Assembly (NCBI GenBank): GCA_024277525.1
Contig: JAJRUZ010000063.1
Location: 1-43,698, forward strand
Direction: 5' to 3'
Length of the DNA: 43,698 nt
Source of the DNA: Caldifarciminota bacterium
GTDB taxonomy: Bacteria > Hydrothermota > Hydrothermia > Hydrothermales > JAJRUZ01
Below the pieces are notes generated by a model. The model was given only the letters and a program-made list of their open reading frames with translations. It did not search any database and had not been told where the DNA came from. A program made the translations under genes and the position numbers. Below are positions 1 through 43,698 of this stretch, piece after piece. Every line of letters starts with the position of its first letter. The first letter of the stretch is position 1.

Positions 1-249
1 CCTTCCATTTGTAAGATAATCCCTTAATTTTGAAAGAGACCGGTTTGTAAAAGGAAGATTTAAATCTCTGGGATGAGAAAGAGCAATCTTTATTATTTCT
101 TTCCTTTGTTCATCTGTAAAAACACGAGGAGCTCCTCCCCTTGGTTTGTCCAGAAGCCCATCCAACCCTTTTTCATTAAAGCTTTCAAAAATTGAACCCT
201 TAAGAATATATAAACCTTCAAAAAGTTTCTCAAGTTTTTTTCTTAACAT
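1..249 (-). CDS. IS630-family transposase, N-terminal part, cut by the window edge
   Basis: Reading the minus strand from an ATG at 249 gives 83 codons that run off the left edge without a stop. The translation contains GLDGLLDKPRGGAPRVF followed by TDEQRKEIIKIALSHPRDL and LPFTNRSLSKLRDYL. This is the helix-turn-helix linker and second winged-helix segment typical of IS630/Tc1-mariner type transposases, which bind the element ends before DDE-type cleavage. The first helix-turn-helix that usually precedes the GLxGL segment is short and poorly matched, so the copy may be degraded at its 5' end. The DDE catalytic domain lies outside the window, so activity cannot be judged. Confidence 0.72.
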   Translation of the reverse strand, partial: MLRKKLEKLFEGLYILKGSIFESFNEKGLDGLLDKPRGGAPRVFTDEQRKEIIKIALSHPRDLNLPFTNRSLSKLRDYLTNGR

Positions 250-331
250 AATATATAATGATAAGATAAAAATTAAAAAATTTCAACCCCTAATAAATAC
301 CAAAAGAGGAATGGTTATTTGAAAATTGAAA

Positions 332-408
332 CTATGAATTTAATGGATGATGCACTACTTTCTTTTAACTTTTGACTTTTTAGATTTGACTTTTTTTAAT
401 CAATCCCC
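332..408 (+). repeat. 77-bp direct repeat, copy 1
   Basis: Positions 332-408 are identical, base for base, to 475-551, with an offset of 143 bp. The unit starts ctatgaatttaatggatgat and ends aatcaatcccc. It contains an internal TTGACTTTTT doublet. It is non-coding in all frames. The sequences after the two copies also resemble each other (cttctccaag), with a short deletion in copy 2, so the duplicated block was probably longer. Confidence 0.9.
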
Positions 409-474
409 TTTTATCTCCCTTCTCCAAGGGGAAAAATGTCTGATTCGCGATTCGGAAATCGCTCCTACATTTCG

Positions 475-551
475 CTATGAATTTAATGGATGATGCACTA
501 CTTTCTTTTAACTTTTGACTTTTTAGATTTGACTTTTTTTAATCAATCCCC
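475..551 (+). repeat. 77-bp direct repeat, copy 2
   Basis: This is the second exact copy of the unit at 332-408. The 66-nt spacer between the copies contains a small inverted repeat around cgattcggaaatcg and the word gctcctacattt. The perfect identity of non-coding DNA points to a recent duplication or to gene-conversion-like upkeep. Confidence 0.9.
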
Positions 552-621
552 CTTCTCCAAGTGGGAAGTTTATCACATAAATGTAACTGCTACAGTTAGG
601 AGCTACATTTTTATTTAATAA

Positions 622-2328
622 TCAAAAATATTGACCTATTCCGAAGTAAAGGAAATATTCCTTTGTTTTGAATACATGGTTGTTTGTAGCCAAATCAACC
701 CTGAAAGGCACAATACTTATGAAATACCTTATCCCTATACCGAAACCATAACCAGTATTTTTAAAAGATTTATACGAAAAAATATTTGAAAGGGTCCCCA
801 TGTCAAAGAAGAAAACAAATTGAAGATTGTTTTTTAAAATTTTCCTCATTTCTAAATTTAAAAGCATAAAGTTTGTTCCGCTTTTTATCCCCCGGGGGTC
901 GTATTCCCCGATGGAATACCTTCTAACTCCTCTCACGGTTCCTTCACCACCTAAAAGAAATCTCTCCGAAAAGGGAATTGAAGTAGTAGGTAAGTAAGGA
1001 ATTTCAAAACCGCCCGAAAATTTTAAAGCAAATATATAGGTGTTTAATTTTTTAAACAATGAAAGGTCATATCCTATTTTGACCATGTTCTCCGTGCCAC
1101 CGAAAATAGCACCGTAGGTATTAAGATATGAATACAAATAATAACCCCTTGAAGGATTTAATATGTTGTTCCTTTTGTCTCTTGAATACGAGAAACCTAT
1201 GCCGTTTAAATAGAAAAGATTTATTTTTCTTTCAATACTTTTAACAATCTGCCATATTAAATTTGTTTCAAAAATCCATATATCTTTTTTTATAAAATAT
1301 CTTGACTCTATTCCGTATCTTTTAACATCTTCAACCCTGTCCATATAATAAAAAGGCGTTAAAATGAAAATGTGTCTTTTAAAAAGAAAATGAGGGTCCT
1401 GATATCTTATAGAAAATTCCTCATGAAGAAATAATTTCAAATTGAACTGAAACTTTGTAATCAGAGCAAGTTTCTGTGCATTGTTGAATATATTTAAATG
1501 CTCTAATTCAAACTTTAACTGAGAATACCCGTCACTTGAATAACCAAACCCCATCCTCAAAACCCTCATTTTTTCTTCTTTTAATTTAAAGATAATATCT
1601 GCCTCTGTTGAATCTGAATTCGGTTTGATTTCATAATCCACATTTCTAAATATCCCTGTTGCATATAAATTTTTTATGGATAAATAGATCTTCTTCATGG
1701 ATATGTATTCACCCTTTTTCAGTTCTATTGCATCCAGAGCTATCTTTTTCCTTGTCTTTGGAGAAAGTCCTTTTACACATATATTTTTTACTCTCACCCT
1801 TTTACCCGGATTTAATTTAAATATTATGTCTAAACTGTCATTCTTCCCCTCTATAAATCTCTTTGAGTTAAAGAAAACATATCCCTTTTCAGGAAATATT
1901 GAATATAATTTTTTTTCAAACCTTGCAAAAACTTTTTCTTCATAATAAAAAGGAGGATTTTTACGCAGATATTTTAAAAGATATTTTAGAGTGTCAGGCT
2001 TTATTTCAACATTTTTTACAATTTTTCTTTTTCCTTCAAAAATATAAACATAAAGTATATCTCCTTTTTTACCTTTTATAATCCTTTTATCCATTATCCT
2101 GAAATCAAGAAATCCTTTTTCTTTATAGAAATTTTCTACATTCCTTAGCCCCTTAAGGACTATGATTCTTCCTATCTCTTTATTTAACGGTATTTCGGAT
2201 ACTTTTATCAATTCTTTATTATTAAAATTTTCCGCACCAATAAAATAAATATTTTCAATTTTTAAATTTCCTGTTTGTGAAATTAAAAAAAAGAGAAATA
2301 AATTACTCCAGAAGTGAAGACCTGTAAT
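622..2328 (-). CDS. BamA/Omp85-family outer-membrane protein (POTRA repeats plus 16-strand-type barrel)
   Basis: The C-terminal half has the Omp85 surface-antigen barrel, including LLGGEGTVRGVRRYSIG, the counterpart of the conserved loop-6 VRGF/Y motif. It ends in GIGQYF, the terminal aromatic residue expected of barrel proteins. The N-terminal half reads as POTRA repeats (for example VENFYKEKGFLD). Family members insert barrel proteins into the outer membrane. The only canonical start is TTG at 2211, but the same frame continues upstream with a POTRA strand (KIENIYFIGAENFNNKEL) and a hydrophobic NLFLFFLIS leader. No ATG, GTG or TTG occurs there. I place the start at an AUU (2326-2328) preceded by GAGGGAG; this start is inferred. 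The gene follows ppiD and overlaps its end. Confidence 0.82.
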   Translation of the reverse strand: MTGLHFWSNLFLFFLISQTGNLKIENIYFIGAENFNNKELIKVSEIPLNKEIGRIIVLKGLRNVENFYKEKGFLDFRIMDKRIIKGKKGDILYVYIFEGKRKIVKNVEIKPDTLKYLLKYLRKNPPFYYEEKVFARFEKKLYSIFPEKGYVFFNSKRFIEGKNDSLDIIFKLNPGKRVRVKNICVKGLSPKTRKKIALDAIELKKGEYISMKKIYLSIKNLYATGIFRNVDYEIKPNSDSTEADIIFKLKEEKMRVLRMGFGYSSDGYSQLKFELEHLNIFNNAQKLALITKFQFNLKLFLHEEFSIRYQDPHFLFKRHIFILTPFYYMDRVEDVKRYGIESRYFIKKDIWIFETNLIWQIVKSIERKINLFYLNGIGFSYSRDKRNNILNPSRGYYLYSYLNTYGAIFGGTENMVKIGYDLSLFKKLNTYIFALKFSGGFEIPYLPTTSIPFSERFLLGGEGTVRGVRRYSIGEYDPRGIKSGTNFMLLNLEMRKILKNNLQFVFFFDMGTLSNIFSYKSFKNTGYGFGIGIRYFISIVPFRVDLATNNHVFKTKEYFLYFGIGQYF

Positions 2329-4063
2329 CTTTGACTCCCTCTTCGCTTTTTAATTCGGATTGAAATGCATTGAAAACTTTACTTTGTATTTCACTTAAAT
2401 ATTTCTGGAAGTATTCATTAAGTCTGGAAGATATTTCATCTGCTGAAGGAGGCATCTTTTCTATGAGTTCAAGCACCACAATTCCACCCGGAGCCTCTAT
2501 TTTCCTTCGCTCTCCAACACCCATTGAACTCAATGCACCCAAAATCGACTCAGGAATGTAAAGTCCGACAACAGGCTTGTAAAAATCAACCTGTTTAAAT
2601 TCCCTGTATTCCACATATTGCTTTTCATAACTTTCACCGTTGAGTATTTTATAAGCAATTTTTTCGGCAAATTCCTTTCTTTTTCTCCTTAAAAATGAAG
2701 ATTTCACCCTTCTTTTAGCTTCATCAAAACTGAGATAAGTCTCGGGTACCTTGTCCAAAATCTCTATCACATAATACCCTTCAGGAGTCCAAAATAAATT
2801 CATATCTCCCTTTTTACCTTTTTTAATCCACTCTTTTATACTTTTATATTTCCCTATCCCCGGAATAAAAGGTAAATCCATGGGTATTTCTTTGCTTTGA
2901 TTATATTTCATCTTATAAGACTCTGCCGCCTTTTTTAACCCTTCTGTTTTGGCTATTTCAAGCAAATTCTTTGCCTTTTCCCTTAATTCAGCCCTTGTAT
3001 CATAAGATGTTGTTATTAAAAGTGCTATTGCTTTGTATTTTACCGTTTTTTTATCTTTTTTAATTATTTTGAAAAGAAAAACCGTATCACCGATTATCTC
3101 GGGTTTGCTTACCTCGTTTACTTTATACTTACTTAAAACTTTAAATTTTTTATTTTTTTCTTTTGAAATGAAAACCGTGTCTTTTTTATATTTATTTACC
3201 ATGGAATATGTTTTTATTGCTTCTTCAAAGGAAAGTCCTTCATTCAAAATCATCCCCCTTATTTCATCTAAATCTCCAATAACAACATCCGTGTCCCTTT
3301 TTGATGGCTCAAATTTCACAAATATATAAGCAATTTTAAAACTCTCCTTTTTCTTAAATTTATCTTTATTCTTTTCATAATATTTTCTTAAACTGTCTTC
3401 ATTATACTTAAAAATTTCGGCGGGGATTTTGTAAAACCTGATGTTAAAATATTTAAAAGAGTATTTTGTCAATTTAAGTTCCAAGTCCTTGCTTACTTCC
3501 TCTTGTGTGATATGTAATGCAGATGTTATATCCACATTCATAAGTGCAATAGGATAAGACCTCATTATTGTTCTTGCATAAGTTAAAACTATCTGTCTTG
3601 AAGCAGGGTCTTTTAAAAATTCCCTGTATTTCTTAACATCAAAAGAATCCCCTTTCCAGAATGAAGGATCTTTCATAATTTCCGGTGGTGGGGTTGAATA
3701 AATAATTGTATTTAAAAGATTATCATCCACTATTAAATCTCTTTGTTCTTGTATTTTTGTAAATCTTACCCTCCATAAAAGCTCTTCCCATGCTCTTTTT
3801 CTGAGGATCGCCATATCCATATCACTCAATTCACCCTTTCTTTCCCTCTCATTTTCAATAAGTTCATTCAAAATATTTTGATAGAAATCAAAACTTATCT
3901 GTTTACCGTCAATTTCTGCAATTATGCCCCTTTGATAAGGCTTACCCACCCTTACCCCTGCTATGTTCATTCCCAATTCAAGAAAAATCCATAAAATAAA
4001 GGCAAAAGCCATGAAAAGTAAAATAAATTTAGCATTTTTCCTGATGGATTGCATTAACGGCAT
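2303..4063 (-). CDS. PpiD/SurA-type membrane-anchored peptidyl-prolyl isomerase / periplasmic chaperone
   Basis: The 586-residue protein begins with a short cytoplasmic segment (SIRKNAKF) and one membrane helix at about residues 13-34. A SurA/PpiD-like N-terminal helical domain follows (AEIDGKQISFDFYQNIL). One or two degenerate parvulin-like segments come next, around residues 240-335 and 345-450. Such proteins help newly exported outer-membrane proteins fold. Parvulin catalytic residues are not obvious, so it may act mainly as a chaperone. It lies between atpD (1 nt away) and the BamA-like gene, whose product would be a natural folding partner. Confidence 0.78.
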   Translation of the reverse strand: MPLMQSIRKNAKFILLFMAFAFILWIFLELGMNIAGVRVGKPYQRGIIAEIDGKQISFDFYQNILNELIENERERKGELSDMDMAILRKRAWEELLWRVRFTKIQEQRDLIVDDNLLNTIIYSTPPPEIMKDPSFWKGDSFDVKKYREFLKDPASRQIVLTYARTIMRSYPIALMNVDITSALHITQEEVSKDLELKLTKYSFKYFNIRFYKIPAEIFKYNEDSLRKYYEKNKDKFKKKESFKIAYIFVKFEPSKRDTDVVIGDLDEIRGMILNEGLSFEEAIKTYSMVNKYKKDTVFISKEKNKKFKVLSKYKVNEVSKPEIIGDTVFLFKIIKKDKKTVKYKAIALLITTSYDTRAELREKAKNLLEIAKTEGLKKAAESYKMKYNQSKEIPMDLPFIPGIGKYKSIKEWIKKGKKGDMNLFWTPEGYYVIEILDKVPETYLSFDEAKRRVKSSFLRRKRKEFAEKIAYKILNGESYEKQYVEYREFKQVDFYKPVVGLYIPESILGALSSMGVGERRKIEAPGGIVVLELIEKMPPSADEISSRLNEYFQKYLSEIQSKVFNAFQSELKSEEGVKDYRSSLLE

Positions 4064-4064
4064 T

Positions 4065-4694
4065 TTATCCCACCCTTTCTTTTTTCTTTTTTAATAACTT
4101 CATTCTGAATTTATCCTCCCTTTCCCTATCTTCCAATACCCTCCTTATATAATTTACTTCCTCTTTTAACTGCGGAATCACCTTTTGCTCTAAAGCATTA
4201 ACTCTTCTTGTTGTTTTTTTAATCTCTTCTCCCAATCTTTTGAATTTTATCTCCATAGGGATTAAAGAAACAATTTCATCAATCAGGAGTTCAAATGAAT
4301 AAGCAGTTTCATCTATTCTTGTTGTAACCGAAAACGGACTGTATCCTCTTAAAAGAATACTCCTTTTTCCGTCTCCTCCCTCAATTTCAGGTACAGAAAC
4401 ACCCCAAACTTTTTTTTCTTTCATTTTCAAAATCAATTCCTTTGCAGAAGCAAAAGCAGCAGACCTCAGTTCCTCCGAACCGTCCTTTCCGAGAGCAAAA
4501 AGGAGAGTGTTTATTGCCCTTTCAAGGGTTTTATCCAGCTTTTTGTGTTTTTCTAAAAGGGGTTTTAAGAGTTTCAAAAATTCCGTAAGAAGAGCATCCC
4601 TTTTGTTTTTTAACAAAGATGCACCGCTTTCAGCAACTTTTATCTGCCTTCTTTTTAAAAGTAAATTCATTCGCGTGGGTGTGACATTTTCCAT
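4065..4694 (-). CDS. atpD: V/A-type ATP synthase subunit D
   Basis: The 209-residue protein starts with PTRMNLLLKRRQIKVAESG, close to the PTRMNLLKLKKRLKLA-type signature of V/A-ATPase subunit D. It is largely helical and ends in a basic coiled coil (EDREREDKFRMKLLKKKK), as expected of the rotating central stalk that links the catalytic head to the membrane rotor. Length fits the family. No other V/A-ATPase subunit is next to it; it heads a unit with ppiD and the BamA-like gene. The start ATG lies 6 nt from a TATAAT box, so the mRNA may be leaderless. Confidence 0.88.
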   Translation of the reverse strand: MENVTPTRMNLLLKRRQIKVAESGASLLKNKRDALLTEFLKLLKPLLEKHKKLDKTLERAINTLLFALGKDGSEELRSAAFASAKELILKMKEKKVWGVSVPEIEGGDGKRSILLRGYSPFSVTTRIDETAYSFELLIDEIVSLIPMEIKFKRLGEEIKKTTRRVNALEQKVIPQLKEEVNYIRRVLEDREREDKFRMKLLKKKKERVG

Positions 4695-4700
4695 GTGTTT

Positions 4701-4710
4701 ATTATATATT
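4701..4710. promoter_or_regulatory. Overlapping divergent -10 boxes for atpD (minus) and the small lipoprotein gene (plus)
   Basis: Only 23 nt separate the two start codons. On the minus strand TATAAT (4706-4701) is followed by 6 nt and the atpD ATG. On the plus strand TATATT (4705-4710) is followed by 7 nt and the lipoprotein ATG. A plausible plus-strand -35, GTGACA, lies at 4681-4686 with an 18-nt spacer. The two -10 boxes share 2 bp, so the promoters should compete, and both transcripts would start at or next to the ATG. Confidence 0.6.
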
Positions 4711-4717
4711 AAAACAA

Positions 4718-5107
4718 ATGAAATTTTCTAAAATGATTTTTATTTTTTTAATTGCTTTTGGATGTGCATATAAAGCACCACCTCCGGGTAAACCCGATTT
4801 TGATCCTCCTGAAATTAAAGTTTTAAATTTAAAAGACAAGGACACAATAAGAGATACATTAAAAGTAGAAGTAAAAGTGGAGGACAAGTCAAAGATTTTA
4901 TGGGTGAAAATGATTGTAAATGGAGAAGAATTTGCAGTTGATACACTCAAACCTTATGAGTTCTTCATTCCCCCACCTGATACGATATGGAAATTAATGT
5001 TTAAAGCAATGGACGAGTGGGAAAATCTCGGTTCTTCGAAACTTTTCAAAATTTTCGGTCCCTTTGTTGATACGATGAAAACGGATACTTCTGAGATTAA
5101 AAAATAA
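4718..5107 (+). CDS. Small lipoprotein with an Ig-like fold
   Basis: The 129-residue product has a signal peptide ending in a lipobox (FLIAFGC), so Cys16 is the likely lipidated residue. A proline-rich linker (APPPGKPDFDPPEIK) is followed by a single beta-rich domain with an Ig-like pattern (DTIRDTLKVEVKVEDKSKI, VKMIVNGEEF). These domains often occur in surface proteins of poorly characterised diderms. It is transcribed divergently from atpD. Its stop codon abuts, with no gap, the stop codon of the converging cytochrome gene. No specific function is recognised. Confidence 0.7.
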   Translation: MKFSKMIFIFLIAFGCAYKAPPPGKPDFDPPEIKVLNLKDKDTIRDTLKVEVKVEDKSKILWVKMIVNGEEFAVDTLKPYEFFIPPPDTIWKLMFKAMDEWENLGSSKLFKIFGPFVDTMKTDTSEIKK

Positions 5108-6364
5108 TCAGTGTTTTATCTTTTCCCAGTATTTTTTGAAATCAAAAAGAGGACTTCTGTCCGGCACATGACATTTTCTGCAAGTTTTCTCACCTTTTGT
5201 TATTGCTTTTTTGGTGGTCGGGTGCGTTTTCATATCCACCTTATGACATTGAATACAATGAATGTTTGCAAGTTCTTTTGTAAATTTGTAATTTTGAAAA
5301 CCTCCGGGTTTTCCGTAAAAAGTTGTATGGCATGAAAGACATTCAAAATTGTTTTCTTTTTTCATAGAAATAAGAACTTCAAATGCCTTTGCATGTTTTG
5401 TTTCTTTCCATTTCTTATATTCTTTTTGATGACAGGGTTTGCATTTTTCCGCTGTCGGCAACCTGGATTTTTCAATTATTTTTTTCCTCATTTCTTCCAT
5501 CCTTTTTTTCTTCATCTCTTTCCATTTTTCCTTTAATTTCTCAACCTCGGGATCTTTTTCAACTTTATCATTAAGCGGAATCTTGATCAATTTGTACATT
5601 TCATAATCTTTACCTTTCTTTCTAAAAAATAGCACAGGTAAATAAAGTCCGAATTTTGAAACAGTGAGTTGATATATATTTTCGTGCTTTTCAAATTTTA
5701 CATCAAATTTGGGTGACCTGCCGATAATATTCAAAAGCGGTAACTTACTTTCAAAAGGAAGGTCTGTCTTGGAGGAAGTTACAACCACAAGAAAGGCATC
5801 CTCTTCCTCCATTTTATTTTCCAATTCTTTAAATGCATTTTTTTCATATTCAAGAAGTCTCTTTTTACCCCTGTGAGGTACAAAAGATGTAAAATAAATT
5901 TTTGCATTTTTTAATTTAAATTCCTTATAAGGTGGTATCAGGTCCCTGAGATAAAAATCTATTCCGTAATAGGGAAACTTCAACACATTTACAAGGAATT
6001 CTATGTTTTCCCTTTTTGTAGTAACTTCTTTTCTTGATATTGCAAGGGCATCAACTTTCATAATTTTTAAAACATCCCTGAATACTCCAAGGAATTCGCG
6101 TTTTCCGGACGGATTTATGTAATTACCAGTATCAAAAGTAAGCAATTTCTTTTTGTATTTATTCTTTAAATATTTAATTACAAAGGCTTTTTTTGACAAT
6201 TCTCCGCCTTTAAAGGGCGGATGTCCGCATCCGCACGGTTCAAAATTGTTTCCGACATCCGAAATAAGAGCAATTGCGAAATCAAAAGAATCAGGAGAGG
6301 GAAGATTTTGAAAATAAGAAGGAACCGGTTTTAAAAAAATAAAATAAATTAATAAAAAATTCAT
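5108..6364 (-). CDS. Tetraheme c-type cytochrome fused to a metallophosphoesterase-like domain
   Basis: The N-terminus looks like an export signal (MNFLLIYFIFLKPVPS). Residues about 28-265 resemble the UshA/5'-nucleotidase-like domain that often precedes cytochrome c554-type modules, with the characteristic FEPCGCGHPPFKGGELSKKA segment. A lysine-rich coiled region (about 270-300) leads to four CxxCH haem motifs: C308-H312, C342-H346, C370-H374 and C395-H399. The product is probably a periplasmic or surface electron carrier. The physiological partner is not evident here. tRNA-Gln ends 12 nt before the ATG on the same strand, so the two may share a transcript. Confidence 0.8.
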   Translation of the reverse strand: MNFLLIYFIFLKPVPSYFQNLPSPDSFDFAIALISDVGNNFEPCGCGHPPFKGGELSKKAFVIKYLKNKYKKKLLTFDTGNYINPSGKREFLGVFRDVLKIMKVDALAISRKEVTTKRENIEFLVNVLKFPYYGIDFYLRDLIPPYKEFKLKNAKIYFTSFVPHRGKKRLLEYEKNAFKELENKMEEEDAFLVVVTSSKTDLPFESKLPLLNIIGRSPKFDVKFEKHENIYQLTVSKFGLYLPVLFFRKKGKDYEMYKLIKIPLNDKVEKDPEVEKLKEKWKEMKKKRMEEMRKKIIEKSRLPTAEKCKPCHQKEYKKWKETKHAKAFEVLISMKKENNFECLSCHTTFYGKPGGFQNYKFTKELANIHCIQCHKVDMKTHPTTKKAITKGEKTCRKCHVPDRSPLFDFKKYWEKIKH

Positions 6365-6376
6365 TTTTTCTTAAAA

Positions 6377-6448
6377 CTGGGGCGGGTGGATTCGAACCAC
6401 CACTCTGGGATCCAAAATCCCATGTCCTGCCGATTAGACGACGCCCCA
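6377..6448 (-). tRNA. tRNA-Gln (anticodon TTG)
   Basis: On the minus strand, 72 nt fold into a full cloverleaf. The acceptor stem is TGGGGCG/CGCCCCA with discriminator G. The anticodon arm is TGGGA-TTTTGGA-TCCCA, placing TTG at the anticodon. The T arm contains GGTTCGAATCC. CCA is not encoded. A possible promoter lies upstream (TTGATA, 17 nt, TTATAT). The next gene downstream, the cytochrome, begins after only 12 nt. Confidence 0.97.
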
Positions 6449-6496
6449 GTGTTTTATATTATAATATAAAAGTCCGAAGAATTAATTATCAAGCAC

Positions 6497-6502
6497 TATA
6501 AT
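6497..6502 (+). promoter_or_regulatory. TATAAT -10 box, leaderless-type start of the 6509 gene
   Basis: TATAAT is followed by exactly 6 nt and then the ATG at 6509. Transcription would therefore begin at or within a base or two of the start codon. No ribosome binding site could fit. No good -35 hexamer is seen at the usual distance. Confidence 0.5.
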
Positions 6503-6508
6503 ATAATA

Positions 6509-7627
6509 ATGAAATATAAAATCCCTCAAAATGACAAAGAATTACTTTTAGAGCCGAAAAATAAGGAAGAAATCCTGAATTTGTGTAAATTAAATAGGGA
6601 GAAAAGAGAAGAGTTTAAGAAATTTTTTGAATTTGAAACGGAAAAAAATTTTGTAGTTGCATCAGGACACCAAATAATATTTTATCATCCGGGAATATGG
6701 GCCAAAAATATTTTTTTAAATTTAGTTTCAAAAACACAACTTAAAACTGTCTTTTATGAACATGATGTTGACGGAATTGAAGGTCTTTATTTTTATTATC
6801 CTGATAAAAAACTGAAAATAAAAAGGGAATATATTTTTTATAATCCAGATAAAATTGCACTTGAATATATAGAGAGTAAACATATTATTGAAAATAAGAA
6901 ATTGATTGATAAAGTAATTGATAGGCTCCCTGATTTTAAAATTAAAAAGAATGCTCTCAAATTCTTTGAAATTTTCAAAGATTCACTTAAAAAGAATGCC
7001 TTTTATTCGGAAGCATTCGTGTCAGCAAGAAAAGAATATGAGGAAAATCCGGGTTATAAATCAGTTTTTTTATCAGATGTATTTAATAGTCCCTTATTTT
7101 TTAAATTTTTTGCTTATTTTTTTGCAAAAGCAGAGGAAGTTTTGGAATGTTATAATAACGCAATCCTTGAATACAGGAAAAAATACAAAATAAAAAATAA
7201 AACAGAACCTGCTCCTTTGTTAGAAAAAGAAAATAATTTGATAGAACTCCCCTTTTTTTTGAATTTGAGGGAAAGATATAAAGTTTATAAAAAAGACAAT
7301 AAACTTGTGTGCTCAAAATTTGAAATAGAACTCGGCAAAGGAGAAGAAATTTTTTATAATTCTTTAACCCTGCCTTTGAGACCCAGAAGTTTGATTCTTT
7401 CCCTTTATCAAAAAATTTTCCTGTGTGATTTATTCTATCACGGTGTCTCGGGAAAAAACTATGATGAGACAAGTAACATATTTTGTCGAAAATTCTTCGG
7501 TATTGAACCACCGGAGACAGGAGTCATAAGTTTAACACTTTTTATCAAGGAAATCAAAAAAAGGGACTTCCCTTTTTTCTTTTTTGAAAAAGAAGAGATT
7601 GAAAAAATTATTTCTTTTTCAATGTAA
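6509..7627 (+). CDS. Conserved hypothetical protein, distantly BshC-like
   Basis: The 372-residue soluble protein has two segments that look conserved. Near the N-terminus is VVASGHQIIFYHPGIWAKN, which resembles the TGQQ-type opening motif of BshC, the cysteine-adding enzyme of bacillithiol synthesis. Near residues 300-335 is LFYHGVSGKNYDETSN followed by FFGIEPP. I recall this as the signature of an uncharacterised bacterial family with an FIHGIGG-KYD motif. It is shorter than typical BshC (about 540 residues) and no other bacillithiol genes are nearby, so that function is only a possibility. The 3' end overlaps the converging ybbR gene by 20 nt. Confidence 0.45.
   Translation: MKYKIPQNDKELLLEPKNKEEILNLCKLNREKREEFKKFFEFETEKNFVVASGHQIIFYHPGIWAKNIFLNLVSKTQLKTVFYEHDVDGIEGLYFYYPDKKLKIKREYIFYNPDKIALEYIESKHIIENKKLIDKVIDRLPDFKIKKNALKFFEIFKDSLKKNAFYSEAFVSARKEYEENPGYKSVFLSDVFNSPLFFKFFAYFFAKAEEVLECYNNAILEYRKKYKIKNKTEPAPLLEKENNLIELPFFLNLRERYKVYKKDNKLVCSKFEIELGKGEEIFYNSLTLPLRPRSLILSLYQKIFLCDLFYHGVSGKNYDETSNIFCRKFFGIEPPETGVISLTLFIKEIKKRDFPFFFFEKEEIEKIISFSM
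7556..7578 (-). terminator. Intrinsic terminator of the ybbR unit, embedded in the end of the opposing gene
   Basis: An A-tract, GGGA, CT, TCCC and a T-tract form a 10-bp palindromic stem (7557-7566 with 7569-7578). On the minus strand it lies about 30 nt beyond the ybbR stop and is followed by a T-run, which is the layout of a factor-independent terminator. On the plus strand the same bases encode the KKRDFPFFF stretch of the converging gene. Confidence 0.6.
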
Positions 7628-8510
7628 CTCTTATTGCTTCCGGTTCAACCTTTGAAATCAAAACCTTATCAGGCAGGCGAATTTTGGGTTTTATAAAAAA
7701 TTCTCCCTCTGTTAAATTTAAAGTATTTATTATTACATCAATATCTTCTTTTTTAATTTTTTCAAGTATTGATTCCGGTCCTTTAATTCTTACATACAAT
7801 TTTTCGGGTTCGGCTTCCACTTTGTAATTTTTGGGTTTTAAAATTATATAAGGAACATTTGTAAATTCTTTTTCAGAAATTTTCTCTATCTCAATATAAA
7901 CAGAGGCTGTTTCAGGAGAGATTTTCACAACCTCGGAAGGCTTTAAAAGTTCTGCTTTTGCCTCAAAACTCTTTTCCCTTTTTTCCACAGATACAAATTC
8001 TGTTCTTATACTGTCTATATTTTTTAATATAGTTTTTGGACCTATAAGTTTAACAACCGTTTCTGTTTTTTTTGACTTTACTGTAAAGCCTGCTCTCGGA
8101 TTCCCCTTTATCCTTGCACTTACAGGCACTTCTTTCTCCCCCTTTATGTCAAGTTTGATATTAATAAATTTTTGTTTAAAATCTATGGATTTAATTTTTA
8201 TAAAGTCCGAAACCTCAAGAAACGCATTTTTTATTTCAATTTTATTTTTCCCTTTTTTCGGTTTATTAAATTTAAATATGAGTTTTGGTTTAAAAAATTT
8301 CATGAATAAAAGTGCCCTTCCGTCAGCCTCTATCTCTGCTTTTATTTTTTTTAAAGGAGGTTCAAGAAAAGTAAGTGAATCAGGGATTCCTTCATATACA
8401 ATTTCTATATCCCTTTCAACCTTGTAAATCTGACCCGTGACCGAGAAAAACCACAAAATTACACCTATGGTAATTGAAAGAATAATCTCTATTATATCTC
8501 TTCTTGTCAT
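7608..8510 (-). CDS. YbbR-domain protein (CdaR-like)
   Basis: The 300-residue product has one N-terminal membrane helix (IIEIILSITIGVILWFFSVTG) and a long extracytoplasmic part with repeated YbbR-type beta domains. Recurrent elements are VPVSARIKGNPRAGFTV and KLIGPKTILKNIDSI, and later NYKVEAEPEKLYVRIKGPESIL. In Firmicutes, CdaR regulates the diadenylate cyclase CdaA. No cdaA is adjacent here, so a c-di-AMP link is only inferred. It starts directly after the macro-domain stop and is probably co-transcribed with it. Confidence 0.8.
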   Translation of the reverse strand: MTRRDIIEIILSITIGVILWFFSVTGQIYKVERDIEIVYEGIPDSLTFLEPPLKKIKAEIEADGRALLFMKFFKPKLIFKFNKPKKGKNKIEIKNAFLEVSDFIKIKSIDFKQKFINIKLDIKGEKEVPVSARIKGNPRAGFTVKSKKTETVVKLIGPKTILKNIDSIRTEFVSVEKREKSFEAKAELLKPSEVVKISPETASVYIEIEKISEKEFTNVPYIILKPKNYKVEAEPEKLYVRIKGPESILEKIKKEDIDVIINTLNLTEGEFFIKPKIRLPDKVLISKVEPEAIRVTLKKK

Positions 8511-9044
8511 TTATAAAAATTTTGAGAAAAATTTACAGGTCTCTTCATTGATATCGCATAAATAGACTTTTTCAATGGATTTTGCTTCTTCTTTCAAAAA
8601 GTTTTTTACTTCTTCAACAATTATCTTACATCCTTTTTCTTTCGGAAAGCCGAAGATTCCGGTTGAAATCGCGGGAATGGATATGCTTTTTATGTTTTTT
8701 TCTTCCCCTCTTTTTAAGGCATTCTTTACCGCATTCTTCAGTTTTTTTTCCTCATCACCTTCTCCCCATCTCGGACCGACTGCATGTATCACATATTTTG
8801 CTTTCAAATTTCCTGCGGATGTAACCACTGCTTCTCCCACAGGACAGTATCCTATTTTATTGCTTTCTTCCTGAATAATTTTCCCGCCTTTCCTCACAAT
8901 TGCTCCTGCAACACCTCCACCGTGTTTTAAATATTCATTTGCAGCATTCACAATTGCATCGGTATCCATTTCTGTAATATCGCCCAAGTAAACATATATG
9001 TTTCTCCCGTTTATTTCTTTTTCATTCAAAATTTTTCCTTTCAT
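8511..9044 (-). CDS. Macro-domain protein (ADP-ribose / O-acetyl-ADP-ribose deacetylase type)
   Basis: The 177-residue protein is one complete macro domain. It shows [16 protein letters not shown], the [13 protein letters not shown] loop, and the [15 protein letters not shown] and [13 protein letters not shown] motifs that bind ADP-ribose. MacroD-type enzymes remove ADP-ribose or deacetylate O-acetyl-ADP-ribose in the cytoplasm. I chose the ATG at 9044. A longer frame up to 9251 only runs antisense into the divergent gene and has no family-like sequence. A TATAAT box ends 6 nt before this ATG. ybbR follows with no gap. Confidence 0.9.
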
Positions 9045-9050
9045 ATTTTT

Positions 9051-9056
9051 ATTATA
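9051..9056 (-). promoter_or_regulatory. TATAAT -10 box, leaderless-type start of the macro-domain gene
   Basis: On the minus strand TATAAT is followed by 6 A/T bases and the ATG at 9044, the same spacing as at 4694 and 6509. The start codon would be at or next to the transcript 5' end. The divergent gene at 9080 begins 35 nt away and must share this short A/T-rich region. Confidence 0.55.
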
Positions 9057-9079
9057 CTTTGAAAATATTTTAAAATTAA

Positions 9080-10786
9080 ATGATGCAAAACAACAGATTA
9101 TTGCCTGATGAAATAAAATATTTTGAGAAAATGTTGAGAATAGCGGAAAAAAGGGATGTATGTCTGAAAATAGTTGAAGAAAAGGAAAAAGGAAGGATTT
9201 TTTTGGTAGCAAGGGATTGGCCGGGTCTTCAGGATACGGTTTCAACCGCAATTCATGAGAGGGGATTTAATATTTTATTTTTTATGGGATTTGTTATGGA
9301 GAAGGGATTTGCAGGAATTATTGCAGAGATTGATTTAAGTGACGAAGAAATAAGGGAAAAATTCAAAAAAGAAAAGGATTTTTTTAAAAAATATCTTCCT
9401 GATATAGCAAGATTTGATCCATGGATGAAAGGTTTGATTGACTCCACCGCTTCAAAGTTAAGGATTTTCAGGGAAGTGTTGAGAATTTTAAGAAGGGAAA
9501 TAAGGGCGAGAAAAAGGATAAGGGAGATTGTGCTTGAAACAGAGAAATTTTTCTCTTCAAGATCCTGGGCATACATAGGGGAGAGGAGGCCCGAAGATAT
9601 TGCTCAACAAATTTTGATGCAAATAGAGCTGAGAAAAATAGTAAAAGAAAAAGGGGGGATATATGTTCATATTAAAAATTTTCAAACAACTTCGGAAGAA
9701 TTGACGGGTATTTTAATTGCGGGTCCTTCACGGGAACTTTTCTTAGATCAGGTTCTTGATGTTTTAAGGGAAATTCTACCGGATTTCAGAAGGAAATTTG
9801 AAAAGGTTTTTACACAAGATGGTGTTACGGTCATTCGGCTTGAGATTCAAACACCCGATGAAAAATGGTATCCGGAGGAAAAGCATTTTTTGATAGAAAG
9901 GTATTTAATTGAACACCTGAAATTGAGGAGGAGAAAAATATTAAGTGAAAGATTGAGGGTCAGTCCGGAAATTATAGGAAGGGTAATAATACCTTCTCTG
10001 ATTCAGGAAGCAAGAAATACCCAGATTCCTCAGGTTTATTTTCTTTTAACCGGTTTAACAGAGGAATCTTATCATTTTAAACTGCTTGCAGTGATTCCCA
10101 AAAGAGAAAACGGAACCTATACTGACGAAATTATTAAGGCACTTGAAAAAGATGAAGGGATAAGTGTTTTATCTTCAAAAGCTCCTTCTTTTTCTTATGG
10201 ATACGAGGTTGTGATTATTAATTTCAGTGCAAGTGTCAGAAAATTTGAGGGACCGGAGGATGTATATAAAAAACTTAATGAAATTTTAAGGGAAATAATC
10301 GGAAACTTCAGGGATTTTGATCAGGGATTAAGGATAGTTGAAGAAATGAAATTTTCTCAACTTGAAGAAAAAATGGCTGGTTCAGGAATTGAATCCCATC
10401 TTTTGAAAAGGCTTTATTACTCATTGGATGAATTTTTCAGGGTGCAGGCAGAAATTGATGACCTTGCGGTCGGATTTGAAACATTGTGGAAAGCAATCAT
10501 TGCTTCAACTCAAACTCATAAATTCATATGTGATTTCAAAGAGGGGAAGAAGTCTTCAATACTTGTTATATGCGGGGATAATGCAGAAAAATTGTTTGAA
10601 TTATTACTTGACGAATTCAGGGGAAAAGAAATTTCTGCTCTGAGATTTGATGACCTCGGTTTAATTGCCTATTTAATTTTTTTATCTTATAATCAAAAAT
10701 CTGTGCCTTTAAATGAATTACAAAAGGCACTGAAGAACATTTGTGAGAAATCTTCAATTGAGGTTCAAATCCCCACACAAGTGTAA
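9080..10786 (+). CDS. Large protein of unknown function with ACT-like segments
   Basis: I do not recognise the full 568-residue protein. Residues about 38-100 look like an ACT ligand-binding fold ([20 protein letters not shown] then [12 protein letters not shown]), with the usual PGL turn. Similar alternating beta-alpha stretches recur at about 190-260 and 320-400, so tandem regulatory domains are possible, as in GlnD or large NAD-glutamate dehydrogenases. No catalytic motif is seen. It is 11 nt upstream of sucC and likely in the same transcript, which hints at a role in amino-acid or TCA-linked control (inference). An ATG pair opens the frame; the first is used here. Confidence 0.6.
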
Positions 10787-10797
10787 AAGATTTAAAA

Positions 10798-11943
10798 ATG
10801 AAATTACTTGAATATCAAGGAAGGATTTTATTTAAAAATTACGGAATACCCGTTAAAGAGGGTGATGTTGCAAAATCACCCGAAGAAGCTTACGAGATTC
10901 ATAAAAGGTTGAATAAAAAGGTTGTTATAAAAGCACAGGTTCCTGTGGGCGGAAGGGGAAAGGCAGGCGGTATAAAACTTTCCGAAAAACCTGAAGAAAC
11001 AAAAGAACTTGCAGAGAAAATTCTTTCTTTGACCATAAAGTCCTATCCTGTAAAGAAGGTGCTTGTTGCAGAGGCTGCTGAGATAAAAAAAGAAATGTAT
11101 ATTTCTTTAACCCTTGACAGAAGAACGGGCAAGGTGCTTTTGATGGCGATAAAAGAAGGAGGTATTGAAGTTGAGGAAATTGCTAAGGAAAGACCAGAAG
11201 CAATTTATACGGATTACATTCCCATTTTAAGAGGGCTTTCTCCTTATCAGATAAGAAATGTAAGTGAGTTTTTGTTCGATGGTGAAAAAGATTTAAAAAA
11301 AGAATTTTCGGGAATACTTTTGAAAATGTGGAAACTTTTCAGGGAGTGTGATGCAAACTTGGTTGAGATTAATCCACTTGCTGTATGTGAAGACGGAAAA
11401 TTATGGGCTATTGATTCAAAAATAATCCTTGATGATAATGCCTCTTTCAGGTATCCGGAGTGTGTACCTGATAGGGATATGGATTATGAAAATTTAAAAG
11501 AATTTGAAGCAAAGGAGCATGGGCTTTCCTATGTAAAACTTGAAGGTAAGGTGGGGTGTTGTGTAAACGGTGCGGGTCTTGCAATGGCTACAATGGATAC
11601 TCTCAAGAAATTCGGAGGTGAACCGGCTAATTTCCTTGACATCGGGGGTTCTTCGTCACCCGAAAAAGTAAAAGCAGCAATGAGAATTCTTTTATCCGAT
11701 AAGAATGTAAAATCGGTATTTTTTAACATTTTTGGAGGAATAACGAGATGTGATGATGTTGCAAACGGAATGGTGAGTGCATTTCAGGAATTAAAACCGG
11801 AACTTCCGATTGTTGTAAGATTGACAGGAACAAATGAAGAGGAGGGGAGAAAAATTTTGGAACAATCAGGACTTAAAATTTATCCTGCAAAATCAATGGA
11901 CGAGGGAGCAAAACTTGCTGTTCAGTTTGCTGAAAAAACATAA
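10798..11943 (+). CDS. sucC: Succinyl-CoA synthetase (ADP-forming) beta subunit
   Basis: The 381-residue protein begins MKLLEYQGRILFKNYGIPV, as in SucC, and has an ATP-grasp domain (KAQVPVGGRGKAGGIKL, ECDANLVEINPLAV). The C-terminal CoA-ligase domain contains FLDIGGSSSPEKV and FFNIFGGITRCD. Length matches the family. The enzyme makes ATP from succinyl-CoA, or the reverse, in the cytoplasm. The alpha subunit gene sucD, normally next to it, is absent from this window; asd follows after 13 nt. No strong ribosome binding site is seen. Confidence 0.95.
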   Translation: MKLLEYQGRILFKNYGIPVKEGDVAKSPEEAYEIHKRLNKKVVIKAQVPVGGRGKAGGIKLSEKPEETKELAEKILSLTIKSYPVKKVLVAEAAEIKKEMYISLTLDRRTGKVLLMAIKEGGIEVEEIAKERPEAIYTDYIPILRGLSPYQIRNVSEFLFDGEKDLKKEFSGILLKMWKLFRECDANLVEINPLAVCEDGKLWAIDSKIILDDNASFRYPECVPDRDMDYENLKEFEAKEHGLSYVKLEGKVGCCVNGAGLAMATMDTLKKFGGEPANFLDIGGSSSPEKVKAAMRILLSDKNVKSVFFNIFGGITRCDDVANGMVSAFQELKPELPIVVRLTGTNEEEGRKILEQSGLKIYPAKSMDEGAKLAVQFAEKT

Positions 11944-11956
11944 AAGATAAAAATAA

Positions 11957-12889
11957 ATGAAAATCTGCATCCTGGGCGCAGGAGGACTGGTTGGAAAAAC
12001 CCTTCTCAAAGTAATTAATGAGAAAGGTTTTCCTTATGATGAGGTCTATCTTTTCGGAGCAAAGAATGAAGAGATTGAAATAAACGGTAAAAAGTTTATT
12101 ATTGAAAAATTTAAAGGAAAAATTCCCCGTTGTAACCTTATTTTTTCCTGTCTTGATACAGAAGAAGCAAAGAAGTTTATCCCGGAAATTTTAAAAACAG
12201 GTAGAAGGGTAATTGATAATTCTTCTGCTTTCAGACTCGAGAAAGGTGTTCCTCTTATTATTCCCGAAATTAACGGAGCGGAGTTAAATAAAAAAAACAT
12301 TCTAATAAGCAACCCGAACTGTTCAACAATTCAACTTTTACTTTCTATTTCTCCGTTTCTCAAATTCGGGATAGAGAAAGTCTTTGTTTCTACTTATCAA
12401 TCGGTATCAGGTGCAGGAAAGAAGGGACTTCTTGCATACGAGCAAGAAAAAAAGGGGAGAAAATACAAGGATTCTCCTTTTCCCTTTCAAATGTATGAAA
12501 ATCTTTTTCCCTGGATAGGTGAAATTGAGAATGGGGAGACGGCTGAGGAGAGAAAGATTATAAAAGAAACGAAGAAAATATTAAAAAATAAAGAACCTGA
12601 AGTTTATCCTTTGTGCGTGAGAGTTCCTGTGCCTTATGTGCATTCACAGTCGGTTTTTTTAGTATTGAAGAAGGAAATTACTGAAAAGGAAGCAATAGGG
12701 GAAATTGAGAAAATAAATTATCTTGTATATGATGAGATTCCCTGCCCCATCAATTATAAGGATAAGGATATAATAGGTATCGGAAGGATAAAAGTAAAAG
12801 GTAAAATTTTGAAATTCTTTACCTGTATGGACAATTTGAGAAAGGGGGCAGCAACGAATGCATTACAGATAGCGGAATATTATGTCTGA
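11957..12889 (+). CDS. asd: Aspartate-semialdehyde dehydrogenase
   Basis: The 310-residue protein has an N-terminal NADP-binding motif (CILGAGGLVGKTLL) and the active-site segment ISNPNCSTIQ with the catalytic cysteine. VSTYQSVSGAGKKGL and the C-terminal DNLRKGAATNALQIAE also match the family. It converts aspartyl phosphate to aspartate semialdehyde for lysine, threonine and methionine synthesis; dapB of the same pathway is at 39317. The last 8 nt overlap the start of the sigma-factor gene. Confidence 0.95.
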   Translation: MKICILGAGGLVGKTLLKVINEKGFPYDEVYLFGAKNEEIEINGKKFIIEKFKGKIPRCNLIFSCLDTEEAKKFIPEILKTGRRVIDNSSAFRLEKGVPLIIPEINGAELNKKNILISNPNCSTIQLLLSISPFLKFGIEKVFVSTYQSVSGAGKKGLLAYEQEKKGRKYKDSPFPFQMYENLFPWIGEIENGETAEERKIIKETKKILKNKEPEVYPLCVRVPVPYVHSQSVFLVLKKEITEKEAIGEIEKINYLVYDEIPCPINYKDKDIIGIGRIKVKGKILKFFTCMDNLRKGAATNALQIAEYYV

Positions 12890-14117
12890 TAAAAAATCAT
12901 ACGGTGATAAACCGCTTGAGATTTATTTTAAGGAGATATCGCGTTATCCGATTTTACCCCCTGATGAAATAGATAAATTAGTGATAAAGGCACAAAAAGG
13001 GGATAAAGTGGCAAGGGAGAAAGTTGTTCATTCGCTTTTAAGGCTTGTGGTTAGTATAGCAATGAAATACAGAGACTTAGGAGTTCCTGTTCAGGATCTT
13101 ATAAATGAAGGTAATCTCGGACTTTTAAGGGCAATAGATAAATTTGACCCATCAAAGGGGGTTCACTTTGTAGGATATGCCCCTTATTGGATAAAACAGG
13201 CTATAACCCGTGCTCTGGATGAGCAATCCACAACAGTAAGGATACCTTCCGAACACAGAACAGCTATCAGAAAAATTAAAAAAGCAGAGGAGGAACTTGC
13301 GTATAGAAGAGGCGAGATAACGATTGAAGATATAGCAAAGGCAACCGGTTTACCGGAAGAAGAAATCAAATTTGCATATACCATAAGTTCTCAGGAATTT
13401 TCGCTTGATCAGTTAACCATAGAGGGAGAAGAAAAGGCTTCCTGGGAAGAAGTCATAACTCAAAAATCCTTACCCTCACCTGAAATTGAACTTGCAGAAG
13501 AAAAAAGAAAATTCAAGATAAGAAAAATAGTAGAAAATTTACCTTTAAGGGAAAGGTTAATTTTGTATCTTTATACAGGTTCGGAATTTACATGCAGGGA
13601 AATACTTGAAATCATAAGAGAATATTCAAAAATGATGGGTTATGAGGTAAATGAGGAAAAAATAATTGTTAATATGCTCCAATCGGTATGTAGGGAATCG
13701 GTAGACGAACTAACTATCTTAGGTGAAATAAGTTATGATTTTCTTGATTTATTAAAAAAGACACGCGACCTTGAATTGTGGAAAAAAATGGGTAAAAATA
13801 TAAATTTAATTAAGAAAATTTTCGAATCAGAGAAAATAGATATAAAAGAAGCTGTTTTATTCCACAGATATTGGAAATATATTGAAGACGAAACGAACAG
13901 AAGGAAAGTTTTTATGAAGTGGGTAAAAAACAAACTCAGAGAGGAACCAGAAAGGAATGTATTTTTATTGTATTATTCACTTGATTCCGGCTATACACAG
14001 ACATTGGAATTCATAGGAAATTTAATAGGAATATCAAGGGAGAGAGTGAGACAGATTAAGGAAAGAACAATGAGGGAATTACAAAAAAGGTTTGAAAGGG
14101 AGAAGATAGAATATTGA
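12882..14117 (+). CDS. rpoD: Primary-type sigma-70 factor with a large insertion near region 4
   Basis: Residues 10-40 match region 1.2. Residues 48-118 are a strong region 2 (NLGLLRAIDKFDPSKGVHF, YWIKQAI for -10 recognition). Residues 119-200 are region 3. A region-4.1-like start follows at 215-236 (IVENLPLRERLILYLYTG), but the expected continuation is missing. About 116 unrelated helical residues (237-352) intervene. A complete region 4 then appears at 353-405 (FIGNLIGISRERVRQIKER), which should contact the -35 box. Region 1.1 is absent. Total length is 411, against roughly 290 for the core of regions 1.2-4. It sits between asd and a nitrilase-family gene and overlaps both. Confidence 0.9.
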   Translation: MSDKKSYGDKPLEIYFKEISRYPILPPDEIDKLVIKAQKGDKVAREKVVHSLLRLVVSIAMKYRDLGVPVQDLINEGNLGLLRAIDKFDPSKGVHFVGYAPYWIKQAITRALDEQSTTVRIPSEHRTAIRKIKKAEEELAYRRGEITIEDIAKATGLPEEEIKFAYTISSQEFSLDQLTIEGEEKASWEEVITQKSLPSPEIELAEEKRKFKIRKIVENLPLRERLILYLYTGSEFTCREILEIIREYSKMMGYEVNEEKIIVNMLQSVCRESVDELTILGEISYDFLDLLKKTRDLELWKKMGKNINLIKKIFESEKIDIKEAVLFHRYWKYIEDETNRRKVFMKWVKNKLREEPERNVFLLYYSLDSGYTQTLEFIGNLIGISRERVRQIKERTMRELQKRFEREKIEY

Positions 14118-14923
14118 GGATAGGGTTTTTTCAATTTTCTCCTTTTCACGGTAATAAAGAAAAGAACATTGAAATAATAATAAATATTTTAAAAAGAGGG
14201 AAGGCGGATTTAATAGTATTTCCCGAACTTGCCACTTCGGGTTATTTAATTCCTGATAAAAATTTTTTAAGAAAAAATGCTTTTAAGGTTCCTGATAGTA
14301 AAGAGTTTGAGATGTTATTAAAAGTTGTTAAGAAGGAGAAGACAGGAATTGTATTGGGTTTTCCCGAGTTAAAGGACGGGAAATTTTTTAATTCCGCTCT
14401 TTTTATTTTACCTGACGGCAAATTCGGTGTTTACAGAAAAATTCATCTTTTTTACAAAGAGAAGAAATTTTTCAAAAGCGGAAAAAATCCTGATGAGGGT
14501 ATTTTTACTTATATTGGTTTTAAATTCGGAATAATAATATGTTTTGATTGGCTTTTTCCTGAGCATTTGCGATATCTTGCGTATAAGGGAATTCAGGTTG
14601 TTTTGCATCCCTCCAATCTTATATTACCTTGGGGACAGAGGGCTATGATAATAAGGGCAATAGAGAACAGGGTATTCACATTGACCGCAAATCGTGTAGG
14701 AGAGGAGAAATACAGGAATGAGCATTTAAAATTTACGGGTAAAAGTCAACTCGTTTCACCTGATGGAAGGATTCTTATGAGAGCAAATTCAGGTTCTGAA
14801 GTTTTAAGAATTAAAGAAATAAATCCAGCCGAAGCTAATAGAAAATTAATTACCCCTTATAATGATATTTTTGAGGATTTAAAAACAGTGCAATTTAAAT
14901 ATTCGGAAGGGAAGACATATTAA
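14114..14923 (+). CDS. Carbon-nitrogen hydrolase (nitrilase/amidase superfamily)
   Basis: The 269-residue protein carries the complete Glu-Lys-Cys triad of the family: Glu in VFPELATSGY, Lys in YRKIHLFYKEKKFF, and Cys in IIICFDWLFPEHLRYLA. Such enzymes hydrolyse amides, ureido compounds or nitriles in the cytoplasm. The segment around the cysteine (ICFDWLFPE) is like beta-ureidopropionase and N-carbamoyl-amino-acid hydrolases, but the substrate cannot be fixed. It begins with TTG, which overlaps the TGA of the sigma-factor gene, so the two are translationally coupled. Confidence 0.85.
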   Translation: MRIGFFQFSPFHGNKEKNIEIIINILKRGKADLIVFPELATSGYLIPDKNFLRKNAFKVPDSKEFEMLLKVVKKEKTGIVLGFPELKDGKFFNSALFILPDGKFGVYRKIHLFYKEKKFFKSGKNPDEGIFTYIGFKFGIIICFDWLFPEHLRYLAYKGIQVVLHPSNLILPWGQRAMIIRAIENRVFTLTANRVGEEKYRNEHLKFTGKSQLVSPDGRILMRANSGSEVLRIKEINPAEANRKLITPYNDIFEDLKTVQFKYSEGKTY

Positions 14924-14925
14924 AA

Positions 14926-14992
14926 GTAGCATAAATGCAACTGCTACAAGATTTCAATCTCTCTTAATTTCTTTTTTAAAGAGAATTTATGC
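14926..14992 (+). terminator. Nested inverted repeats between converging genes, terminator-like
   Basis: Just after the nitrilase-family stop, GTAGC (14926-14930) pairs with GCTAC (14943-14947). A wider pair, GCATAAAT (14929-14936) with ATTTATGC (14985-14992), encloses TCTCTT and AAAGAGA arms. Several alternative hairpins are possible. The 122-nt gap to the converging methyltransferase gene holds nothing else recognisable. A 19-nt part (14930-14948) is nearly identical to 576-594. Confidence 0.4.
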
Positions 14993-15045
14993 AATAAATA
15001 ACACTGCATGAAATCCGAATCAAATTAATACTCCGAGATGTAAAG

Positions 15046-15657
15046 CTAAAGGATAAATAAATAAAAAATACTTCCGAAAATATTTTTATATCTTTTTACT
15101 TTATACTTTTTTATAAATTTTCTTACATCAAAACCCAGGATGCTCTTTCTTAAAAATTCATATTCCGGAAACGAAAAAGAGAGTAATTTTGTAAAAAGAT
15201 AAATATAAGGTATAAATAATAAAGAAAAGGGAAAACAGGGTCGCACCATGTCAAGTAAGAAAATGTGTCCCCTATTCTTTAGGACCCTCCTTGACTCCCT
15301 GAAAAATCCTTCCTTATCTTCAATGTTCCTGAAAAGATAAGCACTTACAATATAATCAAATTTGTTATCCTTAAAACATAAATTCCGGGCATCCGAGAGA
15401 ATATAAGTTATTTTTCCATTTTTAATTCTCTTTCTAAGCATTTCTTTTGAGATTTCAATCGCATATATCTTTTTTACTCTTTTGTTTTTACTTAAGTAAT
15501 ACGCTAACTCTCCTTTTCCTGCTCCGAGGTCACATACCACACCTTTTAGTTTCTTGGATGTATACCATCTTGAAAAGTGATCAATTCCGAATGAGAAGAG
15601 CACATTGACAATATCATAAATACCTGAAATGCCCTTAAACCTGTCCTTTGCACTCAC
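15046..15657 (-). CDS. MenG/UbiE-like class I SAM methyltransferase
   Basis: The 203-residue protein has FKGISGIYDIVNVLFSFGID, the usual N-terminus of demethylmenaquinone methyltransferases. SAM motif I follows (VVCDLGAGKGELAYYL), then DARNLCFKDNKFDYIVSAY and FFRESRRVLKNRGHIFLLD. It probably methylates a quinone ring. Menaquinone would suit the Complex I operon in this window, but substrate assignment is inference. The start is GTG and overlaps the ZIP gene stop by 4 nt; it is the last gene of the nine-gene unit. Its stop is TAG, rare in this window, followed by an in-frame TAA 7 codons later. Confidence 0.78.
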   Translation of the reverse strand: MSAKDRFKGISGIYDIVNVLFSFGIDHFSRWYTSKKLKGVVCDLGAGKGELAYYLSKNKRVKKIYAIEISKEMLRKRIKNGKITYILSDARNLCFKDNKFDYIVSAYLFRNIEDKEGFFRESRRVLKNRGHIFLLDMVRPCFPFSLLFIPYIYLFTKLLSFSFPEYEFLRKSILGFDVRKFIKKYKVKRYKNIFGSIFYLFIL

Positions 15658-16391
15658 CCTTTAAGGGTTATTTTTAAGAAGTACATAAGCACGATACCCG
15701 ATAAAAAGAAAATAAAAGAAGAAAGGGATTTTTTGAAATTAACCTCTTTGTGAAGTTCAGGAACCAGGTCAGAGGCTGATATATAAAAAAAATTGCCGGC
15801 TGCAAATGCCATTATGTAAGGAATGTAACCCGTCTCCTTTACAAAGAAAAAACCCGATATCCCTCCTATTATGGCAGTAACCGCAGATGCAAAATTGAAA
15901 AGAAGTGCTTTTGTTCTGTCCATTCCTCCGTAAACTAATATTGCATAATCACCTATTTCCTGCGGCACTTCATGAGCCATGACAACAAAAGTAGTTATAA
16001 TTCCGAATTTTAAGTCAATTAAAAAACTTGCTGCTATTATAACTCCGTCAATGAAATTATGAAGACCGTCACCGATTAAATTCAAATAACTCACAGGATG
16101 AATTTCACATCCCCATTCATGACAGTGTCTCCACCTGAGAACCCTTTCAAGAAGGAAAAAAGAGATGAATCCTGAAATAAAAAACCATGAAGCAGTGAGG
16201 GGAGAAAGATGCTCAAGGGAATGAGGAAGCAAATGAAGAAATGACCCCCCGATTAAGGCACCTGTCGCAATTGAAATGAGTGTGAATAAAATTTTTTCAA
16301 ATAATTCTTTTTTTAAAAACAAAAAAAATATACCTGTTAAGGCAATAAGACTTACAAGAGAGGTTGCTATCAATATATAAAGAAGGACCAT
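15654..16391 (-). CDS. ZIP-family divalent metal transporter
   Basis: The 245-residue protein is almost entirely membrane-spanning, with about eight helices. Helix 4 carries GDGLHNFIDGVIIAASF and helix 5 carries VVMAHEVPQEIGDYAIL, the two histidine-rich metal-binding motifs of ZIP transporters. A short histidine-bearing loop (RWRHCHEWGCEIHP) lies before helix 4 and may bind metal. It should import zinc or another divalent metal. It overlaps the prepilin peptidase gene by 22 nt and the methyltransferase gene by 4 nt. Confidence 0.88.
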   Translation of the reverse strand: MVLLYILIATSLVSLIALTGIFFLFLKKELFEKILFTLISIATGALIGGSFLHLLPHSLEHLSPLTASWFFISGFISFFLLERVLRWRHCHEWGCEIHPVSYLNLIGDGLHNFIDGVIIAASFLIDLKFGIITTFVVMAHEVPQEIGDYAILVYGGMDRTKALLFNFASAVTAIIGGISGFFFVKETGYIPYIMAFAAGNFFYISASDLVPELHKEVNFKKSLSSFIFFLSGIVLMYFLKITLKG

Positions 16392-17107
16392 CGGAAAGGA
16401 ATTATGTTATATATAAAGACACCCGAAAACAGAAAGGGCAAAAGGGGTAAATATTTCTCTTTTTTAAATAAAAGGATAATAATTCCGAATATTGAACCTA
16501 TTAAAAAAGAAAGAAAAAAAACAAATAAAAAATCAAAACCCCTTATGTAAATTCCCATTAATGCAAAAACATAAGGGTCTCCTTCTCCGAGTGCTTCTTT
16601 TTTAAAAATTTTATTTCCTCCCCATCTTATTAAAATTCCGAATAGAAATCCGAGAAAGGAAAAAATTATGGATGAAAGCAAATGCTTTGAAAAAAATGCA
16701 ATGAGAAATCCGAAATATAAGGAAGGAAAAAGCAAAATATCATAAACATAATGAGTATCAAAATCAATAAAAGCCATTATCATTAAAAAATACATTATTG
16801 ATATTGCTTCAAGGGTTTTAAGTGAAATTCCGAAGTAAAGATAAGGAACAACAAAAATGATAGCAGAGAGTATCTCAACGAGCGGATATCTTAATGATAT
16901 TTTTTCTCCACAGTATCTGCATCTGCCCTTTAGAAACAAATAACTCAGTACAGGGATATTGTCGTAGAATTTGATTTTATTTTTACAGTTGGGACAGAAA
17001 GAGGAAGGAATTATAATGGAAATTTCTTTCGGAATTCGATATATTAAAACATTTGCAAAGCTTCCGAAAGAAAGCCCTAAGAATAAGAAAATTAAAAGTT
17101 CAACCAA
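16370..17107 (-). CDS. Prepilin peptidase / type IV leader peptidase (A24 family)
   Basis: The protein starts with a membrane helix and GLSFGSFANVLIYRIPKE, the standard opening of PilD. The methyltransferase-associated zinc motif has two CxxC pairs (FCPNCKN and CRYCGEK). The two catalytic aspartates lie in MAFIDFDTHYVYD and the GEGDPYV motif. It cleaves and N-methylates type IV prepilins or type II secretion pseudopilins at the inner membrane. I chose TTG at 17107 because the family N-terminus begins there; frames reaching 17197 add sequence antitypical for the family. With this start it overlaps the original end of the GGDEF gene by 8 nt. Confidence 0.85.
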   Translation of the reverse strand: MVELLIFLFLGLSFGSFANVLIYRIPKEISIIIPSSFCPNCKNKIKFYDNIPVLSYLFLKGRCRYCGEKISLRYPLVEILSAIIFVVPYLYFGISLKTLEAISIMYFLMIMAFIDFDTHYVYDILLFPSLYFGFLIAFFSKHLLSSIIFSFLGFLFGILIRWGGNKIFKKEALGEGDPYVFALMGIYIRGFDFLFVFFLSFLIGSIFGIIILLFKKEKYLPLLPFLFSGVFIYNIIPFRWSFFIY

Positions 17108-18386
17108 ATGCGAGTACTTTGTTTTTACCCGATTCTTTTGCTTTGTAAAGGGCTCTATCAGCCTTATCAATAAGCAATTTCGCATCATCCGCATCATCCG
17201 GAAATACTGCTACTCCACCTGAAATTGTGAGTTTTCAACCCGGTTGTTTTTCCTCATGCGGAAATTTTGTCCTTTCTATTATCTGCCTTACCATTTCTCC
17301 GTATCTTAATGATTCAATTTTATTTTTTTTGGGTAAAATTACCACGAACTCTTCTCCTCCGTATCTTGCGGGAATTCCTTTTGCCGTCTCCGCGGTTTTT
17401 TTCAGAATTTTTGCAATGCTTTTTAAAAGAAGATCCCCTTTCGGATGTCCGTTTGTATCATTGTACTTCTTAAAATAATCAATATCCATTAAGAATAATC
17501 CGACCTGAAAACCGTCCTTTTTTGCATTTTCAAGAATTTCTTGAAGTTTTTCCATGAAATATCTCTTGTTGTATATTTCTGTCAATCCATCTGTGTCAGC
17601 CATTCTCTGGATTTTTTCCATTAATTCCGCAGACCTCAAAGCTAATGCCCCGAGTTCCGAAATCATTTGTACTGTTTCCATTGCTGCCCTCAAAGCTTCC
17701 TCTTTTGATTCCTCATACACAACACCTTCTATTTTCTCTTGCTTTATTCCAGAAACCGCAAGGACTCCGAAAAGTCTTTCACGGTGAAAAAGAGGCGATA
17801 TTATCTCATAATTGATACCGAAGGGATCAGTAAGTTGAGTCTCGGGTATTCCTTCAACAAGCGCATCTTGGTACATTGTATCTTTATCCATTGTGAATCT
17901 CTTTTTCGCAGCATAACCGATCGGTCCTTCTCCGAAATTATAAACCAGAGCCCCTCTTCCTAAGAGTTCTTTGTCTTCAAAACTTTTATGTTTGTAAAGA
18001 ACAAGTTTAAATCCTCCCTCAACCGCATTGAAATAATAAACATCATTTGCATTAATTATGTTCTTCACTTGCTCCGTCAAAAGTTCAATTATTTCTTCCT
18101 TTTCCGTCAATTCGCTTAAAGCACCTGCTAAATTCAAAACAGCCTGAATTATTCTCTTTCTCTTTGAGAAAAGCATATTAAGTTCATCTATTCTGCTTGT
18201 CAATTCTTTCATCATAAACTCATGACTCTCCCTTAATCTCCTTAACCTTTTCTCATAATCCTTTTTTATTTTTCTTTCTTTATTTATTTTACTTTTTAAT
18301 TCCAAAATTATTATTAAAAGAATCACCAATAATCCGCCTGCTATACTCGCAACCAGTCCGAAATTTTCACTTATAAAATTTTCCAT
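17100..18386 (-). pseudogene. GGDEF diguanylate cyclase (TM + GAF-like + GGDEF) interrupted by an in-frame TGA
   Basis: One N-terminal membrane helix (LVASIAGGLLVILLIIILEL), a coiled coil and a GAF-like domain (about 80-235) precede a GGDEF domain. The domain has MADTDGLTEIYNKRYF and an active-site RYGGEEF at 343-347. No RxxD inhibitory site precedes it. A TGA at 17235-17237 stops translation after 383 residues (KQPG). The same frame then continues for 45 codons with the missing end of the domain (KLTISGGVAVFPDD, DKADRALYKAKESG) and stops at 17100. A glycine codon is expected at the TGA. It could be a nonsense mutation, a sequencing error or recoding. The truncated product lacks the last strand and helix of the domain. 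Confidence 0.85.
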
Positions 18387-19635
18387 TTTTTATCCTCTTT
18401 TTTAAAATTTTTTCAATTTTTAATAATTTATTGTAAAGTTTTTTCCTCAGATTTTTAAATTCTTTTTCATTAATCGGAACCTTATTTTTAAAAAGATTTT
18501 CCTGAACCACCTTATATGCCTTACTCCTTTCCATTCCCTTTTCAATTAAATAATACAAAATCCCTTGAGAAAGGAGATAAATTTCATTTTTCTTTAAGTT
18601 TTCTTCTATTTTCTTTAAATCTATATTTAAATTTTTTAAAACAAAGATCATTTTATCAAGCATGTAATAAACAAGATGTGAAGCATCGGGCAGGATAATT
18701 CTTTCAACAGAAGAATGAGATATATCCCTTTCATGCCATAAAGCAATGTTTTCAAGGGCAGAAATAAGATACCCCCTTAATATTCTTGCCATTCCGCATA
18801 TTCTTTCCGAAATAATAGGATTTTTTTTATGTGGCATACTTGAAGAGCCTTTCTGTCCCTTCTTAAAGGGTTCTCCCCATTCACCCACCTCTGTTCTTGA
18901 TAAAAGACGAATTTCTGTTGCTATTCTTTCAAGAGATGAAGCTATAAGAGTTAATGTGAAGACAAATTTTGCAACCCTGTCTCTGGGAACAATCTGAGTT
19001 GAAACAGGCTCGGGCTTTAATCCGAGCTTTTTCATTACATATTTTTCAATTTCAGGGTCTATGTGAAGGTAATTTCCCACAGAACCTGATAATTTTCCGT
19101 AAGAAATTTCTTCCAGAGTATTTTTCAATCTTTCTTCATTTCTTTTTACTTCTGATAAATAGGATAAAAATTTATGAGATAAGGTCATAGGTTCGGCAAA
19201 CATTCCGTGTGTTCTCCCTGCTGTTATGACACCTTCATATTCGGAAACAAGATTTTCCAAAACACTCTTTAACTCCCTTTGTTTTTTCATTATAAGTTCC
19301 AGAGTCTCCTTCATCTGAATTGCAAGTGTTGTGTCAAGTAAATCAGATGAAGTTAAGCCGAAATGAATATAAGGAGCTATTTCTCTTCCTACTTTCTTTT
19401 CAAGAATGTCCACAAATGCAGCAACATCATGATTTGTCACTTTTTCTCTTTCTTTCACTTCCTCCGGTGTTATTTTTTTCACTTTTTTTCTTATTTTATC
19501 TGCTATTCCTTTTTTAATAATTCCCTTTTTTTCAAGACCCTCAATTGTTAATATTTCTATTAAAAGCCATATTCTTAATTTATTTTCCTCACTCCATATT
19601 TTTTCAATTTCCGGTATTTTGTATCTTTCAATCAT
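18367..19635 (-). CDS. purB: Adenylosuccinate lyase
   Basis: The 422-residue protein shows the fumarase/aspartase superfamily signature GSSSMPHKKNP. It also has TNHDVAAFVDIL, HFGLTSSDLLDTTLA and AGRTHGMFAEPMTLSHKF, all typical of PurB. It acts twice in purine synthesis, releasing fumarate from SAICAR and from adenylosuccinate. It overlaps gmk by 4 nt and the GGDEF gene by 20 nt within the minus-strand unit, so purine genes are expressed together with signalling and pilus genes. Confidence 0.95.
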   Translation of the reverse strand: MIERYKIPEIEKIWSEENKLRIWLLIEILTIEGLEKKGIIKKGIADKIRKKVKKITPEEVKEREKVTNHDVAAFVDILEKKVGREIAPYIHFGLTSSDLLDTTLAIQMKETLELIMKKQRELKSVLENLVSEYEGVITAGRTHGMFAEPMTLSHKFLSYLSEVKRNEERLKNTLEEISYGKLSGSVGNYLHIDPEIEKYVMKKLGLKPEPVSTQIVPRDRVAKFVFTLTLIASSLERIATEIRLLSRTEVGEWGEPFKKGQKGSSSMPHKKNPIISERICGMARILRGYLISALENIALWHERDISHSSVERIILPDASHLVYYMLDKMIFVLKNLNIDLKKIEENLKKNEIYLLSQGILYYLIEKGMERSKAYKVVQENLFKNKVPINEKEFKNLRKKLYNKLLKIEKILKKRIKNGKFYK

Positions 19636-20246
19636 ATTTTTTCCTCTGATATAAGATATGTTCTTTTTGCTTTTAATTTTTCCGCCTTATAGATATTTTC
19701 AACCATTTCAAAAGTCTCCTCCACGATTGTATTCACAATGGTATAATCAAAGAATTTCCACATTTTACTTTCTTCCTTTGCCTCCATTAATCTCTTTTCA
19801 ACAAGTTCAGGATTATCAGGATGCCTTTTTGAAAGACGATTCAAAAGTTCTTCCCATGATGGAGGAAATAAGAAAATTGAGACGATATCCTCAAAATGCC
19901 TTTTCAAATTAAAAAGACCCTTTGAATCCATATCAAACAATACATTGTATCCTTGATCAAGCCATTTTAACACAGGCTCCTTAGGGGTTCCGTAGTAATT
20001 TCCGTAAGCAAATGTCCATTCTATAAGTTCGCCGTTCTCTATCTTTTTCTTAAATTCGTCTTCGGAAACATAATAATAATCAACTCCCTCAATTTCTCCC
20101 TCTCTTTTTTCTCTGGTTGTGTAAGAAATTGAATATTTAATTTCATTTTTATATTTTTTCAAAAGTTTTCTCACGATTGTAGTTTTTCCTGTTCCTGAAG
20201 GACCTGATATTAAGAAAATGAAAGGTTTTCTTTTCAGTTCAATCAA
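19632..20246 (-). CDS. gmk: Guanylate kinase
   Basis: The 204-residue protein has the P-loop GPSGTGKTTIVRKLL, the GMP-binding SISYTTREKREGE, and VDYYYVSEDEFKKKI. Length fits Gmk. It phosphorylates GMP to GDP. It overlaps panC by 8 nt and purB by 4 nt. The gmk-rpoZ pairing common in bacteria is absent. Confidence 0.96.
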   Translation of the reverse strand: MIELKRKPFIFLISGPSGTGKTTIVRKLLKKYKNEIKYSISYTTREKREGEIEGVDYYYVSEDEFKKKIENGELIEWTFAYGNYYGTPKEPVLKWLDQGYNVLFDMDSKGLFNLKRHFEDIVSIFLFPPSWEELLNRLSKRHPDNPELVEKRLMEAKEESKMWKFFDYTIVNTIVEETFEMVENIYKAEKLKAKRTYLISEEKI

Positions 20247-21090
20247 TTTTAATCCTTATGTTATCTATTAATCTTGCCTTTCCGAGATAGGCAGCAATTC
20301 CGATAAGAATTTCTCCTTTTATCTCTTTAAGGGGTTGCAAATTTTCAGTATCAACAATTTCTATGTACTGAATTCTTATGTTTTCGGAATTATTTTCAAT
20401 AAATTCTTGCATTTTGTTTATTATATTCAAAGAGTTTCTTTCGCCTTTTTCAATAAGTTCCTTTGCAAGCAGAAGGGATTTATAAAGCAGAGGGGCTTCT
20501 TTTCTTTCTTTTTCATTGAGATACATATTCCTTGAACTCATGGCAAGTCCATCCTCTTCTCTCACTGTCTCAACAGGTAAAATTTCAATATCCATATTTA
20601 AATCCCTTATCATTCTTTTGATTATTAAAAGTTGCTGTGCATCTTTCCATCCGAAAGCCACGATGTGGGGCTTAACAATGTTAAATAATTTCATTACAAC
20701 GGTTGTTACCCCCTTAAAATGTCCTGGTCTGAATTTTCCACATAAGTGTTCGGAAAGTTTTTCCACCTCAACATAGGTTGAAAAATTTTCAGGATACATT
20801 TCATTAACGTCAGGATAAAATATTATATCAACTCCTTCATTTTCACATTTTTTTCTATCTCCTTCAAAATCTCTGGGATATTCTCTGAAGTCCTCCTTCG
20901 GACCGAATTGGATGGGATTTACAAAAATACTGACAATGAGAATATCACATTTTTTCCTTGTTTCCCTCATTAAGGTGAGATGTCCCTCATGAAGCGCCCC
21001 CATCGTCGGTACAAAACCTATTTTCTTACCTTTCAGTCTCAATTCTTCTGCCCTTTTTTGCATTTCTTTTATTTTTTTAATTATTTCCAT
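20239..21090 (-). CDS. panC: Pantoate--beta-alanine ligase
   Basis: The 283-residue protein has the nucleotidyl-transferase motif PTMGALHEGHLTL and the matching FVNPIQFGPKEDFREYPRD. VVMKLFNIVKPHIVAFGWKD and the KMSKS-like LAMSSRNMYL are also present. It joins pantoate and beta-alanine with ATP to make pantothenate for coenzyme A. Other pan genes are not in the window. It overlaps folK by 10 nt. Confidence 0.96.
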   Translation of the reverse strand: MEIIKKIKEMQKRAEELRLKGKKIGFVPTMGALHEGHLTLMRETRKKCDILIVSIFVNPIQFGPKEDFREYPRDFEGDRKKCENEGVDIIFYPDVNEMYPENFSTYVEVEKLSEHLCGKFRPGHFKGVTTVVMKLFNIVKPHIVAFGWKDAQQLLIIKRMIRDLNMDIEILPVETVREEDGLAMSSRNMYLNEKERKEAPLLYKSLLLAKELIEKGERNSLNIINKMQEFIENNSENIRIQYIEIVDTENLQPLKEIKGEILIGIAAYLGKARLIDNIRIKID

Positions 21091-21584
21091 ATCCTGATTG
21101 CTTCTTTTTTAATCACCGGTCTTACTTCATCTTTTGTATTTTTATTCAAGAATTCTGCAATTTTTTTGTTAAAAACAGGATGTATAAAATCAGGCTCAAT
21201 CTCACAAAAAGGTATCAGAACAAAATTTCTTTTATGGAGCAGGGGGTGAGGCAAAATCAGTTTTTCATTTTCCATTATTAATTTTTCGTAAAAAAGTATG
21301 TCAATGTCAAGTGTTCTTGGTGCATATTTTTTTGTTCTTATTCTACCGAATTTTTTTTCAATTTTTTGTATTTTTTCGAGCAATTCAAGTGGAGAAACAT
21401 GGGTGAAGCCTTTTATGACCATATTGAGGAACATCGGACCTTCCGCACCGCCCCAAGGCTCTGTTAAATAAATAGAGGAAAAGGTTATATTGCTTAAAAC
21501 TTTTTTTAATTCAAGCATTGCAAATAATAAATTTTTTAATTTATTTCCTTTATTTGAACCGAGAGAAAGAAAAACATTTTTCAC
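21081..21584 (-). CDS. folK: 2-amino-4-hydroxy-6-hydroxymethyldihydropteridine pyrophosphokinase
   Basis: The 167-residue protein starts VFLSLGSNKGNKLKNL and contains FGRIRTKKYAPRTLDIDILF and LILPHPLLHKRNFVLIPFCE, the HPPK signatures including the metal-binding aspartates. It transfers pyrophosphate from ATP to the pterin in folate synthesis. The start is GTG at 21584, overlapping the stop of the cyclase gene by 4 nt (GTGA), so its translation depends on that of the upstream giant gene. Confidence 0.94.
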   Translation of the reverse strand: MKNVFLSLGSNKGNKLKNLLFAMLELKKVLSNITFSSIYLTEPWGGAEGPMFLNMVIKGFTHVSPLELLEKIQKIEKKFGRIRTKKYAPRTLDIDILFYEKLIMENEKLILPHPLLHKRNFVLIPFCEIEPDFIHPVFNKKIAEFLNKNTKDEVRPVIKKEAIRIWK

Positions 21585-24500
21585 AATAATTTTAAAGCTT
21601 TTAAGAAATTGTCCTTATTTTTTTCTTTTATATCCTTTGTAATGTAATCAAAAAGAGTTTTAAATTTGTCTTTAAATGACTCATCTATCTCTGACAATAG
21701 ATAAAAACTTTTTAAAATCATTCTGGTATTTTTGGTTTCATTTGCTATCTGAATCGCTCTTAAAAAGTCTTCCTTTTTCTCTTTTCTTTCTTTTTCCATA
21801 ATGCCTTTAAGAAGCAGGATATTTATTTCTGCTTCCTTGTCTCCGGCTTTTTTTGAAATTTTTTCGGCTTTATTATAATATTCCTCGGCTTTATTTAAAT
21901 CTTTCTGCAGTATATAAAAAGTAAGAAGTCTTATGTAATTTTTCAGTATAAATGTTTGAATGTTTATTTTTTTGAGCAATTCCAGGGAATTGAGATAGCA
22001 GGATAAAGCCTCATTGTTTTTTCCTTTAATTATTAAAATATCTCCTTTATTCATGAGGGACAAGCCCCGAATGTCATCATATTTATTATCTACGGACAAT
22101 TTCAAGGCATTTTCATTTTCTTTTTCTGCATTTTCTATATCACCCGAGAGAAGATAGAATCTGCTGAGATTGTAAAGACCGAGTGTCATATCTTTTGTCT
22201 TTCCTGCTTTTCTGCTTATATCAATAAATTTTTCTATGAATTCAATTGATTTATTATATAAAAGCTTCCTTGAATATACTATTGCCATGTTGTTATACAC
22301 CAATGCCATTTCATTTTTCATATCAAATATTTTAAATATTTGAAGGGCTTTTTGAAAGTACTCCATTGCTTTAAAATAGTCTCCTTTTTTTAAATAATAT
22401 CCCCCTATGGAATAATAGAATTTGCCCATTCCAGGCCGGTATTTTTCCTTTTCACATATTTTAAGACCTTCCTCAAAATATCTCTTAGCCTCTTCAAATT
22501 TTTCCATTCTGTAATAAAGATTCGCTATGTTATGAAGTGTAGGAGCTATATCTATAGCCTTTCCGTATTTTTTCTTATACTCCAGTGCCTTCTGATAATA
22601 AAAAAGTGCCTTTTCTAACTCATTCTCATATTCATAAATCCCTCCCAAGGAGTTAAGGACGATTCCTGTTATATACCCTTCTTTTTTTGCATATTTCAAA
22701 GCCGTTAAATAATTGTTTTTAGCTTCTTCAAGTTTTCTTTGATAATGGTTGCAGAATCCTAAATAAAGAAATGCTTTACTTTTTTCTTTTATTGACCATG
22801 TATCCAGAGCCTCAAGAAGCAGCTCTTCTGCTTTCTTATATTCCCCTTTAATAAAAATTAAAAAATCAAGATAAGAATAAAGGGCTTCTTCATTTTTTTT
22901 ATTGATGAGTTCTTTAAAATAAATTACACTTTCCTCTACCTTTCCTTCATTTTTCAAACATTCTGCAAGCTTCAATTTTGCATAACTAAGCAATTTTTCA
23001 TCTTTTGCCAGTTTTATCAATTTTTTTGCATATTTTATTGCTTCCTCATAATTTACTCTGAGAATGGACTTTTCAAGAAGTTCTTTATAATAATTAATTG
23101 CTTTTTCTGTTTCTCCTGCCTTTTCATAATTAAAAGCAATCACTGCCAGGATGTTCTCTCTTTTTACTTCACTTTCAAGTCTTTCCGCAATTCTCCGATG
23201 TAATATTTTACGGCTTGATTTCAAAAGTCTATCAAATATTGCATCCTTATAAACAGGGGACTTGAATTTATATATCTCTCCTTCCCTTTCGGATTCCAAT
23301 ATTCCCTTTAATACAAGGGTTTCAAGTTTAGGCTTTAAGAAAATTTTTTTTCTTCCCGAAACCGTTTCCAATACCCTTACCTCAAATCTATCACCTAAGA
23401 AAGAGGAGAAAGTTAATATTTCTTTTTCCTCCTGTTCCAAAGAATCTATGGTTGCCTGAACCAGGTCAATTAATATATCAGGAAGTTTTAACTCGGAGAT
23501 ATCTTTTACAAATAAAACTTCCCCATTTTTTTTCTTAAGATAATTCCCCGAATACAAGACATGAATAATGTTTTTCAAATAAAGGGGAATTCCGAGACTC
23601 TTTTTCATTATTTCACTTAAAATTTTTTCATCATAATTCCTCAGCTTTAAATTTTTTTCTATAAATTCTTTTATTTCCTGAAAAGAAAAGGAGGATAATT
23701 CAAGTGTATCAAAATCCGAAAGTAAATTCAGATTTTTCTCCTTATAGAAGTTATTCCTGACCAAAGCGATTAAGAAAAGATTTCCCCCTTTGTAATGCTT
23801 TGATAAATAATCAAGTAAGGAAATGGATAGCTCATCAAGAAAGTGTGTATTTTCAATTATTAAAACATTGTGCTCATTTTCACAGAGTGTTCTTATGAAG
23901 TATAAAAATGAATAAAAGATGATGCTTCTTCTTTCTTTTTCATTTCCGATTTCTGTTTTCTGCTTTTGAGGATCCAGAATATAATCAAGATATTCGCCTA
24001 TCTCCCTACTTTCTTCGTTCTTTTTTATTTTGTAAAGGTAATCCTTTAAAGGATAATATTTTCTTAATAAACTTTCGGAGAATTTAACTAAGGAAGATGA
24101 AAGTGGGTCAGGGTATATCCATTTTATATTTATTTTTTCTATTCTTTTCCTTAAAACTTTCTCAAATTCATTCATCAGCCTTGTTTTTCCGGAGCCTATT
24201 TCTCCTTTTAAAAATAAAAAAACTGCCTTTTCTTTTGACTTTTCAAAAAAATCAATCAAAAAGTTCATCTCCTTTTCTCTTCCCACAAATTCACTGTCCT
24301 TCAGTATTTCCTTTATTTCTTCTGTTGCTTTGTCTTTATAACCTATTACTTCATACAGAGAGATTTGTTTTGCTTTTCCTTTAAGATGCACGGACGGTAT
24401 TTTTCTGAAATTAAATATTTCTTTTGTCAATTCATAAGTACTTTCCGAGACAAAAATTTTGCCGGGGTCACAGACACTTTCTATTCTCTGTGCTGTATTT

Positions 24501-24985
24501 ACGGTGTCTCCGAGTGCTGTATAGTCCCCCTCTCTTTTCTTCCCTATTTTGCCCGTAACAACTTCTGCGGTATTTATTCCTATTCTCATTTTTAATTCAA
24601 CATTTGAGATCTCTTTTATATACTTATTAATTTCCTTAAGTTTCTTCTGCATTTCAAGGGCTGAGAGAATGGCTCTTTCCGCATCATCACCGTGGGAAAC
24701 CGGTGCCCCGAAAAGTGCCATTATTGCGTCTCCTATGTACTTATCCACATACCCTCCGTATTTTTCAATTATTTCCGTCATATTTGAAAATACCTTATCT
24801 ATTATCTCCCGTATTTCTTCCGGCTCTAATCGCTCGGATAAACTTGTAAAGCCCTTTAAATCAAGAAACAAAACCGAACAAACCCTTTTTTCTCCTTCCC
24901 ATATTTCTTTTTCAATCTTCTCTCCACATTTTATACAAAAAATCGCTTCTTCCGGATTTTCACTACCGCATTTTTTACATTTCAT
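21581..24985 (-). CDS. Class III adenylate/guanylate cyclase with zinc ribbon, AAA-type ATPase and TPR repeats
   Basis: The 1134-residue protein begins with a double-CxxC zinc ribbon (MKCKKCGSENPEEAIFCIKC). The class III cyclase domain at about 33-220 has LFLDLKGFTSLSER, KYIGDAIMALFGAP and GDYTALGDTVNTAQRIE. A predicted STAND/AAA ATPase module starts near 232 (FVGREKEM), with Walker A GEIGSGKTR. About a dozen TPR repeats fill residues 620-1100. Such proteins are thought to be signal-gated cyclases or scaffolds. A good ribosome binding site (AAGGAGG) lies upstream. It heads the nine-gene overlapping unit, so it may be translated at the same level as folK and the others. Confidence 0.9.
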   Translation of the reverse strand: MKCKKCGSENPEEAIFCIKCGEKIEKEIWEGEKRVCSVLFLDLKGFTSLSERLEPEEIREIIDKVFSNMTEIIEKYGGYVDKYIGDAIMALFGAPVSHGDDAERAILSALEMQKKLKEINKYIKEISNVELKMRIGINTAEVVTGKIGKKREGDYTALGDTVNTAQRIESVCDPGKIFVSESTYELTKEIFNFRKIPSVHLKGKAKQISLYEVIGYKDKATEEIKEILKDSEFVGREKEMNFLIDFFEKSKEKAVFLFLKGEIGSGKTRLMNEFEKVLRKRIEKINIKWIYPDPLSSSLVKFSESLLRKYYPLKDYLYKIKKNEESREIGEYLDYILDPQKQKTEIGNEKERRSIIFYSFLYFIRTLCENEHNVLIIENTHFLDELSISLLDYLSKHYKGGNLFLIALVRNNFYKEKNLNLLSDFDTLELSSFSFQEIKEFIEKNLKLRNYDEKILSEIMKKSLGIPLYLKNIIHVLYSGNYLKKKNGEVLFVKDISELKLPDILIDLVQATIDSLEQEEKEILTFSSFLGDRFEVRVLETVSGRKKIFLKPKLETLVLKGILESEREGEIYKFKSPVYKDAIFDRLLKSSRKILHRRIAERLESEVKRENILAVIAFNYEKAGETEKAINYYKELLEKSILRVNYEEAIKYAKKLIKLAKDEKLLSYAKLKLAECLKNEGKVEESVIYFKELINKKNEEALYSYLDFLIFIKGEYKKAEELLLEALDTWSIKEKSKAFLYLGFCNHYQRKLEEAKNNYLTALKYAKKEGYITGIVLNSLGGIYEYENELEKALFYYQKALEYKKKYGKAIDIAPTLHNIANLYYRMEKFEEAKRYFEEGLKICEKEKYRPGMGKFYYSIGGYYLKKGDYFKAMEYFQKALQIFKIFDMKNEMALVYNNMAIVYSRKLLYNKSIEFIEKFIDISRKAGKTKDMTLGLYNLSRFYLLSGDIENAEKENENALKLSVDNKYDDIRGLSLMNKGDILIIKGKNNEALSCYLNSLELLKKINIQTFILKNYIRLLTFYILQKDLNKAEEYYNKAEKISKKAGDKEAEINILLLKGIMEKERKEKKEDFLRAIQIANETKNTRMILKSFYLLSEIDESFKDKFKTLFDYITKDIKEKNKDNFLKALKLL

Positions 24986-25030
24986 TTATCCTTTTTATTC
25001 CTCCTTTTTTACTTTATTTATAAGTTGTAT

Positions 25031-25044
25031 CCGAATTTCTTCGG
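25031..25044. promoter_or_regulatory. CCGAA-N4-TTCGG inverted repeat upstream of the cyclase operon
   Basis: A perfect 5-bp inverted repeat with a 4-nt centre lies 18 nt beyond the stop of the upstream lipoprotein gene. On the minus strand it also lies just before a TATAAA box that could serve the cyclase operon. It has no T-run, so an operator seems as likely as a terminator. Confidence 0.35.
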
Positions 25045-25062
25045 TTATGCAGTAATTTGTTT

Positions 25063-26112
25063 TTATCTATTGAACAAAAGTCCCATCACACTGGTCGGTG
25101 CAATATATTTCCATATATCTTCTTCTGTTCCGTCATTATAGGTTGCTTTAAGCCATGTGTGGTGTTGTTCATCATAAGGTGGTTCTGTGACCCAGAATTC
25201 ACCGACAAGATCCGCTCCTTTATTTCCATCTTTTTCTATTGTGCCTGTCAAAGAATGGTAATAATGAACTTCATATCCCGTATGTTGAGTATGAGTAGGT
25301 TTTGAATAATTTATAACAAGTTTCCACCCGTCGGAATCATACAATTGCACCGAGCCGGATGTATCTGCATGATTTGTCCATGAATAATTAAGAGTGTAAT
25401 TTTGGACAAAGTCTTTTGCGTATCCTTTCACATTTCCCACAAATACCGAATCTTCAAGTGTATGCCCCGAAGCTGCCTGTGCTTCAATTTTGTATTCTCC
25501 AACGTTGTATATGGTAAGCAAGATGTAAAGATAAATCATTTGAGCATTCTGGTCATAACTTGCCTGAAAATCAAAATTCATTATATCGTTTCCATCGGAT
25601 TTAAGATGTGCGGAAAGGGACTTTAAGACGGTGTCATTATTTATTATATCAAGATTTATGTTGTATAACTTCAATAAAGCTTGATGTGTATTTCCGTCCT
25701 CTCCTATATAATCCCATATAAATTTTATCCACTGAGAATCACTGGGTACATAATCCCATTCAGTATAAATAGGAGTTCCGCATCTTGTCGTATCCCAATG
25801 AAAAGTTCCTGTATGTGTCCATGTTCCGTAAAAACATGCAATGGAATCATTGAGACTGAAAGTTTTTATAGCTTTTTTATAATTTCTTTCTCCGAGTGCG
25901 GCGATGGCTTTGGTTAGAGATGCAACACCCGGAGGCTGAGAATTCCAGAAATCGCTCATTGCGAGAAAAGCGTCCGATGATGCAGTATTTGTTCCCACAC
26001 CACTGGAGCGGGTTATGAAGGCTTTTGTTTCTTCTTTTGTTACTTCCTCTTTCTTTTTACATGAGATTAATATCCCTCCGATTAATAAAGAGCCTACGAG
26101 TAATTTTTTCAT
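25063..26112 (-). CDS. Predicted lipoprotein of unknown function
   Basis: The 349-residue product has a clear lipoprotein signal, KKLLVGSLLIGGILISC, followed by a charged KKKEEVTKEE linker. The mature part is beta-rich with many Trp, Tyr, Thr and Asp residues (FYGTWTHTGTFHWDTTRCG, YEVHYYHSLTGTIEKDG). This suggests a surface or periplasmic beta-sandwich. No known family is recognised. It has a strong promoter, a 5' hairpin 34 nt before the ATG and an AAGGAG ribosome binding site. Composition is less lysine-rich than its neighbours. Confidence 0.65.
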   Translation of the reverse strand: MKKLLVGSLLIGGILISCKKKEEVTKEETKAFITRSSGVGTNTASSDAFLAMSDFWNSQPPGVASLTKAIAALGERNYKKAIKTFSLNDSIACFYGTWTHTGTFHWDTTRCGTPIYTEWDYVPSDSQWIKFIWDYIGEDGNTHQALLKLYNINLDIINNDTVLKSLSAHLKSDGNDIMNFDFQASYDQNAQMIYLYILLTIYNVGEYKIEAQAASGHTLEDSVFVGNVKGYAKDFVQNYTLNYSWTNHADTSGSVQLYDSDGWKLVINYSKPTHTQHTGYEVHYYHSLTGTIEKDGNKGADLVGEFWVTEPPYDEQHHTWLKATYNDGTEEDIWKYIAPTSVMGLLFNR

Positions 26113-26133
26113 AAATTCTCCTTAGTTTTTACC

Positions 26134-26146
26134 GGGAATTGAACCC
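26134..26146 (-). promoter_or_regulatory. T-arm-like leader hairpin, 34 nt before the lipoprotein ATG
   Basis: On the minus strand the leader contains GGGTTCAATTCCC, a 3-bp GGG/CCC stem with a TTCAATT heptaloop, like a tRNA T arm. The first G is exactly 34 nt upstream of the A of the ATG at 26112. The same motif at the same distance precedes the genes at 26880 and 37068. It falls near the expected transcript 5' end here. Confidence 0.45.
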
Positions 26147-26154
26147 ACAAATAT

Positions 26155-26182
26155 TTTATACATATCTTTTTCAAAAAGTCAA
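26155..26182 (-). promoter_or_regulatory. Sigma-70 promoter of the 26112 lipoprotein gene
   Basis: On the minus strand TTGACT (26182-26177) is followed by a 16-nt spacer and TATAAA (26160-26155). The expected transcription start is near 26148, giving a leader of about 36 nt that holds the GGGTTCAATTCCC hairpin and an AAGGAG ribosome binding site. Confidence 0.7.
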
Positions 26183-26241
26183 GTGATTTTTATCACATTT
26201 TTGTTTTTTTAGGATTTTTTCTTTTATAATTCATTGTTCAA

Positions 26242-26769
26242 ATGCCTGTCTTTATTGTTAAATGCCCCGGTTGCCAGACGAAATATAAAATAAGTACCGA
26301 AAAAATAAAACCCGGTTCAAAGGTAAAATGTCCTAAATGTAAAACCGTATTTTTATTTAAGGTTCCTGAAAAATTTTTGAGACCATCTCAACCTGTTTCA
26401 CAACCTCGGACAGCTCCTGTAAAAGAGAAAGAAAGCCCTAAGGTGAAAGAGGCTGCTCCTACGCAACCCGAACAGAGAGTAATTCCGAAAGCCCTTGAGG
26501 TTCCTCCTGATATTCCTCCCGAAGAAAGAAAAATCCACGAGAGAGCAATAAGATTGGCAAAGATTCTTGCCAAGGATATTATAAATTATTACAAAGATAG
26601 ATGGGAAAGAGCATTGAGACAGGGGAATCTGAGGGAAGAATTTAAAAAAGAGATTATGGAATCCTGGAAATATTATTGCGAAAAAATTCCGAAAGAGATA
26701 AGAGACAAGACAAATTATTTTCAGGAAGCATTTAATCAGATTGTTGGAAAAGGACAAAAGATTTTGTAA
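26242..26769 (+). CDS. MJ0042-type zinc-ribbon protein
   Basis: The 175-residue protein begins with a compact zinc ribbon made of two CxxC pairs (VKCPGCQTKYKI and VKCPKCKTVFLFKV), the MJ0042 finger also found at the N-terminus of myxobacterial and delta-proteobacterial regulators. A proline-rich linker (about 50-95) leads to a charged helical domain (AIRLAKILAKDIINYYKDRW). That helical part is often of unknown function in such proteins. A TATAAT box ends 11 nt before the ATG with a possible TTGTTT -35, so the leader would be only a few bases. Confidence 0.7.
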   Translation: MPVFIVKCPGCQTKYKISTEKIKPGSKVKCPKCKTVFLFKVPEKFLRPSQPVSQPRTAPVKEKESPKVKEAAPTQPEQRVIPKALEVPPDIPPEERKIHERAIRLAKILAKDIINYYKDRWERALRQGNLREEFKKEIMESWKYYCEKIPKEIRDKTNYFQEAFNQIVGKGQKIL

Positions 26770-26785
26770 ATTTTTTATTATTTTT

Positions 26786-26815
26786 TTGAAATTTTTTTTT
26801 AAGATTTAATAAAAT
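26786..26815 (+). promoter_or_regulatory. Likely promoter of the nuo operon
   Basis: TTGAAA (26786-26791), an 18-nt spacer and TAAAAT (26810-26815) precede nuoA by about 65 nt. The resulting leader of about 58 nt includes a small GAGA-GTT-CTC palindrome and the T-arm-like hairpin at 26846. No ribosome binding site is seen before the nuoA ATG, unlike the downstream nuo genes, which have GGAGG-type sites. Confidence 0.5.
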
Positions 26816-26845
26816 TTAACCTTTAAGAGAGTTCTCCTGAATCCA

Positions 26846-26858
26846 GGGTTCTAATCCC
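26846..26858 (+). promoter_or_regulatory. T-arm-like leader hairpin, 34 nt before nuoA
   Basis: GGGTTCTAATCCC forms a GGG/CCC stem, extendable by an A-T pair, around a TTCTAAT heptaloop. Its first G is exactly 34 nt from the A of the nuoA ATG. It matches the leader elements of the 26112 and 37068 genes in sequence and position. Confidence 0.45.
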
Positions 26859-26879
26859 TTTCCTAAAACTTTTTAGACA

Positions 26880-27233
26880 ATGAACCCTTATACAGGAATA
26901 ATCACAGTTTTTTTAATAGCAATTGTTTTAGCATTGTTTATGATAGGGATTCCGAAACTGATTTCTCCTAAGCTGGAAGAACCGGAGAAATATGAACCTT
27001 ATGAATCCGGAGAAATTCCTATCGGAGAGGCGTGGTCAAGATATCCTGTAAGGTACTACCTCCTGGTCATTACGTTTCTTATTTTTGAGATTGAGGCTCT
27101 TTTTATTTTCCCGTGGGCAATAAAGGTAAAGGAACTTTCTTGGTTCGGGTTGTTTGAGATTTTCCTTTTTGTGTTCATTTTACTTCTGGGCTGGATTTGG
27201 GCGATTAAAAAAGGTGCCTTAAAATGGGAGTAG
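26880..27233 (+). CDS. nuoA: NADH-quinone oxidoreductase subunit A
   Basis: The 117-residue protein has three membrane helices and the conserved [21 protein letters not shown] segment. It ends KKGALKWE, as NuoA proteins commonly do. It is a small membrane subunit near the quinone site of Complex I. It opens the nuo operon; nuoB follows after 10 nt with an AGGAGG site. Its stop is TAG, followed by an in-frame TAA three codons later. Confidence 0.95.
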
Positions 27234-27243
27234 GAGGATTAAA

Positions 27244-27780
27244 ATGGAAGAACTCAAAAAGATAAATTTGGAGGAAATTTATTACGCTCCTTTATTTAAC
27301 AAGTTTGCAAACTATATGGAAAAATTTCCGGGTGGAGGTTTAATTCTGACTACCACAAAAAAGCTTTTTGCCTGGTCAAGGAAATCAAGTCTTTGGCCTG
27401 TTACATTCGGTCTTGCATGCTGTGCAATAGAGATGATGGCTGCCTATGCTTCAAGGTATGACCTTGACAGATTCGGTGTAATAGCCAGAGCTTCACCCAG
27501 GCAGTCTGATGTGATGATTGTTTCCGGGACGGTTACTGCTAAAATGGCAGAAAGAGTTAAAAGACTCTATTCACAGATGCCCAACCCCAAATGGGTTATA
27601 GCAATGGGCTCGTGTGCAATTGCGGGTGATTTCTACAGAAATGTTTATTCGGTTGTTCCCGGAGTTGAGAGGGTAATACCCGTTGATGTCTATGTTCCGG
27701 GTTGTCCCCCGACTCCGGAAGGTCTAATTGAAGGAATAAGAAAACTTCAACAAAAAATCATGGAGGGGGCTAAAAAATGA
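27244..27780 (+). CDS. nuoB: NADH-quinone oxidoreductase subunit B
   Basis: The 178-residue protein holds the four cysteines that bind cluster N2: the pair in [11 protein letters not shown], one in [13 protein letters not shown] and one in [12 protein letters not shown]2 passes electrons to the quinone. It sits on the peripheral arm at the membrane junction. It overlaps nuoC by 4 nt (ATGA). Length and motifs are normal. Confidence 0.97.
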
Positions 27781-28235
27781 AAAGAGAAAAAATAAAAGAA
27801 GAATTAAAACTTGAAGAGACAAAGGACGGATTTCTTGTTTTTAAAAGCAGTGAATTTTATCATGTGATGGAAAGAATTAAAAAGGACTTCCCCTATCTTT
27901 CTTTTATTACCGCTGTTCATTTCCCTCAGGAAAAAGCATTTGATGTGATTTATGCTTTCAGAAATATTGATGAACCGGAAATAATTTTTTTAAAAACAAA
28001 AATAAAAGAAGAGGAAAAATTGCCCTCTGCTTATAAATTTTACAAGGGTGCTGACTGGATGGAAAGGGAGATTTATGATTTATTTGGAATTGAGTTTGAG
28101 AATCACCCTGATTTAAGGAGAATTGTCCTTCCAGAAGATTGGGAGGGGCATCCTTTGAGAAAAGATTACCCGATTAATAAAGCACCCGAAAAGTATGACT
28201 ACAGAAAAAAACCTGTTTTAAGGAGGGAGGATTAA
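27777..28235 (+). CDS. nuoC: NADH-quinone oxidoreductase subunit C
   Basis: The 152-residue protein has the C-terminal NuoC signature [20 protein letters not shown] followed by [19 protein letters not shown]. It is a peripheral-arm subunit that binds NuoD. It is a separate gene, not fused to nuoD as in Escherichia coli. nuoD begins 3 nt after its stop. Confidence 0.95.
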
Positions 28236-28237
28236 AA

Positions 28238-29383
28238 ATGGAGGAAAAAGTAAAAATTTCCGAACCAGAGGAAGAGATTATATTAAATATGGGACCTCAA
28301 CATCCCTCGACTCACGGGGTGTTGAGAATTATTTTAAAACTTTCTGGTGAAAAGATTGTTTCTGCAAAGCCTGATATAGGTTATCTTCACAGGGGAGTTG
28401 AAAAACTCGGAGAAACCGTTACCTATGTTCAATTTTTGCCCATGCTTGATAGAAACGATTATCTTTCAGCCACAACAAATGAACTCGGACTTGTTCTTGC
28501 TGTTGAAAAACTTGCAAATATCCCTGTTCCCGAAAGAGCACAATATATAAGGGTTTTATTTTCCGAACTTTCAAGGCTTGCCTCTCATCTTGTATGGCTC
28601 GGAACCTTTTGTCTTGATTTAGGAGGTGCTCTCGGAGGAGGAACATCGGTATTTTTATTCTGCTTCAGGGAAAGGGAAAAAATTTTGGACATCTTTGAAA
28701 AAATGACCGGTTCAAGAATGCATCCCCATTTAATGCAATACGGAGGTGTGAGATATGATGTTTATCCCGGTATGGATAAGGATGTAAAAGAAATTCTTGA
28801 TCTTATGGAAGAAAGAATAAATGAATATGAAGAAATGCTTGTTAATAATCCTGTGTTTATTGATAGGACAAAAGGAGTAGGAATTCTGCCAAAGGAGGTT
28901 GCTATGGAGTATGGATGTTCAGGGCCTGTTTTAAGGGGTTCTGGTGTTAAATATGATTTAAGAAAGGCGCACCCTTATTCCTCTTATGATAAATTTGATT
29001 TTGAAATTCCTGTGGGTGAAAACGGAGATGTTTTTGATAGGTTTAAGGTGAGGATGGAGGAGATGAGGCAATCTGTGAGAATAGTCAGGCAGGCACTTGA
29101 GGGTCTTCCGGAAGGACCCATAACTTCTCAGATGCCTGTCAAGGTGAAAGTTGCTGTTAGAACACCGCCCGGAGAGGTTTACACAGCAATAGAATCTCCG
29201 CGCGGTGAGCTCGGTTATTATATTTGTTCTGATGGAAAACCTAATGCTTACAGATTAAAAATAAGGGCTCCTTCTTTTTCAAACCTTTCGGTATTACCGT
29301 ATCTTTTAAAAGACCATCTTGTTGCAGACATTGTTGCAATTTTGGGTTCACTTGACCCTGTTTTCGGTGACGTTGATAGATAA
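28238..29383 (+). CDS. nuoD: NADH-quinone oxidoreductase subunit D
   Basis: The 381-residue protein is a complete 49-kDa-type subunit, with MGPQHPSTHGVLRIILKL, the quinone-site histidine in that motif, and DIGYLHRGVEKL. FLPMLDRNDYLSA and the C-terminal LGSLDPVFGDVDR are also typical. It forms the quinone chamber with NuoB. Relatives include [NiFe] hydrogenase large subunits, but the hydrogenase cysteines are absent. A GGAGG site precedes nuoH. Confidence 0.97.
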   Translation: MEEKVKISEPEEEIILNMGPQHPSTHGVLRIILKLSGEKIVSAKPDIGYLHRGVEKLGETVTYVQFLPMLDRNDYLSATTNELGLVLAVEKLANIPVPERAQYIRVLFSELSRLASHLVWLGTFCLDLGGALGGGTSVFLFCFREREKILDIFEKMTGSRMHPHLMQYGGVRYDVYPGMDKDVKEILDLMEERINEYEEMLVNNPVFIDRTKGVGILPKEVAMEYGCSGPVLRGSGVKYDLRKAHPYSSYDKFDFEIPVGENGDVFDRFKVRMEEMRQSVRIVRQALEGLPEGPITSQMPVKVKVAVRTPPGEVYTAIESPRGELGYYICSDGKPNAYRLKIRAPSFSNLSVLPYLLKDHLVADIVAILGSLDPVFGDVDR

Positions 29384-29395
29384 GGAGGTGATAAA

Positions 29396-30364
29396 ATGAA
29401 TGTAATTTTATTTTCAATTATTTATTTAATAGTTGCATTAACAATTGTTATGTATATTACATGGTTTGAAAGAAAATTTGCTGCAAGAATTCAGAACAGA
29501 GTCGGACCTTATTATGTCGGAAGACCTCACGGCTGGCTGCAGCCTCTTGCGGATGTGGTAAAATTAATGTTAAAAGAAGATATTGTTCCCAAGAAGGCTG
29601 ATAAAACAATTTTTAATATTGCTCCCCCTTTGGTCTTCATAGGTGCACTCCTTACTTTTTGTGTTTTACCGGTTGCAAAGGGTTTATATATTTCGGACCT
29701 TGCAGTCGGAATAATTTATTTCTTTGCTGTTTCCTCTCTTATGATTTTCGGAGTGTTTCTTGCTGGTTGGGCAAGTAATTCAAAGTATGCTCTGCTCTCG
29801 GCATTCAGGGCCGGTGCACAGGTTGTATCTTATGAAATTCCTCTCATACTTTCAGCACTTGTCCCTGTTGTGCTTGCAGGCTCCCTTAGAACAAGTGAAA
29901 TTGTGAGAGCACAAGATATTCCCTTTGCCCTTTATCCTGTTTTCGGATGGGTTGCTTTTATCATCTTTTTAATTGCCGGACTGGCTGAGGAAAACAAGGT
30001 GCCGTTTGATGTACCAGAAGCGGAGAGTGAGCTTGTTGCTGCCTATAATGTGGAATACTCGGGGATGAAATTTGCTTTATTTTATGCTTCTGAATATGCT
30101 CACATACTTGCACTTGCGGTACTGGCATCCATTTTATTCTTAGGGGGTTACAGAGGATTTTATCCTCATGTAGGACCGGAATGGGTATGGCAGGTTATCT
30201 GGCTTTTCATAAAATCATTTTTCATGTTATGTCTTTTCCTTTTGATAAGGTGGTCTTTTGTCAGGATAAGAATTGACAGACTGCTTTTATTTTCATGGAG
30301 AATTCTGTTTCCCATTTCTCTGATCAATTTGTTTCTTGCTGCAATATGGAAAATTTTCTTCTAA
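29396..30364 (+). CDS. nuoH: NADH-quinone oxidoreductase subunit H
   Basis: The 322-residue multi-pass protein has TWFERKFAARIQNRVGPYYVG and PLADVVKLMLKED, the conserved cytoplasmic loops of NuoH. AEENKVPFDVPEAESELVA and the YSGMKFALFYASEY segment are also present. It links quinone chemistry to the proton-pumping antiporter-like subunits. Its TAA stop is directly followed by the ATG of the inserted PIN-domain gene. Confidence 0.97.
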   Translation: MNVILFSIIYLIVALTIVMYITWFERKFAARIQNRVGPYYVGRPHGWLQPLADVVKLMLKEDIVPKKADKTIFNIAPPLVFIGALLTFCVLPVAKGLYISDLAVGIIYFFAVSSLMIFGVFLAGWASNSKYALLSAFRAGAQVVSYEIPLILSALVPVVLAGSLRTSEIVRAQDIPFALYPVFGWVAFIIFLIAGLAEENKVPFDVPEAESELVAAYNVEYSGMKFALFYASEYAHILALAVLASILFLGGYRGFYPHVGPEWVWQVIWLFIKSFFMLCLFLLIRWSFVRIRIDRLLLFSWRILFPISLINLFLAAIWKIFF

Positions 30365-30826
30365 ATGAGTATAAAAACAAGTTTATACTTGGAAAACTTT
30401 GTAATAAGCATGTACTTCCAAAAGGGAATAATGGGTAACATAACGCGAAACTTCTGGAAAGAAATTTTGCCTTCTTTCTCTGTGTTTATTTCGGAAATTG
30501 TCCTTGATGAGAGTGGTTCAATTAAAAATACATCTCTTAGGAAAAAACATGAAGAATTACTTAAAAATTATCCTGTTTTGGAATTAAATACCGATATTGT
30601 AAAAATTGCAGATGAATATTTGAAACAAAGAAAAATCCCCAGAGCCGATGCTTTACATATTGCAACCGCGAGCTTTTATGGAATAAATTTTCTTGTAACT
30701 TGGAATTTAAGGCATATTTATAAGAGAGGCACCCAGGAGATAGTAAGAGAAATAAATACATGGCTTAAAATATCTGTTCCCACTATAGTAACACCGGAAG
30801 ATCTTTTTAAGGAGGAAAATACATGA
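30365..30826 (+). CDS. PIN-domain protein, VapC-like, inserted in the nuo operon
   Basis: The 153-residue protein has the layout of a VapC-type PIN ribonuclease. The N-terminal SLYLENFVISMYF corresponds to the usual YLDTSVIS motif, but the first acidic residue is Glu10 instead of Asp. Glu44, Asp95 (IPRADALHIATA) and Asn114 (LVTWNLRHI) match the other active-site positions. Canonical members cut RNA as toxins. It begins with no gap after nuoH, and its TGA overlaps the ATG of a 48-codon partner. A toxin-antitoxin pair is the best reading; the Asp-to-Glu change could weaken activity. Confidence 0.82.
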   Translation: MSIKTSLYLENFVISMYFQKGIMGNITRNFWKEILPSFSVFISEIVLDESGSIKNTSLRKKHEELLKNYPVLELNTDIVKIADEYLKQRKIPRADALHIATASFYGINFLVTWNLRHIYKRGTQEIVREINTWLKISVPTIVTPEDLFKEENT

Positions 30827-30969
30827 ATATAAAAGCAGATGTTAAAATAAAAAAGATAAAAAAGAAAGTTAAAAAAGAATTCCCGAATGACCCCGTACTT
30901 CACGAAATTGTTGAAGATATAAAAAAAGGAGCTAAAAAAATTATAAAAGAAATGAAAAAGGAGGTTTGA
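30823..30969 (+). CDS. Small basic protein, probable partner (antitoxin) of the PIN protein
   Basis: This 48-residue ORF starts in the ATGA overlap with the PIN gene and has a lysine-rich N-terminus, then FPNDPVLHEIVEDIKKG. Short proteins with a DPVxxEV/I-helix pattern are often found downstream of VapC-like PIN genes. The last codons contain the AAGGAGG ribosome binding site of nuoI, so the ORF is built into the operon. Antitoxin function is inferred from position and size only. Confidence 0.6.
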   Translation: MNIKADVKIKKIKKKVKKEFPNDPVLHEIVEDIKKGAKKIIKEMKKEV

Positions 30970-30972
30970 AAA

Positions 30973-31473
30973 ATGTTTGGAATTTTAAATGTTTTTAAAA
31001 TAACTTTAAAAAATTTCTTAAGGGAGACTTTCACAATAATGTATCCTGATAAGCAAAAAGGGATTCCGGAGAGATACAGAGGTCCTCTTTTTGCACTTAC
31101 ACTTGATAAAGACGGAAATCTAAAATGTATTGCATGCAGATTATGTGAACAAATTTGTCCTTCACAGGTTATAAAAGTGGTGCCTGCCAAGGAAAAAGGA
31201 CCAACAGGAAAACCTTATCCTGAAAAATTTACACTTCAACTTTCCGCATGTCTTGCGTGCGAGTTGTGTGTTCAAGTATGTCCCACCGACTCAATAATAA
31301 TGCTCAGAATACCCGGATGGTCCGCTTTATCTCAGGAAGAACTGCTTTTGACACTTGAAAAAATGGTAGAGAACGGAAAAAAATATCAGCATTCATGGGC
31401 AACAGGAAACAATTTAAGAAAGTTTCAAACACCTCCGAGAAAAACAGTTGCAACCGCTAAAAAGGAGGGATAA
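30973..31473 (+). CDS. nuoI: NADH-quinone oxidoreductase subunit I
   Basis: The 166-residue protein has two 4Fe-4S motifs, CIACRLCEQICP and CLACELCVQVCP, which hold clusters N6a and N6b. Its N-terminal YPDKQKGIPERYRG segment is also typical of NuoI. It conducts electrons towards NuoB. The upstream electron-input subunits (NuoE, F, G) are missing from this operon, so its donor here may be ferredoxin or another carrier (inference). Confidence 0.96.
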   Translation: MFGILNVFKITLKNFLRETFTIMYPDKQKGIPERYRGPLFALTLDKDGNLKCIACRLCEQICPSQVIKVVPAKEKGPTGKPYPEKFTLQLSACLACELCVQVCPTDSIIMLRIPGWSALSQEELLLTLEKMVENGKKYQHSWATGNNLRKFQTPPRKTVATAKKEG

Positions 31474-31476
31474 AAA

Positions 31477-31953
31477 ATGAAGATAATTTTTTGGATAATT
31501 TTTATAATAACAGGACTTTCGGGTCTTATGACTGTGTTAACAAAAGACCTCTTCAGGAGTGCGATTTATTTGGGGATAACCCTTTTAGGTTCAGGTCTCT
31601 TGTATTTGTTTCTGGGTTATGATTTTATAGGATGGACGCAAATTCTTGTCTATGTTGGGGGCATTGTTCTTCTCATGATTTTTACGATAATGCTCGCGAG
31701 GGAATCGGTTATGAGACCCCTTATTATTACCATAAGAAATCCCTTTATAAGCGGACTTTTTGCTCTTTTATTATTTCTACTTTTAATGCTTGTTGCAAAA
31801 CCTCTTATTCTTGTTCCAAAGGGACTTGACAAAGATTACACTTTCCTTCCGTCCATCATTTTTAAAAGCAAATATGTGCTTTCCTTTGAGGTTCTATCGG
31901 TTTTACTTTTAATTGCATTCATAGGTGCGATATTAATTGCAAGAAAGGATTAA
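31477..31953 (+). CDS. nuoJ: NADH-quinone oxidoreductase subunit J
   Basis: The 158-residue protein has five membrane helices with LFRSAIYLGITLLGSGLLYL, and FIGWTQILVYVGGIVLLMIF, the conserved helix-3 pi-bulge region of NuoJ. It ends with a further helix and a short basic tail. A GGAGG site precedes it. It is part of the membrane arm. Confidence 0.94.
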   Translation: MKIIFWIIFIITGLSGLMTVLTKDLFRSAIYLGITLLGSGLLYLFLGYDFIGWTQILVYVGGIVLLMIFTIMLARESVMRPLIITIRNPFISGLFALLLFLLLMLVAKPLILVPKGLDKDYTFLPSIIFKSKYVLSFEVLSVLLLIAFIGAILIARKD

Positions 31954-31968
31954 AAGGAGGAGGGAAAA

Positions 31969-32268
31969 ATGGAATTAAAGTCATTATTTTTTCTTTCAAT
32001 TTTTCTTTTTTCTTTGGGTTTGTACGGAGTGCTATCAAGAAGGAATGCAATGGGAATACTGATAGCACTTGAACTCATCTTTAACAGTGCAAATCTGAAT
32101 TTCGGAATATTTTCAAAGATACATGCCAATCCCTCTGGTGTGATGACCATATTATTCGGAATAGGGATAACAGCAGCCGAAATTGTGTTGGGATTTGCAA
32201 TTGTAATTCTTCTTTTCAGATTGAGAAAAACATCAAATGCTGATGAGGTGCATATTCTCAGAGGATAA
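31969..32268 (+). CDS. nuoK: NADH-quinone oxidoreductase subunit K
   Basis: The 99-residue protein has three membrane helices. SLGLYGVLSRRNAMGILIAL and the buried glutamates in LIALELIFNSANLNF and GITAAEIVLGFAIVI are the proton-path residues of NuoK. Length is the family norm. It is preceded by AGGAGG and followed by nuoL after 15 nt. Confidence 0.95.
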   Translation: MELKSLFFLSIFLFSLGLYGVLSRRNAMGILIALELIFNSANLNFGIFSKIHANPSGVMTILFGIGITAAEIVLGFAIVILLFRLRKTSNADEVHILRG

Positions 32269-32283
32269 AAAGGAGGTAAAAAG

Positions 32284-34161
32284 ATGGATTTAGGGCTTTT
32301 AGCATTTATTGCTTGGTGGGCTCCTTTTTTCTCATTTTTAATAATAGGAGTTTTTATAAGAAAATACGGTAAATTATCCGCTGCACTCTCAATCATTGCA
32401 ATTTCTATCTCACTTATTTCAAGTATAGTCATTCTTCTGAATATCAGGGCTCTTGAAAATCCTGTTTTGAAAGATATAGTATGGCTTCCGTTCGGTACAA
32501 AAAAAGGATTGGCGGGTCCTGAGTCTATCTTCTTCGGTTTATTCCTTGATAACCTTTCTGCTATAATGCTTTTTATAGTAGCACTTGTTGCCTTTGCGGT
32601 TCAGGTGTATTCAATAGGATATATGGGAGAAGAGACTCCGCCTTCCTTGGGCAGGTATTATGCTTATCATTCTCTTTTTGCCTTCTCAATGATAGGACTT
32701 ACCTTTTCCAAAAGTATATTACAAATGTTCGTTTTCTGGGAACTTGTAGGAGTTTGTTCCTATCTTTTGATCGGTTTTTATTACTATAAACCAGAGGCGG
32801 CAAGGGCGGCACTCAAAGCATTCTGGATTACAAAACTCGGTGATGTGGGATTCATAACCGGAATTCTAATCCTTTATTTTAAATTCGGAAATCTTGATAT
32901 TTTTAAACTTATTAATGACCCTGCAATTTTAAAATCTGCAGGGGGTGTGGCTTCTGTAATTCTCATGCTTATCTTCTGCGGTGCAATAGGAAAATCCGCA
33001 CAGTTTCCACTTCATATATGGCTTCCTGATGTAATGGAAGGTCCGACTCCTGTTTCGGCACTCATCCATGCTGCGACAATGGTTGCTGCGGGTGTTTATA
33101 TGGTTTCAAGATTATTCCCTGTTTTCAGAGAATTTCCCGATGTAATGTGGATTATAACGATACTCGGTGCCTTTACTGCTTTTCTTGCTGCAACCATGGC
33201 TCTTGTTCAGGAAGATATTAAAAGGGTGCTTGCCTATTCCACAATATCACAGCTCGGTTATATGATGGCAGCACTCGGAGCGGGTTCACTTGTTGCAGGA
33301 TTTTTCCATCTCTTTACCCATGCATATTTCAAGGCACTTTTATTCTTAGGTGCAGGAGCAGCAATTCATGCAGTTCACTCAAACTCAATATGGGATATGG
33401 GAGGATTATTTAAAAAGGCACCGATTACAGCAATTACTTTCGGTATTGCAACCCTTGCTCTTGCAGGAATTCCTCCTTTTGCAGGATTTTTCTCAAAAGA
33501 AGAGATACTTGTTGCGACTTATTCTTATGCGAATAAGATTCCCTTCTATTTACTTTTGATCACGGTTTTTCTTACCGCTTTTTATATGGGAAGGGCATAC
33601 ACTGTTGCTTTCTTCGGAAATCCGAGAAGTGAAAACGCAAAACATGCGCATGACCCTGATTTATCAATGAAGTTTTCTCTTGTTCTTCTTGCAATTTTCA
33701 GTGTATTTGCAGGATTTTATGCGGGAAAAATATCTCATCTTCTTGAATACCTTACAGCACATGAAGCAATTGAGCATCACGGAGGACTCAATTTAACTGT
33801 TTTATCCCTTTCATTTGCTTTAATAGGTCTTTTATCTTCTTATTATATTTATGCAAGGGCTCCGCAGGTTGCTGATAATACAAGAGAGAGATTTTCTTTT
33901 GTTTATACAATGCTTCAGAGAAGGTATTACATTGATGACCTCTTTGAGTGGATTTACAGAAGAATTATTCTCGGTCTTTCTGCATTTGCGGGTTGGTGGG
34001 ACAGGCACATTGTTGACGGGCTTGTGAACTGGGTGATTTATACAACAGCAAGACTTGGAAGGTCCCTCAGAGTTATACAAACCGGTATTGTTCAGGATTA
34101 TCTTTTCTATATCGCTCTCGGTTCAATTGTGCTGCTTGTGTTGATTTTAAGAGGATTTTGA
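32284..34161 (+). CDS. nuoL: NADH-quinone oxidoreductase subunit L
   Basis: The 625-residue protein is a Mrp-antiporter-like subunit with about 15 helices. It shows QMFVFWELVGVCSYLLIGFY, KSAQFPLHIWLPDVMEGPTP and VSALIHAATMVAAGVYMV, and key lysine and glutamate residues of the proton channel. The long C-terminal horizontal helix expected of NuoL lies around 525-600. nuoM and nuoN, which usually follow, are absent; tmRNA begins 50 nt downstream. They must be elsewhere if Complex I is complete. Confidence 0.96.
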   Translation: MDLGLLAFIAWWAPFFSFLIIGVFIRKYGKLSAALSIIAISISLISSIVILLNIRALENPVLKDIVWLPFGTKKGLAGPESIFFGLFLDNLSAIMLFIVALVAFAVQVYSIGYMGEETPPSLGRYYAYHSLFAFSMIGLTFSKSILQMFVFWELVGVCSYLLIGFYYYKPEAARAALKAFWITKLGDVGFITGILILYFKFGNLDIFKLINDPAILKSAGGVASVILMLIFCGAIGKSAQFPLHIWLPDVMEGPTPVSALIHAATMVAAGVYMVSRLFPVFREFPDVMWIITILGAFTAFLAATMALVQEDIKRVLAYSTISQLGYMMAALGAGSLVAGFFHLFTHAYFKALLFLGAGAAIHAVHSNSIWDMGGLFKKAPITAITFGIATLALAGIPPFAGFFSKEEILVATYSYANKIPFYLLLITVFLTAFYMGRAYTVAFFGNPRSENAKHAHDPDLSMKFSLVLLAIFSVFAGFYAGKISHLLEYLTAHEAIEHHGGLNLTVLSLSFALIGLLSSYYIYARAPQVADNTRERFSFVYTMLQRRYYIDDLFEWIYRRIILGLSAFAGWWDRHIVDGLVNWVIYTTARLGRSLRVIQTGIVQDYLFYIALGSIVLLVLILRGF

Positions 34162-34174
34162 TGGATTCTTTTAT

Positions 34175-34203
34175 TTGAAATTGTATAATTTAAACAGTAT
34201 TAT
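34175..34203 (+). promoter_or_regulatory. Promoter of the tmRNA / tRNA-Leu unit
   Basis: TTGAAA (34175-34180), a 17-nt spacer and TATTAT (34198-34203) end 7 nt before the first base of mature tmRNA (34211). Transcription could thus begin at the mature 5' end without processing. A second TATAAT at 34184-34189 has only a weak TTGATG -35 at a poor distance. Confidence 0.6.
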
Positions 34204-34210
34204 TTAATGC

Positions 34211-34554
34211 GGGGGTGAAAATCGGGTTGGACGGGAGGAATTGAGGATAACCGGGGCATGCCAGGGTGCGGGAACCCTGTAAAAACCCGCATAAAAACTG
34301 CCAACACATACGCACTCGCTGCCTAATTAAAGGCAGCAGGGTTCTCTTCGGAATGCTCCTCGCCGGAGATGAACCCTCAGATAGGAGGAGCTCGCCTGGT
34401 GAGGTTTCTCCCCTTTCCGAGCCGGGGACATTGAAAAGGGGAAGCCTTCCTCACCCGGTGCCTGCCCCGGAGGGAAGGAATAAAAAGGCAGGCTAAGCAT
34501 GTAGACCCGGTATCCGAAGCCTCCCGGACGGGGGTTCGAGTCCCCCCACCTCCA
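34211..34554 (+). ncRNA. ssrA: Transfer-messenger RNA (tmRNA)
   Basis: The 5' end GGGGGTG pairs with 3' CACCTCC, followed by discriminator A, to give the tRNA-like acceptor. A T arm with GGGGGTTCGAGTCCCCC lies just before it. The tag frame starts with GCC at 34300 and reads ANTYALAA, then TAA at 34324-34326, with the usual ALAA degradation signal. With the charged alanine the added tag is nine residues, shorter than most known tags. tmRNA rescues ribosomes stalled on broken mRNA with SmpB. CCA is not encoded. tRNA-Leu follows after 4 nt. Confidence 0.95.
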
Positions 34555-34558
34555 TTTT

Positions 34559-34642
34559 GCCGGGGTGGCGGAATTGGCAGACGCGTCGGGTTCAGGACCC
34601 GATGGGAGAAATCCCGTGCGGGTTCAAGTCCCGCCTCCGGCA
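34559..34642 (+). tRNA. tRNA-Leu (anticodon CAG)
   Basis: The 84-nt sequence folds as a class II tRNA. The acceptor is GCCGGGG/CTCCGGC with a G-U pair and discriminator A. The anticodon arm is TCGGG-TTCAGGA-CCCGA. A long variable arm (TGGGAG, AAAT, CCCGT) follows, and the T arm is CGGGTTCAAGTCCCG. CCA is not encoded. Only TTTT separates it from tmRNA, so the two are almost surely one precursor. Its last base is also the A of an in-frame ATG of the next ORF. Confidence 0.97.
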
Positions 34643-34722
34643 TGATAAAAAAAGTGCAAAATTTTTTTACCCTTTTTATTTTCCTGTTCTTCACCCAGAG
34701 AAAAATTACCTTCTTTTTAATT

Positions 34723-35520
34723 ATGGAAAACCAGTTTCTTAAAGCAGAAGATATCAAAATTTATATAAGCATCCCTCCTGACATTTATCATCAAAAAATA
34801 AAAAAAATAGATTTTGAGCCAAAACCTGATAAGATAATAAAAGAAGAATGGGGACAAAAAATTGCTTTCTTTAGAATTAAAGAGTTAAAACCCTATGAGA
34901 AAAGAATAATAAAAATGAAAGTAAATGTAATATTTAATTCAGAATTCAATAAGCCTTTTAACGACACCTCTCATCTTTATTTTTACCTTGCAGATGACCC
35001 TTATTTGAAGTTAAATTCAGAAATCTTGAAATCAATTTCAAATGCGCTTATTAAAAGGAGCAAAAATAAAGAAGAATATATAAAACTTGTCCTTGATACC
35101 GTGGCAAAATCTCTTTATTTTAATCTTGACGGAAAATGGGAAGATGCAGAAAGGACATATTTACAAGGACACGGCTCCTGTTCTGAATATTCTTTTCTCT
35201 TTTCCGCTCTTGCAAGACTCGGAGGTTTGCCGACGAGATTCATAGGCGGAACGGTGGAAAGGAATTCGGGAATTGATTATACCTTTCACCGATGGGTTGA
35301 AGTCTATATAAAAGAAAAAGGGTGGATTCCCATAGATCCTCAATATTATGATAGTCCTAAAAGTAAAGGTAAATATTTTCCTGATGATAATGAAGAACTT
35401 TTTTTAATTACAACAATTGAGCCGGGAACGAATTCTTACCTTGAAGAGTGGTATAATTACAATATTAAAGCAAAAAAGGGTATAATAAAAATTATTGCTT
35501 TTTATAAATGGGAAAAATAA
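34723..35520 (+). CDS. Transglutaminase-like (papain-fold) protein
   Basis: The protein has an N-terminal beta domain (DIKIYISIPPDIY, LKPYEKRIIKMKVNV). The transglutaminase core has catalytic Cys in GHGSCSEYSFLFSALARLGG, His in DYTFHRWVEVYI and Asp in GWIPIDPQYYD. Members are peptidases or amide-modifying enzymes. The frame is open back to an ATG at 34642, but that ATG includes the last base of tRNA-Leu. I chose the ATG at 34723, just before the folded domain. If the longer start is used, the extra 27 residues would be a poor hydrophobic leader. It overlaps the next gene by 13 nt. Confidence 0.75.
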   Translation: MENQFLKAEDIKIYISIPPDIYHQKIKKIDFEPKPDKIIKEEWGQKIAFFRIKELKPYEKRIIKMKVNVIFNSEFNKPFNDTSHLYFYLADDPYLKLNSEILKSISNALIKRSKNKEEYIKLVLDTVAKSLYFNLDGKWEDAERTYLQGHGSCSEYSFLFSALARLGGLPTRFIGGTVERNSGIDYTFHRWVEVYIKEKGWIPIDPQYYDSPKSKGKYFPDDNEELFLITTIEPGTNSYLEEWYNYNIKAKKGIIKIIAFYKWEK

Positions 35521-36860
35521 AAAAATTTTATAAGGCTTTGTTACTTTCGGACGGAACAATCCTTGATGATATTGAGCATAAATTCAAAGAAAAGATAATT
35601 GAAACGATAAGAGAAAATAAAAGAATTACCAAGATAAGTAACCGGAAATTTTATATTACTCAAAAAAATTTTAAGGGTTATAAATTTTATGTAATAAGCA
35701 GTGATAGACCCATAAGGATGAATTCACCGGATATTTTTAAAGAAATTTCGGAACTCCTTTATTATTATTATTTAAAGGAAAAAAATGAATTTCATAAAAA
35801 AATTGAACTCTTAAGCAAAGCAGGTGAATTTTTTTCAAGTGCATTGGAAATTGAGAATATAATAAAAAATATAATTTGTGAAGTAAAGAAGATATTAAAT
35901 GTGGAAAGGGTCTCAATATTTAAAGTAGAAGAAGATAAAAAGAAAATCTCATTTTTTTCTTTTACGGACGGAGAGGGAATATTAAAGTCTGTGGAAGTTG
36001 AATGGGGAAGAGGAATTGTTGGTTATGTTGCAAAGAAAAAAAAGCCTTTAATTGTAAATGATGTATCAAAAGATTCAAGATTTCATTCGCAAATTGATAA
36101 AATTACAGGTTTTAAAACAAGAAATATTTTAGCATATCCTTTAATTGTTCAGAAAAAAATTATAGGAATTATAGAGGCTTTAAATAAGAAAAAGGGTGAA
36201 TTTGATAAAAGTGACTTGGAACTTGTTTCACTTATTTCTTAGCCTGCTGCTGTGAGCTTGCAAAATGCTTATCTTTATTATGACCTCGAAAATCTCTTCA
36301 AAGGGACAATTCTTTCACTTGCAAATGCTGTTGAAGCAAAAGACCCTTATACATCGGGTCATGTTGAAAGGGTAATGAATTTATCAGTAGAAATGGGTAA
36401 GAAGGTAGGTTTAAAAGGAGAAGATTTAAAAAATGTTGAACTTGCTTCAATTTTACATGATATAGGGAAAATTGCTATACCGGATGAGATATTGAAAAAG
36501 CCGGCAAAATTGACTGATGAAGAATATGAAATAATAAAAACCCATGTTCATCACGGTGCGAGAATTTTGAGTCCTATTCCGGGCTTAAAAGGGGTTATTC
36601 CCGCGGTTTTGCACCATCATGAGAGATGGGACGGCAGGGGGTATCCGGTTGGATTAAAAGAAAAAGAAATTCCTTTAATTGCGAGAATAATTGCAATAAC
36701 AGACTCCTTTGATGCAATGAATTCGGATAGACCTTATAGAAAAAGACTTCCTCCGGAGCTAATAATTAAGGAATTTAAAGATAATTCGGGAAAACAATTT
36801 GATCCAGAGCTTGTTGAGATATTTCTTGAACTCAAGGAGCTGGAGGAGTTATTTAAATAA
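35508..36860 (+). pseudogene. GAF + HD-GYP c-di-GMP phosphodiesterase interrupted by an in-frame TAG
   Basis: The first 244 codons encode an N-terminal region and a GAF domain (LLSKAGEFFSSALEIENI, RGIVGYVAKKKKPLIVNDVS). A TAG at 36240-36242 falls in the last GAF helix, where a residue such as Ser or Gln would be expected. The same frame then continues: PAAVSLQNAYLYYDLENL, and a full HD-GYP domain with HDIGK (about 317) and HHERWDGRGYPVG (GYP near 378-380). HD-GYP enzymes hydrolyse c-di-GMP. A GTG at 36252 could restart the second part, but it is inside the GAF helix. Point nonsense, error or recoding are all possible. tRNA-Leu starts 3 nt after the final stop. Confidence 0.85.
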
Positions 36861-36863
36861 TAT

Positions 36864-36945
36864 GCGAGGGTGGCGGAACAGGCAGACGCGCCAGATTTAG
36901 GATCTGGTGGGGAAACCCGTGCGGGTTCGAGTCCCGCCCCTCGCA
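36864..36945 (+). tRNA. tRNA-Leu (anticodon TAG)
   Basis: The 82-nt class II tRNA has acceptor GCGAGGG/CCCTCGC and discriminator A. The anticodon arm CCAGA-TTTAGGA-TCTGG gives anticodon TAG, which reads CUN leucine codons. The variable arm is TGGGG-AAA-CCCGT and the T arm contains CGGGTTCGAGTCCCG. CCA is not encoded. It begins 3 nt after the HD-GYP stop codon, so it is probably cut out of that mRNA. Confidence 0.97.
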
Positions 36946-37033
36946 TAAAAGTAGGTTACTGTTAAAGAAATTGTTTAATTGATTTCCTGATGTCCCTTTG
37001 TTTAAAATAATTATTCAAAGTCTTTATTAAAAA

Positions 37034-37046
37034 GGGTTCTACTCCC
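37034..37046 (+). promoter_or_regulatory. T-arm-like leader hairpin, 34 nt before the 37068 gene
   Basis: GGGTTCTACTCCC has the same GGG/CCC stem and TTC heptaloop as the elements at 26134 and 26846. Its first G is exactly 34 nt from the A of the ATG. A possible upstream promoter is TTGATT with an 18-nt spacer and TAAAAT. No ribosome binding site is evident. Confidence 0.45.
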
Positions 37047-37067
37047 GATTAAAATTATTTTAAAGAA

Positions 37068-38234
37068 ATGCCGGTTAAACTTCATTATAATTTCAAGGAT
37101 GTTTTCAGAGCTGCAAGGTTCGGGCTTTCCGGTAAAAAAATGTGGGTTCAGTTCATGGGACTTGTAATCGGATTTTTCTTTTATTCGGTTTTCTCCTATT
37201 TTGCTCTTTTATCCAGCGGAAGGACATTTGCGGAGGTATGGAATTATTACAAATTGCTCCCTCTTGCATTTCTTGAGCCTCTTTCAACCACAGGGAATGT
37301 TTTTCACTTTATAGGTATTATTCTCTTTTTACTCACATTCTTTATCTTCGGAACCGCTGTCACTAAAATTCATTTTGAACAATTGAAGGGTGATGAATTT
37401 TATGAAATAAGAGAATCACTCAAATTTTCCTTAACAAAAGGGAAAGCCTCCTTTTTAACTCCTTTACTTTTGATTATTTTAATGTTTTTAATCCTTATAA
37501 CAGGATTTATCTGGGGTTTGATATCAAGAATTCCTTTTTTAGGACCGATTATTTTTATTCTCCTTTCAATACCTGCCTTTTTCACCTGTCTTTTCTTAAT
37601 TTATCTTTTCGTTTCTTTTATTGTCTCACTTTTCATTTCACCTTCAATAGTTGGAACAACAGGAAATGACACATTTGACACACTTTTTGAAATCTTTTCA
37701 ACAATAAATGAAGAACCTTGGAGATTGTTTCTTTATGAGGTTCTACTGTTCGGTGTAATAATTGTTGCTGGAGCGATTTTCACTTGGTTTGTATCAAAGG
37801 CGGTCTGGATCGCGATCTTGGTTCTTTCAAAGGCATGGCCTGTATTTCCAGATATTGTTCAAAAAGCACATTCCCTGCTCCCGGATTACAGATTTTGGGG
37901 AGACTTTTATACACCTCTGAAATTGGTCGGGGCTTCAGCCTTAACATATATTCCTGCTTCTCCTTCCGGTCTCGGAATCTGGGGTAATATACTCGGATGG
38001 TTCTTGGGATTTTTCGGATATGCATTGATTTTTATGGTTATTTCATATTTCACAAGTATGTTTTTCTGCGGAAATAATTTAATTTTTATTGCTCTTTATA
38101 AGAAAAAAGACGAAATTGATCTCTTAAAAGAAGAGGAAGAACCCGAGAGCTACATGCCTGAAATCACGGAGGAGGAAAAGGAGGAAAAAAAGGAAGAATC
38201 CGAAGAGACATCCGAAACCCAGGAGGAAAAATAA
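37068..38234 (+). CDS. Multi-pass membrane protein of unknown function with an acidic tail
   Basis: The 388-residue protein has about seven to eight hydrophobic helices, among them FMGLVIGFFFYSVFSYFALL, FIGIILFLLTFFIFGTAV and LLIILMFLILITGFIWGLIS. It ends with a 45-residue, strongly acidic cytoplasmic tail (EEEEPESYMPEITEEEKEE). The conserved-looking part resembles no transporter family that I recognise. It is followed without a gap by the M42 peptidase gene, so they share a transcript. Its leader carries the T-arm-like hairpin. Confidence 0.6.
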   Translation: MPVKLHYNFKDVFRAARFGLSGKKMWVQFMGLVIGFFFYSVFSYFALLSSGRTFAEVWNYYKLLPLAFLEPLSTTGNVFHFIGIILFLLTFFIFGTAVTKIHFEQLKGDEFYEIRESLKFSLTKGKASFLTPLLLIILMFLILITGFIWGLISRIPFLGPIIFILLSIPAFFTCLFLIYLFVSFIVSLFISPSIVGTTGNDTFDTLFEIFSTINEEPWRLFLYEVLLFGVIIVAGAIFTWFVSKAVWIAILVLSKAWPVFPDIVQKAHSLLPDYRFWGDFYTPLKLVGASALTYIPASPSGLGIWGNILGWFLGFFGYALIFMVISYFTSMFFCGNNLIFIALYKKKDEIDLLKEEEEPESYMPEITEEEKEEKKEESEETSETQEEK

Positions 38235-39320
38235 ATGGATCATACCGAAAATGTGCTTAAGGAGCTCACAGAAGCTTTCGGTCCCTCGGGTTTTGAAGAA
38301 GAGGTAAGGGATAAGATATATAATTTTGTAAAAGATATTGTTGATGAAGTAAAGACAGATAAACTCGGTTCATTAATAGCAATAAAAAAAGGAAAGAAAG
38401 AAAACCCCAGGATAATGTTTATTGCGCATATGGATGAAATCGGATTAATGGTAAAAGGCTTCACACAGGAAGGATATGTGAAATTTTTGCCTCTCGGAGG
38501 ATGGTGGAGTCCGATGCTTGTCGGACAGAAAATAAAATTAAAAACAAAAGATGGAAAGAAATTGACCGGAATAATAGGCTCGATTCCCCCTCATCTTTTA
38601 AGAAAAAAAGAAGAAGCAACTAAACTTCCACAAATTGAAGAACTTTGGATTGATTTCGGTGTTGATGCAGATTTTAATCCGAAAGAGAAACTCGGAATAG
38701 AAATAGGAGACCCGATTGTTCCTTATTCGGAATTTGAGATACTCGGGAACGAGAAGGTTTATTCGGCAAAAGCCTTTGATGACAGGGTTGCTTCTGCACT
38801 TCTTGTCAGAATTCTTGAAGAACTCAAAGATAAAGAATTTGAAGGGACGGTTTATGGAGTATTTTCTGTTCAGGAAGAAGTCGGATTAAGAGGAGCTGCC
38901 ACTTCTCCATGGGTCGTTGAGCCGGATGTTGCAATCGCTCTTGATGTTTCAATATCCGAGGATACACCTGCTGTAAAAGAAAAAAGTGATGCAAAGCTCG
39001 GGGGAGGATGCTCGCTTGTTGTTTTTGATGTAACAATGATAGCAAACAGAAAAATGGTTAATCTGTTAAAAAATATTGCTTAGAAAAAGAATATAAAACA
39101 TCATCTTGTTACCTTACCCCAAGGCGGGTATGATACAGGAAGGGTTCATATGTTTAAACAGGGGGTCCCTTCCGCAATAATAGGTATTCCTTCAAGATAT
39201 GTTCACGGGTTTAATTCTTTAATTCATAGGGACGATTTTGACTCCGCTCTTTCTCTTTCAGTTGAATTTGTTTCAGAATTTGATGAAAATAAACTTAATG
39301 AAATTTGCAAATTTCTATGA
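38235..39320 (+). pseudogene. M42-family aminopeptidase / endoglucanase-like peptidase interrupted by an in-frame TAG
   Basis: The protein shows M42 motifs in order: IAHMDEIGLMV (first His and Asp), KAFDDRVASALL (bridging Asp), VFSVQEEVGLRGA (Glu pair) and VAIALDVSISEDTP. TAG at 39081-39083 (codon 283) ends the frame where Glu or Lys is usual. The frame then continues perfectly with TLPQGGYDTGRVHMF, AIIGIPSRYVHGF and a final TGA at 39320. The last metal ligand, His324 in RYVHG, lies beyond the TAG, so the short product should be inactive. The real stop overlaps the dapB ATG by 4 nt, showing that the long frame is the ancestral gene. Confidence 0.88.
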
Positions 39321-40057
39321 AGATAGGGATAATTGGAGCTCATGGAAGAATGGGTAAGGCATTGTCCGAAACTGCAAAAGAGGAAGGAATTGAGATAGGA
39401 GCATTGATTGAAAAACAGGGAGTGGAAAGTGAAAACGCGAAATATTTTTATGATATAAGAGAAGCAATTCCTTACTGTGATATTTTTCTTGAATTTACAA
39501 CTCCATCAGCAACTCTTGAGAATACAAAAAAATTGATAGAAAATCCTAAACCTTATGTTGTGGGAACAACAGGACTTGAGGATATACATTTTAATGAGTT
39601 CAAAAGACTATCTGAAAAGGTTCCTGTTTTTTATTCTCCGAATATGAGTATTGGGATTCATATCATTGCGGGATTTTTAAATAAATTTTCAAAATTTTTA
39701 AAAGATTTTGAACTTGAGATCATGGAAATTCATCATACAAAGAAAAAAGACGCTCCGAGCGGGACAGCACTTTATCTTTTCAATGAATGGAAAGAAAATG
39801 TAAATAAAGAGGCAAAACCCGTATTCGGGAGGCGAGAGAAAAAAGAAAAAAACGAGGTCGCAATATTTGGATTAAGGGTCGGAAATACACCGGGAGAGCA
39901 TACCTTATATATATCAAAAGGAGATGAGGTGATCGAGATAAAACATAAAGTTTATTCAAGAAAAGTGTTTGCAAGAGGAGCTTTGTTTGTGGCAAAAAGA
40001 ATAATAAACATGGAAAAGGGATTTTATACTTTTAAAGACATTTTAAGGGAGGTATAA
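39317..40057 (+). CDS. dapB: 4-hydroxy-tetrahydrodipicolinate reductase
   Basis: The 246-residue protein has an NAD(P) motif (MKIGIIGAHGRMGKAL), VGTTGLEDIHFNEF, PNMSIGIHIIAGF and the active-site EIHHTKKKDAPSGTAL. It reduces the dipicolinate precursor for lysine and diaminopimelate, downstream of asd in the pathway. I chose the ATG at 39317, which overlaps the read-through stop of the M42 gene (ATGA). A TTG 12 nt earlier adds only MQIS and is less likely. Confidence 0.94.
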   Translation: MKIGIIGAHGRMGKALSETAKEEGIEIGALIEKQGVESENAKYFYDIREAIPYCDIFLEFTTPSATLENTKKLIENPKPYVVGTTGLEDIHFNEFKRLSEKVPVFYSPNMSIGIHIIAGFLNKFSKFLKDFELEIMEIHHTKKKDAPSGTALYLFNEWKENVNKEAKPVFGRREKKEKNEVAIFGLRVGNTPGEHTLYISKGDEVIEIKHKVYSRKVFARGALFVAKRIINMEKGFYTFKDILREV

Positions 40058-40059
40058 AA

Positions 40060-40242
40060 ATGCTTTTATGGGTTTTTATTTTATTTATTTTGTCCTTAAT
40101 TAATTTTGTATATGATGCTCTTTTATGGGTAAATATGATAAAGCCTCTGAATATAAGGTATCTTACTTTTTTTGATGTTCTGTTTCTCTTTATTACACTC
40201 GGAATTTTATACAGAATGTACTTTCTATCCAGGAAAGGATAA
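40060..40242 (+). CDS. Small two-helix membrane protein
   Basis: This 60-residue ORF starts 2 nt after dapB with AAGGGAGG upstream. It reads as two hydrophobic helices (WVFILFILSLINFVYDALLW and VLFLFITLGILYRMYF) with a short loop and a basic end. It is not recognised. Its clean ribosome binding site and placement between dapB and rph support translation. Confidence 0.55.
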   Translation: MLLWVFILFILSLINFVYDALLWVNMIKPLNIRYLTFFDVLFLFITLGILYRMYFLSRKG

Positions 40243-40251
40243 AAGGAAAGG

Positions 40252-40311
40252 ATGAAAAAAAGGATAAAAGAATTAGAGGAAGAGATAAGAAAATTAAAAG
40301 GTGAAGAATAA
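40252..40311 (+). CDS. Possible 19-residue coiled-coil micro-ORF
   Basis: ATG at 40252 opens MKKRIKELEEEIRKLKGEE and TAA. The peptide has a heptad-like pattern of I, L, I and L. AAGGAAAGG lies directly upstream. It sits 9 nt after the small membrane protein and 3 nt before the GTG of the rph-like gene, so it may be a real micro-protein or a leader that couples translation. Confidence 0.3.
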   Translation: MKKRIKELEEEIRKLKGEE

Positions 40312-40314
40312 AAG

Positions 40315-41040
40315 GTGCGAACGGAAAGAAAACCCGAAGAAATACGGGAAATTAAAATCTATAAAGGGAAAATTGAGGCAGAAGGAAGTGTTTATATAGA
40401 GGCAGGTAATACAAAAATTAATATTACTGTTTCAATTGAAAATAAGGTCCCTCAGTTTTTAAAAGGAACAGGAGAGGGATGGATAAAAGCCCAATACTGG
40501 ATGCATCCGAGAGCGGTTAATGAGTGGAAATCAATTGAGATGAGAATAAAGGATAAAAGGGCTATTGAAATATCAAGAATTATTGCAAGAACATTAAGAG
40601 CAGGTATTGATAGGGCAAAAATCGGAGAATATACCCTTTTGGTTGATTGTGAAGTACTTCAAGCGGATGGAAGTACAAGGGCTATTGCGGTTACAGGTGC
40701 ATCATGTGCTGTTTATCAGGCTTTGAATTTTATGAAAAAAAATAATTTGATAAATGAAATTCCTGATTTTGAACTGGTTTGTGGAATAACCGTAGGAAAA
40801 ATAAAAGATAAAATTTATCTTGATTTAACCTATGAGGAAGATTTTGAATGTGAATTTGATTTGAATTTATTTTTTTCGGAAAAAGGCAAAATTGTTGAAA
40901 TCCAAGGCACAAGTGAAAAAAGGGGTATTCCATCAGAAGATTTAAATTTAATGATAGAACTGGCAAGGAAAAAATCAGAAGAAATATTTAAAATACAAAG
41001 AGAATTTATAAAAAAATTTCCGTATGGAGAGGATATTTGA
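40315..41040 (+). CDS. rph: Ribonuclease PH homologue
   Basis: The 241-residue protein follows RNase PH along its length: AEGSVYIEAGNTKINITVSI, VPQFLKGTGEGWIKAQYWMHP, EISRIIARTLRAGID and VDCEVLQADGSTRAIAVTGA. The phosphate-binding Arg of GGR/STR motifs and the aspartates of YLDLTYEED and EFDLN are kept. RNase PH trims tRNA 3' ends by phosphorolysis, relevant because no tRNA here encodes CCA. The N-terminal R-x-DGR-like segment is replaced by RKPEEIREI. It starts with GTG and overlaps the rluD gene by 17 nt. Confidence 0.85.
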   Translation: MRTERKPEEIREIKIYKGKIEAEGSVYIEAGNTKINITVSIENKVPQFLKGTGEGWIKAQYWMHPRAVNEWKSIEMRIKDKRAIEISRIIARTLRAGIDRAKIGEYTLLVDCEVLQADGSTRAIAVTGASCAVYQALNFMKKNNLINEIPDFELVCGITVGKIKDKIYLDLTYEEDFECEFDLNLFFSEKGKIVEIQGTSEKRGIPSEDLNLMIELARKKSEEIFKIQREFIKKFPYGEDI

Positions 41041-42031
41041 AAGATGGGTAAACGAGAAATCGAAAGGTAAGCGGCTCGATGTTTATCTTGTACAGAGCGG
41101 ATGCGGACTTTCAAGAGAAAAGGTTAAGGAGGCAATTGAAAACGGTCTTGTTGAAGTTGATGGAAAAAAAGTTAAAAAGCCGAGTTACAAGGTTAAGGCA
41201 GGAGAACATATTGTGATACATATAAAAGAAGAAGAAAAAAAAGAACTTATACCGGAAGAAGTCCCTTTTGACATTCTTTATGAGGATGACCAAATAGCGG
41301 TTATAAATAAACCTCCGGGTCTTGTTGTTCATCCTGCTAAAGGGCACCATTCCGGTACACTTGTTCACGGGCTCATATTTAAATACGGTGAATTACCCTC
41401 AACGGAGGAAGAGGAAAGCATAAGAGCAGGGATAATCCACAGACTGGATAAAGATACAAGCGGGTGCATGGTAATAGCAAAAACACAGGAAGCTCTCTCA
41501 AAACTCGGCATTATGATGGAAAGAAGGGAAATAAAAAGGGAGTACAGGACGATAGTTTGGGGTATTTTACCTCAGGAAAAAGGGGAAATAAATGCACCCA
41601 TAGGAAGGGACCCGATCAATAGATTAAAAAGAAAAGTAACCTTTGAAAACTCAAAACCTGCAATAACACTTTATGAAATTTTAGAAGAATATGATAAGTT
41701 ATGTTCCCTTTTATCCGTAAAACTTCTTACAGGAAGGACACACCAGATAAGAGTCCATATGGAATACATAGGACACCCTGTTGTCGGAGATCCTTTATAT
41801 AGCGGGAGAGAAGGTAGAAAAATCATGCAAATAGTTAGCCCTGATTTAAAGGATAAAGTAAATGAACTTTTAAAAATATTTAACAGACAGGCATTACATG
41901 CTTATAAACTTGAATTTGACCATCCGATTTATAATAAGAAAATTGAAATAATTGCTCCTTATCCCGGAGACTTTAAAAAAGCTTTTGAATTTCTTAAAAA
42001 GGAGGTTAAGGATGGAAAAAGAATTAATTAA
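41024..42031 (+). CDS. rluD: RluA/RluD-family 23S rRNA or tRNA pseudouridine synthase
   Basis: The 335-residue protein has an S4 RNA-binding domain (RLDVYLVQSGCGLSREKVKE). The RluA catalytic domain follows, with HRLDKDTSGCMVIAK holding the catalytic Asp, and INKPPGLVVHPAKGHHSGTL and LLTGRTHQIRVHMEYIGHPV. It converts specific uridines to pseudouridine, most likely in 23S rRNA. About 30 residues between the latter motifs and the C-terminus (REGRKIMQIVSPDLKDKVN) are a lineage-specific linker. Confidence 0.9.
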   Translation: MERIFERWVNEKSKGKRLDVYLVQSGCGLSREKVKEAIENGLVEVDGKKVKKPSYKVKAGEHIVIHIKEEEKKELIPEEVPFDILYEDDQIAVINKPPGLVVHPAKGHHSGTLVHGLIFKYGELPSTEEEESIRAGIIHRLDKDTSGCMVIAKTQEALSKLGIMMERREIKREYRTIVWGILPQEKGEINAPIGRDPINRLKRKVTFENSKPAITLYEILEEYDKLCSLLSVKLLTGRTHQIRVHMEYIGHPVVGDPLYSGREGRKIMQIVSPDLKDKVNELLKIFNRQALHAYKLEFDHPIYNKKIEIIAPYPGDFKKAFEFLKKEVKDGKRIN

Positions 42032-43325
42032 AAAAATAAAAAATAAAAAATTAAAAATAGGCATTTTGGGACTCGGCTATGTGGGATTACCCCTTGCAGA
42101 ACTTTTTCTTAAAAAAAACTTTTCGGTAATAGGATTTGACATTTCTTCAAAGAAAATCAAAAATTTCAAAAAGGGCATATTTGAAATTGAGGACATAGAT
42201 TCGGATTTTCTTTATGAAAAAATAAAAGAAAATAAATTTATCTTAACCAACGATTATTTAAAATTAAGATATGCTGATGCAATATTTATATGTGTACCCA
42301 CTCCTGTCACAAAAGAGAGGGTTCCTGATCTATCTTATGTAATAAATGCTTCCGAAACAGTAAGAAAAGTATTAAGAAAGGGACATGTCATTATTCTTAA
42401 GTCAACCACATTTCCAGAAACAACGGAAGATATTGTTTTAAAAATTCTTGAAGGTAAAAAATTAAAAGTTGGTAGGGATTTTTACTTAGGATATGTTCCC
42501 GAAAGGGTAAATCCCGGAGATAAGAAATTCACAATTGAAAAAATTCCCGTTGTTTTGAGCGGTGTAACCGAAAAATGTAAAAAAATCATAAAAGAAATAT
42601 ACAAAGAAATCGTTTCCTATGTTCATACCGTTTCCTCTCCCAAAGTGGCTGAGATGACAAAACTGTATGAAAATATTTTCAGGAATGTGAACATAGCACT
42701 TGCGAACCAAATGGCTCTACTTTGTGATAAAATGGGGATAAATTTCTGGGAGGTTATTGAAGCAGCAAAAACAAAGCCTTTCGGATTCATGGCTTTTTAT
42801 CCCGGTCCGGGAGTCGGAGGGCATTGTATACCTGTTGATCCTTATTATCTTTCTTTCAAAGCAAAGGAATATGACATTGAGATTGATTTTATAACACTTG
42901 CAGCAAAAGTAAATGATGAAATGCCGTATTATGTGGTAGATAGAGTTTTTCATATTTTAATAAAAGAGAAAATATTTCCAATGGATGCAAAAATTCTTGT
43001 AATGGGGGTTTCTTTTAAAAAAGATATTTCTGATATCAGAAATTCTCCTGCAATAAAGATAATTAAGTTATTGAAACAAAAAGTTAAGAAAATTGAATAT
43101 ATTGATCCTTTTGTCCCTGAGATTGAGGATTTGAAGATGAAGAGTTTGAAATACAAAAAGGAGATTTTAAAGAATTTTGATTTAATTTTACTCTTGACCG
43201 ACCATTCGGCTTTCCCATATGAGGAAATAATGAAAAATTCAAAAATAATTTTTGATACAAGGGGGGTTTTTAAAAAGAAAAATAAAAAGATTTACAGGCT
43301 CGGCGGAGGTGAGATTGATTTTTAA
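42012..43325 (+). CDS. UDP-N-acetyl-hexosamine 6-dehydrogenase (WbpA/WecC type)
   Basis: The 437-residue protein has NAD-binding GILGLGYVGLPLAELFL and FICVPTPVTKERVPDLSYV. It also has GYVPERVNPGDKKF, KLYENIFRNVNIALANQMAL and the catalytic-Cys motif GVGGHCIPVDPYYL. The 3' part closes with VMGVSFKKDISDIRNSPA. It oxidises a UDP-sugar to the uronate for polysaccharide or O-antigen synthesis; UDP-GlcNAc is suggested by the ERVNPGD variant. I chose ATG at 42012, which has AAGGAGG 7 nt upstream and matches the family start, over a TTG at 41952. No other sugar-pathway gene is in the window. Confidence 0.9.
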   Translation: MEKELIKKIKNKKLKIGILGLGYVGLPLAELFLKKNFSVIGFDISSKKIKNFKKGIFEIEDIDSDFLYEKIKENKFILTNDYLKLRYADAIFICVPTPVTKERVPDLSYVINASETVRKVLRKGHVIILKSTTFPETTEDIVLKILEGKKLKVGRDFYLGYVPERVNPGDKKFTIEKIPVVLSGVTEKCKKIIKEIYKEIVSYVHTVSSPKVAEMTKLYENIFRNVNIALANQMALLCDKMGINFWEVIEAAKTKPFGFMAFYPGPGVGGHCIPVDPYYLSFKAKEYDIEIDFITLAAKVNDEMPYYVVDRVFHILIKEKIFPMDAKILVMGVSFKKDISDIRNSPAIKIIKLLKQKVKKIEYIDPFVPEIEDLKMKSLKYKKEILKNFDLILLLTDHSAFPYEEIMKNSKIIFDTRGVFKKKNKKIYRLGGGEIDF

Positions 43326-43427
43326 ATTGCTATGTTAAATAAAAAATAAAAAGGGAATTGGATCCGAAAATGCCCTAAAACAGAGGTTTTTCCTACCCTT
43401 CTTTATGTTCAGACTTATCGGGGATTA

Positions 43428-43482
43428 GGGAAGCAAGAGACTTACTTCTGACATTCCCCCTTCATTTTCTTTCATGCTTCCC
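43428..43482 (+). other. Inverted repeat in the gap before the last gene
   Basis: GGGAAGCA (43428-43435) pairs with TGCTTCCC (43475-43482) across 39 nt that contain a further purine/pyrimidine-rich segment (ttctgacattcccccttc). The hairpin ends 29 nt before the promoter of the 43561 gene. It has no T-run, so it could be a protein-binding site, a terminator for the upstream dehydrogenase transcript or chance. Confidence 0.3.
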
Positions 43483-43511
43483 CTTCAAAAAGTTTCAAAA
43501 ACAAAAAAATC

Positions 43512-43540
43512 TTGACAAAAATATTTTTATCCTTTATAAT
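43512..43540 (+). promoter_or_regulatory. Perfect consensus sigma-70 promoter
   Basis: TTGACA (43512-43517), exactly 17 nt, then TATAAT (43535-43540). Transcription should start near 43547, giving a leader of about 14 nt that contains little more than the GGAGG ribosome binding site (43549-43553). This is the strongest promoter seen in the window and supports high expression of the following exported protein. Confidence 0.9.
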
Positions 43541-43560
43541 CATATATCGGAGGTTAAAAA

Positions 43561-43698
43561 ATGAAATTATTAATTTTATTTTTGATTTTACAGGTTGAAA
43601 ATAAAATAGAGTGGAGTCCCGAGTATTTGGTGAGGGAGTGGGGGCGTTTGCGAGATATAAGTGTTGATGAGAGTTCATTTGTTTATATTGCTTATGAG
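43561..43698 (+). CDS. Start of an exported protein, cut by the window edge
   Basis: The ATG at 43561 lies 7 nt after GGAGG and opens 46 codons without a stop to the edge. The first residues (MKLLILFLILQVENKIEW) form a short signal peptide. The following part reads EYLVREWGRLRDIS and DESSFVYIAYE. The D-x-x-x-x-V-Y-I-A pattern is like the first blade of a beta-propeller or a BNR/T9SS-type surface protein, but too little is present to assign it. Confidence 0.6.
   Translation, partial: MKLLILFLILQVENKIEWSPEYLVREWGRLRDISVDESSFVYIAYE

Follow-up and report, generated by a model that had tools for sequence, protein, structure and literature searches.

A group-2 sigma factor with a family-specific helical insert between two region-4.1 helices

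The window, which is the whole stretch of 43,698 nucleotides analysed here, contains a sigma-70 family gene whose product carries regions 1.2, 2 and 3, a first region-4.1 helix, a long insert and then a second, complete region 4. The gene, its immediate neighbours and the mapped parts of its product (residues numbered in the sigma protein) are listed below, where G001-G003 are the three other genomes of the same family in which the sigma factor was compared and G004 is a genome of a sister family in the same order.

10798..11943, forward strand: succinyl-CoA-ligase-like protein (ATP-grasp_2 and Ligase_CoA), an upstream neighbour, which is also found upstream of the insert-free ortholog in G004
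11957..12889, forward strand: semialdehyde dehydrogenase, an upstream neighbour that shares 8 bases with the start of the sigma gene; gene order retained in G001-G004
12882..14117, forward strand: sigma-70 family gene for a group-2 (RpoS/SigB-like) secondary sigma factor of 411 amino acids, ATG start
12912..13004, forward strand: region 1.2, residues 11-41 (PF00140, below the Pfam cut-off)
13026..13229, forward strand: region 2, residues 49-116 (Pfam PF04542, 56.5 bits)
13263..13484, forward strand: region 3, residues 128-201 (Pfam PF04539)
13539..13580, forward strand: first region-4.1 helix, LPLRERLILYLYTG, residues 220-233, at its normal linear place; helix 222-232 in the AF2 model
13581..13943, forward strand: insert, residues 234-354, predicted to be all-helical, family-specific and without known relatives
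13944..14093, forward strand: second, complete region 4, residues 355-404, with the 4.1 helix EPERNVFLLYYSLD and a 4.2 helix-turn-helix; Pfam PF04545 (356-402)
14034..14069, forward strand: -35 recognition helix SRERVRQIKERT, residues 385-396, the same in all four members of the family
14114..14923, forward strand: carbon-nitrogen hydrolase, the downstream neighbour, which shares 4 bases with the end of the sigma gene; also found in G001-G003

Regions 2, 3 and 4 of the sigma-70 family are matched above the Pfam cut-offs (PF04542, PF04539 and PF04545, respectively), with the region 3 match just over its threshold; region 1.2 is matched at a sub-threshold 16.4 bits, and region 1.1 (PF03979) was not found by Pfam. 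The sequence-only reading had described the protein as a primary-type sigma factor, but the housekeeping RpoD of this genome (102 contigs, 2.34 Mb) is another gene, located on contig C78, whose 557-residue product includes a weak region 1.1 (PF03979) together with all other regions and finds its best matches among the RpoD models. On the RpoD model TIGR02393, which has a curated cut-off of 354 bits, the C78 protein scores 343.3 and the window sigma only 177.6 bits. The best NCBIfam scores of the window sigma, which are to RpoS, cyanobacterial RpoD and the RpoD C-terminus, all fall far under the cut-offs, and with 190.8 bits on the RpoS equivalog model TIGR02394 (curated cut-off 378.7 bits) the protein is not filed as RpoS. 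Assignment as an ECF sigma with a fused regulatory domain, which would have regions 2 and 4 only, is rejected by the presence of region 3. The window sigma is thus a group-2 type secondary sigma factor and not a primary sigma. In common with other members of group 2 (RpoS, SigB and the cyanobacterial SigB/C/D type), it has regions 1.2, 2, 3 and 4, has neither region 1.1 nor the large non-conserved region, and is accompanied by a separate RpoD; it differs from them in having region 4.1 twice, with about 120 residues between the two copies.

It is also set apart by the distance between the region-2 EGN motif and the point where region 4 ends, which is 192-198 residues in all but three (308, 160 and 160) of the 104 other sigma open reading frames from the loci retrieved for comparison, but about 328 residues by the same measure in the window sigma (EGN at 76, end of region 4 at 404). 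Because the same insertion is found in three other genomes and because this length is near-invariant in the 104 sigma reading frames, the extra block is far beyond chance. It comprises residues 234-354, or about 121 residues, in good agreement with the roughly 116 extra residues placed beside region 4 by the sequence-only reading, whose boundaries (4.1 at about 220-232, insert at 237-352, region 4 from 355) are right to within a few residues. As had also been pointed out, this position is unlike that of the usual non-conserved region of RpoD, which is likewise a large lineage-specific insert in a sigma-70 factor but lies between regions 1.2 and 2.1 and not in region 4.

All four of the family genomes examined, which represent two genera, carry the insert at the same place in proteins of 411-412 amino acids, and these are 73-76% identical overall and about 58-62% identical in the insert. 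The ortholog in G004 (L009/L159), which occupies the corresponding locus and is preceded by the same pair of genes, has no insert; it is 279 amino acids long, so that the window sigma exceeds it by 132 residues (411 versus 279), is about 48% identical to the window sigma outside the insert and, unlike it, has a single ordinary region 4. The insert had no match in the other 36 genomes of the class examined, nor in the other genomes of the phylum (147 searched) save for one sub-threshold hit in G108 (E 0.004), which is attributed to chance as the stretch concerned contains 7 stops. Since the same-locus ortholog of G004 is without the insert and no match was found elsewhere in the phylum, the insertion most likely arose after the split between the family of the window and that of G004.

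Comparison of the window with L006 shows synonymous sites near saturation and a dN/dS of about 0.1 for the whole insert, which is therefore a selected protein segment under purifying selection. Within it, residues 276-353 are 64-65% identical, likewise with a dN/dS of about 0.1, and are unrelated to region 4. An assembly or frame artefact is rejected by the recurrence of the same insert in G001-G003, the synonymous saturation and the low dN/dS. Of the two outcomes that were said in advance to count against the insert, an assembly artefact is thus contradicted by its recurrence, and a feature standard in all related sigma factors by its absence from the genomes searched outside the family.

The relationship of the two ends of the insert to region 4 is apparent from comparisons with solved SigA chains by phmmer, in which residues 9-231 of the window sigma align with 118-340 of the C. 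difficile chain and residues 355-406 with 331-382, such that chain residues 331-340, belonging to the 4.1 helix, are matched twice. In the S. aureus SigA chain the doubly used stretch is 309-315. Against a region-4 profile of the insert-free orthologs, the first copy (residues 206-255) gives an E value of 5.8e-7 and the second copy one of 8e-21, and Pfam returns a weak second region-4 match, PF08281, at residues 212-241. On a 4.1 profile the first copy scores 15.0, above all 1000 shuffles (at most 11.1), whereas on the helix-turn-helix profile it reaches -0.4 bits only; past its first helix, region 4 is not detectable by sequence. The window sigma accordingly has a first and a second 4.1 helix in one protein, with the whole 4.1 register present in both (RERLILYLYTG and ERNVFLLYYSLD) but only once in the insert-free ortholog. 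These matches bear out the description of a normal 4.1 opening that is broken off and followed by a fresh, complete region 4, as well as the proposal that the first copy is a duplicated 4.1 helix. On the question of whether the extra residues form a separate domain or a degenerate second region 4, the first helix of the first copy belongs statistically to region 4, but the remaining helices match nothing.

Within the family, strong conservation (75-92%) is seen over the first 4.1 stretch, residues 220-255, with the pattern RERLI-YLYTG-EF-C-EIL, and residues 234-275, which occupy the place of the remainder of a first region 4, contain no -35 reading residues; the third helix (256-275), at the place of a would-be recognition helix, is the least conserved part, with 25-50% identity. 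The second region 4, by comparison, is canonical and carries the only intact -35 recognition helix of the protein. In the family alignment its residues R386, E387 and R390 are invariant in all four members, and these are the counterparts of R584, E585 and R588 of sigma70, which read the -35 element (PMC2613000).

No relatives of the insert were found in Pfam, PHROGs, PDB, IMG/VR or GTDB, nor by a scan of the contigs of named genomes, and a scan of named genomes with the whole window protein returned only distant sigma factors among the matches listed. Weak hits to Pfam HSR, DUF4041 and TEN_YD-shell, to a PHROG and to GdmF in the PDB were inconsistent between family members or too weak and are ascribed to chance, and a phage origin is discounted as no relative was found in IMG/VR. 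In the full-length AF2 model, for which the alignment places the gaps by hypothesis, the insert is all-helical, with several helices in 276-353, and confidence is 80-93 over about 220-300 and again good at about 340-400. Modelled alone, the insert gives a poor result (pLDDT 52) and a detailed fold is not claimed; a fold search with the whole model retrieved ordinary sigma factors only and was uninformative on the insert.

An independent parallel is provided by the Acidobacteriota. Among the best 80 named sigma loci listed, a single one, L056 ('Acidobacteria bacterium isolate BP6.bin107'), shows excess length, and the same doubled form is present in 19 of the 148 genomes searched around it, in one case split over two open frames next to a masked stretch. 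These proteins (L056:5962-7134, forward strand, and L126-L144) are group-2 sigma factors of about 390 amino acids with a clear tandem region 4. Like the window sigma, they have a conserved 4.1 helix in the first copy (in their case LSPKERLVLTLRHGVSDN), then a spacer and a canonical second region 4 (in their case with SRERVRQIE), but in them the entire first copy can be recognised as a region 4 with a decayed recognition helix, and not only its 4.1 part. In L143, for instance, there are two PF04545 stretches and the first copy is matched by PF08281 as well, at 212-266.

In a tree of regions 2-3, each doubled form groups with the single-copy relatives of its own lineage, that is, the window family with G004 (96/91) and the doubled with the single forms of the Acidobacteriota (100/100). 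A single origin of the two is rejected (AU p=0.00018), and their middle parts are unrelated in sequence. Judged by these sequence comparisons, the tandem form of the Acidobacteriota arose separately from that of the window family, of which it is, in respect of this trait, an analogue and not a relative. With 4.1 kept in the first copy and 4.2 kept in the second, the same division occurs twice, separately. By analogy, the window lineage may plausibly contain a tandem region 4 of which the first copy has decayed.

Region 4 is known to bind the beta-flap, an interaction that contributes to setting the -10/-35 spacing and to positioning the domain for a -35 element that is usually 16-18 bp from the -10 (PMC2613000). 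The most economical reading, and the one that we tentatively prefer, is that the C-terminal domain has been doubled in part and expanded within one family, with the first 4.1 helix docking on the core and the second copy reading the -35 element. The first helix, at its normal place after region 3.2, would have been retained for docking of the sigma C-terminus on the core polymerase at the beta-flap, DNA reading by this copy would have been lost, and the helical spacer may have moved the second, DNA-reading region 4 elsewhere or left it loosely tethered. The usual 17-bp coupling of -10 and -35 reading would then be altered, and the promoters served might have an unusually placed or dispensable -35 element. 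A tandem duplication is not proven for the window lineage, in which the first helix is the sole part of the first copy that can be shown to be region 4, and for this reason the docking/reading split is put forward with reserve. Several promoters with a good -10 but poor -35 had earlier been thought to fit the insert, but this link is not supported, as sigma-70-like sites at positions 1-20000 of the window occur at chance level (81 found versus 72.6 +/- 8.3 in shuffles).

The strongest rival, in our judgement somewhat unlikely, is that the insert is a built-in regulatory domain within region 4, a sensor or autoinhibitor with a role like that of an onboard anti-sigma factor, which would keep the surface with which the second region 4 binds the flap or DNA masked, pending release by a signal or partner; the double 4.1 would then be a seam. 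The conserved block of some 80 residues (276-353), unrelated to region 4 and predicted by AF2 to form several helices, is in keeping with such a domain, as is the observation that no anti-sigma gene is recognised adjoining the window sigma gene. Furthermore, region 4 is a known place of fused regulation in ECF sigma factors, as reported for the C-terminal domain of ECF41 (PMC3426412) and the on-board iron sensor of OrbS (PMC9023288). In these, as in the window sigma, an extra domain or sensor is found at region 4; they are, however, ECF sigma factors of two domains in which the extra part sits at region 4 or behind it, whereas here it precedes a complete region 4 in a group-2 sigma factor. Against a regulatory domain are the lack of any Pfam, PHROG or PDB domain, the failure to find a standalone relative, and the composition of the insert in the family alignment, where a single Cys (C238) and a single His (H328) are invariant and no conserved metal-ligand cluster is obvious.

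Next in strength, and unlikely, is the insertion of a helical domain of unknown origin in or just after 4.1 without any duplication of region 4, in which case the second '4.1' would combine chance similarity with the C-terminal half of the original helix, displaced by the insertion. The stretch matched twice is indeed short, at 7-10 residues, the first copy has no helix-turn-helix similarity, and the N-terminal helix of the second copy is not significant by itself, its upstream half scoring nothing alone, and is matched only within the whole second region 4. However, the whole 4.1 register stands in both copies and only once in the insert-free ortholog, and the Acidobacteriota demonstrate that region 4 can truly occur in tandem with its first copy decayed. 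That the elongation is neutral or slightly harmful and leaves promoter choice unaffected is most improbable, since its restriction to one family is outweighed by an insert that remains about 60% identical in both genera at a dN/dS of about 0.1 despite near-saturation of synonymous sites, and by a further gain, in another phylum, that shows the same division between the copies.

Returning to the preferred split between docking and reading, a wider generalisation, which we regard as doubtful, would be that tandem-region-4 sigma factors, with one copy specialised for the core and the other for DNA, make up an architectural class that is undescribed, has at least two origins and uncouples the -35 element from the fixed 17-bp geometry, such that upstream elements that are displaced or distant might be read by their holoenzymes. 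In the open-access literature searched, a description of a tandem region 4 was not found, and two matches to 'two sigma4' concern other matters. The near-invariant length from region 2 to region 4 in these sigma factors accords with the fixed -10/-35 distance, and the addition there of about 130 residues under selection, together with the case in a second phylum, offers a direct means of testing the rigidity of that rule. The tandem forms also make it possible to ask whether the two tasks of region 4, core docking and -35 reading, can be divided between copies, and the window sigma may exemplify a new means of changing the fixed distance that separates the two promoter-reading parts of a sigma factor.

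The neighbouring genes do not tell what the role of the window sigma is. Adjoining the sigma cluster, at 9080-10786 on the forward strand of the window, is a 568-residue protein that is about 70-74% conserved in three family genomes and has no Pfam match. A macro-domain protein is encoded at 8511-9251 on the reverse strand, where its listed TTG start overlaps the reading frame at 9080 on the opposite strand; its relatives have only 177 amino acids, so that the true start probably lies at a more internal position. In G003 and G001, a very large open reading frame (L156:7294-12636, 1780 amino acids, and L157:1-4299, incomplete) lies downstream of the carbon-nitrogen hydrolase; it is absent at that place in the window. 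Elsewhere in the phylum, the window protein finds six sigma matches in genome G043, among them two separate sigma factors of group-2-like type with about 296 and 304 amino acids.
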